Source of the DNA: Rhodospirillales bacterium 24-66-33 | GTDB lineage: Bacteria; Pseudomonadota; Alphaproteobacteria; Reyranellales; Reyranellaceae | Direction of reading: 5' to 3' | NCBI GenBank assembly: GCA_002281855.1 | Contig: NCHQ01000002.1 | Span: 124,001-188,000, forward strand | DNA: 64,000 bases | Part shown: positions 1-64,000 of the stretch, piece after piece | Position numbering within the stretch: the stretch's first letter is position 1 | Layout: the number at the start of each line of letters is the position of its first letter | Notes under the pieces: generated by a model | What the model saw: the letters and a program-made list of their open reading frames with translations, nothing else | What the model was told of the DNA's origin: nothing | Databases searched by the model: none | Program-made: the position numbers and the translations under genes

Positions 1-316
1 TCAGCGAGCCTTCGATCTGCTGCTTGATATGCAGCCGCGACATGCCCGAATCGTTGGGGCGACCACCCATCGGATTGAAGAACTTGGAGGCGATGACAGC
101 GTCCGCGCGCCGGCCCTTCAGCGCCAGCCCCAGCATCGTCTCCGACGTGCCGCCGACATAGGAATTGGCCGTGTCGAAGAAGGTTACACCCGCATCAAGT
201 GCGGCGTTTACCATCGCCGAGGCGCCCTCCTGGTCGGCGCCGTTGCCGAAGGTCATGGTGCCCAGGCAGATCTCCGAGACTTTCAGGCCGGCACGGCCGA
301 GATTGCGGTAGTCCAT
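1..316 (-). CDS. aldo/keto reductase, N-terminal part (cut by window edge)
   Basis: The reverse strand reads from an ATG at 316 to the window edge without a stop, giving 105 residues. It begins MDYRNLGRAGLKVSEICLGT, followed by a TFGNG segment and a DAGVTFFDTANSY segment. These are the first strands and the NADPH-barrel Asp/Tyr region of the aldo/keto reductase (AKR) superfamily, which reduces carbonyls with NADPH. A purine-rich GGAGGAAGCCC stretch lies just upstream of the ATG. The C-terminal two thirds lie outside the window, so substrate class cannot be judged. It is divergent from the MerR-type gene, with 138 bp between them. Family assignment is firm; subfamily is unknown. Confidence 0.85.
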   Translation of the reverse strand, partial: MDYRNLGRAGLKVSEICLGTMTFGNGADQEGASAMVNAALDAGVTFFDTANSYVGGTSETMLGLALKGRRADAVIASKFFNPMGGRPNDSGMSRLHIKQQIEGSL

Positions 317-393
317 GGGCTTCCTCCGTCATCCGACACCGAGACTACGCCGTCCTGCGGTGATGAAGGAATGACTGTGCCTGGAAAAGCGTA

Positions 394-424
394 TTGACCC
401 GGCCCCAGGGACCGCCCTCATAAG
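394..424 (+). promoter_or_regulatory. MerR-type promoter with 19-bp spacer and central dyad
   Basis: A -35 like TTGACC (394-399) and a -10 like CATAAG (419-424) are separated by 19 bp. That long spacer is typical of promoters activated by MerR-family proteins. A near-perfect dyad, GGCCCCAGGGACC (401-413), sits in the spacer, where a MerR dimer would bind. The promoter reads into the MerR-fusion gene that starts 31 bp downstream, suggesting autoregulation. Assignment is by eye only. Confidence 0.5.
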
Positions 425-454
425 GCGAACGGTCAACATCAGACGAGGTCGATC

Positions 455-1426
455 GTGAGCCAGTTCCTGAACGCATCCGACGCCGCCCGGCGTCTCGGCA
501 TTTCCACCAAGGCGCTCCGCCTATACGAACAGCGCGGCCTGCTCGCCCCGATACGCTCCGACGCAGGATGGCGGGCCTATGGGCCGGAGGATCTGGAACG
601 CGCTTCGGAGATCGTCGCCCTGCGGGCTCTGGGCTTCAGCCTGGCGCAGGTGGCGCGCATCCTGAAGGGCGATGCGAGCGGCCTGGAGCCGGCGCTGGCC
701 GCTCACCAGGCTTCACTCGAAGGCCGCGTGCGCGAGCTGGTCGAGGCCATCGATGGCGTGCGTGCCCTGCGCGGCGACCTCGCGCGTGGCAGCGCGCCGA
801 GCGCGTCCGAGCTCGCGCGCACGCTGATCCTGACGCCCGGGCTCCACGTCGCGTTCGACCTTCCCTGGCCGTGGGGCGGCGAGCCCTTCGAACTGCGCGA
901 CATCCCGCCCCTCACCTACATCACCGGCCCCTTGGGCAGCGGCAAGACCCGGCTGGCGATCCGGATCGCCGAACAGATCGACGGTGTCTTCCTGGACCTC
1001 GACCGGGCCGCCGATCCTTCGCTGCAGCCGAAGATCGAGGCCACAGTCGGCCTGCTCGTGCAGGACGGCGCGACCGACACGGCGGCCCTCAGGGCCCTGC
1101 TCAGCGGTCTGGAAGCGTCGACGCCCGTCGTCGTCGACCTCATCGAACAAGGCCTCGACCGGCCGACGCAGGAAGCGCTGATCGCCCATCTGCGCCGGCG
1201 TAGTCCCGGCATGCCGCCGCTGTTCGTGATGACGCGCTCCAGTTCGATCCTCGATCTCGATGCGCTCGGTCCCGACGAGGCGGTGCTCTTCTGTCCGGCC
1301 AATCACGCGCCGCCGTTCCGCGTCGCGCCCTTTCCCGGCACGCCGGGCTATGAGGCGCTGGCCTCCTGCCTGGCCCCGCCGGAAGTGCGGGCGCGCAGCG
1401 AGGGGGTCATTGCCGTGCGGCGATGA
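455..1426 (+). CDS. MerR-family regulator fused to a P-loop NTPase-like domain
   Basis: The protein has 323 residues. Residues 5-75 form a MerR winged helix (ASDAARRLGISTKALRLYEQ, then a GWRAY-EDLERA-LRALGFSLAQV pattern). A helical linker covers about 80-110. From about 125 the protein is not a usual MerR effector domain: TYITGPLGSGKT at 154-165 is a Walker A motif with Lys164, and VFLDLDR (178-184) or VVVDL further on may be Walker B. Usual one-component MerR regulators are 130-280 residues without an NTPase motif. The start is GTG at 455 with AGACGAGG 7 bp upstream. The 3' end overlaps the convergent SGNH gene by 20 bp. I infer a nucleotide-responsive regulator; the ligand and targets are unknown. 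Confidence 0.8.
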   Translation: MSQFLNASDAARRLGISTKALRLYEQRGLLAPIRSDAGWRAYGPEDLERASEIVALRALGFSLAQVARILKGDASGLEPALAAHQASLEGRVRELVEAIDGVRALRGDLARGSAPSASELARTLILTPGLHVAFDLPWPWGGEPFELRDIPPLTYITGPLGSGKTRLAIRIAEQIDGVFLDLDRAADPSLQPKIEATVGLLVQDGATDTAALRALLSGLEASTPVVVDLIEQGLDRPTQEALIAHLRRRSPGMPPLFVMTRSSSILDLDALGPDEAVLFCPANHAPPFRVAPFPGTPGYEALASCLAPPEVRARSEGVIAVRR

Positions 1427-2495
1427 CCTGCTTCAGCTTTGAATACATGGCGTAGTGCCAGTAGGGCCCGCCATGATCGTCGAGGCCCATGATGTTGTCC
1501 TGCATCACATAGGTGAAGTCCCGCGGGGTCGCGGCAACGATCTCGACATTGGCTGGCAGGTTCTGCAGCACCGGATCGTTCTTCGCGCCGAACATGTGCA
1601 GGAGATGGATCTTCTCGACAGTGCTCGCCGCAATCGCCCGCAGGAGTTCGCTCGACACCCTGTCCACATAATCCGGCGCGGGCTCCGGGCCCGCGCAATA
1701 GGCCGGATCGAATTTGCAATGCATCGGGATCGTGTCGAGGGCCAGGCGATTGCTCGTGTCGAGCCGGGCGCGGATCACCCTGTCCTTCGGGTCCAGTTCG
1801 ACCTCGGGAAAGGTCGAGGCCATCCAGTCGCGGATGCTGCGCAGCCGTGCGGGCGCGGCGACATGGCGTTCCTTGTAGTACTGCGCATAGGCCAGGATGA
1901 CGACGTCGCCGGGACGAATCCGGTCCTTGATCCGCTGCATCGTGACCAGCGCATTGGCCCACGAGTAGCCGGCCAGCGCATGGAGTTGCACGGAGGCGCC
2001 GGGATATTCCGTCTGCAGCAGGAAGGTGAAGGTCTGCTGGTCGTTGACGCCGTCGCCGAACACGTAGGAATCGCCCAGGACGAAGATCCGGCGCGTCGCC
2101 TCGGGCGGCGTGTTGCCGGTGAACCTCGTTCCGTCAGGATTGATCGTCACCACGGCGTCGAGATGTTCGACCCTTCCCTGCCGCAGGCCGCTGTAGCGGA
2201 AGATGTATCGCCCGGGGTTGGCGCGATACCCCTGCTCGGCATCCTCGGCGAAGAAGCCCGCCGGCAGGCGGGTCATGCGCCGGTAGCTCGCCGGATCGGG
2301 AAACGATCCGGGCAGCAGCCAGCTCAAGCCCGTGCGCAGCGCCAGCAGGATCGCGGGATCCGACGGCGGCCCCGGCAGAGCGGCGATCCTGTCCTTGTTG
2401 ACGGCGTAGAGGTAGGCCGAGGCGCCGATCTCCAGCGCGACCAGGACGATGGCGGCCAGGATCGCGTAGAAGATCGCCTTCTTCGGCCTGCTCAC
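1407..2495 (-). CDS. SGNH/GDSL hydrolase-like membrane-anchored protein
   Basis: The protein has 362 residues, with a single N-terminal membrane segment (about 7-31, AIFYAILAAIVLVALEIGAS) and an extracytoplasmic remainder. FVLGDSYVFGDGV at 138-150 matches block I of SGNH hydrolases, with Ser143 as likely nucleophile. The C-terminal DDHGGPYWH (339-347) supplies candidate Asp/His partners. Such proteins act on ester or acyl groups of envelope polymers, but the substrate here cannot be read from sequence. The start is GTG at 2495, 12 bp after the acyl-CoA dehydrogenase stop. Its last 20 bp overlap the convergent MerR-fusion gene. Confidence 0.7.
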   Translation of the reverse strand: MSRPKKAIFYAILAAIVLVALEIGASAYLYAVNKDRIAALPGPPSDPAILLALRTGLSWLLPGSFPDPASYRRMTRLPAGFFAEDAEQGYRANPGRYIFRYSGLRQGRVEHLDAVVTINPDGTRFTGNTPPEATRRIFVLGDSYVFGDGVNDQQTFTFLLQTEYPGASVQLHALAGYSWANALVTMQRIKDRIRPGDVVILAYAQYYKERHVAAPARLRSIRDWMASTFPEVELDPKDRVIRARLDTSNRLALDTIPMHCKFDPAYCAGPEPAPDYVDRVSSELLRAIAASTVEKIHLLHMFGAKNDPVLQNLPANVEIVAATPRDFTYVMQDNIMGLDDHGGPYWHYAMYSKLKQVIAARQ

Positions 2496-2507
2496 GCGAG
2501 GCTCGAC

Positions 2508-3722
2508 TCAGAGGCCGAGCATCGCCTTGGCCAGCACGTTGCGCTGCACTTCCGACGAACCGCCGTAGATCGTGGTCTTGCGGGTGTTGAAGTAGCGCGG
2601 CGAGACGTCGTCGACATACTCGCCGCCGACGGGGACGATGTTGCTGTCGTAGTTGCGCAGCTCGGTGAACGGCGTGCCGTACCAGCCGACCGCCTCGACC
2701 GCGAGCTCGGTGACCTTCTGGCCGACCTCGGTCCCGCGCATCTTCACGACCGAGCCCATGTTGCCCGGCGCATCGCCGGTCTTGAGGCTCGAATAGAACA
2801 TCAGCTCGTTCATCTCGACGGCATCGATCTCCATCTCGACCGCGGCCATCTTCTCGCGCCAGCTCGGATTGGCCGACAGCGGCTCGCCCTCGGTCATCTG
2901 GGTCTTCGACAGGGTCTGCAGATGGCGGAAGGCCTTGCGCAGGCGCGGGCCGAAGGCCTGGCCGCCGCGCTCGAATTCGAGCAGGTACTTGGCGTAGGTC
3001 CAGCCCTTGTTCTCCTCGCCGACGAGGTTCTCGACCGGCACCTTCACGTCGCTGAAGAACACCTGGTTGATCTCATGCCGCATCGGCGTGCGCGTACCGT
3101 CGACCATGTAGATCGGATCCAGCGTGATGCCCGGCGTCTTCATGTCGATCAGCAGGAACGAGATGCCCTCCTGGCGTTTGCCTTCGTTGGAGGTGCGGAC
3201 GAGGCAGAAGATCCAATCGGCGAAGTGGGCGTTGGTGGTCCAGATCTTCTGGCCGTTCACGACGTAATGATCGCCCTGCCGCTCGGCCTTTGTGCGCAAG
3301 GACGCGAGGTCGGAGCCGGAGCCCGGCTCGGAATAGCCCTGGCACCACAGCTCCTCGGCGGCGGCGATCTTGGGCAGGAAGCGCTTCTTCTGCGCCTCGC
3401 TGCCGAACTTCATCAGGACCGGCGCCACCATCTTGATGCTGAACGACGAAAGATAGGGCGAGTCGGCGCGCGCCATCTCCATCTCGAAGATGAACTTCTG
3501 CGTCGAGGTCCAGCCCGTGCCGCCATATTCCTTGGGCCAGTTGGGGCAGAGCCAGCCCTTGCTCGCCAGTTTCTTCTGCCATTGGACCAGCCGCTCCTTG
3601 GAGACGTGGCTGGTGCGGCTGCGGCGGCTCTCCTCCGCCACTTCCGGCGGCATGTTGGCCGCGATCCACTCGCGCACTTCCTGCTGGAAGGCCAGTTCCT
3701 GTTCGTTGAAGGCCAGATGCAT
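2508..3722 (-). CDS. acyl-CoA dehydrogenase family protein
   Basis: The 404-residue protein has the three-part acyl-CoA dehydrogenase layout: N-terminal helices, a middle beta domain with WCQGYSEPGSGSDLASL (about 125-142) and WTTNAHFADWIFCLVRT, and a C-terminal helical domain ending IYGGSSEVQRNVLAKAMLGL. It would oxidise an acyl-CoA at the alpha-beta bond using FAD and pass electrons to ETF. The MCAD-type catalytic Glu position (YEGT) is Gly here; the Glu pair in LLEFERGG may supply the base, as in IVD/LCAD types. The ATG at 3722 has AAGGAA upstream. It is a close paralogue of the gene at 3830-5041. Substrate is unknown. Confidence 0.9.
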   Translation of the reverse strand: MHLAFNEQELAFQQEVREWIAANMPPEVAEESRRSRTSHVSKERLVQWQKKLASKGWLCPNWPKEYGGTGWTSTQKFIFEMEMARADSPYLSSFSIKMVAPVLMKFGSEAQKKRFLPKIAAAEELWCQGYSEPGSGSDLASLRTKAERQGDHYVVNGQKIWTTNAHFADWIFCLVRTSNEGKRQEGISFLLIDMKTPGITLDPIYMVDGTRTPMRHEINQVFFSDVKVPVENLVGEENKGWTYAKYLLEFERGGQAFGPRLRKAFRHLQTLSKTQMTEGEPLSANPSWREKMAAVEMEIDAVEMNELMFYSSLKTGDAPGNMGSVVKMRGTEVGQKVTELAVEAVGWYGTPFTELRNYDSNIVPVGGEYVDDVSPRYFNTRKTTIYGGSSEVQRNVLAKAMLGL

Positions 3723-3737
3723 TTCCTTGCCCTATCT

Positions 3738-3824
3738 TGTCATCCTGAGCGAAGCGAAGGATCTAACGCTTCGACAGGGTACTGTGTTCGTTCCGTGAGG
3801 TCCTTCGCTTCGCTCAGGACGACA
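3738..3824. repeat. intergenic palindromic repeat, family A (copy 1)
   Basis: An 18-bp arm, CCTGAGCGAAGCGAAGGA (3744-3761), returns as an exact inverted copy at 3801-3818, flanked by TGTC/GACA. It fills the gap between the two acyl-CoA dehydrogenase genes. Related copies lie at 19687-19785 and 20451-20521. No coding function is seen. Confidence 0.75.
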
Positions 3825-3829
3825 CTGTT

Positions 3830-5041
<1,212 letters not shown>

Positions 5042-5140
5042 TGGGGGCTCCTTTTAGGGTCCGGAAGGTACCGCGCCGGGTTCCGGCGCGTAAAGCGTGC
5101 GATACACTGTTCCGCAGTGCGTTCAGCCCGCAGGAAGCCG

Positions 5141-6469
5141 ATGTCCCCACCCGTCCAGTCGATCGTCAGCGACGAGAAACTCCCGCCCTCCGCCGAAATC
5201 GTGGTGATCGGCGCCGGCATAGCGGGCAGCACCGCCGCCTATTGGCTGGCGAAACGCGGTCACCAGGTCGCGCTGCTCGACAAGGGCGTGATCGGCGGGG
5301 AGCAGACCAGCCGGAACTGGGGCTGGTGCCGCCAGCAGCATCGCGACCTGCGCGAGCTGCCGCTCGCCATGAAGAGCCTGGATATCTGGGGCGAGCTGTC
5401 CCGCGAGCTGGGCGCAGAGACCGGCTTTCGCCGCACCGGGCTCACCTATGTCACCGACCGCCCGGCCGATTTCGCGCAGTGGGAGGAATGGACCCTGCGC
5501 GCCCGCGAGTACCAGATGCACAGCCAGGTGCTGAGCGGCGCGGAGGCCAAGGAACTCACGCCCGGCAGCACCGGCCAGTGGATCGGCGGCGTGCACTCGC
5601 CGACCGACGGCCGCGCCGAGCCGTCCCTCGCCGGCCCGGCCCTCGCCGAGGGTGCCCGCAGGCACGGCGCCACGCTCCACCAGAACTGCGCCGCGCGCGG
5701 CCTCGACATCGAAGGCGGCAAGGTCGCGGGCGTCATCACCGAGCGTGGGATCATCCGCACCCGGACGGTTCTGTTGGCCGGCGGCGCCTGGAGCTCCCTC
5801 TTCTGCCGGCGCCACGATCTGCGCCTGGCCCAGGCCAGTGTGCGCTCGACCTCCTTCGCCACGATGGCGGCGCCCGAGGTGACCGGCGGCGGCCTGTCGA
5901 TGCCCGACGTCACGATCCGTCGCCGCCTCGACGGCGGCTACACAGTCGGCCTGGGCGGGCGCGGTCTCGTCGAGCTGTCACCGCAGGGCCTGCTCTATGC
6001 CCGCCAGTTCTGGCCGACCTTCAAGAAGCGCCGCGCCGGCCTCACCTTCGGCGTCGGCCGTTCCTTCATCGAAGGGCCTGAGTCGTTCGCCAACTGGTCG
6101 TTCGACCTGGAATCGCCCTTCGAGCGGCAGCGCACGCTCGATCCCGCCGCCGATCCGGTGCTGGTCGAAAGAGGCCTCACGCGCCTGAGCGATCACTATC
6201 CGGCCCTGAAGGGGCTGAAGGTCGCGCATGCCTGGGGCGGCCTGATCGACTCGACGCCCGACGGCATTCCCGTGATCTCCGCCGTCGATCCCCTGCCCGG
6301 CCTCTTCCTCTCGACCGGCTATACCGGCCACGGCTTCGGCATCGGTCCCGGCGCGGGCCGGCTGGCCGCCGACCTCATCGCCGGCGACCCGCCGATCGTC
6401 GATCCCTCGCCGTTCCGCTACAGCCGCATGATCGACGGCACCGATCTCGGTGCGCCCGGGATGATGTAA
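5141..6469 (+). CDS. FAD-dependent oxidoreductase, DAO/glycine oxidase-like
   Basis: The protein has 442 residues. VVIGAGIAGSTAAYWLAKRG (21-40) is the dinucleotide-binding GxGxxG fold, with Asp in LLDKG binding ribose. The C-terminal GGLIDSTPDGIPVISAVD and STGYTGHGFGIGPGAGRLAA closes the FAD site, as in DadA- and PuuB-type amine/amino-acid oxidoreductases. It likely oxidises a secondary amine or amino acid. I start at ATG 5141 with CAGGAAG upstream. The frame stays open leftward to 4697, but that part is antisense to the dehydrogenase gene and carries no recognisable domain. Substrate is uncertain. Confidence 0.85.
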   Translation: MSPPVQSIVSDEKLPPSAEIVVIGAGIAGSTAAYWLAKRGHQVALLDKGVIGGEQTSRNWGWCRQQHRDLRELPLAMKSLDIWGELSRELGAETGFRRTGLTYVTDRPADFAQWEEWTLRAREYQMHSQVLSGAEAKELTPGSTGQWIGGVHSPTDGRAEPSLAGPALAEGARRHGATLHQNCAARGLDIEGGKVAGVITERGIIRTRTVLLAGGAWSSLFCRRHDLRLAQASVRSTSFATMAAPEVTGGGLSMPDVTIRRRLDGGYTVGLGGRGLVELSPQGLLYARQFWPTFKKRRAGLTFGVGRSFIEGPESFANWSFDLESPFERQRTLDPAADPVLVERGLTRLSDHYPALKGLKVAHAWGGLIDSTPDGIPVISAVDPLPGLFLSTGYTGHGFGIGPGAGRLAADLIAGDPPIVDPSPFRYSRMIDGTDLGAPGMM

Positions 6470-6473
6470 TTGG

Positions 6474-6495
6474 AAAACCCCGTCGTCTCGACGGG
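6474..6495 (-). terminator. possible intrinsic terminator of the hydrolase transcript
   Basis: CCCGTCG (6479-6485), a TCT loop and CGACGGG (6489-6495) form a 7-bp stem. Read on the minus strand it is followed by GTTTTCC. It lies 82 bp past the hydrolase stop and just after the + strand oxidoreductase. Confidence 0.35.
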
Positions 6496-6576
6496 AAATT
6501 AGTACGTCGTCCCTGTCGGTCCGTATCGGTGATCCTCAGCACCACGACCGGATACGGGCCGACGCGGCACCGCGCC

Positions 6577-7437
6577 TCAGACGCCGAGGAACTTCGTCAC
6601 GAGGGCGACGGTCGCGTCGGGATTTTCTTCCATGATCCAGTGGGCGGCGTTCGGCACGATGCCTTCGGTAACGTCGCTGGCGACGAAGCGCATCACGGCG
6701 GCCATCGTTGGTCCGAACGACTTCTCGCCGCCCAGCGCGAGCACCGGCATGGCCAGCTTGGTCTCGGCAAAGCGCTTGTTGTCGATTTCGTCCTGCGCAA
6801 AGGCCGCGAACTGGGCGAAGCCCGCTCGCATGCCGCCGGGCTGGGCGTAGCGCGCGGCGTAGAATTCGCGCGCCGCCTCGCCGAACTTAGCCGGGTCGGC
6901 GGAGAATTCATTCCAGAAGCGGTCGAGGTAGATGCGCTCGCGTCCCTGGACCAAGCGCTCGGCATCGGGGCCGCGGAAATTGAAGTGCCAGAGCATCGGG
7001 CTGCGCAGGATCTGCTCCCACGGACCGATGCCGGGCAGAGGCGCGTCGATGACCACGAGCCTGCCGACGTCGTTGCGATACTGAGCAGCATAGGCGTAGG
7101 CGACCATGTTGCCGATATCGTGCGCGACGATCTCGGTACGTCCCGCCCTCAGCGTCTGCAGGACCGTTCGGACGTCCTGCGCCTGCGTTGCCTTGTCGTA
7201 GCCGGAGTCGGGCTTGGACGAGAGGCCAAGCCCGCGCAGGTCGGGCGCGATCACCGTGCGCGTCGACATGAGCGCGGCCGCCATCGGCCCCCACATCTCG
7301 CTGGTCTCGCCGTACCCGTGGAGCAGCAGGACCGCCGGTCCCTGACCGCCCACCCAGACGTGGATGTCTGCACCCTTCGTGGCGATCTGCTGCGCACGAA
7401 ATCCGGGCGGCAGCGCCGGTACGCTCGATTCGGTCAT
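6577..7437 (-). CDS. alpha/beta hydrolase, epoxide hydrolase/haloacetate dehalogenase type
   Basis: The protein has 286 residues from the ATG at 7437. VLLLHGYGETSEMW (36-49) contains the oxyanion-hole HGYG. VAHDIGNMVAY has Asp107 at the nucleophile elbow, as in epoxide hydrolases and haloacetate dehalogenases rather than Ser esterases. NAAHWIMEENPD near the C-terminus supplies the catalytic His. It would hydrolyse an epoxide or carbon-halogen bond through an ester intermediate; the substrate is unknown. A TTG at 7479 in the same frame would add 14 residues; neither start has a clear ribosome site. It is 60 bp downstream of the GST gene on the same strand. Confidence 0.85.
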   Translation of the reverse strand: MTESSVPALPPGFRAQQIATKGADIHVWVGGQGPAVLLLHGYGETSEMWGPMAAALMSTRTVIAPDLRGLGLSSKPDSGYDKATQAQDVRTVLQTLRAGRTEIVAHDIGNMVAYAYAAQYRNDVGRLVVIDAPLPGIGPWEQILRSPMLWHFNFRGPDAERLVQGRERIYLDRFWNEFSADPAKFGEAAREFYAARYAQPGGMRAGFAQFAAFAQDEIDNKRFAETKLAMPVLALGGEKSFGPTMAAVMRFVASDVTEGIVPNAAHWIMEENPDATVALVTKFLGV

Positions 7438-7497
7438 GGAACCGATGTGCGCCCGGTGCGAGCCGATGTCGAGAGACAATCCCGGGTCAGGCCCGGG

Positions 7498-8184
7498 TCA
7501 GGCGACCTTCTTGCCGAGGTGCGGGAACATCGCGAGCTTTGCGGCCTCGTCCATCTCGGCCTTGAACGCGTGCTTGTCCTTGAGCGCGAGCGCACGGACC
7601 GCCGCCGGCCGAGCGTTGATCTCGGCGAGGTGACGCTGGAGGTTGGGGAACTGCTTGGGCGCATCGGGTCCCAGCACGAACGGAATCAGGCGCGACCAAC
7701 CCCACACCGCCATGTCGACGATGCTGAAGCTGTCGCCGCACATGTAGGTCTGCTTGCCGAGCCGCGCTTCGAGGATGCCCCAGTGGCGCTGCGCCTCGAA
7801 CGTATAGCGGTTGACGGCGTATTCCTTGGGCTCGGGCGCGAAGTTGCGGAAGTGCACGGCCTGGCCGGAATAAGGACCGATGCCCGACGCCACGAACATC
7901 AGCCAGGACAGCATCTCGCCCCGCCCCTTCGAGCCGGGGGCCGGCATGAACTTGCCCGATTTTTCGCCGAGATAGAGCAGGATCGCGTTGCTGTCGAACA
8001 CCGTCTCGCCGTCGTCGACGATGGCCGGGACCTTGGCGTTCGGATTGATCGCCAGGTATTCCGGCGCATGCTGCTCGCCCTTGCGGGTGTCCACCGGCAC
8101 CAGCTCGTAGGGCAGGCCCATCTCTTCGAGGCACAGCGCCACCTTCATCGGGTTGGGCGCCATGTTGTAATAGAACTTGATCAT
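7498..8184 (-). CDS. glutathione S-transferase
   Basis: The protein has 228 residues. The N-terminal thioredoxin-like domain shows NPMKVALCLEEMGLPYEL, the cis-Pro segment KVPAIVDDG and the gamma-glutamyl-binding DSNAILLYLGEK. The C-terminal half is the all-helical GST domain. It conjugates or exchanges glutathione on electrophiles in the cytoplasm. The ATG at 8184 has GGAGAG 5-9 bp upstream; the frame extends to 8226 without domain content. It precedes the hydrolase gene, and both may belong to one detoxification or catabolic unit with the Bug receptor upstream. Confidence 0.88.
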   Translation of the reverse strand: MIKFYYNMAPNPMKVALCLEEMGLPYELVPVDTRKGEQHAPEYLAINPNAKVPAIVDDGETVFDSNAILLYLGEKSGKFMPAPGSKGRGEMLSWLMFVASGIGPYSGQAVHFRNFAPEPKEYAVNRYTFEAQRHWGILEARLGKQTYMCGDSFSIVDMAVWGWSRLIPFVLGPDAPKQFPNLQRHLAEINARPAAVRALALKDKHAFKAEMDEAAKLAMFPHLGKKVA

Positions 8185-8222
8185 TACACTCTCCGTTTCT
8201 CGGCACTCTCTACCACGGATCG

Positions 8223-9191
8223 TCACTCCGGCTTGGCGCCGGATTGCTTGATGATGGGATCCCAGAAGGCCATCTGGTCGTCGTAGAACTTCTTGGCTTC
8301 CTCGGGCGTCGACTGGATCAGCTCGATGGCGAGCTCGTCGGCCTTCTTCACCATGTCGGGCTGCCTGAGCGCCTGGTTGAAGGCGGCGTTGAGCCTGTCG
8401 ATGATCGGGCGTGGCGTCCTGGCCGGCGCATAGACCGCGTACCAGGTGTTGATGGCGTAATCGAAGCCCGCGGACTCCTTGATCGTGGGCACGTCGGGAA
8501 GCTGCTTCAAGCGCTTGTCGGAGGCGACACCGAGCACACGCACCTTGCCGCCGTCGATGAAGCCCTTGCTCGACTGCAGCGTGTCGATCTGGAAGCCGTG
8601 CCGGCCGGCGATCGTGTCGACCATGCCGGGCGCCGAGCCGCGATACGGGACATGCAGCGCGTCGCCGCCGGCGCGGGTCGCGAACAGGTAGCTCGCGAGA
8701 TGGATCATGCCGCCATTGCCCGACGAGGCGTAGGAATACTTGCCCGGGTCCTTGCGCAGCATGCCGACGAGTTCCGACGTGCTCTTCGCGCCGTCCATGG
8801 GCGCCAGCAGGATCAGCGGCACGCTGGCGACATAGGCAATCGCCGCCAGCCCGTTCACCGGGTCGTAGCCGAGCTGCTTGCCGTAGAGCGCCGGCGCCAT
8901 CGCCATGGTCGAGGCGCTGAACAGGATCGTGTAGCCGTCAGGCTTCGCGTCCGCGACCATCGCGGTGCCGATGTTGCCGGTGGCGCCCGGCTTGTTCTCG
9001 ACCACGACCTGCTGCCCCAGGATTTCGGAAACGCGCGGCGCCAGCAGGCGTCCCACCACGTCAGTCGGTCCGCCCGCGGCGAAGGCGATGACCATGCGGA
9101 TCGGCTTGTCGGGATATGTCTGCGCGGCCGCCGGCGTCGCCAGGGCAGTCGCTGCGAGCGCGGCGAGCGCGCTCCGTCGTGTGAACTTCAT
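8223..9191 (-). CDS. Bug/TctC-family tripartite tricarboxylate transporter receptor
   Basis: The protein has 322 residues with an N-terminal export signal containing TRRSALAALAATALATPAAAQ, cut after AAAQ or nearby. The mature protein opens TYPDKPIRMVIAFAAGGPTD, the signature of the Bug extracytoplasmic solute receptor family (TctC). These periplasmic proteins bind carboxylates or related organic acids and hand them to TctAB permeases. No tctA/tctB genes are in the window, so it is an orphan receptor, which is common in this family. The ATG at 9191 has GAGGGGG upstream; the 22-residue extension to 9257 is rejected. Confidence 0.9.
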   Translation of the reverse strand: MKFTRRSALAALAATALATPAAAQTYPDKPIRMVIAFAAGGPTDVVGRLLAPRVSEILGQQVVVENKPGATGNIGTAMVADAKPDGYTILFSASTMAMAPALYGKQLGYDPVNGLAAIAYVASVPLILLAPMDGAKSTSELVGMLRKDPGKYSYASSGNGGMIHLASYLFATRAGGDALHVPYRGSAPGMVDTIAGRHGFQIDTLQSSKGFIDGGKVRVLGVASDKRLKQLPDVPTIKESAGFDYAINTWYAVYAPARTPRPIIDRLNAAFNQALRQPDMVKKADELAIELIQSTPEEAKKFYDDQMAFWDPIIKQSGAKPE

Positions 9192-9357
9192 CGTTTCCCC
9201 CTCTTGAGCTTTTGCGCCGCTTTTGCCCGAGTTTAGGCTGGTGCAGGCCACGTGCAATGGGGCCCGGTCGCGTGTCGGACCTTCCGGGGCGCGAAGAGCG
9301 ATTGACTGTAACCCGGCCGGGATAATTAGATGGCACTACCTCAGGGGGAGAAAGCCC

Positions 9358-9666
9358 ATGGCAAAGCTCGTGGTTCTCTACAACAAGCCCGCCGACGTGG
9401 CGGCCTTCGATGCCCACTATTTCAACAAGCACGTCCCACTGGCGAAGACGATCCCGGGCCTCCGATCCTACGAAGTCAACGACGGACCCGTCGGCACGCC
9501 GCAAGGTCCAGCGCCGTATCACCTGGTTGCCATTCTGACCTTCGACTCGATGGCGGCGATCGGCGCTGCCTTCGCCTCGAAAGAAGGCCAGGCGACGGCG
9601 GGCGACCTCGCCAACTTCGCCCAGGCGGGGGCTCAACTGCTGATGCTCGAAACCCGCGAGATCTGA
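9358..9666 (+). CDS. EthD-family small protein
   Basis: The protein has 102 residues. It begins MAKLVVLYNKPADVAAFDAH, followed by YFNKHVPLAKTIPGLRSYEV. The HVPLAK-PGL pattern is that of EthD dimeric alpha+beta barrel proteins, first seen beside ether-degrading P450 systems. Members are small cytoplasmic proteins of poorly defined catalytic role. The ATG at 9358 has CAGGGGGAG 7 bp upstream, an excellent ribosome site; the frame is open to 9223 without domain content. It is divergent from the Bug receptor and 82 bp before the amidase. Confidence 0.85.
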   Translation: MAKLVVLYNKPADVAAFDAHYFNKHVPLAKTIPGLRSYEVNDGPVGTPQGPAPYHLVAILTFDSMAAIGAAFASKEGQATAGDLANFAQAGAQLLMLETREI

Positions 9667-9748
9667 CCGTCCATCGAGACGCCCGGCGCCCGGCTCATGT
9701 AAAGATGCGCGCGCCGCCCATCTTGGCGGCGCAATAGAGGGTGTTTCG

Positions 9749-11332
9749 GTGTCGGAAGAACGAAAGACGGCCGTCGACGATGCCTCGTTGTCGGCCTTGC
9801 AGGAAGCCCTGGCGCAGGCTCGCGTCACATCGAGCGACCTCACGCGGTCCTACCTTGCTCGCATCGAGGCCTACGATCGCCAGGGGCCGGGCTTGAACTC
9901 GGTGCGCGTGACCAACCCCGATGCGCTGTCCATCGCCGCCGCCCTCGACACCGAGAAGCCCTCTGCCAGCCGCCCGCTCGCGGGACTGCCGATCCTGCTG
10001 AAGGACAATATCGCCACCGGCGACCGGCAGCCCACCACGGCCGGCTCGCTGGCGCTGGCAGATGCCCATGCAAGGGACGATGCGTTCGTGGCGAGGAAGC
10101 TGCGCGACGCGGGCGCGGTGATCCTGGGCAAGGTCAATCTCACCGAGTTCGCCAACGTCCTCGCGCTCGGCATGCCCTCGGGCTACAGCTCGATCGCCGG
10201 CTATGTCCGCAACCCCTATTCGCCCAAGCTGATGGACGACCCTGCGCCGGTCGTGCTGCCCGGCGGGTCGAGCGCCGGTTCTGCCGTCTCGGTCGCGGCC
10301 GGCCTCTGCGCCGCGGCGATCGGCACAGAGACCTCGGGCTCGCTGCTCAGTCCCGCCACCCAGAACGGCCTCGTCACCGTGAAGCCGACGGTCGGCCTGA
10401 TAAGCCGCAGCGGCATCATCCCGATCTCGCACAGCCAGGATACGGCCGGCCCCCTCACCCGCACCGTGCGCGATTCCGCGATCCTGCTGAACGTACTGGC
10501 GGCGCGCGACCCGGACGATCCGGCGACGCACCTGCTGCAGCGGCCGGACGACTACACCGCCGGTCTCGACAAGGACGGACTGAAGGGCGCGCGCATTGGC
10601 GTGCCCAGCGACCCCGAGGATCCCCTCAACGATCCTTTCTTCGGGCCGCTCAGCCCCCGTGGAAAGCAGGTGATGGCGCAGGCGATCACGGCGCTGGAGG
10701 ACCTGGGCGCCACGGTCGTGCGCGCCGCCCTTCCGGCGATCGCCTGGATCGGCGGCCCCGGCACTGCCATGGCGGTGCTCAACCGCAATCCGTTCAGCCC
10801 GCTGAAGGGAACGGCCGGCAGCGCGTCCCTCGTCTTCCTCTACGAGCTGAAGCGCGACCTCAATCTCTACCTGCGCGACTGGGCGACCCGCACCGACATC
10901 AAGACGATGGCCGACATCATAGCCTTCAACACCGCAAACGCGGAGAAGGCGCTGCGCTACGGGCAGGACCTGTTCCTGGCCGCGGAGGCCACGCGCGGCG
11001 ACCTCTCGGAGCCGGAATACACATCCGCGCGCGCCATGGACCTGGCGGCGGCCGAGCGCGGCATCGACGCCTATATGAGCCGGCACAGGCTCGACGCCGT
11101 CGTGTTCCCCGGCGCGAGCGGCGCCGCGGTCGCGGCGAAGCCGGGCTATCCCAGCGTGCAGGTGCCGGCCGGATTCATCTCGGGCGTCGGCGCCACCGAA
11201 ACGCCTGACTATCCGCTCGGCCTCACCTTCGCCGGCCGCGCCTGGAGCGAGGCCACGCTGCTGCGCTTCGCCTATGCCTTCGAGCAGGCCACCAAGGCAC
11301 GCCGCCCACCGCCGGACCTGCCTCCGCTGTAG
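9749..11332 (+). CDS. amidase (amidase-signature family)
   Basis: The protein has 527 residues. The Ser-cisSer-Lys triad is visible: Lys85 in PILLKDNI, Ser174 in PGGSSAGSA and nucleophile Ser198 in IGTETSGSL. The sequence fits the amidase-signature family (about 450-550 residues), which cleaves amide bonds of small molecules and also includes GatA. It lacks an adjacent gatC or gatB and is therefore taken as a catabolic amidase. No signal peptide is seen. The GTG at 9749 follows AGAGGG. Substrate is unknown. Confidence 0.9.
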   Translation: MSEERKTAVDDASLSALQEALAQARVTSSDLTRSYLARIEAYDRQGPGLNSVRVTNPDALSIAAALDTEKPSASRPLAGLPILLKDNIATGDRQPTTAGSLALADAHARDDAFVARKLRDAGAVILGKVNLTEFANVLALGMPSGYSSIAGYVRNPYSPKLMDDPAPVVLPGGSSAGSAVSVAAGLCAAAIGTETSGSLLSPATQNGLVTVKPTVGLISRSGIIPISHSQDTAGPLTRTVRDSAILLNVLAARDPDDPATHLLQRPDDYTAGLDKDGLKGARIGVPSDPEDPLNDPFFGPLSPRGKQVMAQAITALEDLGATVVRAALPAIAWIGGPGTAMAVLNRNPFSPLKGTAGSASLVFLYELKRDLNLYLRDWATRTDIKTMADIIAFNTANAEKALRYGQDLFLAAEATRGDLSEPEYTSARAMDLAAAERGIDAYMSRHRLDAVVFPGASGAAVAAKPGYPSVQVPAGFISGVGATETPDYPLGLTFAGRAWSEATLLRFAYAFEQATKARRPPPDLPPL

Positions 11333-11379
11333 AGCCAGTCTTTCTGGGCGAGATTGAATCGAGTTGAGCCTCTCAACAA

Positions 11380-11432
11380 TGACCTCATCCTGAGAAGCGC
11401 CGCGAAGCGGCGCGTCTCGAAGGATGAGGTCA
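11380..11432. repeat. intergenic palindromic repeat, family B
   Basis: Perfect 12-bp outer arms, TGACCTCATCCT (11380-11391) and AGGATGAGGTCA (11421-11432), enclose a GC-rich inner stem with one mismatch around a GAA loop. The whole 53 bp folds as one hairpin. It lies between the convergent amidase and gamma-glutamyltransferase genes. Confidence 0.75.
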
Positions 11433-11510
11433 GTGCTTCAATCGCTTCAATTCATTTCCGGCCAGACCCTAAGGTTGAGGTGAGCGGGTCAACTCGAGAC
11501 GGAAGGACTC

Positions 11511-13127
11511 TTAAACCGCGATCACCACGCCGTCGTGACCGGGATCGGCGCCGCCATCGAGGCCGTCCTCGTGGATGCGGATGCCGTGGACGGCGGCGAA
11601 GCCGAAGCCGTAGGGACTGCGGACGACCGGATAACCCAGCGCCTGCAGCTCGCGCTCGACCCGGCCCTGGATGCGGTTGGAAATGTCGATCGCGTCCGAG
11701 GTCGCCGAGAAGCGCGGCGCGCTCACCGCCTCGACCATGGTCATGCCGAAGTCGAGCGCGTTCAGGATGACGTGCAGCACGCCCATGGCGATCTGGGTGG
11801 CGCCGGGCGCGCCGATGATCAGGTGTGGCTTGCCGTCCTTGAAGATGATGGATGGCACGACGGAGCTGAAGCGCGCCTTGCCGGGCGCGATCGAGCCGGC
11901 ACGACCGGGACGCGGATCGAACACGCCCATGCAGCCATTGTACATGAAGCCCAGGCCCGGCGTGATCACGCCCGAGGGCATGCCCAGCGAATGGGTCATG
12001 GTGAAACAGTTGCCCTCCTTGTCGAGGACGGAGATGTGCGTCGTGTCCTTCGACACGGCGCCCGAGTTGAAGCGCGTGACGCTGGCTTTCTCGCCGCGCG
12101 CGATCTCCCCCGCCATCGCCTTGGCATAGGCCTTGGAGGTCAGCTCCCCGACCGGCACGGTAACGAACCTCGGATCGCCGACCTTGGCATCCTTGTCGAT
12201 CGTCGCCCGCTTCATCGCTTCGGCGACGATGCGCAGGTGCTCGCTCGAGCCATGCTCCAGCGCGCCGATGTCGAAATTCTCGAGGATGTTGAGCATCTCG
12301 ATCAACATCACGCCGCCGCCCGGGGGCTGATTGGTCGAGACCTTGTAGCCACGATAGTCGCCCCAGAGCGGCTCGTTGCGGACGGTCCTCCAGGCCTTGA
12401 GATCCTCGATCGACAGCAGCGCGTCGTTCTTCTTCATGTCCTCGGCGATCGCGTGAGCGATTTCCCCCGAATAGAAGACATCGGCGCCGCCCTTGGCGAT
12501 GGCGCGCAGGGTCTGGCCATAGTCGCGGTTCACGACCCGGTCGCCCACCCGCTTCGGCACGCCGTCGGGGCGGCAGTAGAGTTCGCGTGCCGCCGGCGTG
12601 AAGCCGGTGCGCTCGAAGTTGGGCGCGCGGCCGAAGGCGCCGTCGTCGGCCCACCAGAAGTGGACGTGCGGGCGCACGGTCCAGCCGCTCTCGGCCCAGT
12701 GGATGGCCGGCTCGACGATGCGCGACCAGGGCAGGCTGCCATGCTCTTTGTGCGCGTCATAGTACATCTTGAGATTGGCCGGCGCGCAGATCGACTGGTA
12801 GCCGATGTCGTTGACACGGCCCTTCAGGATGAAGCCGTAGCCGTCCCTCGCCTCGCTCTCGATCAGGTTGGCCCACATGTCCGGCCGCGCGGCGAGCGGC
12901 GCCGGCGCATGGGCGTCGATATAGCCGTGGAACTTCTTGCCCGGCATGTAGATGCCGCACGAGCCGAAGCCCGCGATGCCGCACATTTGCGGATCGACCA
13001 CGCCTTGGACCAGCGCGCAGGCAATGCCCGCATCGACGGCGTTACCGCCCTCCCGCAGCACGTCGGCGCCGGCCTCGGTCGGCTCGGGCTGCGGGGCCAC
13101 GATCATCGCCTGCTTGTTGTACCGCAC
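11511..13127 (-). CDS. gamma-glutamyltransferase-like Ntn hydrolase
   Basis: The protein has 538 residues from a GTG at 13127 behind GGAGGAAG. The self-cleavage and catalytic Thr is Thr362 in SKDTTHISVLDKEGN. Other family features are GGNAVDAGIA near 27, NQPPGGGVMLIEMLN near 266 and the PGKARFSSVVPSI loop. Classical GGT enzymes are exported and transfer or hydrolyse the glutamyl group of glutathione. Here the N-terminus starts directly in the domain (MRYNKQAMIVAPQPEP) with no signal peptide, so a cytoplasmic acylase or GGT-like role is inferred. The frame continues upstream to 14189, but that part is antisense or shifted and overlaps the next gene. Confidence 0.88.
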   Translation of the reverse strand: MRYNKQAMIVAPQPEPTEAGADVLREGGNAVDAGIACALVQGVVDPQMCGIAGFGSCGIYMPGKKFHGYIDAHAPAPLAARPDMWANLIESEARDGYGFILKGRVNDIGYQSICAPANLKMYYDAHKEHGSLPWSRIVEPAIHWAESGWTVRPHVHFWWADDGAFGRAPNFERTGFTPAARELYCRPDGVPKRVGDRVVNRDYGQTLRAIAKGGADVFYSGEIAHAIAEDMKKNDALLSIEDLKAWRTVRNEPLWGDYRGYKVSTNQPPGGGVMLIEMLNILENFDIGALEHGSSEHLRIVAEAMKRATIDKDAKVGDPRFVTVPVGELTSKAYAKAMAGEIARGEKASVTRFNSGAVSKDTTHISVLDKEGNCFTMTHSLGMPSGVITPGLGFMYNGCMGVFDPRPGRAGSIAPGKARFSSVVPSIIFKDGKPHLIIGAPGATQIAMGVLHVILNALDFGMTMVEAVSAPRFSATSDAIDISNRIQGRVERELQALGYPVVRSPYGFGFAAVHGIRIHEDGLDGGADPGHDGVVIAV

Positions 13128-13159
13128 GTCGCTTCCTCCAACTTGTTCGTTGGCGCGAC

Positions 13160-14293
13160 TCAATCCCAACCGTTGCGCCGGCGCAATATCGCGGTCGAGG
13201 GCGCGAGCGTTAGTCCCTTGCCCTGCACCGTTGGCAGCCACTCCGCCAGCGCCTGCAGGGTCGAATCGTGCGGATGGCCGATCGCCACCACGAAGCCCTG
13301 CCGGCGCGCCACCGCCTCGGTCTCGGCGAGCTTGCGCCGTACGGCCTCGACCGTGTCCTCGTCGTCTAGGAAGACGTGGCGCACGATCGACGGCACGCCG
13401 ATCTCCTGCGCCGTCTGGTCGCCCACAGACTGCGGGCTCGTGCGCGAGTCGAGGAACATCAGGCCCCGCGGCTTGAGCTGGCGCATCACCAGCTCCATGT
13501 CGGGACGGTTGGCGGTGAAGCGGCTGCCCATGTGATTGTTGATGCCGACATAGCCGCCGAAACTCTCCAGCGCGACCAGCAGCTTCTGGCGCAGCTCGGC
13601 ATCGGACATCGACACCGTCAGCGCCCCCGGCCCGGGATCGTTGCGGCCGTTCGGCTCCATCGGCATGTGCAGCATCAACTCGTGGCCTCGCGCCCGCGCG
13701 GCGCGCGCCTGCTCGGGCAGATCCTTGGCATAGGGCAGGAACGACATGGTCATCGGCCCCGGCAGCTCCCAGGCGCGTCTGGAGCGTGCGCGATCGAGGC
13801 CGACATCGTCGATCACGATCGCGACCAGCGGGCGGCTCTTGAGATCGCGCAACGGCACCGCGTTGCGGCGCCAGGTCTGTTCCGCCGGGAACGCGGCAGC
13901 GACCTTCTTCACCGGCGGCTTCTCCTCGACATTCGGCGTCGGCTTGCCGGGGTCGGCCTCGGAGTATTTCGGGAAGTCGGGCAACTCCTCGATGCGCGAA
14001 TATCTCGGTGCGGCGGTTGGCCCCGTCGCCGCGGCGCTGCGCTTCATGTCTTCGAGCGTATCTCGCGCCACGCGGTCGCCGCTGCGCAAATCGAGTCGCT
14101 CGGCGATCCAGTAGCCGCCGAACACGCTGCCTGCGAACATCACGATGACGGCGATGACGATCGAGTGCCAGCGATGGGCTGCGACCCACGAAGAAAGCCC
14201 GTCGAAACGGGCACGAAGGCGATCCGCGAAGCCGGGCGGCCGTTTCGGACTCCTTCTGTTCGTCTTCCCGCTTCTGTTCTTCCTCGACGCCAT
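13160..14293 (-). CDS. divergent polysaccharide deacetylase family protein (YibQ-like)
   Basis: The protein has 377 residues. A basic cytoplasmic start is followed by one membrane segment (about 42-66, HSIVIAVIVMFAGSVFGGYWIA), a Pro-rich linker and a NodB-like barrel. RPLVAIVIDDVGLD, GHELMLHMPMEPNG, GINNHMGSRFT and GHPHDSTLQAL are hallmarks of the divergent deacetylase (YibQ/DUF610) family; Asp and His positions suited to metal binding are kept. It acts in the periplasm, probably on a glycan. An upstream GTG at 14329 in frame would add 12 residues. It sits 45 bp after the Pat-like gene. Confidence 0.85.
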   Translation of the reverse strand: MASRKNRSGKTNRRSPKRPPGFADRLRARFDGLSSWVAAHRWHSIVIAVIVMFAGSVFGGYWIAERLDLRSGDRVARDTLEDMKRSAAATGPTAAPRYSRIEELPDFPKYSEADPGKPTPNVEEKPPVKKVAAAFPAEQTWRRNAVPLRDLKSRPLVAIVIDDVGLDRARSRRAWELPGPMTMSFLPYAKDLPEQARAARARGHELMLHMPMEPNGRNDPGPGALTVSMSDAELRQKLLVALESFGGYVGINNHMGSRFTANRPDMELVMRQLKPRGLMFLDSRTSPQSVGDQTAQEIGVPSIVRHVFLDDEDTVEAVRRKLAETEAVARRQGFVVAIGHPHDSTLQALAEWLPTVQGKGLTLAPSTAILRRRNGWD

Positions 14294-14338
14294 CTGAGAG
14301 TTATGCCCTAACCTCTTGGCGCGGGCCACTATTTGGCC

Positions 14339-17020
14339 TCAATCCAGGCTGGAGAGCGACTTCATCACGCGGATGTCCGGCTCGCCCGAGCGCCCGCTTT
14401 CGCGGCGGAAGCCGACCAGCTTGGCGAGGTCGAGCATCTTGCGGTTCTCGCGCAGCACATGACCGACGACACGCTTTACGCCGCGTGACTTGCCATAGTG
14501 CAACACGTGCCGCAGCAGCAGTTCGCCATAGCCCCGCCCCTGTCGATCGGACGCGACGGTGAGCGCGAACTCGGCCTGCTGGAAATCGGGATCGGCGACC
14601 AGCCGTCCGACGCCGACCATCTCGTCGCCATCGAGCAGCACGAAGGCCATCTCGCGGTCGTAGTCGATCTGGGTCAGCCTTGCCGCGAGTTCGTGGCTGA
14701 GTTCACGCATGGGGCCGAAGAAGCGCATGCGCACGTCTTCGGGCGTCAGCCGCCGCGTGAAGGCCTGCAGCGTGGGTTCGTCGTCGGGCCGGATCGGACG
14801 GATGCGCAGCTTCTCCTCGCCATGCTGGATCTCGGCCTCGAGTTCAACCGGATAGGGCCGGATGGCGAAGCGGGCCGCCCGCTCATGCCCCTTCTTCGGA
14901 TGGTTCACCACGATGCGCGCATCGAGCGCGATCACGCCCTCGGCGTCGGCCAGCAACGGATTGATGTCGAGCTCGGCGATCTCGCCGACATCGGCGATGA
15001 GCTGCGACAGGCGCACCATGGCCGCGCCCACCGCCTCCCGGTCGGCCGGGGCGCGGTCGCGATAGCCGCGCAGCAGGCGATCGACCCGGGTGCGGCTCAG
15101 CGCGTCCTCCGCCAGCACAGGATCGAGCGGCGGCAAAGCAAGCGCCTTGTCATCGATCACCTCGGCGGCCACGCCGCCGTGGCCCACCAGCAGGATCGGC
15201 CCGAACACGGGATCCTCGGCGGCGCCCAGGATCAGCTCGACGGCATGCGGGCGGCGGATCATGGGCTGCACCACGAAGCCGTCGATCCTGGCCTTGTTGG
15301 CCAGCACCAGGACCTTGCCGGTCATCTCGCGGACGGCGTCGAGCACCGCCTGCTCGGAGACGAGGTCGAGCGAAACACCGCCGACATCGCTCTTGTGGGT
15401 GATGTCGCGCGACAGCAGCTTCACTGCGACGGGGAAACCGATGCGCACCGCGATGGCCGCGGCCTCCGCGGCTGTGCGGGCGATCTCGGTCGGCACGACG
15501 GGGATGCCATAGGCCGCCAGCACGCGCTTGGCTTCCGGCTCGGTGAGAACCTTGCGCTTCTCGGCAAGCGCCCCCTGCACGATCGCGCGCACGAGCGCGG
15601 TGTCGGAGTGCAGCTCCGGCACGGAGGGCGGCGTGCGCTGCAGCGCACGCTGGCCGCGGCGATACTCGACGATGTGCATGAAGCCACGAACGGCGCGCAG
15701 CGGCGTGTCGTAGGCGGGAATGCCGGCATCGTGCAGCACGTCGCGACCGGCCTGGGCCTCGCGCCCGCCGATCCAGCAGCCGATCACCGGCACGACCTTG
15801 CGCCCGGCGGCGCCGGTAATGGCGCGCGCCGCCTCGACCGACGAGGTGAGCGACGTCGGCACGTTCATCGCCAGCACCGCACCGACGCCGCGATCGTCGG
15901 CCAGTCCGTCGAGGGCGACGGCATAGCGTGGCCCGTCGGCATCGCCCACGATGTCGACCGGGTTGGCGCGCGACCATCGCTGCGACATCTGCTTGTCGAG
16001 CCGCGCGATGGTGGCCGGCAGCAGCGTGGCGAGTTCGCCGCCTTCGTCGATCAGCAGGTCGGTGGCGATGATACCGACGCCGCCGCCATTGGTCAGGATC
16101 GCCAGGCGCTCGGTGCGCGGGGCGATGCTGTGGCCCAGCGTCTCGGCCGCATCGAACAGCTCGCCGAGGCCCAGCACGCGGACGAGTCCCGCGCGCGCGA
16201 AGGCGGCGTCGTAGACCGCGGCCGATCCCGCCATCGAGCCCGTATGCGAGGCCGTCGCCTGGGCCGCCGCGGCATGACGGCCGCCCTTCAGCACGATCAC
16301 CGGCTTGATGCGGGCCACGCCGCGCGCCGCCGACATGAACTTGCGCGCTTGGGTGATGCCCTCGACATACATCAGCACGGCGCGCGTATCGGAATCGCGC
16401 GCCAGCATGTCGAGCACGTCGCCGAAATCGACATCGGCCATGTCGCCCATCGAGATCAGGTGCGAGAAGCCGATGCCCTGGGCCACGCCCCAGTCGGCCA
16501 GGCCCGCCAGCACGGCGCCCGACTGGGCGACCGCAGCGATGCGTCCGGCCTTGAACCGTGTCGGGCCGAAGCTGGCGTTGAGGCCGAGCCCGGGGGCGGC
16601 GTAGCCGATGCAGTTCGGTCCGACGATGCGCAGCAGGTAGGGCTGGGCCGCGCGCAGCAGCCGCTGCCGCCACTGCGCATTGACCGACGCCGCATCCGGA
16701 CCGTTGCCGGGGCCGGCGCTGATCACCACGGCGACGCGCGTCCCCGCCTCGCCCAGCGCCACGATCAGCCCGGGGATGGTCGGTGCCGGCGTCATGATCA
16801 CGGCGAGATCCGCCGGCTCGGGCAGGTCCGACACCCTGCGAAAGGCCGTGCGACCCGCGATCGTGCCGCCCTTGCGGTTGACGAGGTGGATCTGGCCCTG
16901 GAAGCCGCCCGCCAGCACATTGCGCGTGACGGCGGCGCCCACAGAGCCGGGGCGTTCGGTGGCACCGATCATGACGACCGAGCGCGGGGACATGAGTCTA
17001 TCGAGGTTGCGGGTCGACAT
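14339..17020 (-). CDS. ADP-forming acyl-CoA ligase fused to GNAT acetyltransferase (Pat-like)
   Basis: The protein has 893 residues. Residues 1-130 are the CoA-binding domain (SVVMIGATERPGSVG), 150-450 the succinyl-CoA-ligase-like domain, about 480-700 an ATP-grasp domain (VAVKLLSRDITHKSDVGGV) and about 735-890 a GNAT domain with the acetyl-CoA loop SDRQGRGYGELLLRH. This is the layout of Pat/YfiQ protein lysine acetyltransferases (about 886 residues), which silence acyl-CoA synthetases. His259 in ASHTGSMAG aligns with the phosphohistidine of ADP-forming ligases, a residue I recall as replaced in Salmonella Pat. An acyl-CoA synthetase gene lies 1 kb away as a possible target. Confidence 0.88.
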   Translation of the reverse strand: MSTRNLDRLMSPRSVVMIGATERPGSVGAAVTRNVLAGGFQGQIHLVNRKGGTIAGRTAFRRVSDLPEPADLAVIMTPAPTIPGLIVALGEAGTRVAVVISAGPGNGPDAASVNAQWRQRLLRAAQPYLLRIVGPNCIGYAAPGLGLNASFGPTRFKAGRIAAVAQSGAVLAGLADWGVAQGIGFSHLISMGDMADVDFGDVLDMLARDSDTRAVLMYVEGITQARKFMSAARGVARIKPVIVLKGGRHAAAAQATASHTGSMAGSAAVYDAAFARAGLVRVLGLGELFDAAETLGHSIAPRTERLAILTNGGGVGIIATDLLIDEGGELATLLPATIARLDKQMSQRWSRANPVDIVGDADGPRYAVALDGLADDRGVGAVLAMNVPTSLTSSVEAARAITGAAGRKVVPVIGCWIGGREAQAGRDVLHDAGIPAYDTPLRAVRGFMHIVEYRRGQRALQRTPPSVPELHSDTALVRAIVQGALAEKRKVLTEPEAKRVLAAYGIPVVPTEIARTAAEAAAIAVRIGFPVAVKLLSRDITHKSDVGGVSLDLVSEQAVLDAVREMTGKVLVLANKARIDGFVVQPMIRRPHAVELILGAAEDPVFGPILLVGHGGVAAEVIDDKALALPPLDPVLAEDALSRTRVDRLLRGYRDRAPADREAVGAAMVRLSQLIADVGEIAELDINPLLADAEGVIALDARIVVNHPKKGHERAARFAIRPYPVELEAEIQHGEEKLRIRPIRPDDEPTLQAFTRRLTPEDVRMRFFGPMRELSHELAARLTQIDYDREMAFVLLDGDEMVGVGRLVADPDFQQAEFALTVASDRQGRGYGELLLRHVLHYGKSRGVKRVVGHVLRENRKMLDLAKLVGFRRESGRSGEPDIRVMKSLSSLD

Positions 17021-17024
17021 GCCC

Positions 17025-17909
17025 CTAGAAGAGCGCCGGACCGTTCATCAGCACAAGCCCTGAAAAGATCACGACCGCCGCAGCTACCCGCCGGCCCCCG
17101 AACGGCTCGCCCAGGATCAGCGTGCCGATCAGCGCCCCGAACAGCACCGACGTCTCGCGCAGCGCGGCGATATGGGCCATCGGCCCCAGCGCCAGCGCGT
17201 AGATCGCGATGCCATAGCCGACATTGGCGATCACGCCGCCGCCGACGCCGCGATACCAGGTTTTCTTCATGTGGGACCAGACGGTCGCCGGCCGTTTCCA
17301 GAAAGCGAGCACCAGCAGCCACGGCCCCTCGAGCACGGCCAGCCAAGCGATGTAGGAGATGCGATGCTCGAGCGTCTCGCCGGCGGCGCGCACGCCCATG
17401 CCGTCTGAGATGATGTAGCCCGCGATGGTGATCCCGGTGAGGACCGCGAACAGCGTCGCCAGCCCATGACGGCTGCCCGGCTTCGGCACGATGTTCTTCA
17501 GCGGGAGAGCGAGCGCTACGAGGCCGAAGCTCAGCAAGAAGACGCCGACGATATCCTGGGTCCTGAGATGCTCGCCGATCACGCGGCCCGAGACCAGTGC
17601 CACCAGCAGCGGCCCCAGGCCGCGCGCGATCGGATAGGTGTGGCTGAGGTCGCCGTAGGAATAGGCTTTCAGCAGGAAGAAATAGTAGGCGACGTGGATC
17701 GCGACCGAGAGGATGAGGAACTTCCAGGCGCCCGGTTCGATCATCGGCACGAAGGGCACGATGCAGAGGCCCATGACCGTGCCCGTCGTCATGATCAGGC
17801 CGAAGGTCGCGAGCCGGTCGGACTGATCCGCCTTCAGAATGGCGTTCCAGGTGGCGTGCATCAGCGCTGCTGCGAGCAGCAGCGCGACGATCAGGGGCTC
17901 GACGACCAA
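17025..17909 (-). CDS. EamA/DMT-family transporter
   Basis: The protein has 294 residues with about ten hydrophobic segments in two repeats. The first begins LIVALLLAAALMHATWNAIL; the second covers residues about 150-290 and ends GGRRVAAAVVIFSGLVLMNG. This is the drug/metabolite transporter EamA fold, usually an inner-membrane exporter of amino acids or metabolites. The only start that keeps the first membrane helix whole is TTG at 17909. It is followed after 4 bp by the Pat-like gene, suggesting one transcript. It is divergent from the acyl-CoA synthetase. Substrate is unknown. Confidence 0.85.
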   Translation of the reverse strand: MVVEPLIVALLLAAALMHATWNAILKADQSDRLATFGLIMTTGTVMGLCIVPFVPMIEPGAWKFLILSVAIHVAYYFFLLKAYSYGDLSHTYPIARGLGPLLVALVSGRVIGEHLRTQDIVGVFLLSFGLVALALPLKNIVPKPGSRHGLATLFAVLTGITIAGYIISDGMGVRAAGETLEHRISYIAWLAVLEGPWLLVLAFWKRPATVWSHMKKTWYRGVGGGVIANVGYGIAIYALALGPMAHIAALRETSVLFGALIGTLILGEPFGGRRVAAAVVIFSGLVLMNGPALF

Positions 17910-17993
17910 GGGGGGCTACTTTCTTCTTGTTGCCCTCAACCTACGCCCGTGTCCAAATTCGAGAAAGGGCGGAAACAAGATGCGAGGCATGCG

Positions 17994-19682
<1,689 letters not shown>

Positions 19683-19686
19683 GGCG

Positions 19687-19785
19687 AAAGGTCCCTCGCT
19701 GCGCTTGGGATGACAGCGTTTTCTCGATGGGCGCACTGCGTCGAACCCGACACCTTTGTCATCCCGAGCGTAGCGAGTGACCTTT
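19687..19785. repeat. intergenic palindromic repeat, family A (copy 2)
   Basis: Imperfect inverted arms begin AAAGGTCCCTCGCTGCG (19687 on) and end CGTAGCGAGTGACCTTT (19769-19785), with TGGGATGACA and TGTCATCCCGA inside. The loop is about 40 bp. It fills most of the gap between the acyl-CoA synthetase and trpG and may act as a terminator-like structure. Confidence 0.7.
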
Positions 19786-19828
19786 AGAAGGCCTATCAGC
19801 GCGGCCCGCAGCCCGCTAATATCCCCCC

Positions 19829-20431
19829 ATGCTCCTCCTGATCGATAACTACGACAGCTTCACCTACAACCTCGTCCACTTCCTGGGCGATCTCGGCGCG
19901 CGCTGCGTCGTGCATCGCAACGACCAGATCACGGTCGACGAGGCGCTGGCGCTGAAGCCGGCCGGCATCGTGCTTTCGCCCGGCCCCTGCACGCCCAACG
20001 AAGCCGGCATCTGCATGGACCTGATCCGCGCCGCGGCGAAGGAACAGGTGCCACTGTTCGGTGTCTGCCTTGGCCACCAGGCGATCGGTCAGGTGTTCGG
20101 GGGCCACGTCGTGCGCGCGCCCGAGCCGATGCACGGCAAGCTGTCGGGCGTCGCCCACAGGAACCAGAGCGTGTTCGAGGACGTGCCCTCGCCCTTCCAG
20201 GCGACGCGCTACCATTCGCTGATCGTCGACCGGAAGGACTTCCCCAAGGACCTCGAAGTCACCGCCGAGACCGGCGACATCATCATGGGCCTGCGGCACC
20301 GGACGCTGCCGATCCACGGCGTGCAGTTCCACCCCGAGAGCATCGCCTCGGAACACGGCCACAAGATCCTCGAGAATTTCCTGAAGATCGCCGGCGACCA
20401 TCCGAGCCAGCAGAACAAGAAGGCGGCGTAG
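19829..20431 (+). CDS. trpG: anthranilate synthase glutamine amidotransferase subunit
   Basis: The protein has 200 residues. It starts [19 protein letters not shown], the usual opening of TrpG/PabA. The class I glutaminase triad is complete: Cys80 in FGVCLGHQA, with His168 and Glu170 in [14 protein letters not shown]. It releases ammonia from glutamine for TrpE to make anthranilate; it may also serve aminodeoxychorismate synthase. trpE is not in the window and trpD lies 4.6 kb downstream, past unrelated genes, whereas trpG and trpD are normally adjacent in this group. No clear ribosome site precedes the ATG. Confidence 0.92.
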
Positions 20432-20450
20432 GCGCTCGCAACAAACACAT

Positions 20451-20521
20451 TGTCATCCCGGGCGAAGCGAGGGACCTTTCGTCTGTGCCCGCAAGGGTCC
20501 CTCGCTTCGCTCGGGATGACA
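20451..20521. repeat. intergenic palindromic repeat, family A (copy 3)
   Basis: TGTCATCCCGGGCGAAGCGA (20451-20470) continues as GGGACC and returns inverted as GGTCCC-TCGCTTCGCTCGGGATGACA, ending at 20521. The arms are about 26 bp with one mismatch. The element stops 3 bp before the ATG of the Bug receptor gene, so it occupies that gene's leader. Confidence 0.8.
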
Positions 20522-20524
20522 TCA

Positions 20525-21490
20525 ATGCTTGATCGGCGATCCCTCGTCACATTGCTCGCCGCGTCGAGCATCGCGCCCCAGGCCCTCGCGCAAACGTGGC
20601 CGGCCAAGCCCATCCGTATCATCGTGCCGTTCCCGGCCGGTCAGGCGACCGACATCCTGGCGCGCATGATGGCAGAGCAGCTGACGAAGGCGCTGGGCCA
20701 GCAGGTGATCGTGGAGAACCGGCCCGGCGCGGGTGGGCAGATCGGCGCCGATGTCGCCGCCAAGGCGACGCCCGACGGCTACACGCTGCTGATGGTGACG
20801 ATCTCCACCCATGGGATCGGCCCGGCGCTCTATCCCAAGCTGCCCTACGACCCACAGAAGGATTTCGCGCCGATCGCCAATATCGGCCTGACGCCGCAGG
20901 TACTGATGACCAGCCTCAAGAGCGGCATCGGCTCAGTCTCCGATCTCGTCGCCAAGGCCAAGGCGGGCGCCGATCTCAACTACGGCTCCTCCGGCAACGG
21001 TTCGGCCAGCCATCTCGCCGTCGAGATGCTGAAGAACGCCGCCGGCATCAAGCTTACGCACGTGCCGTTCAAGGGCAATGCCGACGCCCAGCTCGCGCTG
21101 CAGAGCGGCGACATCCAACTCCTGTCCGATGCCGTGCCGGGCGCGGTCGGACCGGTGAGGTCCGGAAAGGTGAAGGCGATCGGCATCGCCGACGAGCGCC
21201 GCTCGCCGTTCCTGCCCGATGTGCCGACGGTTGCCGAGCAAGGCATCTACGGCGTCGTCGCCGTCGGCTGGATCGGCCTCTCCGCGCCCGCGAAGACGCC
21301 CGAGCTGATCCTCGACAAGCTCAGTGCCGAGGTGATGCGCATGCTCAAGGATCCCGCGGTGCTGGAGAAGATGAAGAGCCTGTCCTTCGTTCCCGCCAAG
21401 GAATCGCGTCAGGAGTTCGAGGCCTATATCGCCATCGAGAACACCAAATGGCGCAAGATCATCCAGGATGCCGGCGTGAAGATCGAATGA
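20525..21490 (+). CDS. Bug/TctC-family extracytoplasmic solute receptor
   Basis: The protein has 321 residues with an export signal starting MLDRRSLVTLLAASSIAPQA (twin Arg, cut after ALAQ). The mature start TWPAKPIRIIVPFPAGQATD is the Bug signature, and GSSGNGSASHLAVE is the conserved ligand-binding loop. It is a periplasmic organic-acid receptor; no TctAB permease is nearby. The frame runs 25 codons further upstream to 20450, but that peptide is encoded entirely by the palindromic repeat, so I start at ATG 20525. Placement between trpG and trpD suggests insertion into the trp cluster. Confidence 0.9.
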   Translation: MLDRRSLVTLLAASSIAPQALAQTWPAKPIRIIVPFPAGQATDILARMMAEQLTKALGQQVIVENRPGAGGQIGADVAAKATPDGYTLLMVTISTHGIGPALYPKLPYDPQKDFAPIANIGLTPQVLMTSLKSGIGSVSDLVAKAKAGADLNYGSSGNGSASHLAVEMLKNAAGIKLTHVPFKGNADAQLALQSGDIQLLSDAVPGAVGPVRSGKVKAIGIADERRSPFLPDVPTVAEQGIYGVVAVGWIGLSAPAKTPELILDKLSAEVMRMLKDPAVLEKMKSLSFVPAKESRQEFEAYIAIENTKWRKIIQDAGVKIE

Positions 21491-21511
21491 TGCTGGGGGC
21501 GCGCCACTGCC

Positions 21512-23032
21512 CTATTCCAGCACCGCGTGTCCCGCGCCGCCCTGCCCCTTCGCCTTGCGCAGCAGCAGGATCAGCGGCAGCGCCAGCAAGGCCACCATCA
21601 TCATCAGCTTGAAGTCGTTGGCATAGGCGATGACAGCGGCCTGCTTGGTCACCTCGGCGTTGAGGGCGGCGCGGCCCAGCGTGGTCGCCATGTTCCAGAA
21701 CTGCAACGGCCCCGCTTGGCCCAGCGCGTCGTTGAACGGCGTCACCTGGCCCGCCAGCTCGGCATGGACGAGCTGCGTGTTGCGGGTCAGCAGGAAGATC
21801 ACCATCGAGATGCCGATGCTCGAGCCGATGTTGCGCATCAGGCTGTAGAGCGCCGTGCCCTGGGTGCGCAGATGGCCCGGCAGGGTCGCGAAGGTGATGG
21901 TCGAGAGCGGCACGAACATGAAACCCAGCCCCATGCCCTGCAGGACACCGGTGCGGATCAACGTCCATTCCGACACGTTGGGCGTGAAGCCCGTCATTTC
22001 CCAAAGCACCGCCGCGGTGATCAGCAGGCCGGCCGCCAGCAGCAGCCGCGGATCGACCCTGTTGATGATACGGCCAACGATCATCATGGCCAGCATCGTG
22101 CCGACGCCGCGCGGCGCCAGGATCAGGCCGGCAGTGACCACCGGATAGCCCATCAGGTTCTGCAGGTAGGGCGTGATCAGCGCCAGCGAGGCCAGCAGGA
22201 TGATGCCGACCACGAAGATGAAGCACAGCCCGACCGAGAGATTGCGGTCCCTGAAGATGGATGGATCGATGAAGGGCTGCTTCACCGTGAAGGTCTGGAC
22301 GAGGAACAGGTAGAAGGCGAGCGCCGCCAGCACGGCTTCGACCACGATCTCGGTCGAGGAGAACCAGTCGATCTGCTCGCCGCGGTCTAGCATCATCTGG
22401 AACGAGCCGATGGCGAGGCTGAGCATCAGGAAGCCGAACCAGTCGAATGAATCGCGGCGAGTCTTCGTCTCCTCGAGATAGGCCGAGAGGCCGAGGAAGG
22501 TGACGAGGCCGATCGGCACGTTGATGTAGAAGACCCAGCGCCAGTTGTAGGCCTCGGTCAGCCAGCCGCCGAGTGTCGGACCGAGGATGGGGCCCACCAT
22601 GACGCCCATGCCCCACAGCGCCATCGCCGAGCCGTGCTTCTCCTTGGGGTAGGAATCGAGCAGTACTGCCTGCGACAGCGGCACCAAAGAGGCGCCGAAC
22701 AGGCCCTGCAGCAGGCGGAAGGCCACCATCTCCGGCAGCGAGGTGGCGATGCCACACAGGACCGAGGCGCCGGTGAATCCGGCGACCGCGATCTGGAACA
22801 GCCGCTTGCGGCCGAGCCGCGCCTCTAGGAAGCCGGTCACCGGCGTCGCGATGGCCGCCGCCACGATGTAGGAGGTCAGCACCCAGTTGATCTGGTCGGT
22901 CGTCGCCGACAGCGAGCCCTGCATGTAGGGCAGCGCCACGTTGGCGATGGTCGTGTCCAGCGCCTGCATGATCGTCGCCAGCATGACGCAGAGCGTCAGC
23001 GGCACGATGTGCCTGGGGGCGCTGCCAGCCAT
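21512..23032 (-). CDS. emrB: DHA2-family multidrug efflux MFS transporter (EmrB-like)
   Basis: The protein has 506 residues with about 14 hydrophobic segments, the DHA2 topology. LGPTLGGWLTEAYNWRWVFY is the antiporter motif C and following loop; EARLGRKRLF carries the motif A positive cluster. It would export hydrophobic drugs by proton antiport, working with the membrane fusion protein encoded 2 bp upstream and an outer-membrane TolC elsewhere. It is the last gene of the marR-emrA-emrB unit and convergent with the Bug receptor gene. Symbol is by family resemblance. Confidence 0.9.
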   Translation of the reverse strand: MAGSAPRHIVPLTLCVMLATIMQALDTTIANVALPYMQGSLSATTDQINWVLTSYIVAAAIATPVTGFLEARLGRKRLFQIAVAGFTGASVLCGIATSLPEMVAFRLLQGLFGASLVPLSQAVLLDSYPKEKHGSAMALWGMGVMVGPILGPTLGGWLTEAYNWRWVFYINVPIGLVTFLGLSAYLEETKTRRDSFDWFGFLMLSLAIGSFQMMLDRGEQIDWFSSTEIVVEAVLAALAFYLFLVQTFTVKQPFIDPSIFRDRNLSVGLCFIFVVGIILLASLALITPYLQNLMGYPVVTAGLILAPRGVGTMLAMMIVGRIINRVDPRLLLAAGLLITAAVLWEMTGFTPNVSEWTLIRTGVLQGMGLGFMFVPLSTITFATLPGHLRTQGTALYSLMRNIGSSIGISMVIFLLTRNTQLVHAELAGQVTPFNDALGQAGPLQFWNMATTLGRAALNAEVTKQAAVIAYANDFKLMMMVALLALPLILLLRKAKGQGGAGHAVLE

Positions 23033-23034
23033 GA

Positions 23035-24219
23035 TCAGAATCCGCTGAACAGGTCGCGGAACTGGCGATGATGGCCGGTGTCGATTTCAACGTAGGCGCT
23101 CATGCCGGTGCGCAGCGGCGGCGCGCCCTCCGGCATTTCGACACCGAGGCGGATCGGCACGCGCTGCACGACCTTCACCCAGTTGCCGGTCGCGTTCTGG
23201 GCCGGCAGCACGGAAAATTCCGCGCCCGTCGCCGGTGCGAGGCTGGTCACGGTCGCCTGCCATTCGCGGCCGGGATAGGCGTCGATCGAGACGGTCGCCT
23301 TGTCGCCGGGCTTGAGGTTCGCGAGGTCGGACTCCTTCGGATTGGCCTCGACCCAGACATCGGCCGTAGAGACGAGGCTGAAGGCCGGCTGCGCCGCGGG
23401 CAGGTATTCACCGGGCAGCAGCGCATCGACGTTAGTGACGATGCCGGGCATCGGCGCCACGACCGTCGTGCGATTGAGGTCGCGCCGCGCCCTGTCGACC
23501 TGCGCCTTGGCCGCGAGATAGTTGGCGTTCTGCTCGATCGGGGCGTCGGCCCGGCCACCGAGCTGCGCCAGGGTCGCCTCGGCATCGCTCTGCGCCACCA
23601 GCAGCCGCTCGCGCGCCGTGTCGAGGTCGCGCTTGGCCTGGTCGTAGGTCGCCTGGGCCGAGACCCCTCGCTTCAGGAGATCCTGCTGGCGCTGGGCATT
23701 GGTCTCGAAGAAGCCGATGTCGGTCCTGGCCTGCTCGATCTGGGCGAGCTTCTGGCGATAGGTCGCCTGCTGCGTCACGATCTGGTTGCGCACGGTCCCG
23801 AGATTGGCCTCGGCCCCCGCCAGCGCAATCCTGAACGGCTCCTGGTCCAGGGTGAACAGGACCTGGCCCTTCTCCACTCTCTGGCTTTCATGCACGGCGA
23901 CATTGGCCACAATGCCGGAAACGTCGGTGGCCACGGTGAGCTTGCCCGCATGGACATAGGCGTTGTCGGTCGAGACGTAGCGGCCGCCGGTCATGTAAGC
24001 GAACAGGCTTCCGGCCAGGACGATGGCGGGTCCCAGGACGAGCAGGATGCGGCGCAGGTTCCGGGGCTTGCGCGCCGAACCGGTCTTTTCCGCGGGCTTC
24101 CCAGCCACGTCGAAGCGCTTCAGCAGCGTCTCGGCCGCGACCTGGTCGGCGTCGTTGGCGACCGGCGCCGGGGTCGTGACCTCGTCGGCGCTGCGACGGA
24201 AGGAACTCCTGTCAGCCAT
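23035..24219 (-). CDS. emrA: HlyD/EmrA-family membrane fusion protein
   Basis: The protein has 394 residues. A single membrane segment lies at about 55-75 (ILLVLGPAIVLAGSLFAYMTG). A lipoyl-like half follows (VSTDNAYVHAGKLTVATDVSG), then a long coiled-coil hairpin (about 120-220, rich in Q, A and R) and a beta-barrel part with MPGIVTNVDALLPGEYL. It spans the periplasm and links the EmrB pump to TolC. The start ATG at 24219 overlaps the marR stop by 8 bp, so translation is probably coupled. Confidence 0.9.
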   Translation of the reverse strand: MADRSSFRRSADEVTTPAPVANDADQVAAETLLKRFDVAGKPAEKTGSARKPRNLRRILLVLGPAIVLAGSLFAYMTGGRYVSTDNAYVHAGKLTVATDVSGIVANVAVHESQRVEKGQVLFTLDQEPFRIALAGAEANLGTVRNQIVTQQATYRQKLAQIEQARTDIGFFETNAQRQQDLLKRGVSAQATYDQAKRDLDTARERLLVAQSDAEATLAQLGGRADAPIEQNANYLAAKAQVDRARRDLNRTTVVAPMPGIVTNVDALLPGEYLPAAQPAFSLVSTADVWVEANPKESDLANLKPGDKATVSIDAYPGREWQATVTSLAPATGAEFSVLPAQNATGNWVKVVQRVPIRLGVEMPEGAPPLRTGMSAYVEIDTGHHRQFRDLFSGF

Positions 24220-24679
24220 TGCTCGTACTCCTCTCGGCCGCCGCCGGCGCAGCCTTGGCCAGAAGATTGGCCTTCATGCTCGACAGCAGGGCAAACAAAC
24301 GATCGCGGTCTTCCTCGGCGACGCCTTCCAACGCCTCCCCGCGGGTCGCGGCGCCTATGGTGAAAATGTCGGCCAGCAACGGGTGGGCCTTGTCGGTCAG
24401 GTAGAGCTGGCGGATGCGCCGGTCGGTCGCGTGCGCGCGGCGCTCCACGAAGCCCGCCTCCTCCAGCCGGTCGAGCAGCCGGGTCAGGGTGATCGGCTCG
24501 ACTTCGAGAATGTCCGCCAATCCGCTTTGCTGAATGCCCTCGTTGCGCGCGAGATGCGCCAGGACCTGACACTGCGAGCGCGTCAGACCGAGGCCGCGCG
24601 CATTCTGCTCGAACCGCTTGCGCATCAGGCGCGCCACGTCGTGCAGGAGGAATCCAAGATTTCGTTCGGGAAGTTCCAT
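24212..24679 (-). CDS. MarR-family transcriptional regulator
   Basis: The protein has 155 residues. It has the MarR winged helix, with the recognition helix in QQSGLADILEVEPITLTRLLDRLEEAGFVER and the wing in RRAHATDRRIRQLYLTDKA. It is the first gene of the efflux operon, so the simplest role is a drug-relieved repressor of its own operon. Repeated TAAGC half-sites lie 12-40 bp upstream of its ATG at 24679. The family is mostly dimeric and binds phenolic or lipophilic ligands; the inducer is not predictable. Confidence 0.9.
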   Translation of the reverse strand: MELPERNLGFLLHDVARLMRKRFEQNARGLGLTRSQCQVLAHLARNEGIQQSGLADILEVEPITLTRLLDRLEEAGFVERRAHATDRRIRQLYLTDKAHPLLADIFTIGAATRGEALEGVAEEDRDRLFALLSSMKANLLAKAAPAAAERSTSNG

Positions 24680-24690
24680 GGGCCCACCTC

Positions 24691-24730
24691 TTAAGCTTCC
24701 TTAAGCTAAGCTTGCTTACTAATTCGGCAA
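24691..24730 (-). promoter_or_regulatory. marR operon promoter with repeated TAAGC half-sites
   Basis: TAAGC-7 nt-GCTTA (24702-24718) is a MarR-size dyad; a further TTAAGCTT (24691-24698) repeats the half-site. On the minus strand TTGCCG (24730-24725) and TAGCTT (24708-24703), 16 bp apart, could be -35 and -10, so a bound repressor would cover the promoter. The assignment is visual and tentative. Confidence 0.4.
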
Positions 24731-24773
24731 GGGCCGCCGTCAGAGAAATTCCATACCTCAAAAAAGGATTTAT

Positions 24774-24797
24774 AAATCAGCCACTTCTGGCTGATTT
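24774..24797 (-). terminator. hairpin terminator after the HMA gene
   Basis: AAATCAGCCA (24774-24783), a CTTC loop and TGGCTGATTT (24788-24797) form a perfect 10-bp stem. On the minus strand it is followed by an AT-rich tail (ATAAATCC). It lies 19 bp past the small metal-binding protein gene and shields the marR promoter region. Confidence 0.55.
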
Positions 24798-24815
24798 CTC
24801 ATGTGGCTTAGGGCG

Positions 24816-25016
24816 CTAGGGAGCGATTCCGAAGCCCGCGCGCTGGACCGCCTTGGTAATCGCCGCGACGTCCGCGCCCTCGGGAAGACGCATCTCCCCG
24901 CTCTTGAGGTCGACGGAGAGAGGCGCGGTACCCGCGCCGGTGGCGGCACGGGTGACGGCCTTTACGCAGCCGTCGCAATCCATGCCGGTGACCTTGAGGA
25001 TGAGTTCTTGAGCCAT
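24816..25016 (-). CDS. heavy-metal-associated (HMA) domain protein, CopZ-like
   Basis: The 66-residue protein is a single HMA domain: LILKVTGMDCDGCVKAVTRA has the metal-binding MxCxxC motif with Cys14 and Cys17. Such proteins are cytoplasmic Cu(I) or similar soft-metal chaperones, or relics of P-type ATPase N-domains. No copA, cueR or other metal gene is nearby, so the partner is unknown. The ATG at 25016 is preferred over 25052 because the domain begins there. It is divergent from trpD, 59 bp away. Confidence 0.82.
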   Translation of the reverse strand: MAQELILKVTGMDCDGCVKAVTRAATGAGTAPLSVDLKSGEMRLPEGADVAAITKAVQRAGFGIAP

Positions 25017-25075
25017 GTGATATAGCTTCGCGCCGGCCGGTCGAGCCGGCAAGAGGCAAAAGCGCGGGGTTCTGG

Positions 25076-26101
25076 GTGAGCGGCGACATCGACGATTTTC
25101 GCGGCCTTCTGGCCAAGGTGGGCAACGGCGAGACCCTGGGTATCGACGAGGCGGAACGCGCCTTCGACATCATGACCTCGGGCGACGCGACGCCGGCCCA
25201 GATGGGCGCCTTCCTGATGGGCCTGAAGGTCCGCGGCGAGACGGCCGAGGAGCTGGCCGGCGGCTCACGGGCCCTCAGGGCCAAGGTGCTCCGGGTCAAG
25301 GCGCCCGAGGGCACCATCGACATCGTAGGTACCGGCGGCGACCATCACGGCACCTACAACGTCTCCTCCTGCTCGGCCTTCGTCGTCGCGGGCGCCGGCA
25401 TTCCGGTGGCCAAGCACGGCAACCGCGCCTTCACCTCCAAGTCCGGCGCCGCCGATGTGCTGTCGGCGCTCGGCATCGGCCTCGAAGTGCCCATCGAGAA
25501 ACTCGAGCAGGCGCTGGTCGAAGCCAAGGTCTGTTTCCTCATGGCCCCCCGCCATCACAGCGCCATGCGCAACGTGGCAGGCCCCCGGGTCGAGCTGGCG
25601 CCGTCGCGCACCATCTTCAATCTGCTCGGCCCGATGTCGAACCCCGCTCTGGTGACGCGCCAGCTCGTGGGCGTGTTCGACCGCCGCTGGCTGAAGCCGG
25701 TGGCACAGGCGCTGGGCCAGCTCGGGCTGGAGCGCGCGCTTGTCGTCAACGGCCAGGACGGCATGGACGAGCTCACCACCACGACCAAGAGCTGGGCCGC
25801 CTCGCTGGAGAACGGCCAGGTGACCGAGATCGAGATCGCGCCGGAGGAGATCGGCGTGAAGCGCGCCACACTCGACGAGCTCAAGGGCGGTGACGCGGCG
25901 CATAATGCCGAGGCGATCCACGCGCTGCTGGGCGGCGCGAAGAACGCCTTCCGCGACATCGTCCTGTTGAACAGCGCCGCCGCGATCATGGTCGCAGGCA
26001 AGGCGAAGGATCTGAAGGAAGGCGCGGCCATGGCCGCCCAGTCGATCGACAGCGGCAAGGCCAAGGACGCGCTGGCGACATTGAAGAGGATTTGCGCATG
26101 A
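25076..26101 (+). CDS. trpD: anthranilate phosphoribosyltransferase
   Basis: The protein has 341 residues. GTGGDHHGTYNVSS is the diphosphate-binding GTGGD loop, and KHGNRAFTSKSGAADVL carries the KHGN-S segment that binds anthranilate and ribose. It transfers the phosphoribosyl group of PRPP to anthranilate, the second committed step of tryptophan synthesis. The start is GTG at 25076; the nearest purine-rich site is AAGAGGC about 17 bp upstream, so initiation is not strong on paper. The stop overlaps the trpC ATG. Confidence 0.95.
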   Translation: MSGDIDDFRGLLAKVGNGETLGIDEAERAFDIMTSGDATPAQMGAFLMGLKVRGETAEELAGGSRALRAKVLRVKAPEGTIDIVGTGGDHHGTYNVSSCSAFVVAGAGIPVAKHGNRAFTSKSGAADVLSALGIGLEVPIEKLEQALVEAKVCFLMAPRHHSAMRNVAGPRVELAPSRTIFNLLGPMSNPALVTRQLVGVFDRRWLKPVAQALGQLGLERALVVNGQDGMDELTTTTKSWAASLENGQVTEIEIAPEEIGVKRATLDELKGGDAAHNAEAIHALLGGAKNAFRDIVLLNSAAAIMVAGKAKDLKEGAAMAAQSIDSGKAKDALATLKRICA

Positions 26102-26898
26102 GCGACACGCTCGACAGGATCGTTGCCGACAAGAGGCGCCATGTGGCCGGGCGCATGTCGCAACGCTCGCTCAGGGTCATCGAGAACCTGGCCCGTGACA
26201 CCGATTCGCCGCGCGGCTTCGCCAAGGCGCTCAAGGCCACGATCGCGGATGGCCGCTACGGCCTGATCGCCGAGATCAAGAAGGCCTCGCCCAGCAAGGG
26301 CCTGATCCGCGAGGATTTCGACCCGCCTTCCCTCGCCCGGTCCTATGAGCGCGGCGGCGCCACCTGCCTGTCGATCCTGACCGACCAGCCCTACTTCCAG
26401 GGCAAGGACGAGTACCTGACCCAGGCACGCGGGGCGGTGAAGCTGCCGGTCCTGCGCAAGGATTTCATGATCGATCCCTATCAGGTGCCGGAGGCGCGTG
26501 CGCTGGGTGCCGACTGCATCCTGCTCATCATGGCCTGCCTCGACGACGCGATGGCCGCCGAACTGGCGAAGCTGGCGCACAAATGGGGCATGGACGTTCT
26601 GGTCGAGGTGCATGACGCGCCCGAGCTCGAACGCGCGCTGCAGGTCGATGCCGACCTGATCGGCGTCAACAACCGCAACCTCAAGACGCTCGCCGTCGAT
26701 CTCGCCACGACCGAGAAGCTGGCGCCGCTGGTGCCGAAGGACCGCGTGCTGGTGGCCGAGAGCGGCCTGGGCTCCCCGGCCGATCTCGCGCGCATGGCCA
26801 GGGTCGGCGCCTCGGCGTTCCTGATCGGCGAGAGCTTCATGCGCAAGCCCGACGTCGAAGCGGCGGTGCGCGAGATGTTGGTGCGCGAGGCGGCATGA
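26098..26898 (+). CDS. trpC: indole-3-glycerol-phosphate synthase
   Basis: The 266-residue TIM barrel has the family signature [12 protein letters not shown] with the catalytic Lys, [20 protein letters not shown], and the phosphate site AESGLG. It closes the ring of the carboxyphenylamino-deoxyribulose phosphate to indole glycerol phosphate. No fused TrpF domain is present. Its ATG overlaps the trpD stop (ATGA at 26098-26101), as does its own end with moaC, so the three are co-transcribed. Confidence 0.95.
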
Positions 26899-27398
26899 AG
26901 CGAGGCGGCACAAAGCCGAAGACTGGGGCGGCGCTCACCCATTTCGACGAGGGCGGCAATGCCCGCATGGTCGATGTCGGCGACAAGGAGATCACGGAGC
27001 GCATCGCCGTGGCCCGGGCCAGCGTCACCATGCAGGCCGCCACCCTGAAGCTGATCCGCGACAAGAAGGCCAAGAAGGGCGACGTGCTGGCGGTGGCACA
27101 GCTCGCCGGCATCATGGCGGCCAAGAAGACGCCGGACCTGATCCCGCTCTGCCATCCGCTGGCGCTGTCGTCGGTCGACGTGACGCTGTCGCTCGACGCG
27201 AAACGCAAGGCGGTCGACATCGAGGCGACCTGCAAGCTGAAGGGCCGCACCGGCGTCGAGATGGAAGCGCTGACCGCCGCCTCGGTCGCCGCCCTCACCG
27301 TCTACGACATGTGCAAGGCGGTCGATCGCGGCATGGTGATCTCCGACGTGAAGCTCATTCACAAGTCCGGCGGCAAGTCGGGCACGTGGGATGCCTGA
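26895..27398 (+). CDS. moaC: cyclic pyranopterin monophosphate synthase
   Basis: The protein has 167 residues. [18 protein letters not shown], the active-site segment [15 protein letters not shown] and [20 protein letters not shown] are conserved MoaC blocks. It rearranges the MoaA product to cyclic pyranopterin monophosphate, the first molybdenum cofactor intermediate, and normally works as a hexamer. It overlaps trpC by ATGA; the trpC-moaC-moeA linkage is a usual alphaproteobacterial arrangement. Confidence 0.95.
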
Positions 27399-27402
27399 CG
27401 CT

Positions 27403-27482
27403 CCTGGGAGCGCGCAACTCCAGTTGCGCTCGTGTCTTTCCCTCTCGACGATGGTTTGAGCGCCACTGGAGTGGCGCGCTCC
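27403..27482. repeat. paired inverted hairpin repeat, family C
   Basis: Two 25-bp units lie in inverted orientation: GGAGCGCGCAACTCCAGTTG... (27407-27431) and GAGCGCCACTGGAGTGGCGC... (27458-27482). Each folds alone as an 8-bp hairpin, and they also pair with one another. They differ at two positions (A and T in the first, C and G in the second) that pair within each hairpin. The element fills the moaC-moeA gap. Confidence 0.75.
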
Positions 27483-27494
27483 AATGAGGCGTCA

Positions 27495-28706
27495 ATGCTG
27501 ACCGTTCGTGAAGCCCATGCGCGCGTGATCGCGGCCTTCTCTCCGCTACCGTCGGAAATCGTGTCCGTCGCCGAAGCGGCAGGGCGCGTGCTCGCGGTCT
27601 CGCCCCAGGCGCGGCTGACGCAACCGCCCACGGATCTCTCGGCGATGGACGGCTATGCCGTGCGCGCGGCCGACGTGCCGGGCGCGCCGGCGACGCTCAC
27701 GCTCGTGGGCCAGGCGCCGGCCGGCGGATCTTACGATCAGGCGCTGAAGCCCGGCGAGGCCGTGCGCATCTTCACCGGCGGCCCGCTGCCGATGGGCGCC
27801 GATTCGATCGTGATCCAGGAGGACACGAGAGCCGACGGCACGAGGATCACCATCCTCGAAGCGCCGCGCCTGGGCCGGCACGTCCGCAAGGCCGGACTCG
27901 ATTTCTCGTTGGGCGCTACGCCGCTCGCGGTGGGCCGCACGCTGACGACGCGCGACCTCGCTTTGGCTGCCGCCATGAACCACCCGTGGCTCTCGGTCCG
28001 TCGCAAACCCCGGGTCGCCATCCTTTCGACCGGCGACGAGCTCGTGATGCCGGGCGAGCCGGTCGGCCGCAATCAGATCGTCTCCTCGTCCGGCATTGCG
28101 GTCGCCGCCCTCGTGCGCGGCTGGGGCGGCGAGCCCACGCTGTTCGACATTGCCCGCGACGACGCCCGGCTGATCGAGAGCTGCATCGAGGCCGGCGCGC
28201 AGCACGACCTGCTGATCACGCTCGGCGGCGCCTCGGTCGGCGACCACGATCTGGTGCAGGGCGCGCTCAAGGCCCAGGGCTTCGACATGGGATTCTGGAA
28301 GATCGCCATGCGCCCCGGCAAGCCGCTGATGTTCGCCGCCCGCGATCGCGCCCGCGTGCTGGGCCTGCCGGGCAACCCCGTCTCGACCATGGTCTGCGCG
28401 CTCCTGTTCCTGAAGCCCGCGATGGAGCGGATGCTGGGCCAGCCGGGCGATCTCGTGCGGACCCAGCCCGCCCGCCTCGCCGTCGATGTGAAGCAGAACG
28501 ATCAGCGCGAGGACTATGTCCGCTCAACCCTCGGCCACGCCGCCGACGGATCGCTCACCGTCACGCCGCATGCGGTGCAGGACAGTTCGATGCTCTCGGT
28601 GCTGGCGGCGTGCGACGCCTTCCTCGTGCGGCCGGCCCACGATCCGGCCCGCAAGGAAGGTGACGCCGTGCGCGTGGTCGACCTGCGGACGCTCCAACCC
28701 TTCTAG
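27495..28706 (+). CDS. moeA: molybdopterin molybdenumtransferase
   Basis: The protein has 403 residues. SAMDGYAVRAADV, IFTGGPLPMGADSIV, ILSTGDELVMPGEP and GLPGNPVSTMVCALLF are standard MoeA blocks covering its four domains. It inserts molybdate into adenylylated molybdopterin. The start ATG at 27495 gives the usual MLTVREAHARVI opening; the frame extends to 27432, but those codons lie in the palindromic repeat. The stop TAG overlaps the GTG of the methyltransferase gene. Confidence 0.94.
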   Translation: MLTVREAHARVIAAFSPLPSEIVSVAEAAGRVLAVSPQARLTQPPTDLSAMDGYAVRAADVPGAPATLTLVGQAPAGGSYDQALKPGEAVRIFTGGPLPMGADSIVIQEDTRADGTRITILEAPRLGRHVRKAGLDFSLGATPLAVGRTLTTRDLALAAAMNHPWLSVRRKPRVAILSTGDELVMPGEPVGRNQIVSSSGIAVAALVRGWGGEPTLFDIARDDARLIESCIEAGAQHDLLITLGGASVGDHDLVQGALKAQGFDMGFWKIAMRPGKPLMFAARDRARVLGLPGNPVSTMVCALLFLKPAMERMLGQPGDLVRTQPARLAVDVKQNDQREDYVRSTLGHAADGSLTVTPHAVQDSSMLSVLAACDAFLVRPAHDPARKEGDAVRVVDLRTLQPF

Positions 28707-29488
28707 TGGCGCCGTCGTTTATCCCAACGTCGGGGTGGGGCCAGCGCCTCACCTACGAGCTGATCTATCTGTCGTTCGGCTTCGGCCGCTCAGGCATGTT
28801 CAACGTCGGCTTTGCCCCGGCCCGGCAAGGAATTCTCGCAGACCGGGCGTTCGCCGTTCGCCCACACCAGATCGAACTCTACGCCCAGATGTTCGATCAG
28901 GTCCCGTGGGACGCCGACCAGTGGCGCCGCAGCGATTGGCTTGAGCTGGGGGCGGGTTGTGGCGGCGGTCTGCTGCACCTGCAAACGAACCATGCGCCGC
29001 GGTCTGCGATGGGGGTGGAACGGTCCTATGTCGCGGCGCGGCGTGCGAGGCGGCTCGGGATCGACGTCCGGCAAGGCGACGCCGCGCGCCTTGCGATGGA
29101 GAGCGCCCGCTTCGACGTCGTCTTCTGCCTCGACGCGCTGGGCTACCTCCCCTCAGCGGCGCTCACGGAGACATTCCGCGTCCTGAAGCCCGGAGGCATC
29201 CTGCTGTGCGGCGAATCGTTTCGCGGAACGCCAGAAGCGGCGCGCGAGCACTATCATCGCCGAGCCGGTGCCGCCGGATTTGAATTCACTGGTTGTCGTG
29301 ACGTTTCCGCCGGGGTCCTGAGGTCGCTTCTGGAAAGAAGCAGCGCCGCGTCCTTCGCCCACGGACTCCCTGCCTTCTTCCGGGACCGGCTGAAGGAGAC
29401 GCTCTTCCTCGACGGCAGCGATAGGCTGCGTCTTTGGCAATGCGGTGCCATGTGCTTCGTCATCACTACCTTCCGGCGCCCAGACTGA
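28706..29488 (+). CDS. class I SAM-dependent methyltransferase
   Basis: The protein has 260 residues. SDWLELGAGCGGGLLHLQ is motif I binding AdoMet, GVERSY binds the ribose, and FDVVFCLDALGYLPSAALTETFRVLKPGGILL covers motifs II and III. The N-terminus (LTYELIYLSFGFG) and architecture resemble lipid or polyketide O-methyltransferases, but the substrate is unknown. It begins at a GTG overlapping the moeA stop, so it is translationally coupled. It separates moeA from lexA, which are often neighbours. A GGACG-CGTCC hairpin follows the stop. Confidence 0.8.
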   Translation: MAPSFIPTSGWGQRLTYELIYLSFGFGRSGMFNVGFAPARQGILADRAFAVRPHQIELYAQMFDQVPWDADQWRRSDWLELGAGCGGGLLHLQTNHAPRSAMGVERSYVAARRARRLGIDVRQGDAARLAMESARFDVVFCLDALGYLPSAALTETFRVLKPGGILLCGESFRGTPEAAREHYHRRAGAAGFEFTGCRDVSAGVLRSLLERSSAASFAHGLPAFFRDRLKETLFLDGSDRLRLWQCGAMCFVITTFRRPD

Positions 29489-29530
29489 GGACGTGGGGCG
29501 TCCGCTGATCCCCGTCTTCCTCTGGATAAG

Positions 29531-29559
29531 TTGACCCGGAGGCAGAACTAAACTAGAAC
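29531..29559 (+). promoter_or_regulatory. lexA promoter with SOS box over the -10
   Basis: TTGACC (29531-29536) and TAGAAC (29554-29559) are 17 bp apart. GAAC-TAAACTA-GAAC (29545-29559) matches the alphaproteobacterial SOS box, the direct repeat GAAC-N7-GAAC (GTTC-N7-GTTC on the other strand). It covers the -10, so LexA bound here would block its own promoter. The lexA GTG is 58 bp downstream. Confidence 0.8.
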
Positions 29560-29616
29560 ATGTGCCGGGTTTCAGGATTTGTTCCTAAATCCGGTAGGCG
29601 TTCCGGGGAGAAGACG

Positions 29617-30366
29617 GTGCTAACCCGCAAGCAAAACGAACTGCTCCTTTTCATCAACAAGCGGCTCAACGACGATGGCGTGTCGCCGTCCTTCGACGAG
29701 ATGAAGGAAGCACTTCGGCTGAAGTCGAAGTCGGGCATCCATCGCCTGATCACCGGGCTCGAGGAGCGCGGATTCCTGCGCCGCCTGCCGCATCGCGCTC
29801 GCGCTCTGCAGGTCGTGAAGCTGCCCGAGAGCGCCGCCCTGCCCGCGCCGAACGTCACGCCGCTGCTCGCCGATTCGCGCCGGGCCGGCTTCTCCGAGGG
29901 CCGCGAAGGCTTCGTGCCGCAGATCGTGCGCGCCGACCGTGTGCCGCTGGCCGGCGCCATCATGGCCGCCAACGAGGCGCAGGCGCTCAGCCTGCCCCTC
30001 TATGGGCGGATCGCCGCCGGTACGCCGATCGAGGCCCTGCGAGACAATTCGACGACTGTGGACGTGCCCGTCTCGCTGTTGGGCTCGGGTGCCCACTACT
30101 GCCTGGAGGTCCAGGGCGATTCGATGGTCGAGGCCGGCATCCAGAACGGCGACATCGTCATCATCAAGAGTTCCGACACCGCCGAGTCCGGCGAGATCGT
30201 CGTGGCCCTGATCGATGACACCGAAGCGACCCTGAAGCGGCTGCGCAAGAAGGGCGCGTCGGTCGCGCTGGAGCCCGCCAATGCCGCCTACGAGACACGC
30301 ATCTTCGGACCCGACCGGGTCAAGATCCAGGGCCGCCTCGCCGGCCTCTACCGGCGCTATCACTGA
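29617..30366 (+). CDS. lexA: LexA repressor (SOS regulator, self-cleaving)
   Basis: The protein has 249 residues. The winged helix [41 protein letters not shown] occupies 1-65. The peptidase domain holds the Ala134-Gly135 cleavage site in YGRIAAGTP, Ser169 in [10 protein letters not shown] and Lys207 in EATLKRL. RecA filaments trigger self-cleavage after DNA damage. The start is GTG at 29617 with GGGGAG 7 bp upstream; the in-frame extension to 29560 is upstream leader. Slightly longer than the E. coli protein because of a longer linker, as usual in alphaproteobacteria. Confidence 0.95.
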
Positions 30367-30368
30367 GT

Positions 30369-32498
30369 TCAGGCGCCGGGCGCCTTGACCGGCGCGGTCT
30401 GGCGCATCGAGCTGTTGGGGACCCAGGGCCGGTCGCCGCGGCGCGCGTTGGCGGTTTCACGCCGGACGTTGAGATCGTCCAGCCACAGCGCGTGGGCGCC
30501 GTCCTTCCAGGCATCGCGACGATCGATCACCAACCGCGGACCGCGACAGCGCGCCTGTGCATCGACGGTCGAAAGAACGATGTCGGCCGAGCCGCAGGCT
30601 TCGGCCAGGCGTTTCTCGTCGCTCACCAGCGCAATGCGCCACGGACCCTTGCGCCATCGGCAGAGCCCCGTGCTGCAGCCGAGGCCGGCCGCCTGCTCGT
30701 CGGCGCTGACCGTCCACCGCCTTGCCCCTTCCTGTCCCTGCCGGCGCGCCCAGGCATCCGTTACGTAGCGATCCATGCGGGCCGAAGCGACATGCACCAC
30801 GCCGCGTTCGTCGCGCAGGCCGAGCACGCGACCGTCCTCGCTCATCAGCAGGTCCGGCGCCGGCGGCGGCCCCAGCATCAGCCCGATCACCACGACCGGG
30901 ATTCCCGCATAGCGCCAGCGCCGCCGCCACAGGCAGAGCCACAGGCCGCCGACGGCTACCAGCCACAGGCTGGTCCCCGGCAGCGATGGCACCAGCATCG
31001 CGGCATCGGGCCACGCTGCGACGCGAAAGGCGATGGCATTCAGCCCATCGACGCCCCAACCCATCGGCACCAGCGCCACGGACTCGAGCCCGAACGGCAT
31101 CAGGAGCATGGCGAGCAGGCCCCAGGGCATGATCCAGAAGCCCGTGAGCGGCACGCCCAGCAGGTTGGCAACGACGCCGAGCAGCGACAGGCGGTTGAAA
31201 TGGTAGGCGGCGAAGGCACCGGTCGCGATCGAGGCGATCAGGGTCGTGAGCAGGCTGGCGCCCAGCGCAGCGCCGAGCCGCCACAGCCAGCGGTGGCGCG
31301 AAATCTCGGCCCGCTCGTGCAGGCGGCGGCGCCAGGGGGCCGCCGATTCCCAGCCCGCTATCAGCGCCACGACGGCGGCGAACGACATCTGGAAGGACGC
31401 GCCGGTCAGCGACTCCGGTGCAACGACGAGCACGATGACGGCCGACCAGGCGACGAGACGCAGCGACAGCGCCGTGCGATCGAGCAGGATGGCGAGAAGC
31501 GCGAAGGCCGCCATGGCACAGGCGCGTTGCGCGGGCACCGGCGCCCCGGCGAGCGCCGTGTAGAAGAGCGCGGCCATGAGCGCGAGCACGGCCGCCACCT
31601 TCTTGGCGTCGACCCTCAGGGCAAGTGGCGGAACGAGGGCGATACCGTAGCGCACGAGGCCCATCACGAGGCCGACCGCGAAGACGATATGCAGGCCCGA
31701 GATCGACAGGATGTGCGCCAGGCCGGAGTCGCGCATGGCCTGCGCCACGTCCTTGTCGACGGCGGTCTGCTCGCCGACCAGCAGCGAGGCGACCACCCCG
31801 CCCGCTGGCCCCGGCAACACATGCAGGATGCGGGCGGCCAGGTCGGCGCGCAGCGCGTCGATCCTGCGGACGAACCCGTCGGGCCGGCCGCGTTCGATCA
31901 CGGTCGCGGGCGCCAGCGCGTAGCCGACCGCACCGAGCTGCTGATACCAGGCGACCCTCTGGAAATCGAAGGCGCCGGGCGTGGCGGGCCCGGCCGGCGG
32001 CGACAGGTTCGCGAGCACGAGCAGGCGGTCCCCGATCACCAGCGGCGGCGCGCCCCGGTTGAGGGTCACGCGAACCTTCGCCGGCATCATCTCGGGCGGC
32101 GGCACGCCGTTGCCCCTGAGCCGGACGGCTTCGAGCACGACCCGCACACCCTCGGGCAGCCGCTGGATGTCGGCGATCCGACCCTCGACGTTGAGGCTGA
32201 ACAGTGGCCGGGTGAGTGTGGGGGCGGCGAGACTTGCCGTGCGCCAGGCGACGAGGCCGAGGCCTGCCGAGGCGGCGACCGCACCGATCGCCAGCGCACG
32301 GGCGAAACTGCCGGACGGCGCCAGGAAGGCGATGAGCAACGATCCCGCCGACAGCGCCGGCCCCACCCACAAGGCCGGCTCGGTGGGCAGCTCGTAGTAG
32401 ATCGCAATGCCCAGACCCAGCGCCACCGGGAGCCACAGCATCCATCGGCCGCGCTCGGCGTCCAGCTGTTCGAGGATCCAGGCGCGCAGGTTTGACAC
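30369..32498 (-). CDS. comEC: ComEC/Rec2 DNA-uptake channel protein, short form
   Basis: The protein has 709 residues. An N-terminal domain with two membrane helices and an OB-like segment (VEGRIADIQRLPEGVRVVLE) is followed by the Competence domain (VASLLVGEQTAVDKDVAQAMRDSGLAHILSISGLH split motif) and about ten membrane segments up to residue 540. It forms the inner-membrane channel for transforming single-stranded DNA. The C-terminal metallo-beta-lactamase domain of long ComEC proteins is absent: no HxHxDH motif is seen and the last 150 residues are a short soluble tail. It starts at GTG 32498 and converges on lexA, with 2 bp between the stops. Confidence 0.88.
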   Translation of the reverse strand: MSNLRAWILEQLDAERGRWMLWLPVALGLGIAIYYELPTEPALWVGPALSAGSLLIAFLAPSGSFARALAIGAVAASAGLGLVAWRTASLAAPTLTRPLFSLNVEGRIADIQRLPEGVRVVLEAVRLRGNGVPPPEMMPAKVRVTLNRGAPPLVIGDRLLVLANLSPPAGPATPGAFDFQRVAWYQQLGAVGYALAPATVIERGRPDGFVRRIDALRADLAARILHVLPGPAGGVVASLLVGEQTAVDKDVAQAMRDSGLAHILSISGLHIVFAVGLVMGLVRYGIALVPPLALRVDAKKVAAVLALMAALFYTALAGAPVPAQRACAMAAFALLAILLDRTALSLRLVAWSAVIVLVVAPESLTGASFQMSFAAVVALIAGWESAAPWRRRLHERAEISRHRWLWRLGAALGASLLTTLIASIATGAFAAYHFNRLSLLGVVANLLGVPLTGFWIMPWGLLAMLLMPFGLESVALVPMGWGVDGLNAIAFRVAAWPDAAMLVPSLPGTSLWLVAVGGLWLCLWRRRWRYAGIPVVVIGLMLGPPPAPDLLMSEDGRVLGLRDERGVVHVASARMDRYVTDAWARRQGQEGARRWTVSADEQAAGLGCSTGLCRWRKGPWRIALVSDEKRLAEACGSADIVLSTVDAQARCRGPRLVIDRRDAWKDGAHALWLDDLNVRRETANARRGDRPWVPNSSMRQTAPVKAPGA

Positions 32499-32582
32499 TA
32501 ACCGGACGCTCCCCTACCTACGGCGCACTTTTCCGCCCGAATTGCGGCAAAATCCGCGCTTACCGAGCATGATCCCAGGCCG

Positions 32583-33986
32583 ATGACTGTCGTAACCCGC
32601 TTCGCCCCGTCGCCCACCGGCTACCTGCATATCGGCGGCGCCCGCACGGCCCTGTTCAACTGGCTATTCGCCAAACATCACGGCGGCAAGTACCTGCTGC
32701 GCATCGAGGACACCGACCGCGCGCGCTCGACGGAGCCGGCGATCGCCGCGATCCTCGACGGGCTGTCGTGGCTCGGCCTGCCCTGGGACGGCGAGGTCAC
32801 CTACCAGTTCTCGCGCGCCGCCCGACACGCCGAGGTGGCGCTCGAGATGCTGGCCAAGGGCCACGCCTATCATTGCTATGCCTCGCCGCAGGAGCTCGAC
32901 GAGATGCGGGCGGCACAGAAGGCTGCCGGCAAGCCGATGCGCTATGACGGCCGCTGGCGCGACCGCGACCCGAAGGACGCGCCCGCCGGCGTGAAACCGG
33001 TCGTGCGTCTCAAGGCGCCGCAGTCCGGACAGACGGTCATCAAGGACGCGGTGCAGGGCGAGGTCACGGTCGAGAACGCCCAGCTCGACGACATGATCCT
33101 GCTGCGCGCCGACGGAACGCCGACCTACATGCTGGCCGTCGTCGTCGACGATCACGACATGGGCGTAACCCATGTGATCCGCGGCGACGACCATCTGAAC
33201 AATGCCTTCCGCCAGCTCCAGATCATCCGCGCGATGGGCTGGGCAGAGCCGGTCTATGCCCATATCCCGCTGATCCACGGGCCCGACGGCGCCAAGCTCA
33301 GCAAGCGTCACGGCGCGCTCGGCGTCGACGCCTATCGCGACATGGGCTTCCTGCCCGCGGCGCTGCGCAACTACCTGCTGCGGCTGGGCTGGGGCCATGG
33401 CGACGACGAGATCATCCCGACGGCGCAGGCGATCGAATGGTTCGACCTCGCCGGCGTCGGCCGCTCGGCCTCGCGCTTCGATATGGCCAAGCTGACCAAT
33501 CTCAACGCGCATTACCTTCGCGAGACGCCAGACGCTGACCTGCTGCCGCTGGTGCTGCCGCGCATCGAGGAGAAGCTCGGCACCGTCGATGCCGCTGGCC
33601 GCGAGCGCATCGTGCGCGGCCTCTCCGGCGTGAAGCAGCGCGCGCGCACCCTGATCGAACTCGCGGACAGTCTTGCGTTCTACGCCCGCGCTGGCGCGCC
33701 GCCGATCTCCGACGACAAGGCCCGCGCGCTGCTGACACCCGACGCCCGTGCCGTGATGGCGAAGCTCGCGCCGGCGCTGGAGTCGCAGGCGAGCGACTGG
33801 AGCGAAAAGGCGCTCGAAGAGGCCGTGCGTGAGTTCGCCGAGGCGAACGGACTGAAGCTCGGCCAGGTCGCTCAGCCGCTCCGCGTCGCGCTGACCGGCT
33901 CGACCGCCTCGCCCGGCATCTTCGAGGTACTGGCCGTGCTGGGGCCCGCCGAGAGCAAGGTTCGTTTGCTGGCGGCCGCCGCTTGA
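32583..33986 (+). CDS. gltX: glutamate--tRNA ligase
   Basis: The protein has 467 residues, the usual bacterial GluRS length. [21 protein letters not shown] contains the HIGH-type motif, and [12 protein letters not shown] the KMSKS-type motif. It charges tRNA-Glu and, in organisms using the GatCAB route, also tRNA-Gln. The presence of glnS 14 bp downstream raises the question of whether this enzyme is still non-discriminating. It is divergent from comEC, with 84 bp between the starts. Confidence 0.94.
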
Positions 33987-34000
33987 ACGGGAGACAGGTA

Positions 34001-35698
<1,698 letters not shown>

Positions 35699-35757
35699 GA
35701 GTAGCGGTGCTCCGACACAAGGCGCGATTGCAGGCGGCTGCCGGATAGAACGCTCCG

Positions 35758-35779
35758 GCCGCAGCGCTCACGCTGCGGC
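35758..35779. other. strong hairpin abutting the EamA start codon
   Basis: GCCGCAGCG (35758-35766), CTCA loop, CGCTGCGGC (35771-35779) is a perfect 9-bp stem ending 1 bp before the ATG. It replaces any ribosome site there and may be the glnS terminator or a translation block. Confidence 0.5.
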
Positions 35780-35780
35780 A

Positions 35781-36680
35781 ATGTCAACGCGCGTTTGGAT
35801 CTCGCTGCTGTCGCTGTCCGTCCTCTGGGGCGGTTCGTTCTTCTTCGCCAAGGTGGCTCTGGCCGAGCTGGCCCCGCTCACGGTTGTGTTCTGCCGCGTG
35901 GCACTCGCGGCCCTCGCCCTCAATCTGGTGCTGTTCTCGTCCGGCAGGGCCTTGTTCCGCGCTGGGGCGCCCCTTCGCGCGTACGCCGCGATGGGGCTGC
36001 TCAACAACCTCATTCCGTTCGGCCTGATTTTCTGGGGGCAGACTCAGATCGAGTCGGGCCTCGCCTCGATCCTCAACGCCACGACGCCGCTCTTCACCCT
36101 GCTCGTTGCGCACTTCGTCACTCACGACGAACGCATCGGCGGTCTCAAGCTCGGCGCGATCGTGCTCGGAATTGGAGGCGTCGCGGTGTTGATGGGACCG
36201 GACCCGATCGGCAGCAGCCGGGGCACGGCAGGCCAGATCGCCTGTCTCGGAGCCGCCCTCTCCTACGCCTTCGCCGGTGTCTACGGACGGCGCTTTGCGA
36301 AGATGGGCGTGGCGCCGCTCGAAGCCGCCACCGGCCAGGTCACCCTGAGCGCCATGTTGATTCTGCCGATCATGCTGATTGTCGACCGGCCCTGGATGAT
36401 GCCCGCCCTTCCCGGCCCCACGACAGGGGCTGCCCTCGCGGGACTTGCGCTGCTTTCGACCGCTCTCGCATACGTCCTGTATTTCCGTATCCTCGCGGCT
36501 GCCGGGGCAACCAACCTCCTGCTGGTCACCTTTCTCATACCGGTCACCGCGATCCTGCTCGGCGCCCTCGTCCTCGGCGAACGACTGGCGCCGCGGCACT
36601 TCGCCGGGATGTTCCTGATCGGCCTCTCGCTGGCCGCGATCGACGGACGGATGGTGCGTTTTCTACGCCCGGCGAAATAG
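35781..36680 (+). CDS. EamA/DMT-family transporter
   Basis: The protein has 299 residues with ten hydrophobic segments in two EamA repeats: WISLLSLSVLWGGSFFFAKV (about 6-25) opens the first, and AYAFAGVYGRRFAKMG marks the second. The final segment ends FAGMFLIGLSLAAIDGR. The fold is an inner-membrane metabolite exporter; the substrate is unknown. It shares little with the EamA gene at 17025. No ribosome site precedes the ATG because a 9-bp hairpin occupies the position. It lies between glnS and gltA. Confidence 0.85.
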   Translation: MSTRVWISLLSLSVLWGGSFFFAKVALAELAPLTVVFCRVALAALALNLVLFSSGRALFRAGAPLRAYAAMGLLNNLIPFGLIFWGQTQIESGLASILNATTPLFTLLVAHFVTHDERIGGLKLGAIVLGIGGVAVLMGPDPIGSSRGTAGQIACLGAALSYAFAGVYGRRFAKMGVAPLEAATGQVTLSAMLILPIMLIVDRPWMMPALPGPTTGAALAGLALLSTALAYVLYFRILAAAGATNLLLVTFLIPVTAILLGALVLGERLAPRHFAGMFLIGLSLAAIDGRMVRFLRPAK

Positions 36681-36696
36681 CGGCCCGGCTGTTCAA

Positions 36697-36725
36697 TTGC
36701 GCCTTCTTTAGGGGCTTGTTAGGGT
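36697..36725 (+). promoter_or_regulatory. possible gltA promoter
   Basis: TTGCGC (36697-36702) and TAGGGT (36720-36725) are 17 bp apart, followed by a leader of about 70 nt that can fold a GTGCCG/CGGCAC hairpin with an inner CGCCG-CGGCG stem. The match to consensus is weak. Confidence 0.25.
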
Positions 36726-36800
36726 GCCGCCGAACCGGCGAACGGCACCGAGCTTGGTGCGCGCGCCTTGCTTGAATCGAGCCTGGAAAAGAGTTCACCA

Positions 36801-38099
36801 ATGGCCAAATCGACCGCGACGCTGACCGACAACGAAACCGGCAAAACCTACGAGATGCCGATCATCCACGGCACACTCGGACCGCGCCTGGTCGACATCC
36901 GCAAATTCTACGGCGACTCCGGCATGTTCACCTACGATCCGGGGTTCACCTCGACCGGATCGTGCGGCTCGAAGATCACCTACATCGACGGTGACGAGGG
37001 CATCCTGCTCCATCGCGGCTACAACATTGCCGAACTCGCCGAGCAGAGCGACTTCATGGAAGTCGCCTACCTCCTGATGAAGGGCGATCTGCCGAACAAG
37101 GCGCAGAAGGACAAGTTCGTCAAGGACATCACGAACCACACGATGGTTCATGAGCAGCTCAGCCAGTTCTATCGCGGCTTCCGCCGCGACGCCCATCCGA
37201 TGGCGATCTGCTGCGGTGTCGTCGGCGCGCTCTCGGCCTTCTATCACGACTCGCTCGATATCAACGATCCGCACCAGCGGATGGTCGCCTCCTATCGCCT
37301 GGTCGCCAAGATGCCGACCATCGCGGCGATGGCCTACAAGTATTCGGTGGGGCAGCCGTTCGTCTATCCGCGCAACGACCTGTCATACGCCGCCAACTTC
37401 CTGCGCATGATGTTTTCGGTTCCGGCCGAGGAGTACGAGGTCAACCCGATCGTCGAGAAGGCGATGGACCGCATCCTCATGCTTCATGCCGACCATGAGC
37501 AGAACGCCTCGACCTCGACGGTCCGCCTCGCCGGCTCCTCGGGCGCGAACCCGTTCGCCTGCATCGCCGCCGGCATCGCCTCGCTGTGGGGCCCGAGCCA
37601 TGGCGGCGCCAACGAAGCCGTCATCAACATGCTGAACGAGATCGGCGGCAAGCAGAACATTCCGGGCTTCCTGTCGCGCGTGAAGGACAAGGCCGACCAC
37701 ACCCGCCTCATGGGCTTCGGCCACCGCGTCTACAAGAACTACGACCCGCGCGCCAAGGTCATGCGCCAGACCTGCCACGAGGTCCTGACCTCGCTCGGCA
37801 TCACCCACGACCCGCTGCTCGAGCTGGCCATGGAAATGGAGCAGATCGCCCTCAAGGACGACTATTTCGTCTCGAAGAAGCTCTATCCGAACGTCGATTT
37901 CTACTCGGGCATTATTTTCCGGGCGATCGGCATCCCGACCTCCATGTTCACCGTTCTCTTCGCGGTGGCCCGTACGGTCGGCTGGATTTCGCAGTGGAAC
38001 GAGATGATCGAGGATCCGGACCAGAAGATCGGCCGTCCGCGTCAGCTCTACAACGGCCAGACCGAGCGTCCGTACAAGCCGCTCCACATGCGGGGCTGA
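36801..38099 (+). CDS. gltA: citrate synthase (type II, hexameric)
   Basis: The protein has 432 residues. [19 protein letters not shown] and [17 protein letters not shown] hold the catalytic His residues, and [14 protein letters not shown] the catalytic Asp. It condenses oxaloacetate and acetyl-CoA, the entry step of the citric acid cycle. An N-terminal domain of about 60 residues before the core marks the Gram-negative, NADH-sensitive type. The ATG at 36801 with GGAAAAGAG upstream is the start; the extension to 36768 is rejected. In related genomes lpxB follows gltA; here a small protein and gloA do. Confidence 0.95.
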
Positions 38100-38130
38100 A
38101 CTCGCTGTCCGGGAGGGAAGCGAAAAGCAC

Positions 38131-38334
38131 ATGGCAAGATCATCATTCGGGCCGCGCCGGGGGGAAACATCCTGGGCGGCCACCCAGACACCGAAGGCCC
38201 ACCCGCGCATCGTGCGGGTAGGCCGTCCTGCCAATGATAATTTCCGCCCCCCGGGCGTGCGGACATGGCTGTTCGTCGCCGGGCTTGCCGGCGCAGCACT
38301 GGCCCTGGTGGCCGCGAACTGGCGATTTTTCTAG
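38131..38334 (+). CDS. small single-span membrane protein, hypothetical
   Basis: The 67-residue protein is basic at the N-terminus (MARSSFGPRRGE), has a VGRPANDNFRPPG segment at about 30-42, and ends in one membrane helix (WLFVAGLAGAALALVAANWRFF). I do not know its function; the ANDN segment recurs in small alphaproteobacterial proteins as far as I recall. GGGAGGGAAG lies 10 bp upstream of the ATG at 38131, and a strong terminator follows 24 bp after the stop, so expression with gltA is likely. Confidence 0.65.
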   Translation: MARSSFGPRRGETSWAATQTPKAHPRIVRVGRPANDNFRPPGVRTWLFVAGLAGAALALVAANWRFF

Positions 38335-38357
38335 GACTGACTGCCGTCCGAAAGATT

Positions 38358-38383
38358 AAAGGCCCGCAATGCGGGCCTTTTTC
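38358..38383 (+). terminator. intrinsic terminator of the gltA transcript
   Basis: AAAGGCCCGC (38358-38367), AAT, GCGGGCCTTT (38371-38380) is a perfect 10-bp stem running into TTTTTC. It is the clearest rho-independent terminator in the window and closes the gltX-to-small-protein direction. Confidence 0.9.
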
Positions 38384-38419
38384 TTGAGCTTCGTGTGATC
38401 TTCTTTCTTCGACGCTCTC

Positions 38420-38474
38420 GGACATTGCCATAGGCAATGTCCTGTCGCTCCCGGGGCTGAGCTTCGCTCAGCCC
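38420..38474 (-). other. two hairpins at the 3' end of gloA
   Basis: GGACATTGCC-ATA-GGCAATGTCC (38420-38442) and GGGCTGAGC-TTC-GCTCAGCCC (38454-38474) are perfect stems. The second includes the gloA stop codon. Neither has a T tract on the minus strand; they probably stabilise or end the gloA message. Confidence 0.45.
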
Positions 38475-38881
38475 TTGCGCTCGATCAGTTCAATCTTGTA
38501 GCCGTCAGGATCTTCCACGAAAGCGATGACCGTCGTCCCGAATTTCACGGGACCGGCCGGCCGGGTGACCTTGCCGCCCGTCTTCGTGACGTCCTCGCAT
38601 AGCTTGTAGACGTCGGGGACGCCGATCGCGAGATGGCCGAACCCGGTGCCGAGTTCGTAGGGCTTCGCCTGATCCCAGTTGTGAGTCAGCTCGACGACGC
38701 AATGCTCGGGCTCGTCGCCGTAGCCGACGAAGGCTAGGCTGTACTTGCCGTCCGGCACGTCGCGCTTGCGCAGGAGCTTCATGCCCAGCGCACCGGTATA
38801 GAAGGCCAGCGACTTGTCGAGATCCATGACTCGGATCATCGTGTGCAGCATTCGGAAATTGGACTGGGTATCGGGCATCAT
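38468..38881 (-). CDS. gloA: lactoylglutathione lyase (glyoxalase I)
   Basis: The protein has 137 residues. Metal ligands are visible as His13 (MLHTMIRV), Glu64 (CVVELTHNW), His83 (FGHLAIGV) and the Glu in [10 protein letters not shown], as in Ni-type bacterial glyoxalase I. It converts the methylglyoxal-glutathione hemithioacetal to S-lactoylglutathione. The tandem ATGs at 38881/38878 follow GGGAGGGG. It is the last gene of the fabZ-side transcript, at the place where lpxA, lpxI and lpxB usually stand in this neighbourhood. Confidence 0.92.
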
Positions 38882-38903
38882 CCCCTCCCTGCTCTATCGC
38901 GGT

Positions 38904-39380
38904 TCAGCGGTCGCGGATCATGGCGGCGAACGTCGCTTCCGCCGCCACCTTGCCGTCGACGATCGCCTTGCCTGAGAATTTCCAGACGTTGGCTCGGCTC
39001 TGCACCTTCATGACGTGCAGCTCTAGACGGTCGCCCGGCACCACGGGACGGCGAAACCTCACGCCGTCGATCGACATGAAATAGACCAGCTTGCCTTCCG
39101 ACTCGGCGCCGAATGTCGAGACGACGAGCACACACGCCGTCTGTGCCATCGCCTCGACGACGAGAACCCCCGGCATGACCGGCTCGGACGGAAAATGTCC
39201 CTGGAAGAACGGCTCGTTGATCGTGACGTTCTTGATGCCCACCGCGCTCTGGTCGAGCTGCATGTCGATCACTCGGTCGACCATAAGCATCGGGTAGCGG
39301 TGCGGGATCATCTGCAGGATCCGCTTGATGTCGACGGAGGTCGCCGCGGCGGGGCTTCTGTTCTCAATCTGGACGTTCAT
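38904..39380 (-). CDS. fabZ: 3-hydroxyacyl-ACP dehydratase FabZ
   Basis: The 158-residue hot-dog protein has MIPHRYPMLMVDRV, the catalytic His62 in FFQGHFPSEPVMPGV and Glu76 in VVEAMAQ. It dehydrates 3-hydroxyacyl-ACP in fatty acid elongation and normally competes with lipid A synthesis for the 3-hydroxyacyl pool. It begins 18 bp after the bamA stop with no lpxD between. The ATG start is at 39380. Confidence 0.95.
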   Translation of the reverse strand: MNVQIENRSPAAATSVDIKRILQMIPHRYPMLMVDRVIDMQLDQSAVGIKNVTINEPFFQGHFPSEPVMPGVLVVEAMAQTACVLVVSTFGAESEGKLVYFMSIDGVRFRRPVVPGDRLELHVMKVQSRANVWKFSGKAIVDGKVAAEATFAAMIRDR

Positions 39381-39398
39381 GACCGTGGCCTCTCCCGC

Positions 39399-41690
39399 TC
39401 AGAAGCGCGTGCCGAAGCTGAAACGCACGGCCTGCTGCTTGTCCCACACCTCATATTGCAGGGGTATCGCATAGTCGATCCGGATGGGGCCGAACGGTGA
39501 GATCCACTGGACGCCAACGCCGGTCGAGGCGCGCATCAGCTGGCTGCTCAGCACGGACGCTAGACCGTAGGTTTGCGACTGAACGCCCCAGAGCGATCCG
39601 ACGTCGAAGAACGCCTTGCCCAGCAATCCCACTTCTTTGGGAACCAATGGCAGGGGGTAGGATAGCTCGGTGGTGGCCGTGTAGTAGAACTGGCCTCCGA
39701 GGGCATCGGTCGTGTTCGCGTCGCGCGGGCCGATGCCGCCGACGGCGAAGCCGCGCAGCGAATCGCCGCCGATGAAGAACAGATTGTTCAGACGGATGTA
39801 GGAGTTGTTGAACGGCAAGACGAGGCCCACGGACCCGCCGACCGACAGCACGACATCCTCGAAGAGCGACCTGTAATAGACAGCGTCCGCGGTGGTGCGG
39901 AAATACTGCTCGGTGCCGATCAGGCCCGCGGCGGCGATCGAATTGCGGAGCAGCCAGCCCTTGGTGGCGTTCAGGCGCTGGTCCCGGGTATCCCAGATGA
40001 GTGTTTCCGACAGTTCGGACACCACCTGTGTGCCCTGGTTGTCCTGGATGACGTAGGACGCCCAGGGCTGGACGTTGTAGATGTCGGTCTGCCGCAGCGT
40101 GTAGCGGACCAGCTGGCGAATCTCTTCCGAGTAGGCCCAGCCGGCACGCAGCGCGAAGCCGACGCTGCGGTCGCTGTAGCTCGCGATGTTCTGGCGATCG
40201 TTCGACGTCCTGAAGATGTCGAAGCCGGCCGAAAGCTGCCGATCCATGAAGTAGGGTTCGGTGAAGCCGAGGTCGATCGAGGTGCTCAGGGTACCGACGG
40301 ACAGGCCGAGCCGCGCTTCCTGGCCCTTGCCCAGCAGGTTGCGTTCCTTGATCGAGATGTCGCCGACGATGCCGGCCGTGGTCGAATAGCCCGCGCCGAG
40401 GGAGATTTCGCCCGTGCTCTGCTCGACGACCTGAACCTCCAGGTTCGTCTTGTCGGGCGCCGAGCCCGGAGCCGCGGCAATGTCGACCTTCTCGAAGAAG
40501 CCGAGGTTGCGCAGGCGCTGTTCGCTGCGGCGCACCTTGGCAGTGCTGAAGGCGTCACCCTCGGCCAGGCGGAATTCGCGGCGGATCACCTTGTCGAGGG
40601 TGCGCGTGTTGCCTGAAATATTGATGCGCTCGACATAGACGCGCGGCCCTTCCTGCACATCGAAGGTCACGTCGATGGTATTGTTGTCCCGGTTGCGCCG
40701 GATGTTCGGCCGCACGTCCACGAACGCATAGCCCAGCGATCCGACCGCCTCGGAAATGTTCGAAACCGACTTTTCGACCTCGTTGGCGTCGTACCAGTCG
40801 CCCTCGGCGATGGTCAGGAAGCTCTTGAGGACATCGACGTTGAGGCCCTGGAAGCGGCTGGTGACGTCGACCTTGCCGAACTTGTAGCGATCGCCCTCAT
40901 GGATCGTGAAGGTGATGAAGAATCCTTCACGATTGGGGGCGAGTTCCGCGACGGCCGAAACCACACGGAAATCCGCATACCCCTCGGAGAGGTAGAATTT
41001 GCGCAGAAGCTCGCGATCGAGGTTCAGGCGGTCAGGATCGAAGCGATCGTCCGAGCTGAGGAAGCGCCACCAGGCGCTCTCGGAGGTGCGGATCTTGCCC
41101 CTCAGGGTGCCGTCGCCGAACGCCTCGTTGCCGACGAAGCTGATGCGCTTCACGCCCGTGATATCGCCTTCGTTGATCTCGAAGACGACATCGACGCGCC
41201 CCTGCTCGAGCCTGATGATCTTCGGCTCGACCGAGGCGTTGTAGCGGCCGCTGCGACGATAGATAGTCAGGATGCGGTCGACGTCCGCCTGGGCACGCGC
41301 GCGCGTGAAGACCTGTCGCGGCTTGGACTGCACTTCGTCGCGCAGCTTGTCGTCGTCGATCTTCTTGTTTCCCTCGAAGGCGACCCGATTGATGATCGGA
41401 TTTTCCGTGACCTTCACGACGAGGGTCGAGCCCTGCATCTCGATCACGACGTCGGCGAACAATCCCGTCGCGAACAGCGCTTTGAGTGAACGATCCGCCG
41501 CGGCCGCGTCGAACGGCTCGCCGACCTTGAGTTGGAGGTACGACCGAATCGTCTCCGGCTCCGAGCGGACATTACCCTGGATCTGAACCCCGGTTATCGC
41601 ACCACCCACGGCAGCGCCACGCTGTGCGTGTGCCGGCGCGGTGAAGGCCAGGATTGCGAAGACGGCCAGTACGGCCCAACGAACGATCAA
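39399..41690 (-). CDS. bamA: outer membrane protein assembly factor BamA
   Basis: The protein has 763 residues. A signal peptide (about 1-22, ending PAHAQ) precedes five POTRA domains (about 30-345; for example GVQIQGNVRSEPETIRSYL, RVAFEGNKKIDDDKL, RISFVGNEAFGDGTL) and a 16-strand barrel ending in the terminal Phe of RFSFGTRF. It inserts beta-barrel proteins into the outer membrane. The start is TTG at 41690 after GGGGGTAAG. No skp/ompH or lpxD gene follows, unlike the usual order. Confidence 0.95.
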   Translation of the reverse strand: MIVRWAVLAVFAILAFTAPAHAQRGAAVGGAITGVQIQGNVRSEPETIRSYLQLKVGEPFDAAAADRSLKALFATGLFADVVIEMQGSTLVVKVTENPIINRVAFEGNKKIDDDKLRDEVQSKPRQVFTRARAQADVDRILTIYRRSGRYNASVEPKIIRLEQGRVDVVFEINEGDITGVKRISFVGNEAFGDGTLRGKIRTSESAWWRFLSSDDRFDPDRLNLDRELLRKFYLSEGYADFRVVSAVAELAPNREGFFITFTIHEGDRYKFGKVDVTSRFQGLNVDVLKSFLTIAEGDWYDANEVEKSVSNISEAVGSLGYAFVDVRPNIRRNRDNNTIDVTFDVQEGPRVYVERINISGNTRTLDKVIRREFRLAEGDAFSTAKVRRSEQRLRNLGFFEKVDIAAAPGSAPDKTNLEVQVVEQSTGEISLGAGYSTTAGIVGDISIKERNLLGKGQEARLGLSVGTLSTSIDLGFTEPYFMDRQLSAGFDIFRTSNDRQNIASYSDRSVGFALRAGWAYSEEIRQLVRYTLRQTDIYNVQPWASYVIQDNQGTQVVSELSETLIWDTRDQRLNATKGWLLRNSIAAAGLIGTEQYFRTTADAVYYRSLFEDVVLSVGGSVGLVLPFNNSYIRLNNLFFIGGDSLRGFAVGGIGPRDANTTDALGGQFYYTATTELSYPLPLVPKEVGLLGKAFFDVGSLWGVQSQTYGLASVLSSQLMRASTGVGVQWISPFGPIRIDYAIPLQYEVWDKQQAVRFSFGTRF

Positions 41691-41756
41691 ACTTACCCCC
41701 GGCGCCAGTCAGACCTGCCGATGGTCAAAGACGTGAACGCAGCTTTCTAGACCGGC

Positions 41757-41779
41757 AAAGGGGACTAAGCCACCCCTTT
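41757..41779 (-). terminator. possible terminator or processing hairpin between rseP and bamA
   Basis: AAAGGGG (41757-41763), a 9-nt loop and CCCCTTT (41773-41779) form a 7-bp stem 36 bp past the rseP stop. The arms supply short A and T runs for either strand. Confidence 0.35.
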
Positions 41780-41814
41780 TGTCCCCCGTTCCGAAGTCGC
41801 GCCAACGCATCAAC

Positions 41815-43194
41815 TCAGCGCAGCAAAAGCCTGATGTCATTGAAAGTTGCGATCAGCGCCATGCCGATCACGAGTGCAAATCCGAGCTTGAGCCCGACCT
41901 CCTGGGCCCGCAGGCTGAGCGGCTTACCGCGTACCGCTTCGTAAGCATACATCGCCAGATGACCGCCATCGAGCATGGGGACCGGAAGAAGGTTGAAAAT
42001 GCCCAGCACCACGGACAAGGCGATGACGAGATTGAGAATACCGGCCCAGCCCGCATAGGAAGCCTCACCCGCAGCCTTGGCGATACGGATCGGTCCGCCC
42101 AATTCATCCACAGGCCGGGTGGCGGTCAGGATCTGTCCCATCGACGTGTAGAACATCGACGTCATTCCCCACACGGCCCGCACCCCCGCTCCCATGGCGC
42201 CGATCACGCCATGGTCACGGAGTTCGGTAACTGCCGCGGGACGGATGCGCAGACGGCCGACGATCTGCTCCTTGCCGGCGCAATCGGCCACCTTGTCGAC
42301 GATCGGCACGACCGTCGTGTCCCCGAATCGGCCGTCGCGTTCGTACCGGACGGTCACCGGCTCGCCGCCGCGGCTGCCGATCAGCTCCGGGATGCGTGAG
42401 AAATAGTCGACGGGCTTGCCGTCGATCGCCACCAGGAGATCGCCGACCTTGAGGCCGGCCGCCTCGGCCGGGCTGTTCGCCGTGAAGCCGCCGACCACCG
42501 GACGGATGTACTGATCCATCCCGAGATCGCCGTAGCGCAGCATGTTGTTGTAGCGATCCGTCCGCTCGCAATATTGCGGCTGGATCTCGCCGTGCAGGAG
42601 CTGGTTGCCCCGACGGTATTCGACCGACATCGGCTTGGCCCAGTACAGGAACTGGGATTCCTGGATGTCCTCGTAGCGATCGACCCGTTTGTCGGCGAGA
42701 CGGACGATCTCGTCGCCCGAGCGCAGGCCGGCTTTGGCGGCCGGCCCGTCCGCCTGCACCGCGACGGTTGCCGGCGTATAGGGCTCGCCGGCGAAGAAAT
42801 AGACGCCGGTCAGCAGTACGAATGCAAACAGGAGATTGGCCATCGGGCCGCCCAGGACGACGGCGGCACGGGCGTAGAGGGGCTGGCTGAAGAAGGCCCG
42901 GCGGCGGTCGGTTGGCGACAGGGGCTCGTCGGTCGGAGTCGCACTGGTCGCATCATTGTCGCCCAGAAACTTTACGTAGCCGCCGAGCGGGATCGCCGAA
43001 ATCTTCCAGCGTGTGCCGTTTCGGTCGGTCCAGCCGAACATTTCGGGACCGAAGCCGATCGAGAAGACTTCCGCATGGATGCCGAATCGACGTCCGACCC
43101 AGTAGTGACCGTATTCGTGAACGAAGACGAGCAGCGTCAATACGAGGACGAAGTACGGCAGATACGTCGTAAACAGGCTCACTATGCTCTGCAT
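41815..43194 (-). CDS. rseP: site-2 intramembrane metalloprotease RseP
   Basis: The protein has 459 residues. VFVHEYGHYWVGRRFGIH places the zinc HExxH at 26-30 in the first membrane helix; PVPMLDGGHLAMYA near residue 395 holds the Asp zinc ligand. Two PDZ domains lie between (AKAGLRSGDEIVRL and AEAAGLKVGDLLVAID). It cleaves membrane-bound anti-sigma factors and leftover signal peptides. It stands between dxr and bamA, the normal order, and is likely co-transcribed from the rpsB side. Confidence 0.95.
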   Translation of the reverse strand: MQSIVSLFTTYLPYFVLVLTLLVFVHEYGHYWVGRRFGIHAEVFSIGFGPEMFGWTDRNGTRWKISAIPLGGYVKFLGDNDATSATPTDEPLSPTDRRRAFFSQPLYARAAVVLGGPMANLLFAFVLLTGVYFFAGEPYTPATVAVQADGPAAKAGLRSGDEIVRLADKRVDRYEDIQESQFLYWAKPMSVEYRRGNQLLHGEIQPQYCERTDRYNNMLRYGDLGMDQYIRPVVGGFTANSPAEAAGLKVGDLLVAIDGKPVDYFSRIPELIGSRGGEPVTVRYERDGRFGDTTVVPIVDKVADCAGKEQIVGRLRIRPAAVTELRDHGVIGAMGAGVRAVWGMTSMFYTSMGQILTATRPVDELGGPIRIAKAAGEASYAGWAGILNLVIALSVVLGIFNLLPVPMLDGGHLAMYAYEAVRGKPLSLRAQEVGLKLGFALVIGMALIATFNDIRLLLR

Positions 43195-43224
43195 GCCCTA
43201 CTCGACCTCAAATCTCACGATACT

Positions 43225-44427
43225 TCAACAACTCTGCAGTCTCGTCCGGCAGATGTCCTCGGCCAGCCTGCGCGCCTCCAGATCGGCCGCCTCGACCTGC
43301 TGGAGGCCTTCGACCGCCTCCGAGAGACCATTCCAGCCGGACATCACATCCTCGACGATCCGCGCGATGTCGAGGAAGCGAATCTGCCGGGCGAGGAAGG
43401 CGGCCACCGCCGTTTCGTTCGCCGCGTTCAGCACGATCGGGGCGTAGCCGCCCGTCATCAGAGCCTCTCTCGCGAGCCTTAGAGCGGGAAAGCGGCCGGA
43501 ATCGGGCCGCTCGAAGGTCAACGCCGGAATCGCCATGAAATCGAGCTTCGCCGCCGGCCCGTCGATCCTCGAGGGCCAGCCCAGCGCGTGGCTGATCGGG
43601 ATACGCATGTCCGCGGTCCCCAGCTGCGCGAGGACCGAGCCGTCGCAATAGGCGACCATCGAGTGGATCACCGACTGAGGGTGCACGACGATGTCGACCT
43701 GGCTTTCCGGCAGTCCGAACAGGAGCTGCGCCTCGATCAACTCGAGCCCCTTGTTCATCATGGTGGCCGAATCGATCGAGATCTTGTCGCCCATGTCCCA
43801 GTTGGGATGGGCCAGGGCCTGTTCCGGCGTCACCTCGGCCATGTCGGCCAGCGACCAGTTGCGGAAGGGCCCGCCCGATGCGGTGAGGATGAGCCGGTCG
43901 ACCGCGCGATGCTGGTCGGGTTCGAACACCTGGAAGATCGCGTTGTGCTCGGAATCCACGGGCAGCAGCACCCCGCCCGAGTGGTCGATCGCGTCCATCA
44001 GCAAGCGCCCGGCACAGACCAGCGCCTCCTTGTTCGCGAGCGCCACCATGGCGCCGCGACGGGCGGCCACGAGCGTGGGCGCCAGGCCTGCGAATCCGAC
44101 GACGGCGGCCATCACCCATTCGGCCGGGCGCGACGCAGCTTCCACGACCGCTTCGGGGCCGGCCGCGACTTCGATCGAGGTGCCGGCCAGGGCCTCCTTG
44201 AGGGAACGGTACTGATCGGGATCGGCGACCACCGCGAGTCGCGCCCGCAGCCGCCTCGCCTGCTCCGCCAGAAGTTCCACCGAACGGCGCGCGACGAGCG
44301 CTTCGACACGGTAGCGCGTCGGATCACGCGCGATGAGGTCGACGGTGCTCTGGCCGACCGAGCCGGTCGAGCCCAGGATCGTCACATGACGCGGGTTTTC
44401 AGGGGATGGCGCGACCCACTTCTTCAT
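43225..44427 (-). CDS. dxr: 1-deoxy-D-xylulose-5-phosphate reductoisomerase
   Basis: The protein has 400 residues. [15 protein letters not shown] (18-32) binds [18 protein letters not shown] carries the metal-binding Asp and Glu, [10 protein letters not shown] the flexible loop, and [21 protein letters not shown] split blocks the substrate pocket. It makes MEP, the committed step of the non-mevalonate isoprenoid route feeding UppS. The ATG at 44427 overlaps the cdsA stop (ATGA); the much longer open frame upstream overlaps cdsA and is rejected. Confidence 0.95.
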
Positions 44428-45116
44428 GTCCAGGGCCACGCGCCCTCGGCGATCAGCCGGGCGATCGCCACCGCGACGAGCACGGCCATCAGCCCGTCGA
44501 TCCGGTCGAGCAGCCCGCCGTGGCCGGGAATGAGACGACCGCTGTCCTTGACGCCGGCCCGCCGTTTGGCCGCCGACTCGAGCAGATCTCCCGCCTGTCC
44601 CACGATCGCGAGCGCCGCTCCGGCGATCGCCAGATGAACGGTCTCCCCCAGGCCGAACGCATAGCCCACCGCCGCACTCGCGACCGCCGCCCAGGCCATG
44701 CCTCCGATCAGGCCAGACCAGGTCTTGCCCGGGCTGATGCTCGGCGCGAGCTTTGCGCCGCCGGCCGTGCGTCCCACGAAGTAGGCGCCGATGTCTGTGG
44801 CCCAGATGCAGGCGAGCACCCAGAGGATGGTCTCGCGTCCCGAATCGGGCTGATGGCGCAGCCACAGCAGCGCAACCAGGGCCGCGAGCCCGTACAGGCA
44901 GGCGAGGACGCGCAGGACGGGCGCCCCCCGGGTCAGGCGCGACCATTCTAGAATCATCACGGGGGCCGCGATCGCCGCCACGAGGTCGATCCAGGGAAAG
45001 CCGAACCAGACCGCCGCGAGCAGCAGCGGCCCCAGCACCACGGCCGACAGCGCCCGCAGCAGCAGGCCGCCGAAGCGCCCGCCGCGCGACGGGGCGCTAT
45101 TTTCCGATGCCGCCAT
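44424..45116 (-). CDS. cdsA: phosphatidate cytidylyltransferase (CDP-diglyceride synthase)
   Basis: The 230-residue protein has about six to eight membrane segments and the C-terminal CdsA signature in [20 protein letters not shown] and [24 protein letters not shown] precedes it. It makes CDP-diacylglycerol for all phospholipids. I start at ATG 45116 ([10 protein letters not shown]), overlapping the uppS stop by 20 bp; the longer frame to 45218 reads through uppS. At 230 residues it is shorter than E. coli CdsA (285), lacking N-terminal helices. Confidence 0.92.
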
Positions 45117-45837
45117 AACGCCGCTCACGCCTGCGGAACTCCACGATGGCGTGTTCCAGGTGATCCTTGCCGAAGTCCGGCCACAGCGTGTCGACGAAAA
45201 CCAGCTCCGAATAGGCACACTGCCAAAGCAGGAAATTGCTGATCCTCTGCTCGCCGCTGGTCCGGATCAGCAGGTCCGGATCGGGCAGGCCCGCGGTCAG
45301 GAGCTCGCTTTCGAAGCTCGCCTGGTCGATGCTGTCGGACGTTATCTCGCCCGCCGCGACCCGTTGCGCCAGTCGCCGCGTCGCCCGTAGGATCTCGTCT
45401 CGCGCGCCGTAATTAATGCAGATGTTGACGTCGATCCGCGTGTTGCTCGCGGTCGTGCCCTCTGCTTCCGCGATGTCGCGTACGATGTCCGCCGCCAGCC
45501 CTTCCCGTTTGCCGATGACCCGGAGCCTGGCGCCGTTCTTGCGCAGTTCATCGAGTTCGCTGCGTAGGTAATGGCGCAGCAAGCCCATGAGATCGGCCAC
45601 CTCGTCCGCTGGCCGCGTCCAGTTCTCGGTCGAGAATGCGAACAGCGTCAGGACGGGTATTCCCAGCTCGCCAGCGCCACGTACGACCCGGCGCACTGCG
45701 TCGGCTCCCCGGCGATGCCCCGCGACCCTGGGCAGACCGCGCGCCTTCGCCCATCGCCCGTTGCCATCCATGATGATGGCGACGTGCTGGGGTCCCGCCC
45801 CAGCGTCGGGATTGGCGGGCAACGGCGCCGTGGGCAT
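45097..45837 (-). CDS. uppS: undecaprenyl diphosphate synthase (cis-prenyltransferase)
   Basis: The protein has 246 residues. VAIIMDGNGRWAKARGLPRV with the catalytic Asp, GHRRGADAVRR, LTLFAFSTENW and PDLLIRTSGEQRISNFLLWQ are the conserved cis-prenyltransferase regions. It elongates FPP to the C55 carrier lipid for peptidoglycan and surface glycans. Its ATG overlaps the frr stop (ATGA). Confidence 0.95.
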   Translation of the reverse strand: MPTAPLPANPDAGAGPQHVAIIMDGNGRWAKARGLPRVAGHRRGADAVRRVVRGAGELGIPVLTLFAFSTENWTRPADEVADLMGLLRHYLRSELDELRKNGARLRVIGKREGLAADIVRDIAEAEGTTASNTRIDVNICINYGARDEILRATRRLAQRVAAGEITSDSIDQASFESELLTAGLPDPDLLIRTSGEQRISNFLLWQCAYSELVFVDTLWPDFGKDHLEHAIVEFRRRERRYGGIGK

Positions 45838-46391
45838 CAGACCGTCTTGATCTCTTTTTCCTTTTGAACCAATGCGTCGTCGACCAACTTGACGTAGCGG
45901 TCGGTCAGTTTCTGGACCTCGTCGGCCTTCTGGCGGTGCTCGTCTTCCGAGATCTTGTGATCCTTCTCGGCCTTCTTCAGCGCATCCATGCCGTCGCGTC
46001 GGATGTTGCGGACGGCCACCTTGCCCTGCTCGGCGTACTTATGCGCCAGCTTGGCGAGTTCGTTGCGTCGCTCTGTCGTCAGCTCGGGGATCGGGATGCG
46101 GATCATCTGACCGTCCGGTGACGGGTTGAGGCCGAGGCCGGCCTCGCGGATCGCCTTCGCCGTCGGCGTCACGAGGCCCTTGTCCCAGACGCTGACGGTG
46201 AGCAGGCGCGGCTCGGGCGCGCTGACCGTGCCGACCTGGTTCAGCGGCATACGCTGGCCGTAGGCTTCGACCATCACCGGATCGAGCAGATTGACCGAGG
46301 CCCGTCCTGTCCGCAGGCCGCCAAATTCCTTCTTCAGCGCATCCATTGCGCCGTGCATGCGCTTCTCGAGCTCGTTGAGGTCGGCAGACAT
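45837..46391 (-). CDS. frr: ribosome recycling factor
   Basis: The 184-residue protein (normal length 185) starts [20 protein letters not shown], has the [15 protein letters not shown] and [16 protein letters not shown] core, and ends in the coiled [16 protein letters not shown] helix. It splits the 70S ribosome with EF-G after termination. The ATG at 46391 lies 2 bp after the pyrH stop. The longer open frame (to 46787) is a shadow of pyrH. Confidence 0.95.
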
Positions 46392-46393
46392 GT

Positions 46394-47119
46394 TCAGGCC
46401 TCGTTCTTGATGATCGTAAAGGTTCCCTCGCCGCGCATCGTCGAAGCGAACGCGCCGGGCTTGTGGATATCGAACACGATGATGGGGATGCGGTTCTCGC
46501 GGGCAAGCGAGATTGCCGATGCATCCATGACCTGCAGGTCGCGGGCCAGCACTTCCAGGTAGGTCAGCGTGTCGTAACGCTTGGCGTTCTTGTCCTTGAG
46601 AGGATCCGCCGAATAGACCCCGTCCACCTGCGTGCCCTTCAGCAGCGCATTGACGCCCATTTCGGCCGCGCGCAGAGCCGCCGCCGTATCGGTCGTGAAA
46701 AAGGGATTGCCGGTGCCGGCCGCGAAGATCACGACGCGGCCCTTCTCCATATGGCGCACCGCGCGGCGCCGGATATAGGGCTCGCATACGGTGGTCATCG
46801 GGATCGCCGACTGCACCCGCGTCTGCAGGCCCTGCCGCTCGAGGGCGCTTTGCATGGCGAGCGAATTGATGACGGTCGCCAGCATGCCCATGTAGTCGCC
46901 GCTGGCCCGGTCCATACCGGAGGCAGCTCCCGACACGCCGCGGAAGATATTGCCGCCGCCGATCACCAGACAGACCTGCACGCCCATCTCGTGCACGGTC
47001 TTCACTTCCTGTGCGACCATTCCGACCATGTCGGGATCGAGACCGTATTCTCGATTCCCCATGAGCCCCTCGCCAGAGAGCTTGAGAAGGACGCGGCGAT
47101 ATTGGGGGCCCGATGGCAT
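46394..47119 (-). CDS. pyrH: uridylate kinase
   Basis: The protein has 241 residues of the amino acid kinase fold. [47 protein letters not shown] and [20 protein letters not shown] are PyrH blocks. It phosphorylates UMP to UDP. It is preceded by AGAGG and by an 11-bp hairpin in the tsf-pyrH gap. Confidence 0.95.
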
Positions 47120-47146
47120 CAGATGCCTCTGATTACATTTGTCTTG

Positions 47147-47171
47147 GGCGCGCGGACATGGTCCGCGCGCC
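47147..47171 (-). other. intercistronic hairpin between tsf and pyrH
   Basis: GGCGCGCGGAC (47147-47157), ATG, GTCCGCGCGCC (47161-47171) is a perfect 11-bp stem with a 3-nt loop. There is no T tract, so it more likely attenuates or marks an RNA processing point than ends transcription. Confidence 0.5.
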
Positions 47172-47185
47172 GGTGGAATTCAATA

Positions 47186-48112
47186 CTACTTCTTGAGCTG
47201 GGCAGCCACCTCGGCCGCGAAATCCTCGTTCTTCTTCTCGATGCCCTCACCCAGGGCAAAGCGCAGGAAGCCCGTCAGCTGGACCGGGGCGCCGACCAGC
47301 TTCGCAGCCTCCTCGACGACCTTCGAGACCTTGGTCTTGCCGTCGATGACGAAAGCCTGTTCGAGCAGCACCACCTCCTGGTGGAACTTGCGCAGGCCGC
47401 CCTCGACCATCTTGGTGACGATCTCGGCGGTCTTGCCCTGCTGGCCGGCCTTCTCGGCGAGGACCGCGCGCTCGCGCTCGATCGCCGCCTGGTCGAGGTC
47501 GGCGACGGTGAGCGACTGCGGGTTGGTCGCCGCCACGTGCATGGCGAGCTGCTTGGCGAGCGCGCCGAGCTTGGCCTTGTCGCCGGCCGACTCGAGGGCG
47601 ATCAGCACGCCGATCTTGCCGAGGTCCGGCGCGACGGCGTTGTGGGTGTAGGCCACGACCACGCCATCGGAGACAGACAGCGACGCGGCGCGGCGCAGGC
47701 CCATGTTCTCGCCGATCGTGGCGATCAGGTTGGTGAGTTCGCCCTGCACGTCACGCTCCGTGCCCGGGAACGGCGACGCCGCGACCTTCGCGAGATCCCC
47801 GCCATGCTCGAGCGCGAGCCTGGTCGCCGCGGCCACGAACTTCTGGAACTGCTCGTTGCGGCCGACGAAGTCGGTCTCGGCATTGACCTCGACGACCGCG
47901 CCACGCGTGCCGTCGGCGGCCACGCCGACGAGGCCCTCGGCTGCGACGCGGCCGGCCTTCTTGGAGGCCGCCGACAGTCCCTTGGTGCGCAGCCAGTCGA
48001 CCGCCTTCTCGACGTCGCCCGCCGTCTCGCCCAGCGCCTTCTTGCAATCCATCATGCCCGCGCCGGTCTTCTCGCGCAGTTCCTTGACGAGCGATGCAGT
48101 GATCTCAGCCAT
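47186..48112 (-). CDS. tsf: elongation factor Ts
   Basis: The 308-residue protein starts [20 protein letters not shown] and continues MDCKKALGE, the conserved EF-Ts N-terminal domain. [16 protein letters not shown] is the second signature, contacting EF-Tu. It exchanges GDP for GTP on EF-Tu. It is the second gene of the rpsB-tsf pair. ATG 48112 is chosen over 48133 because it gives the family start. Confidence 0.96.
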
Positions 48113-48137
48113 GTCTTGCTCCGTTTGGTACAATTAA

Positions 48138-48159
48138 GGGCCGGTCTTCCGACCGGCCC
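48138..48159 (-). other. intercistronic hairpin between rpsB and tsf
   Basis: GGGCCGGTC (48138-48146), TTCC, GACCGGCCC (48151-48159) is a perfect 9-bp stem in the 76-bp gap. On the minus strand it runs into TTAATTG without a U tract, suggesting partial termination or processing. Confidence 0.5.
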
Positions 48160-48188
48160 CGTTTGTTTCGCGTATTTGAAGGGCCGGT

Positions 48189-48992
48189 CTACTCGGCCGG
48201 CGCTGCCTCGGCCGGTGCCGCCTCGGCCGCCGGGGCCTCGGCGACGGGAATTTCCTCGGCCGGCATCTCGCTCATCGCGCCCACGTCGCCGCCGGTGGCG
48301 GCAATCTCGGCGCGGATGCCGTCGAGCACCGAGCTCGAGAGCAGGTCGCAGTAGAGCGACACAGCGCGGATCGCATCGTCATTGCCCGGAATCGGGAAGT
48401 CGATGCCGTCGGGGTCCGAATTGCTGTCGACCACCGCCACGATCGGAATGCCGCGCTTGCGGGCTTCCAGCACCGCGATCGATTCCTTGTTGGTGTCAAT
48501 GATGAACAGCAGGTCGGGCGTGCCGCCCATTTCCTTGATGCCGCCCAGCGACCGCTCGAGCTTGTCGCGCTCACGGGTCAGGTCGAGCTGTTCCTTCTTG
48601 GTCAGGCCGACGACGTCGCCCTTGAGGCGCTCGTCGAGCTCGCGCAGACGCTTGATCGACGCGGAGATCGTGTTCCAGTTGGTGATCATGCCGCCCAGCC
48701 AGCGGTGATTCACGTAGTACTGGCCGCAACGCTTGGCCGCCTCGGCGACCCGTTCCGCCGCCGCCGGCTTGGTGCCGACGAAGAGGACACGGCCACCGCT
48801 CGCGACGACGTCGCGAACCTGACGCAGAGCCTGCTCGAGCAGCGGCACGGTCTTGGTGAGGTCGATGATGTGGATCCCGTTGCGCACCCCGAACAGGTAC
48901 GGCTTCATCTTCGGGTTCCAGCGGCGCGTATGATGGCCGAAATGGACGCCGGCTTCCAGCAGCTGGCGCATCGTAAACATCGGCATGGTCAT
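48189..48992 (-). CDS. rpsB: 30S ribosomal protein S2
   Basis: The 267-residue protein opens [20 protein letters not shown] and has [25 protein letters not shown] and [12 protein letters not shown], all standard S2 blocks. An acidic Ala/Glu/Pro tail of about 30 residues follows the core, common in alphaproteobacteria. ATG 48992 has AAGGAG 7 bp upstream; a second in-frame ATG is at 48986. The leader is about 115 nt from the proposed promoter. Confidence 0.96.
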
Positions 48993-49106
48993 GCCGTTCT
49001 CCTTTTCCGGTTGAGCCTCCGCGGGCGTCGTCCCCGACATGGGAACACCGGAGCGAGCGGCGGGATGTCTCCCCGTCGACCGCAAACCCGCGTGCGAAGT
49101 GGCGCG

Positions 49107-49135
49107 TTTCTAGGAGGTTGGCGCCGAAAATGCAA
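49107..49135 (-). promoter_or_regulatory. possible rpsB-operon promoter
   Basis: On the minus strand TTGCAT (49135-49130) and TAGAAA (49112-49107) are 17 bp apart, between the end of the DUF72 gene and rpsB. The resulting leader of about 110 nt could hold the S2 autoregulatory site. Consensus match is moderate. Confidence 0.4.
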
Positions 49136-49155
49136 GCGCCAGCGAAATCAAGGCC

Positions 49156-50170
49156 TTAGGCGATCGTTTTGGCGATGTCGCGCGCCAGTTCGAGGACGGA
49201 GAGCGGCGCGCTGCCCTCGGCCTTGTTGTTGGCCGTGATCCACACCTTGCGTCCAGCCTTGTAGGCGGAAGCGGCCATCCGGGCCAGCACCCGGCGGGTC
49301 TCGACGTCCTCGTCGACCAGCCGGTCGAAGGGCTCGTAGCGCTGCTTGGCGGCCTGGTAGAGGAAGCCGCGATGCAGGTTCCAGCGCACCACGAGCGGTC
49401 CCGGCTCCTCGCCGTCCAGCGCCTTGAGCGCGGCTTCCTGCCGCTCGACTTCGGGCATCCGGTCATGGAGGCCGACGCAGTAGCGGATTCCGGCCCGCGC
49501 GAGCATGCGCATCAGCCGCGGCGTGAGAAGTTCCGGATTCCGCAGCTCCAGTGCGTAAATCGGTGACTGGCCCGCCACCTCTTGCGGCAAGGCCGCGAAG
49601 AAGGCCTCGAGGCGTTCGGTCAAGAGCTGCGTTCGTCCGCGAGGCCGCGCGGCAGCGGCGAGATCTGGAAGACCAGCGGCCCCGCCTTGGTTTTTAGGCC
49701 CTCGAGGCAGGGCAGGACGAATTCACGGGTGGCCAGGGTTGCGTCGAGGAAGTGAGGATTCGCGACCTTGCCCCTGCCCTCCTCGTCGCGCATCACCGCG
49801 TCGCACACGAGCGCCGGCGCCTTCACGACGAAGCTGAAATGCTCCGGCACCTGGCTGGCATACTGCGCATAGGCGACCACGGAGAGCGGCGCGTAGAAGG
49901 TCCGGTCGAGACTGACGGTGCGCAGCAGCGGGATCTCGCCGTAGGCCCGGAGTCCCTTCCGGCTGAGCGTCACCTGGGGATGGACACCATCGTAGACCAG
50001 GCCGCGCCAGCCGGGAAAAAACCAGGAGGATGTGCCGAGCCGGATGTCGGGCGGCAGCACCGGCGCCTCGAGCAATGGCGAATCCCGCGCCGGCCTGACG
50101 TCGCCCGCGCCTGCAGCGCGCCGGCTGGGCGGCGGGGCGCCACCGGTTTCGAAGAGGCCGGGCTGCCGGC

Positions 50171-50174
<4 letters not shown>
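49156..50174 (-). pseudogene. DUF72 family protein gene interrupted by a frameshift
   Basis: Two frames make one DUF72 protein. The 5' part (50174-49620, 184 codons, TTG start overlapping the dnaE stop, behind GGTGGAGGAG) has IRLGTSSWFFPGWRGLVYDG and ends LVFQISPLPRGLADERSS. The 3' part (49623-49156, 155 codons) continues TERLEAFFAALPQEVAG, then YALELRNPELLT. Merging them needs a one-base shift near 49630; the TGA and an in-frame TTG overlap as TTGA, so coupled translation of two halves is also possible. DUF72 proteins are TIM-barrel-like with no firm function. A sequencing error is another option. Confidence 0.75.
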
Positions 50175-53617
<3,443 letters not shown>

Positions 53618-53648
53618 GGGCCATCATCGCGCCGCGGCCTGTGGACTG

Positions 53649-54324
<676 letters not shown>

Positions 54325-54332
<8 letters not shown>

Positions 54333-55584
54333 GTCGCAATCCTTCGACCGGTTCGATCCGGGTGGCGCGCCAGGCCGGATAGGCCGCGGCGACGAGCGAA
54401 AGCACGATCGCCACGGCGATGATGAACGCCACCTCGACCGGGTCCACGCGCACGGGCATGGAGGTGATGAAGTCGACCTCGGCCCCGGCGGTGCCGGCGC
54501 CGCCGGTGACGTTCGCGAGCGCGCGGCCGATCGCGGGCATGTTGGCGCAGAGCAGAAGGCCCAGCGCCGCGCCGATCGCCGTTCCGACGACACCCACGGC
54601 CGCCGCCGCCATGAAGAAGGCGCGTATGATCGTACCAGGCGCGGCTCCCATGGTCCGCAGGATCGCGATACTGCCGCGCTTGACGCGCACCAGCATGGTG
54701 AAGCTCGCGACCACGTTCATGGCGGCCACGACGACGATCAGGGTCAGGATGATGAACATCATCACCCGCTCGACCTGCAGCGCGCCGACGAAGCGCGCAT
54801 TGAGGCCGAGCCAGTGCGACACGCGCAGATCCTCGCGGCCGAGCGACCGGCGCAGGTCCTCGGCCACCTTCGGCGCTGACTGCGGATCCTTCAGGAACAG
54901 GTCAATCGAACTCACGGTTTCCTTGCCGTATTCGAGATCCTCCTGCAGCGCCGCCAGCGGGATGAACACCAGGGTGCTGTCGAACTCGTAGCGGCGGCTC
55001 ATGAAGGTGGCCAGGATGTCGTAGTCGCTGTAGCGCGGCGCGATCGTGCCGCCCTCGTTCAGCTGGTGGGTAACCACGGTCAGCGGCTCCCCCACCCTCA
55101 CCTGCATCTGCTGGCGCAGCCGTTCGCCGATCACCAGGCCGGGCTTCAGGCCGAACTCCGCCAGGTCGCCGAAGATGATGTTCCTCGACACGATGTCCCG
55201 ATTGAGGAGATCATCCCGCCGCACGCCGCGCAGCTGCGCACCGCGGGTCTGGCCGTGCCCGGTGACGAGGACCTGGCGCTCCAGGGTGAGCCGCACCGCC
55301 TCGACGCCGGGGACGTCCTTGAGCTTCGCCAGGAGACCCGGCGTGGCCTGCAGCAACCCGCCGCGCGCGGCGACGATGACATGGCCGTTCATGCCGATGA
55401 TCCGGCCCAGGAGCTGCTCGCGAAAGCCGCCCATGACCGAGAGAACGGCGATCAGGGTCCCGACCCCCAGCGCCACGCCGATCAGAGAGAACATCGCGAT
55501 GAAGGAGACGAATCCCTCGCGCTGGCGGGTGGCGAGGTAGCGCCAGGCGAGCCAGCGCTCGACGACGGGCGCGCGATCACTCAC
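54325..55584 (-). CDS. lolE: LolC/LolE-type permease, second of a tandem pair
   Basis: The 419-residue protein has an N-terminal membrane helix ([20 protein letters not shown]), a periplasmic MacB-like domain of about 230 residues and three C-terminal helices ending [20 protein letters not shown]. This is the LolCE/FtsX topology. It shares an overall pattern with the 436-residue neighbour at 55577 but differs throughout the periplasmic domain. GTG 55584 overlaps that gene's stop by 8 bp. Assignment as E versus C is by position only; single-permease (LolF-like) systems are an alternative family. Confidence 0.88.
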
Positions 55585-56887
55585 GGCGCAGGCCCTCCAC
55601 CGGATCGAGGCGCGCCGCGCGGGCGGCAGGGTAGATCGAGGCGAGCAAGGCGAAGACCAGCGCCATGATCGCGATACCGGCGACCTCGCTCCATTCGATC
55701 CGCGACGGCAGTTCGGCCAGCAGGTAGAGGGTCTGGTCGAACAGCACGATGTCGAAGGTCCGCTGCAGCCACTGCCGGATCGCCTCGATGTTGCGCGCGA
55801 AGGCGAGCCCCAGCACGACACCCAGAATCGTCCCGGCGCCGCCGATCGAGAGCCCGTCGAGCATAAAGATCCGCATGATGGCCGCCCGGCTGGCGCCCAT
55901 GGTGCGCAGGATGGCGATGTCGGCGGTCTTGGTCCGCACCAGCATGACCAGGCTGGACACGATGTTGAAGGCCGCGACGAGCACGATCATCGTCAGGACC
56001 AGGAAGATCATGTTGGTCTGGGCGACGACGGCCGAGAAGAAGCCGGCATTGGCCTGGAACCAGTCGAACACCCAGCCCTGCGTTCCCACCGCCTGCATCA
56101 GCAGCCGGCGCGTCTCCGCGGTCGAGGCTTTGTCCGACACGAACACCTCGATACCCGTGACGTTGGGCCCAAGGTTGAGCATGTGCTGGGCGTCTTGCAG
56201 CGGCGCGTACACGAAGTTGGAATCGTAGTCGTACATGCCGGTACAGAAGATCGCGGCGACCTTCACCGCGGCAGAGCGCGGCATGACCCCGAGCGGCGTC
56301 GCGACGGAGACCGGCGACACGAGCTGCAGCCTGTCCCCCACCTTCAGGTTCATGAGATCGGCCAGGCGGCGGCCGATCACCACGGTAAAATCGTCGCCGA
56401 AGCCCTTGAGGGTGCCCCAGTCGATCGGCTTGTCGTCGTCGGCCTTGCACAGCGTGCGATAGCGTTCGCGGTTTTCCGGCGATCCCTCGATCGCCGATGC
56501 GAGCGGCGGGCGGTTACGGATGTCGTCGGGCCGCATCCCGCGCAGCACGATCCCGCGCACCCGGTCTCCGGCCACGGCCATGAGCTGTCCCTCGGCCGTC
56601 GGCGTGGCAGACTCGACGCCCGGCACCGCCGCCAGGCGCTTCAGAAAGTCGGGCGTGGGCTCGAGGGGGCCGCCATTGGACTGGACCCCCAGCTGGCCGC
56701 TGATGCTCGACATCTGCGCCAGCATCTCGACGCGGAAGCCGTTCATCACCGACATCACGACGATGAGGGTACCGACCCCCAGCGTGATGCCGATCAGCGA
56801 GAAGCCGGCGATCACCGAAATGAAGCCTTCCTCGCGGCGGGCCCGCAGGAAGCGGAAGGCGATCAGGCGTTCGGCGGCGAAGGACAT
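55577..56887 (-). CDS. lolC: LolC/LolE-type permease, first of a tandem pair
   Basis: The 436-residue protein has the same layout: helix 1 (FISVIAGFSLIGITLGVGTL), a periplasmic MacB-like domain, and three C-terminal helices ending [20 protein letters not shown]. It contains AAFNIVSSLVMLVRTKTADI, the usual LolC loop after helix 2. With its paralogue and LolD it would form the LolCDE lipoprotein exporter. The ATG is at 56887, 20 bp from the proS stop. Confidence 0.9.
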   Translation of the reverse strand: MSFAAERLIAFRFLRARREEGFISVIAGFSLIGITLGVGTLIVVMSVMNGFRVEMLAQMSSISGQLGVQSNGGPLEPTPDFLKRLAAVPGVESATPTAEGQLMAVAGDRVRGIVLRGMRPDDIRNRPPLASAIEGSPENRERYRTLCKADDDKPIDWGTLKGFGDDFTVVIGRRLADLMNLKVGDRLQLVSPVSVATPLGVMPRSAAVKVAAIFCTGMYDYDSNFVYAPLQDAQHMLNLGPNVTGIEVFVSDKASTAETRRLLMQAVGTQGWVFDWFQANAGFFSAVVAQTNMIFLVLTMIVLVAAFNIVSSLVMLVRTKTADIAILRTMGASRAAIMRIFMLDGLSIGGAGTILGVVLGLAFARNIEAIRQWLQRTFDIVLFDQTLYLLAELPSRIEWSEVAGIAIMALVFALLASIYPAARAARLDPVEGLRRE

Positions 56888-56907
56888 GGCGGAGCCCTGT
56901 CCGCGGC

Positions 56908-58221
56908 TCAGCCGAACCGCGCGAGGACCTGTTCGGGCGTCAGCTCCTCGCGGACGCCGGTCTTGCGGTTCTTCACCTCGAGCTTGCCCGCGGCGAGTCC
57001 CTTCGGGCCGACGATGACCTGCCAGGGGATGCCGATCAGGTCCATGTCGGCGAACTTGCCACCCGGCCGGATGTCACGATCGTCGTGCAGCACCGCGACG
57101 CCCTTGGCCGAGAGCGCGTCGTAGAGCTTCTGGCAGGCGCCGCCGACGGCACCGTCGTCCGGCTTCAGGTTGACGATCGCCACCTTGAAGGGCGCCACCT
57201 CGTCCGGCCAGACGATGCCGGCATCGTCGTGGCTCGCCTCGATGATGCCGCCGACCAGGCGCGAGACGCCGATGCCGTAGGAGCCCATCTCGACCGTGAT
57301 CTGCTCGCCGCCCGGCCCGGCGACGACCGCGTTCATCGGCTTGGAGTACTTGGTGCCGAAATAGAAGATGTGGCCGACCTCGATGCCGCGCGCGGCGAGC
57401 CGATCGCCCTCAGGCAGCGCCTCGAACGCCTTCGCGTCATGCATCTCGTCGGTCGCCGCGTAGAGCGACGTCCACTCGTTCACGATGCCCTGCAGGTCCG
57501 ATGCATAATCGATCTGGCGGCTGAGGATATCCTTGTCGACCAGGCCCTTGTGGCAGAACACGGCGCTCTCGCCGGTCTCGGCCAGGATGATGAACTCATG
57601 GCTGAGATCGCCGCCGATCGGGCCGGTGTCGGCGCGCATCGGAATCGCCTTCAGCCCCATGCGGGCGAAGGTGCGCAGATAGGCCACGAACATCCTGTTG
57701 TACGAGTGGACCGCGCCCGCCTTGTCGATGTCGAACGAGTAATTGTCCTTCATCAGGAATTCGCGACCGCGCATGACGCCGAAGCGCGGACGGACCTCGT
57801 CCCGGAACTTCCACTGGATGTGATAGAGATTCTTCGGCAGGTCGCGATAGCTCTTCACGCCATCCCGAAATAGCGTCGTGATCATTTCCTCGTTGGTCGG
57901 GCCGTACAGCATCTCGCGATCGTGGCGATCCTTGATGCGCAGCATCTCCGCCCCGTAGGCCTCGTAGCGGCCGCTTTCGCGCCACAGGTCGGCCGACTGG
58001 ATGGTCGGCATCAGCACTTCCTGCGCGCCCGCTCGGTCCTGCTCCTCGCGCACGATCCGCTCGATGTTGCGCAGGACGCGAAGGCCGAGCGGCAGCCAGG
58101 CATAGATGCCGGCGCTGGTCTGGCGGACGAGGCCGGCACGCAGCATCAGCCGATGCGAAACGATCTGCGCTTCCGACGGAGTTTCCTTCATCGTCGGCAG
58201 AAAGTACTGGCTCATGCGCAT
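56908..58221 (-). CDS. proS: prolyl-tRNA synthetase, short alphaproteobacterial form
   Basis: The protein has about 437 residues. Class II motifs are visible: motif 1 in [19 protein letters not shown] and [17 protein letters not shown], motif 2 in [21 protein letters not shown], motif 3 in [17 protein letters not shown]. Motifs 2 and 3 lie close together, so the roughly 180-residue editing insertion of E. coli ProRS is absent, as in most alphaproteobacteria; Ala-tRNA-Pro may be cleared by a separate YbaK/ProXp protein. Two near ATGs (58221 and 58215) are possible; the frame to 58335 is rejected. Confidence 0.93.
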
Positions 58222-58361
58222 GCGGAATCGGTCCTCGGTCGGGGTATCGGGATGGCGGCGGACTGTAGGGAACGGGTCGGCCAAAGGCAAACATGGACGG
58301 TACGGCTGGCTTTTCACAGCCATGTGCCCGCACACTGGGCGCGATTTTCGGGGGGAGCGGG

Positions 58362-59654
58362 ATGCTGGAGCGACTTTTCAAGCTGAGCGAGAACAACACC
58401 AACGTCCGGACCGAGCTCGTCGCCGGCCTCACGACGTTCCTGACGATGGCCTACATCATCTTCGTCAACCCTTCGATCCTTGCCGAAGCCAAGATGCCGT
58501 TCGGAGCCGTGTTCGCCGCCACCTGCGTGGCTGCCGCGGTGGGCTGCTTCCTGATGGCCTTCCTCGCCAACTACCCGATCGCCCTCGCCCCCGGCATGGG
58601 CCTCAACGCCTATTTCGCCTTCGGCGTGGTCGGCGGCATGGGCCACACCTGGCAGGTCGCGCTGGGCTGCGTCTTCATCTCCGGCATCATCTTCCTGATC
58701 ATCAGCGTGCTGCCGATTCGGGAATGGATCGTCAACGCGATCCCGAAGTCGCTGAAGATGGCGATCGCAGCCGGCATCGGCCTCTTCCTGGCGCTGATCG
58801 CGCTCAAGAACGCCGGCATCGTCATCGGCAATCCGGCGACCCTGGTGGCCCATGGCAAGATGACGAGCTGGCCGGTGGTGATGGCGGTCCTTGGCTTTGC
58901 CATCATCGTTGCCCTCGAACACCGCCGCGTCATGGGCGGCGTGATCATCGGCATTCTGGTCGTCACCGTGATCTCCATCCTGGCCGGGCATCAGAAGTTC
59001 GCCGGCATCGTCGCGACCCCGCCTTCGATCGCGCCCGTGTTCCTCCAGATGGATCTTGCCGGCGCCCTGCAGGTCGGGCTCGTGACGGTGGTCTTCGCTT
59101 TCCTGTTCGTCGACCTGTTCGACAATACCGGCACCCTGATCGCGCTGGCCCATCGCGGCGGCTTCATGCGGCCCGACGGAACCGTGCCGCGCCTGCGCGG
59201 CGCCCTCATTTCGGACAGCGCCTCCGCGATGATCGGTGCCGCCCTCGGGACATCCACCACGACCAGCTACATCGAGAGCGCCTCGGGCATCAATGCCGGC
59301 GGCCGTACGGGGCTCACCGCCGCCGCCGTCGGCGTTCTCTTTCTGCTGGCGCTCTTTCTCTCGCCGCTCGCCGGATCGATCCCGGCGTATGCGACCGCGC
59401 CGGCCCTTCTCTATGTCGCGTGCCTGATGGCCCGCGGGCTCACGGAGATCGAATGGAACGACATCACCGAAGCGGCGCCGGCGGTGATCACGGCGATTGC
59501 CATGCCCTTCACCTTTTCGATTGCCGACGGCATCGCCTTCGGTTTCATCTCGTACGCCGGAATCAAACTTGCCGCTGGCCGGTTCCGCGACATCCATCCG
59601 GCCGTCGCAATCCTCGCTGTTCTATTCGTGATCAAATATGTGGTCATTGGATGA
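58362..59654 (+). CDS. NCS2-family purine permease (AzgA/GhxP-like)
   Basis: The protein has 430 residues with about 12-14 hydrophobic segments. [21 protein letters not shown] and [16 protein letters not shown] are the opening blocks of the AzgA-like NCS2 subfamily, and [38 protein letters not shown] are substrate-site blocks. It imports hypoxanthine, guanine or adenine by proton symport. ATG 58362 follows GGGGGAGCGG. It is divergent from proS, 140 bp away, and followed by a candidate small RNA. Confidence 0.92.
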
Positions 59655-59746
59655 ACAGCGAAATGGTGCGGACATTAGTTTGTCGTCGAACGACCTCGCC
59701 GTTGCAGATTCTTCTGTTCGCCACCCAAGGATGGAAAGAAAAGGTC

Positions 59747-59775
59747 TTGGCAATTCCCAGGCGACACGCTAAACA
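59747..59775 (+). promoter_or_regulatory. possible promoter of an orphan small RNA
   Basis: TTGGCA (59747-59752) and TAAACA (59770-59775) are exactly 17 bp apart. They lie 93 bp past the permease stop and point away from every gene, at a terminated non-coding stretch. Confidence 0.4.
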
Positions 59776-59884
59776 GCCTACGCGTTGGGCGTAGCCCGAG
59801 TTTAGGGAGGAGAGCGGCGGAAGCCGCCTACGACGAGTTTCGGGGGTAGAGGACGGCGGACCACTGGTCCGCCGTTTCCTTTTT
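59776..59884 (+). ncRNA. candidate small RNA, novel
   Basis: From the proposed start (about 59780) to the terminator at 59884 is about 105 nt. Predicted parts are a CTACGC/GCGTAG hairpin (59778-59794, which may mark the 5' end), an unpaired GGGAGGAG (59805-59812), a GCGGC-GGAA-GCCGC hairpin with a GNRA-type loop (59814-59827), and a terminator hairpin. No ORF with a start codon follows the purine-rich run. It does not match 4.5S, 6S, tmRNA or RNase P RNA by eye. The downstream gene is on the other strand, so it is not a leader. Confidence 0.4.
59853..59884 (+). terminator. strong intrinsic terminator of the candidate small RNA
   Basis: ACGGCGGACC (59853-59862), ACT, GGTCCGCCGT (59866-59875) is a perfect 10-bp stem followed by TTCCTTTTT. 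The T tract exists only on the + strand, so it is directional. It is about 200 bp past the permease stop. Confidence 0.85.
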
Positions 59885-59911
59885 GGGGCGAGAGGCCCTG
59901 ATGGCCGCGGC

Positions 59912-60157
59912 TCAGGATCCTTCGAGACGCCTGAAACTCAGCAGATCGAGCTGGTAGAATCCATAGAAGGCGAGCCACAGCACTGCCGCGACGACGGTCG
60001 TGATGATGGCTTTGCGCAGCAGTTCCGGCCGCTCCGGCGCGCCCGTATCCTGTCCCCTGCCCGGATTCTCGACGCGTCTAACGCCCAGCGGCAGAACCAT
60101 GAAAAGCGCGATCCACCAGATCACCAGGTAGACCATGATGCCGGTAGCCCAGCCCAT
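59912..60157 (-). CDS. DUF1467 family small membrane protein
   Basis: The 81-residue protein has two membrane segments, GIMVYLVIWWIALFMVLPLGV (6-26) and KAIITTVVAAVLWLAFYGFY, around a short acidic loop (NPGRGQDTGAPERPE). The pattern WWIALFMVLPLGVR is typical of DUF1467, a family of unknown function found beside mce and proS in alphaproteobacteria. It lies 13 bp after the mce stop and is the last gene of that operon. Confidence 0.85.
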   Translation of the reverse strand: MGWATGIMVYLVIWWIALFMVLPLGVRRVENPGRGQDTGAPERPELLRKAIITTVVAAVLWLAFYGFYQLDLLSFRRLEGS

Positions 60158-60170
60158 GGCGCGATGCTCC

Positions 60171-60575
60171 TCAGACCTGTTCGAGTTCGATCAGCGTGCC
60201 GGTGAAGTCCTTGGGATGCAGGAACAGCACGGGCTTGTCGTGGGCGCCGATCTTGGGCTCGCCGTCGCCCAGGACGCGCGCACCCTGCGACTTCAGCTTG
60301 TCGCGGGCGGCATAGATGTCCTCGACCTCGTAGCAGACGTGGTGGATGCCACCGTCGGCATTGCGGGCGAGGAAATTGGCGATCGGCGACTTCTCGCCGA
60401 GCGGATGCAGGAGCTCTATCTTGGTGTTGGGCAGCTCGACGAAGACCACCGTCACGCCATGCGCCGGCTGCTCCTTGGGCGCGCTCACCTTGGCGCCCAT
60501 CACGGTGCGGTAGAGCTCGCTCGCCTTGGCCAGGTCGGGCACGGCAATCGCGATGTGGTTGAGGCGTCCGATCAT
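60171..60575 (-). CDS. mce: methylmalonyl-CoA epimerase
   Basis: The 134-residue VOC-fold protein has LNHIAIAVPDLAKASELY with the first metal His, VFVELPNTKIELLHPL, GGIHHVCYEV and TGTLIELEQV with the final metal Glu. It interconverts (R)- and (S)-methylmalonyl-CoA in propionyl-CoA use. ATG 60575 follows GGAGAAG; the long upstream frame is a shadow of rnj. Confidence 0.92.
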   Translation of the reverse strand: MIGRLNHIAIAVPDLAKASELYRTVMGAKVSAPKEQPAHGVTVVFVELPNTKIELLHPLGEKSPIANFLARNADGGIHHVCYEVEDIYAARDKLKSQGARVLGDGEPKIGAHDKPVLFLHPKDFTGTLIELEQV

Positions 60576-60601
60576 GGTCTTCTCCGGCGGCTGCGCGGCC
60601 T

Positions 60602-62254
60602 TTAGATGCGGACGATGTGCACGTCCGTCAACGGCTTCTTGCCGAGGTGCGCCCGCACGACGCGCCGGACGGCCTGGCGGGCCGCCTCCTCCATGCGCCG
60701 GTCGTCGGTGCGTTCGACGCTCTTGAGGTCCGCCAGCATCTCCGAAAGCGCATCCTCGATCGCGTCCTGAAGCTCGCCGTCGGCGTCGTCGATGCCGCGC
60801 AGCGAGACTTTCGGCGGCGCCAGGGGGTTGCCACGCTTGTCCACGACCAGGGTCGCCGCGGCGGCGCCGTTCCACAGGAGCTTGCGCCGTTCGCGCAGCG
60901 ATTCCCCGTCGAGCGGGATCAGCGTGTCGCCGTCCCGGGCCAGCCGCCCGGAGAAGACGTGGTCGATGATCTCGGCCGGTCCCGGTGCCAGTCGCACCAG
61001 GGTGCCGTTGGGTGCCACGATCGTTTCCGGGACCTGGCAGGTCTTCGCCAGCTCGGCATGCTCCATCATGTGGCGGACCTCGCCATGGACCGGTAGCGCA
61101 ATCTTCGGGCGGACCCACTGATAGACCCGCACCAGCTCGTCTCGTGCCGGATGTCCGGAAACGTGGATATCGGCCTCCCGGTCGGTGATGACCTTCACCC
61201 CACGGGCGATCAGCGCGTTCTGCAGGCGCCCGACCGAGTGCTCGTTCCCCGGGATGACCCTTGACGAGAAGATGGCGGTGTCGCCGGCCTCGAGGACGAG
61301 GTCGCGATGCTCTCCGCCGGCGAGTTTCGACATGGCGGCGCGGGGCTCACCCTGGCTGCCGGTGCAGATGAACAGCACCTTGTCACGCGGCAGGTAGCCG
61401 GCCTGCTTCTCGGGCACGCATTCGGGGAAATCCAGCAGGTAGCCGCATTCCTGCGCCGATTCGAGCATGCGTGTGAGGGCGCGGCCCGACAGGACCGGGT
61501 GGCGGCCGGCCGCGACCGCCGCCAGGGCGATGCTCTCGACCCGGGCAAGGTTGGAGGCGAAGCAGGACACGGCCACCCTGCCCGCGCGACCGCGCACGAG
61601 CGCCTCGAGGTTCTTGCGGACCTTGGACTCGGAGCCCGCCTCGCCTTCGACGAACACGTTGGTGCTGTCGCAGACCATGGCGAGCGCACCCTCGTCGCCG
61701 ATGCGCTTCAGCATGGCCTCGTCGGTCAGGTCGCCCAGCAACGGCTCGGGATCGATCTTCCAGTCGCCCGTGTGGAAGACCGTGCCGAACTTGGTGCGGA
61801 TCGCCATCGCATTCGGCTCGAGGATCGAATGCGTCATGGTGATCATCTCGAGCTCGAACGGCCCGAGGGTGAACTTGCCCCTCAGGGGAATCTCGGTGAC
61901 CGGCACCTGATCGCGCAGGCCGGCATCGATCAGCTTGCGCTTCAGGACCGAGGCGGCGAAGGGCGTCGCATAGACGGGCGCCTTCAGCTGTGGCCAGAGA
62001 TCGGCGACGGCACCGAGATGGTCCTCGTGGGCGTGGGTCAGGACGATGCCGACGAGGTCGTCGCGGCGTTCCACGATGAATTCGGGATCCGGCATCACCA
62101 CCTCGACGCCGGCCATCGAACTGTCGGCGAAGCCGATGCCGAGATCGACCATCAGCCACTTCCCGGCCGTGCCGTAGAGGTTGAGGTTCATGCCGATCTC
62201 GCCGGCCCCCCCGAGGGCCAGGAACAGCAGCTCGTCGTTCGAAGGAACCGTCAT
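60602..62254 (-). CDS. rnj: ribonuclease J
   Basis: The 550-residue protein has GIVLTHAHEDHLGAV with metal ligands His74, His76, Asp78 and His79, a beta-CASP region (FASNLARVES, LICTG-like FICTGSQGEPRAAMSKLA), and VHGEVRHMMEHAELA. It is an RNA 5'-exonuclease/endonuclease processing rRNA and mRNA ends. The ATG at 62254 overlaps the coaX stop (ATGA). Its C-terminal dimer domain ends at THVHIVRI-like DVHIVRI. Confidence 0.93.
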   Translation of the reverse strand: MTVPSNDELLFLALGGAGEIGMNLNLYGTAGKWLMVDLGIGFADSSMAGVEVVMPDPEFIVERRDDLVGIVLTHAHEDHLGAVADLWPQLKAPVYATPFAASVLKRKLIDAGLRDQVPVTEIPLRGKFTLGPFELEMITMTHSILEPNAMAIRTKFGTVFHTGDWKIDPEPLLGDLTDEAMLKRIGDEGALAMVCDSTNVFVEGEAGSESKVRKNLEALVRGRAGRVAVSCFASNLARVESIALAAVAAGRHPVLSGRALTRMLESAQECGYLLDFPECVPEKQAGYLPRDKVLFICTGSQGEPRAAMSKLAGGEHRDLVLEAGDTAIFSSRVIPGNEHSVGRLQNALIARGVKVITDREADIHVSGHPARDELVRVYQWVRPKIALPVHGEVRHMMEHAELAKTCQVPETIVAPNGTLVRLAPGPAEIIDHVFSGRLARDGDTLIPLDGESLRERRKLLWNGAAAATLVVDKRGNPLAPPKVSLRGIDDADGELQDAIEDALSEMLADLKSVERTDDRRMEEAARQAVRRVVRAHLGKKPLTDVHIVRI

Positions 62255-63021
62255 CCGCGGTTGCGCCGCCAGATCTCCAGCAGGCCGAGCGACATCAGAT
62301 CGGGCTCGATGAAGTCGAAGAGGCCGATCTCGTCCTTGAACACGCTGGCGAGGCCGCCCGTGGCGATCACCTTCATGGGCTCGCCATACTCCTCGCGGAT
62401 GCGCCGGATCAGGCTCTCGATCAGGCCGACATAGCCCCAGAAGATTCCGGACTGCATGTTGGCCACGGTGTTCTTGCCGATGACGTGGGCCGGCTTCTCG
62501 ACCCGGATGCGCGGCAGGCGCGCCGTCATCAGGTAGAAGGCCTCGATCGTCAGCTCGACACCCGGCGCGAACACGCCGCCGATGAAATTGCCGTCCCTGT
62601 CGGCGAGGTCGAAGGTGGTGGCACTGCCGAAGTCGATCGTGATCAGCGGCCCGCCATACTTCGTGTGGCCGGCGATGACGCCGACGAGGCGGTCGGCGCC
62701 CGCCTCGGCCGGCCGGTCGATCAGCACCTTGATGCCGAGATTGCAGTCGGGCTCGCCGACGATCAGCAGCCTGGTGTGGAAGTAGTTCTCGCAGAGGCGC
62801 CGCAGATGGGTATTCACAGCCGGCACGACGCTGGCCAGGATCGCGCCCTTGATCGACTTCGGATCGAAGCCCTGCAGGTTCATGAGCTGCGTCACCCAGG
62901 CGGCATATTCGTCGGACGTGCGCTTGGACTCGGTGCGCAGGCGCCAGGCAGCGACGATCCTGTCCTCGTCGAACACGACGAACTTCGAGTTGGTGTTGCC
63001 AACGTCGATGGCCAGCAGCAT
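62251..63021 (-). CDS. coaX: type III pantothenate kinase
   Basis: The 256-residue protein starts MLLAIDVGNTNSKFVVFDED, the phosphate-binding strand with catalytic Asp6, and has GADRLVGVIAG, TIDFGSATTFDLAD and GVFAPGVELTIEAFY. It phosphorylates pantothenate, the first step of CoA synthesis, and is not inhibited by CoA. It lies 11 bp after birA and overlaps rnj. Confidence 0.94.
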   Translation of the reverse strand: MLLAIDVGNTNSKFVVFDEDRIVAAWRLRTESKRTSDEYAAWVTQLMNLQGFDPKSIKGAILASVVPAVNTHLRRLCENYFHTRLLIVGEPDCNLGIKVLIDRPAEAGADRLVGVIAGHTKYGGPLITIDFGSATTFDLADRDGNFIGGVFAPGVELTIEAFYLMTARLPRIRVEKPAHVIGKNTVANMQSGIFWGYVGLIESLIRRIREEYGEPMKVIATGGLASVFKDEIGLFDFIEPDLMSLGLLEIWRRNRG

Positions 63022-63032
63022 TCCCGCCCTCC

Positions 63033-63767
63033 TCAGGCCGCCCGGCCCAGCAATTCACCCGACACGATCTTGCGCGGGCCCTCCGCCGTATCGAGCAGAA
63101 GCGCGCCTTCGCGGTCCAGCCCGGCGAAGCGGCCGCTCACCAGCCCCTCGCCCAGCCGAACGTCGATCTCGGCGCCCAGCGGTCCTGCCTTCGCGAGCCA
63201 TTCGCGGCGTACCGTCTCGAACCCGTCGCGGCGCCACTGCGCCAGCCGGGTCGCCAGTGCGCGCGTGAGGCCTTCCAGCGCCGCCTCGACGGTGCCCCCC
63301 AGAGCTGCCCCCGGGTAACGCATTTCAGGAAGCTGCGGCGCAAAGGTGACGTTCACGCCGATGCCGGCCACGACGTGCTCGACCCGCCCGTCCTGTCCTA
63401 TCGCGCTCTCCAGCAGGATGCCGGCGATCTTTCCGCCATCGACCAAAACGTCGTTGGGCCATTTCAGGCGCACGCTGCGATCCGCCGGCACGAGGTCGCC
63501 AACCGCGAGCGCAGCCACGAAACCCAGCTCGGCGGCGCGCGGCGCCTCGCAGGCGGGCCGCATGACCGTGGAACTGTAGAGATTGCCGACCGGCGACGCC
63601 CAGTTGCGGCCGCGGCGACCGCGACCGCCCGACTGCTCGCGCGCCCAGACGACGGTGCCCTCGGGGGCGCCGGCGTCGGCCAGGCGGGTGGCCTCGTCGC
63701 TGGTGCTGCCGACGCTCTGGAGCGCAACCAGCGTCCACCCGTCCGGGAGGACGGGCATCGGGGTCAC
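63033..63767 (-). CDS. birA: biotin--[acetyl-CoA-carboxylase] ligase
   Basis: The 244-residue protein has STSDEATRLADAGA, the biotinyl-AMP loop SGGRGRRGRNWASPVGNLY, VRLKWPNDVLVDGGKIAGIL with the catalytic Lys, and a C-terminal SH3-like domain (GLVSGRFAGLDREGALLL). It biotinylates the carboxylase carrier protein. There is no N-terminal helix-turn-helix, so it is not a repressor as in E. coli. Its ATG overlaps the nuoN stop. Confidence 0.94.
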   Translation of the reverse strand: MTPMPVLPDGWTLVALQSVGSTSDEATRLADAGAPEGTVVWAREQSGGRGRRGRNWASPVGNLYSSTVMRPACEAPRAAELGFVAALAVGDLVPADRSVRLKWPNDVLVDGGKIAGILLESAIGQDGRVEHVVAGIGVNVTFAPQLPEMRYPGAALGGTVEAALEGLTRALATRLAQWRRDGFETVRREWLAKAGPLGAEIDVRLGEGLVSGRFAGLDREGALLLDTAEGPRKIVSGELLGRAA

Positions 63768-64000
63768 TGGAACAGGCCCTTGGCAGCCGCTTCGGCGATC
63801 AGGCTGAGGGGCTGGGGAACCAGGGAAAAGATGGCGATCAGGAAGGCCGCTACCAGCGCCACCACGCGGTTGACGCCGAACGCCGGGCGGTCGATGGCCT
63901 CGGCCGGCTCGTCGAAGTACATCACCTTCACGATGCGCAGGTAGTAGTACGAGGCCACCACCGAAGCGAGCACGCCCAGCACCGCGGGGATGAACAGCTT
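63764..64000 (-). CDS. nuoN: NADH-quinone oxidoreductase subunit N, C-terminal part
   Basis: The last 78 residues are present: FIPAVLGVLASVVASYYYLRIV is the final antiporter-like region, followed by KVMYFDEPAEAID and a last membrane helix (VVALVAAFLIAIFSLVPQPL). YYYLRIVKVMYFD is the typical NuoN end. The rest lies beyond the window. It is the end of the nuo operon, and birA starts within its stop codon (ATGA), the usual alphaproteobacterial nuoN-birA linkage. Confidence 0.88.
   Translation of the reverse strand, partial: KLFIPAVLGVLASVVASYYYLRIVKVMYFDEPAEAIDRPAFGVNRVVALVAAFLIAIFSLVPQPLSLIAEAAAKGLFQ

Follow-up and report, generated by a model that had tools for sequence, protein, structure and literature searches.

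Does a bacterium whose bamA-gltA gene neighbourhood lacks the genes for lipid A make lipid A from genes elsewhere in its genome, or does it do without? The question is raised by the window (the whole stretch of 64,000 nucleotides that was analysed), which comes from a genome of Reyranella (G000; 99.8% complete). The first-pass annotation of this DNA had noticed that bamA and fabZ are just 18 bp apart and that only gloA and a 67-amino-acid ORF lie between fabZ and gltA, and the coordinates and the Pfam and NCBIfam identities bear this out:

36768..38099, + strand: gltA, citrate synthase, one end of the conserved neighbourhood (PF00285, 462 bits)
38131..38334, + strand: ORF of 67 amino acids, with no match in Pfam
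38468..38881, - strand: gloA, lactoylglutathione lyase (glyoxalase I) (TIGR00068, 163 bits; cut-off 120)
38882..38903: fabZ/gloA junction, 22 bp, where relatives have lpxA-lpxI-lpxB
38904..39380, - strand: fabZ, 3-hydroxyacyl-ACP dehydratase (NF000582, 202 bits, cut-off 113; TIGR01750, 201.5 bits, cut-off 155)
39381..39398: bamA/fabZ junction, 18 bp, where relatives have skp and lpxD
39399..41690, - strand: bamA, outer-membrane protein assembly factor (Pfam PF07244 in five stretches, and PF01103; Omp85/POTRA)
41815..43194, - strand: rseP, M50 protease, the opposite end of the conserved neighbourhood (PF02163, 214 bits)

The 18-bp junction appears to be the scar of a first loss (of skp and lpxD) and the 22-bp junction that of a second (of lpxA-lpxI-lpxB). 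The retention of bamA argues for the existence of an outer membrane.

The same locus in relatives

We compared 80 loci, 29 from the Reyranella lineage and 51 from outgroups. The order bamA-fabZ-gloA is found in 28 of the 29 Reyranella-lineage loci, and the remaining one (L038) ends inside bamA. None of the 29 (28 of which reach fabZ) has skp, lpxD, lpxA, lpxI, or lpxB, which extends across the lineage the earlier observation that there is no lpxD or skp between bamA and fabZ and no lpxA, lpxI, or lpxB beyond fabZ. Among the 51 outgroup loci, we found skp in 46, lpxA and lpxI in 42 each, lpxB in 41, and lpxD in 27. The Reyranella lineage lacks the canonical lpxD-fabZ-lpxA-lpxI-lpxB locus (lpxA in 0 of 29 loci versus 42 of the 51 others). 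Six of the nine outgroup loci without lpxA (L061, L063, L064, L071, L083, and L084) extend just 0.6-2.4 kb beyond bamA.

The ancestral order is gltX-gltA-gloA-lpxB-lpxI-lpxA-fabZ-lpxD-skp-bamA-rseP, as in outgroup loci L057 and L059; the order given in the first-pass annotation was right once gloA and skp are added. In many of the outgroup loci, gloA is the gene after lpxB. A search with tblastn found an ORF similar to the 67-amino-acid one in 22 of the 29 Reyranella-lineage loci and no counterpart in the 51 outgroup loci.

Lipid A and Lpt genes across whole genomes

We searched 37 Reyranella genomes, and 23 genomes from other orders of the same class, with profiles for LpxA, LpxB, LpxC, WaaA, LptD, and LptF/G. 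In G000, whole-genome searches gave no match at E 0.001 for LpxB, LpxC, LptD, LptF/G, or WaaA, and the best match to the LpxA profile scored 24 bits, against a cut-off of 231. The first-pass annotation had named one result that would overturn its reading, namely a complete lpx set in another part of the genome. The searches rule this out for lpxA, lpxB, lpxC, and waaA, and by an indirect test for lpxD; lptD, which the annotation had also listed for checking, is missing too. As in the Sphingomonas type, G000 is without lpxA, lpxB, lpxC, and waaA, and lpxD is absent at the locus. (LpxD was probed solely via the LpxA profile, for which cross-matches in the genus, at most 47 bits, overlap the weakest ones in the outgroup, 40-46 bits.) We took the genus matches to the LpxA profile as hexapeptide cross-matches, because they are far below the cut-off.

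Across the genus, LpxB, LptF/G, and LpxA above its cut-off were each found in 0 of 37 genomes, and no searched lpx, lpt, or waaA profile exceeds its cut-off in G016 or G022, each of which is a single contig. WaaA gave just three matches (20-24 bits, in G015, G021, and G022), one of which is slightly above the cut-off together with its neighbours; we judged them to be other glycosyltransferases because there is no other lpx gene there. The profiles do work, as they detect 18 to 21 of the 23 genomes from other orders (21 of them for LptF/G, 20 for each of LptD, LpxB, and WaaA, and 18 for each of LpxC and LpxA).

LpxC and LptD were each found in 1 of the 37 Reyranella genomes, in both cases a draft assembly. 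The LpxC is in G033 (75% complete, 800 contigs), on a 3-kb contig with bamD whose GC content (0.69) and codon use resemble those of the genus. The LptD is in G013 (6% contamination); it is partial and 27-29% identical to the LptD proteins of the relatives G037 and G196. Its contig has a GC content of 0.70 and the other ORFs mostly have third-position GC of 0.9-1.0, versus 0.78 for the LptD ORF. Both finds count against a loss across the whole genus, but this LptD is likely to be contamination.

The lptF-lptG-lptD genes are absent beside surA-pdxA in loci L212 and L214 and present there in L213. In G196, lptD lies away from surA-pdxA; we take it to be a relocated orthologue of the one in G037, because the two proteins are 47% identical. 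We did not count the lack of LptF/G in G037 as a loss: its sphingolipid contig ends shortly after the phosphoesterase gene, where relatives have LptF.

A ceramide gene cluster

The first-pass annotation had suggested that a sphingolipid might take the place of lipid A, and named serine palmitoyltransferase (SPT) as the gene to look for. SPT is present in G000 (NF047599, 651 bits; cut-off 500), and it is above the curated cut-off in 37 of 37 Reyranella genomes; the lipid itself is predicted from these genes. Against the AlphaP model NF047603 the G000 protein stays below cut-off (501 of 670 bits); its best relatives of solved structure, at 447 bits, carry the name serine palmitoyltransferase. 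TIGR01825 was too broad as a probe for SPT: NCBIfam splits its three matches in G000 into a 5-aminolevulinate synthase, a BioF-like enzyme, and the SPT.

In all eight loci examined from the genus, the gene order is aasR-cerR-acpR-spt, with a cerS-like gene also in the cluster, so that aasR, acpR, and spt of the rhodobacterial ceramide set (aasR, cerR, acpR, spt, and cerS) are present and clustered. By its match to NF006624 (738 bits; cut-off 600), the aasR product is a fatty acyl-AMP ligase, and the acpR product is an acyl carrier protein of the PP-binding family. The five cluster proteins are 33-49% identical to their counterparts from E. coli BL21. Over almost their whole length, the cerR-like protein shares 33% identity with the BL21 epimerase and the cerS-like protein 40% with YghO, BL21 being the only strain with which we compared them; we infer from linkage and size that YghO is CerS. 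According to an excerpt of PMC9386255, spt, acpR, and aasR of E. coli BL21 jointly yield 3-oxo-sphinganine.

In a tree of 45 SPT proteins (from 13 of the 37 genus genomes, G037, G196, 29 other genomes of the class, and E. coli BL21), the SPT proteins of the order form one group (support 100/97; unrooted). Outside the genus, 9 of 12 lpxC-less loci have an LptF/G pair close to spt, versus 0 of 8 loci in the genus. Two LpxC-bearing loci (L233 and L234) also have no LptF/G near spt, which implies that absence at spt is not special to the loss of Lpt. The Reyranella cluster also lacks the ORFs (possible head-group genes) that relatives have between spt and the phosphoesterase gene. A conserved MFS gene now sits in the Reyranella cluster.

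SPT and the loss of lpxC across the class

Of 241 genomes sampled across the class, 35 are without lpxC and 206 have it. SPT was found in 23 of the 35 versus 16 of the 206 (Fisher test, odds ratio 22.8, p = 1.6e-13, which is descriptive only as it ignores shared ancestry). By hand count, the 23 genomes with SPT and without lpxC belong to 11 families. SPT on its own does not mean that LPS has been lost: it is present in the 16 LpxC-bearing genomes and in the E. coli and Caulobacter controls, and 12 of the 35 lpxC-less genomes have no SPT.

LptD is present in 20 of the 23 genomes with SPT and without lpxC, and the three without it are all Reyranella. That the Lpt bridge is kept for the substitute lipid is a regularity of this sample and not a published definition, and Reyranella departs from it.

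A probable outer membrane without LPS or Lpt

We consider it likely that Reyranella is LPS-free, that its outer membrane is probably made with a ceramide lipid, and that the Lpt bridge has been lost as well. In this reading the genus has no lipid A pathway, and the loss of the Lpt bridge is its new part. The lpx genes would have been cut out on either side of fabZ, which would have stayed because fatty-acid synthesis needs FabZ, and LptF-LptG-LptD would have been lost both beside surA-pdxA-rsmA and everywhere else in the genome. The ceramide pathway would have been kept, as an inheritance within the order. AasR is predicted to load a fatty acid onto AcpR, SPT to condense the AcpR-borne fatty acid with serine, the YghO-like N-acyltransferase (CerS) to add the second chain, and CerR to reduce the ketone. 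One candidate for an inner-membrane flippase is the conserved MFS protein of the cluster. Sister lineages without lpxC keep LptD, and most of the sphingolipid clusters examined there hold an LptF/LptG pair. Because Lpt has also been lost in Reyranella, the substitute lipid would have to reach the outer membrane independently of Lpt, a route inferred from the absence of the Lpt genes.

The leading alternative is that LPS was lost, that phospholipid makes up most of the outer leaflet, together with hopanoids or other lipids, and that ceramide serves elsewhere. The possible head-group ORFs and the LptF/G pair of relatives' clusters are indeed gone in Reyranella, and the excerpt of PMC12583986 lists hopanoid-pathway proteins for Reyranella genomes and has a row in its hopanoid table for Enhydrobacter aerosaccus (column heads not given). 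However, the ceramide cluster is retained in every genus locus examined and SPT in every genome, and SPT accompanies the loss of lpxC in the class, so we view this alternative as unlikely. A simple rearrangement, with the lpx and lpt genes relocated within the genome, is very improbable. Relocation is known to occur: lpxD was not detected at the bamA-gltA locus in Azospirillum loci, three outgroup loci (L047, L058, and L082) truly lack lpxA at the locus despite 7.8-10 kb of sequence beyond bamA, and lptD of G196 has left surA. But G000 has no LpxC, LpxB, WaaA, LptD, LptF/G, or above-cut-off LpxA, and we reject rearrangement on these whole-genome searches. Of the two options that the first-pass annotation had offered, the searches favour loss of lipid A over movement of the genes elsewhere. 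It is just as improbable that LPS is made by very divergent Lpx enzymes, since, although remote homologues can escape profile searches, several independent families would all have been missed together and both conserved neighbourhoods (bamA-gltA and surA-pdxA) are without the genes.

More tentatively, the LPS-free, Lpt-free reading may go further: Reyranella might be a natural diderm that is covered by ceramide without any Lpt, so that a second route for bulk lipid exists (for example, an MFS flippase with bridges of the AsmA/TamB or MCE type), and its relatives (G196, G037, G049, and others) might represent earlier steps, in which lpxC is gone and LptD remains, perhaps as the carrier of the sphingolipid.

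Among open-licence papers in PMC, titles and the opening parts of abstracts gave no report of Reyranella as LPS-free or sphingolipid-bearing. The question bears on the reasons why so few bacteria can do without lipid A and on the way in which a replacement arrives at the outer leaflet. A genus that includes cultured species and is apparently without lipid A and Lpt, along with lpxC-less relatives that have LptD, forms a natural series in which one can ask what the Lpt bridge carries without LPS, and what replaces it. We predict that Reyranella gives a negative LAL test and that LpxC inhibitors have no effect on it.

Comparison with known systems

In LPS-free Sphingomonas, sphingolipids replace LPS (PMC10964400 and an excerpt of PMC11087976). 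Reyranella resembles it in being without the lipid A genes searched for and in having a predicted ceramide pathway with SPT. The genome G049, perhaps that of a sphingomonad, is without LpxC, LpxB, and WaaA and has SPT, LptD, and LptF/G, with LptF/G adjoining spt; in contrast, Reyranella has neither LptD nor LptF/LptG.

The aasR-cerR-acpR-spt order and the linked N-acyltransferase are also like those of Caulobacter crescentus (CC_1165-CC_1162 and CC_1154, in the excerpt of PMC11324152). C. crescentus, however, has LPS, and this part of its genome also holds head-group genes and LptC2/F2/G2, whereas the Reyranella cluster is without LptF/G. The island of E. coli BL21(DE3) has the order yghO - fatty acyl-AMP ligase - epimerase - acp - spt - lptG - lptF; all five of its ceramide proteins have Reyranella counterparts, and its LptF/LptG pair has none in the Reyranella cluster.

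Finally, in lipid-A-null Caulobacter (a fur mutant), the outer membrane depends on a sphingolipid (PMC10964400). Like this strain and lipid-A-null Acinetobacter baumannii, Reyranella would have an outer membrane without lipid A, but those are mutants selected in the laboratory, while Reyranella is a whole genus.

Lipid A genes are missing around fabZ

The BamA protein of the window is 74-88% identical to those of R. massiliensis 521, R. soli, R. aquatilis and Enhydrobacter aerosaccus, and at most 92% identical to those of other bins, some of them Reyranella. On the basis of these relatives, we assign the window to Reyranella. The genes around bamA, named by Pfam and NCBIfam except for the short ORF, are:

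39399-41690, minus strand: bamA
38904-39380, minus strand: fabZ
38468-38881, minus strand: gloA
38131-38334, plus strand: 67-amino-acid ORF, the sole ORF between gloA and gltA
36768-38099, plus strand: gltA

Just 18 bp separate bamA from fabZ, and 22 bp separate fabZ from gloA. The first-pass annotation had noticed that lipid A genes were gone from this neighborhood, and the gap turned out to be shared across the lineage. We used tblastn to place 16 reference proteins on 80 BamA-related loci (29 from the Reyranella lineage and 51 others). BamA is retained, and bamA-fabZ-gloA was found in 28 of the 29 Reyranella-lineage loci, with gaps of 19-74 bp by tblastn ends; the remaining locus (L038) is truncated within bamA. 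None of the 29 had a tblastn hit for skp, lpxD, lpxA, lpxI, or lpxB. Among the 51 other loci, tblastn found skp and fabZ in 46 each, lpxA and lpxI in 42 each, lpxB in 41, and lpxD in 27. These counts imply an ancestral block of skp-lpxD-fabZ-lpxA-lpxI-lpxB-gloA; judged by gene content, Reyranella has lost genes on both flanks of fabZ and has kept fabZ and gloA.

Nine outgroup loci lack lpxA. Six of these extend just 0.6-2.4 kb beyond bamA; in L047, L058, and L082, the sequence extends 7.8-10 kb beyond bamA and lpxA is truly absent at the locus. L058 (5585-14843) and L047 (5836-12928), from non-Reyranella Rhodospirillales MAGs, have bamA-skp-fabZ, and for 6-9 kb downstream from fabZ neither lpxD nor lpxA was detected. 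These are either rearranged or further LPS-free lineages.

Elsewhere in the window, a glutaminyl-tRNA-synthetase-type gene (33983-35698) is of a kind that follows gltX in some Reyranella loci; in others, L018 and L026 among them, tblastn detected none at that position. By sequence look, ORFs at 54325-56887 resemble the lipoprotein-release genes LolC/E, which is consistent with a retained outer membrane.

Genome-wide searches for lipid A and Lpt genes

The first-pass annotation had left open whether the lipid A genes had moved. We searched 61 genomes with curated profiles: 37 from the genus (including G000, the window's own genome), one from the order (Reyranellales), and 23 from the class. E. 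coli and Caulobacter controls were positive in each search. G000 (6,122,537 bases in 54 contigs, 99.8% complete) had no match at E = 0.001 to LpxC, LptD, LpxB, WaaA, or LptF/LptG, and its matches to the LpxA profile peaked at 24 bits, with none over the cut-off. The profiles thus contradict a relocation of lpxA, lpxB, lpxC, waaA, lptD, or lptF/lptG within this genome. Across the 37 genus genomes, LpxB, LptF/LptG, and over-cut-off LpxA were all absent, and LpxC and LptD were each found once (in G033 and G013). WaaA had three weak matches (20-24 bits), one of them barely over the cut-off, its neighbors included. The same profiles found LptF/G in 21 of the 23 class genomes, LptD, LpxB, and WaaA in 20 each, and LpxC and over-cut-off LpxA in 18 each.

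LpxD was judged through cross-matches to the LpxA profile. A known LpxD (in locus L053) scores 100 bits, and cross-matches in the class genomes score about 40-107 bits and mostly adjoin lpxA; the best is 24 bits in G000 and 47 bits in the genus (G012). This is weak evidence that LpxD is absent genus-wide.

The LpxC of G033 (an assembly that is 75% complete, in about 800 contigs) is carried by a contig of 3,005 bp that also has a BamD gene and a further ORF that, by look, might be the end of ftsZ. The contig's GC content (0.69) and third-position GC (0.85-0.91) are close to genus values, and the nearest loci among those compared are about 51% identical. This LpxC may or may not belong to that genome. 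The LptD of G013 is truncated by the contig end. It shares 29% identity with the LptD of G196, which is of the same family, 27% with that of G037, of the same order, and 34% with that of G038, an outgroup; between G196 and G037 the identity is 47%. The G013 contig has a GC content of 0.70 and most neighboring ORFs have third-position GC of 0.9-1.0; the LptD ORF itself has 0.78. This LptD is likely, but not proven, to be contamination.

Near surA-pdxA, outgroup G038 (L213) has the order pepA-lptF-lptG-lptD-surA-pdxA-ksgA. In G000 (L212) and G022 (L214), surA-pdxA and the adjoining acyltransferase, gmk, and yicC are present, and lptF, lptG, and lptD are absent from the neighborhood. (LptD, LptF/G, and pdxA were named by profile search and other genes by sequence look.) In G037 (L126), lptD is retained and adjoins surA-pdxA. 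Upstream of surA in L212, at the position of lptD in G038, are GHMP-kinase-like and RmlC-like ORFs of nucleotide-sugar type, by sequence look (2528-7022; contig C31, about 452-457 kb). They possibly serve surface polysaccharide synthesis without lipid A.

A ceramide gene cluster

G000 encodes three alpha-oxoamine synthases: 5-aminolevulinate synthase, a BioF-like enzyme, and serine palmitoyltransferase (SPT). The last, on contig C28, scores 651 bits with NF047599 (cut-off 500); its top solved relatives are entries titled serine palmitoyltransferase (447 bits), and it has GTFSK, which we take to be the PLP-lysine motif. The sphingolipid enzyme that the first-pass annotation proposed to look for is therefore present, and it is over the cut-off in all 37 genus genomes as well as G037 and G049; in the remaining 22 class genomes of this set, no SPT match exceeded the cut-off. 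The cluster in G000 (locus L123) contains:

3830-5569: fatty acyl-AMP ligase
5579-6499: epimerase-like reductase
6634-6915: acyl carrier protein
6918-8144: spt
8158-9078: metallophosphoesterase
9086-10237: 383-amino-acid protein
10237-11484: MFS protein

The order aasR-cerR-acpR-spt is common to all eight genus loci that we read. No Pfam, NCBIfam, or PDB entry matched the 383-amino-acid protein; its linkage, length, and similarity to YghO suggest that it is CerS. The MFS gene, now directly after the gene for this protein, is in 8/8 genus loci and 0/14 other loci. In relatives (read in G037, G196, and G071), ORFs that are possible head-group genes, by look, intervene between spt and the phosphoesterase gene; in seven of the eight genus loci these ORFs are gone and the two genes are adjacent. 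In G014 (L220, 2819-7905), a cassette that resembles an ABC exporter, by sequence look, lies between them.

LpxC-less relatives and a proposed order of losses

We searched for LpxC, SPT, and LptD in 241 genomes from the class, each at least 90% complete. LpxC was present in 206 and missing in 35 (15 of these identified by absence from the LpxC-positive list); SPT was found at E = 1e-120 in 39 (38 over the cut-off), and LptD in 221. By cross-listing, SPT was in 23 of the 35 LpxC-less genomes versus 16 of the 206 LpxC-bearing ones. LptD was missing from three of these 23 (G000, G016, and G030), all Reyranella; G196, from another genus of the family, retains it. For the other 19, missing LpxC is the sole sign of LPS loss, apart from G049, which also lacks LpxB and WaaA.

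Outside the genus, 9 of 12 LpxC-less genomes have an LptF/LptG pair near spt (G049, G196, G071, G073, G102, G119, G153, G174, and G202). The pair was not found near spt in G037 (where the contig ends), G106 (a 5.8-kb contig), or G089, nor in the two LpxC-bearing genomes read (G187 and G121) or the eight genus loci. LpxC-less SPT-bearing genomes fall in 11 alphaproteobacterial families of the sample (examples include G071, G073, G089, G102, G106, G119, G153, G174, G202, and G237). In families f30 and f84, some members have LpxC and others lack it, a pattern suggesting that LPS was lost several times independently.

In an unrooted tree of 45 SPT sequences, the 15 rows from the order form one group (100/97), within which G037 and G196 branch first, and this group adjoins five other LpxC-less genomes (97/94). 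G037 (81% complete) lacks LpxC, LpxB, and WaaA, and G196 lacks LpxC. Given this tree and gene content, the simplest order would be that the sphingolipid cluster was inherited together with its own LptF/G; that lpx was lost in the order or earlier (as in G037 and G196); and that Lpt was lost afterwards, within Reyranella. The five enzymes would make ceramide, which would fill the outer leaflet and would reach it without Lpt.

Comparison with known systems

That sphingolipid takes the place of LPS in Sphingomonas was already known (PMC10964400; also PMC11087976, in excerpt). According to a 2020 taxonomy paper, as excerpted, sphingolipids within the class seem to be confined to Sphingomonadales (PMC7179689); in light of the gene content described here, that view looks too narrow. 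Judged by titles and abstract openings, we found no report of LPS loss or sphingolipids in Reyranella.

The order aasR-cerR-acpR-spt in Reyranella is identical to that of CC_1165-CC_1162 in Caulobacter, whose LptF/LptG copies have been suggested to help carry sphingolipid to the outer membrane (PMC11324152, in excerpt). E. coli BL21(DE3) groups yghO, a fatty acyl-AMP ligase, an epimerase, acp, spt, lptG, and lptF. Identity of the Reyranella proteins to these is 42% for the ligase, 33% for the reductase, 44% (across 45 residues) for the ACP, and 49% for SPT, and BL21 AasR, AcpR, and SPT yield 3-oxo-sphinganine when co-expressed (PMC9386255, in excerpt). The Reyranella 383-amino-acid protein is 40% identical to YghO, which adjoins the sphingolipid genes and the LptF/LptG pair (L236, 383-8101) and is probably the ceramide N-acyltransferase.

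Follow-up and report, generated by a model that had tools for sequence, protein, structure and literature searches.

A small RNA (sRNA) of about 103 nt, encoded on the plus strand at 59782..59884 of the window (the whole stretch of 64,000 nucleotides analysed here), is likely to be a stand-alone, CrfA-like sponge (anti-sRNA) whose main role is directed at the sRNA MmgR, because an invariant and exposed element of the RNA is a perfect 18-nt complement of the MmgR core. It is close to certain on comparative grounds that the locus is a real sRNA gene, under selection and equipped with a promoter and a terminator of its own. The host lineage, Reyranella, is a soil and water bacterium, and nearly all Alphaproteobacteria use alphaR8 sRNAs (MmgR, SisA-D) to adjust carbon storage and the uptake of nutrients.

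Gene anatomy, promoter and fold

The sRNA gene region, from promoter through terminator, occupies 59747-59884 on the plus strand, within the gene order proS (minus), permease (plus), sRNA (plus) and DUF1467 (minus). The upstream neighbour is an NCS2 xanthine/uracil-type permease ORF (58293..59654, plus, stop at 59654), while the convergent DUF1467 gene (PF07330; 59912..60157, minus) serves as the synteny anchor. The other end of the syntenic interval is formed by the ORF of proS, proline--tRNA ligase (56908..58335, minus), the true start of which probably lies near 58227. Elsewhere in the window, 48993-49096 on the minus strand matches the Rfam family RF01815 (rpsB sRNA) with 41.9 bits against a cut-off of 40.

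The promoter consists of a -35 hexamer TTGGCA (59747-59752), read in the sequence, and, 17 nt further on, a -10 hexamer TAAACA (59770..59775; family consensus TAnAnA), the pair that the first-pass annotation had placed exactly and that conservation in 30 orthologs now backs. Together with the A-rich sequence in front of it, the -35 region forms a 21-nt block, GGAAAGAAAAGGTCTTGGCAA (59733..59753, plus), with 99% mean identity and 18 of its 21 columns invariant among these orthologs, giving the layout GGAAAGAAAAGGTC-TTGGCA-17-TAAACA. The spacer itself has a mean identity of 61%, its length of 17 nt being constant in 30/30 orthologs with no indel, and is followed by TAnAnA as the motif of the -10 position. 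The promoter is missing from the list of a consensus scanner because it fits the sigma-70 consensus poorly. The nearly invariant A-rich part at 59733-59746, directly 5' of the -35 and peculiar to this promoter within the genome, may be an UP element or, alternatively, a regulator site. A regulon sharing the A-rich/-35 element was considered and rejected, a single weak second site being present within 3 mismatches in the same genome. Further 5' of the promoter, conserved palindrome-like motifs are found at 59674-59698 and ~59712-59722, reading GGACATTwGTTTGTCGTCGAACGA, with AACAATTGTTC in most relatives, and these may be operator sites controlling the sRNA.

The ends of the RNA are placed from the -10 spacing (5') and the terminator tail (3'). 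Folding of a 109-nt RNA yields -54.8 kcal/mol compared with -40.6 +/- 3.4 for shuffled sequences (z -4.1). The structure contains a first hairpin P1, GUUGGGC-GUA-GCCCGAG (59784..59800, plus; 7 pairs; genus consensus CUUGGGC-GCA-GCCCGAG), an unpaired linker UUUAGGGAGGAGAG between the hairpins (59801..59814, plus; 13/14 columns invariant in 30 orthologs), a second hairpin P2, GCGGC...GCCGC (59814..59827, plus), a second conserved purine-rich block GAGUUUCGGGG (59835..59845, plus; 97% mean identity) and an intrinsic terminator, GGACGGCGGACC-ACU-GGUCCGCCGUUU followed by CCUUUUU (59851..59884, plus). The second purine block resembles the first, GAGUUUAGGGAGG. Two hairpins had been proposed at first pass; P2 holds, with 100% of cells paired across orthologs, whereas the proposed first hairpin, CTACGC/GCGTAG, pairs in 67% of cells and gives way to CUUGGGC/GCCCGAG (59784-59800) as the conserved first stem. 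The strong terminator with a T tract is real, having 12 pairs and a T-rich tail.

Taken together, the three stems (P1, P2 and terminator) are paired in 99.3% of cells. The first-pass annotation had suggested a search with Infernal against Rfam and an ortholog alignment as its check, which returned no Rfam family and compensatory changes at six pairs in all, one in P1 (G-C to A-U; 99% of cells paired), two in P2 and three in the terminator. Cells in which both sides of a pair had changed number 26, compared with a shuffle mean of 7.8, and no shuffle equals the observed value. Conservation of the terminator alone, which the same annotation regarded as fatal to its proposal, is not the pattern found: promoter, P1, P2 and linker are conserved too, and identity drops to 58% 3' of the terminator. 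The conserved promoter, its fixed spacing, the stems and the terminator thus provide good comparative support for an independent transcription unit, as initially proposed.

A coding gene was rejected. The purine run GGGAGGAG is unpaired, as first noted, and also invariant across relatives, it is followed by no ATG, GTG or TTG, again in agreement with the initial reading, relatives differ by 1-2 nt (non-triplet) indels, and the locus has no ORF of its own. Rfam holds no family for the RNA, either at the gathering cut-off or at E up to 10, consistent with the earlier view that it is unlike housekeeping RNAs, and a BLAST comparison with plasmids gave no match to it. Xoo2 (RF02241) was discarded as a candidate, scoring 22.7 bits against a cut-off of 45 in a match driven by the terminator stem.

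Relatives of the gene are found throughout the genus and family. A 246-bp query has BLAST matches in 35/61 genomes, every one of the same genus, and a covariance model built from 30 orthologs matches 62 of the 75 genomes of the family (Reyranellaceae) at E <= 0.001, with divergent copies at 51-79 bits still keeping the linker and GUUUCGGGG blocks. Pattern matches to the sRNA fall in Reyranella, Enhydrobacter aerosaccus and other alphaproteobacterial records. The description "orphan" was therefore dropped: besides these relatives in its genus and family, the gene has a partner RNA, and elements akin to it stand at the same place in many Alphaproteobacteria.

Complementarity to MmgR of the same genome

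The 15-mer CRAGTTTAGGGAGGA has two copies only in the genome, one in the sRNA locus and one antisense in the gene for the MmgR/suhB sRNA (RF00519; G000:C19:130264-130336, minus strand; 63.5 bits, cut-off 41). This gene adjoins, and lies downstream of, the gene for FGase (N-formylglutamate amidohydrolase), the usual location of alphaR8 (PMC12559287). The RNA is antisense to MmgR across 18 consecutive bases, GCCCGAGUUUAGGGAGGA (59794..59811, plus), an anti-alphaR8 element composed of the invariant unpaired stretch and the adjoining stem arm of P1. MmgR carries its exact reverse complement and so differs in polarity, the window RNA being no member of the MmgR/suhB/alphaR8 family. In MmgR, the complement spans the anti-Shine-Dalgarno (anti-SD) loop and the 5' side of the terminator stem, covering all of the single-stranded anti-SD core UUUCCUCCCU but its two leading U, of which one remains able to pair with G. 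The duplex at this site has an energy of -45.2 kcal/mol, compared with -19.3 +/- 3.5 for shuffles, 0 of 2000 being as low; the test was made at the level of the site, and whole-sequence duplex energies discriminated poorly between windows. A second MmgR site at GAGUUUCGGGG was tried and rejected, 16% of shuffles being equally good. A weak second alphaR8-like match in the genome, at G000:C9:52449-52527 (minus), scores 34.4 bits and falls under the cut-off of 41.

In the 37 genomes of Reyranellaceae that have both RNAs, the MmgR core is nearly invariant opposite the element, and substitutions in the element mostly retain pairing through G-U. Exceptions are an extra U (GAGUUUUAGGG) in several Reyranella genomes, which leaves an uninterrupted helix of ~12 pairs, and single element mismatches in a few Reyranellaceae genomes. 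The first-pass annotation had supposed that GGGAGGAG pairs with pyrimidine-rich segments of mRNA, and it was right as to the kind of partner, while mRNA is replaced by the MmgR/alphaR8 sRNA as the best predicted one, to which the complementarity (18 nt) is longer than the purine run.

In the proposed mechanism, the sRNA, once transcribed, would pair with MmgR, and Hfq, for which the genome has a gene, is the probable platform. Pairing would mask the UUUCCUCCCU loop, with which MmgR is expected to contact the start regions of mRNAs; MmgR would then be inactivated or destabilised, with relief of its targets as the expected result. Expression, pairing in the cell and the effect on MmgR are predictions from sequence, and the mode of action is modelled by analogy on that of CrfA on SisA-D. 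Loss of MmgR in S. meliloti raises PHB accumulation (PMC7143759), making a role in carbon/nitrogen balance the natural first test.

The DUF1467-proS interval and competing explanations

Weak matches of the covariance model (R1) in other families, at loci L036, L039 and L116, led to a shared motif beyond the genus. DUF1467 is present in 271 of the 385 alphaproteobacterial genomes sampled, and 3' of it the motif recurs in many families, always on the antisense strand. The related elements of many Alphaproteobacteria lie in the DUF1467-proS interval, antisense to both genes; sample-wide motif counts, made by eye, are ~2x those of a reversed-pattern control. In genomes with multiple copies, the extra motif copies have RF00519 on the opposite strand. 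The weak R1 matches L037, L038, L040 and L107-L115 were set aside as terminator-only; of these, L107-L115 mark a recurrent RNA-like locus of several Reyranella genomes, with a strong GGCCGGG terminator and without the anti-alphaR8 element.

Families differ in the strand that bears a terminator. In f1, f31, f122, f94 and f97 it is found only on the strand bearing GGGAGGA (sponge polarity), in f136, f17, f108, f100 and f5 an alphaR8-type terminator is present on the other strand, and f136 and one f17 genome have terminators on both. Four DUF1467-adjacent loci of f136 and f17 (L187, L189, L191 and L197), with terminators on both strands, combine an alphaR8-like RNA with an RNA of sponge polarity encoded opposite to it, possibly as a cis-antisense pair. 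Since the opposite strand of this interval encodes an alphaR8-like RNA in f136, f17, f108, f100 and f5, the shared motif can reflect common descent of the DNA instead of selection for pairing.

Elements fit their own genome's alphaR8 more closely than that of other genomes (R = A or G; AGUUU/AAACU or AGUCU/AGACU), with a UCAG/CUGA variant in the element and own alphaR8 of f59. A swap test gave p 1.5e-4 for 13 genomes and 4e-4 with one genome per lineage, by a statistic that ignores the tree and relatedness; the alphaR8 of f41 was taken from a sister genome, and f59, f11 and f44 were entered without strand assignment. Co-variation of element and alphaR8 between lineages is, by this test, suggestive and not final.

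This co-variation bears on the strongest competitor of the sponge reading, by which the RNA is an independent trans-acting sRNA whose Shine-Dalgarno (SD)-like GGGAGGAG pairs with pyrimidine-rich mRNA or with other CCUCC sRNAs, the match to MmgR being a side effect of SD/anti-SD complementarity. The purine run is indeed invariant and unpaired, MmgR belongs to the anti-SD type of sRNA (PMC7143759), and the GGGAGG part of the complement would suit any anti-SD sequence equally. However, the perfect complement runs 10-11 nt past the SD-like GGGAGGA and includes GCCCGAGUUUA, bases without SD meaning, and the element appears to co-vary with alphaR8 between lineages, so that this explanation is improbable.

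Still less probable is an origin in the permease mRNA, with the locus as its 3' UTR and terminator or as the source of a processed sRNA, in place of a separate transcription unit. The same-strand permease stop codon lies 92 nt 5' of the -35 and no intrinsic terminator is listed between it and the sRNA, as such an origin would have it, but a conserved -35/-10 pair of fixed spacing stands directly before the RNA, and both RNA and element also occur in lineages with different upstream genes. Of a comparably low order is the view that the functional RNA is encoded on the minus strand as a degenerate alphaR8/MmgR paralogue, with incidental features on the plus strand. The alphaR8-like RNAs on that strand of the same interval in f136, f17, f108, f100 and f5 lend it some substance, whereas the window locus gives no suhB (RF00519) match at E up to 10 (cut-off 41 bits), no minus-strand terminator stands beside the motif in Reyranella, and the conserved -35, 17-nt spacer, -10 and T-tailed terminator are all features of the plus strand. 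Binding of a protein such as the GGA-motif binder CsrA through AGGGAGGAG would accord with two GGA motifs in the exposed inter-hairpin linker, but GGA sites are few and the invariant block reaches well beyond them, leaving this explanation very improbable.

Comparison with ar9 and with known sponges

The rhizobial RNA ar9/sra32 (Rfam RF02343; also called smrC9 in S. meliloti and ReC25 in R. etli) has been seen on Northern blots since 2007 but has had no function assigned. In S. meliloti, sra32/SmelC289 adjoins proS on the opposite strand (PMC2245857, PMC3927594). Northern blots showed the RNA in three genera, with two predicted targets, fliM and a cytochrome oxidase (PMC2245857); the literature consulted gives ar9 neither a function nor a sponge role. 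It shares with the window RNA the DUF1467-proS interval and the polarity opposite to proS, its consensus CAAgUCuUGGGAgGA being the counterpart of GAGUUUAGGGAGGAG in the window. For the conserved ar9 block CAAGUCUUGGGAGGA the window has CGAGUUUAGGGAGGA, with 12/15 positions identical, an equivocal resemblance. Against the suhB consensus UcCUCCCUAgACUU, the ar9 consensus CAAgUCuUGGGAgGA is complementary at 13/14 positions with one U-U mismatch. An ar9-like RNA of genome G413 (f41), matching RF02343 with 35.3 bits, below the cut-off of 45, lies in the DUF1467-proS interval, divergent from proS and antisense to both DUF1467 and proS, and contains GCCCAAGUUUGGGGAGGG.

As to differences, a permease separates the sRNA from proS in the window, and ar9 has 149 positions (~130-150 nt) with five to seven stems, compared with ~103 nt, two hairpins and a terminator. 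Membership of RF02343 needs at least 45 bits; a search found no match in the window region (E up to 10) and none in its genome, and a direct search among ~230 genomes gave none above the cut-off. On a comparison that uses the Rfam consensus and the 35-bit G413 relative in place of authentic Rhizobiaceae loci, the window gene is a reasonably probable positional ortholog of ar9, a term preferred to ar9 member because place, polarity and element are common to both but the model and the multi-stem architecture fail. In that case ar9 would also be an alphaR8 sponge. The wider proposal is tentative, the balance tipping slightly against it: that the DUF1467-proS interval houses an ancient, Alphaproteobacteria-wide anti-alphaR8 RNA (ar9 in Rhizobiales, the window RNA in Reyranella, and others in further families), and that ar9 serves rhizobia and relatives of Brucella as their MmgR sponge.

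Against Rfam 15 and the literature consulted, novelty seems to attach to the RNA family, to its location and to the link with ar9, while the sponge mode of action is already known from one species, in which CrfA was reported as an alphaR8 sponge in 2025 (PMC12559287). If the readings above are true, alphaR8 sponges are no speciality of Caulobacter and have a fixed genomic place in many Alphaproteobacteria, ar9/sra32 is directly testable as an MmgR sponge in S. meliloti, a standard laboratory strain, with UUUCCUCCCUAAACUCGGGC as the candidate protected site in pairing, and lineages in which each strand of the locus is a gene, one for an alphaR8 copy and one for the antisense of that copy, would show how a sponge arises.

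QrrX of Vibrio, SroC, 3'ETS-leuZ and AgvB (listed in PMC12559287) resemble the window RNA as RNAs sequestering a regulatory sRNA, but are unrelated in sequence, partner and host. CrfA (CCNA_R0093) of Caulobacter crescentus is an Hfq-bound sponge of SisA-D (alphaR8), induced by carbon starvation, whose residues G49-C63 pair with the SisA-D core, so that CrfA removes SisA-D, with compensatory mutations proving the pairing (PMC12559287); transcription of crfA starts at minus-strand position 3,781,500 of NA1000 (PMC5988900). Compared by its published description, CrfA differs in having its site in the second stem loop, whereas that of the window RNA is formed by the linker and P1 arm. Both are stand-alone sRNAs in which a segment rich in G and A is the complement of the alphaR8 core UUUCCUCCCU, and both are matched to the same partner family, alphaR8 with an FGase-linked copy. 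In the window RNA, the extended complement to the alphaR8 of the same genome is perfect over 18 nt, and conservation supports a promoter and Rho-independent terminator of its own.
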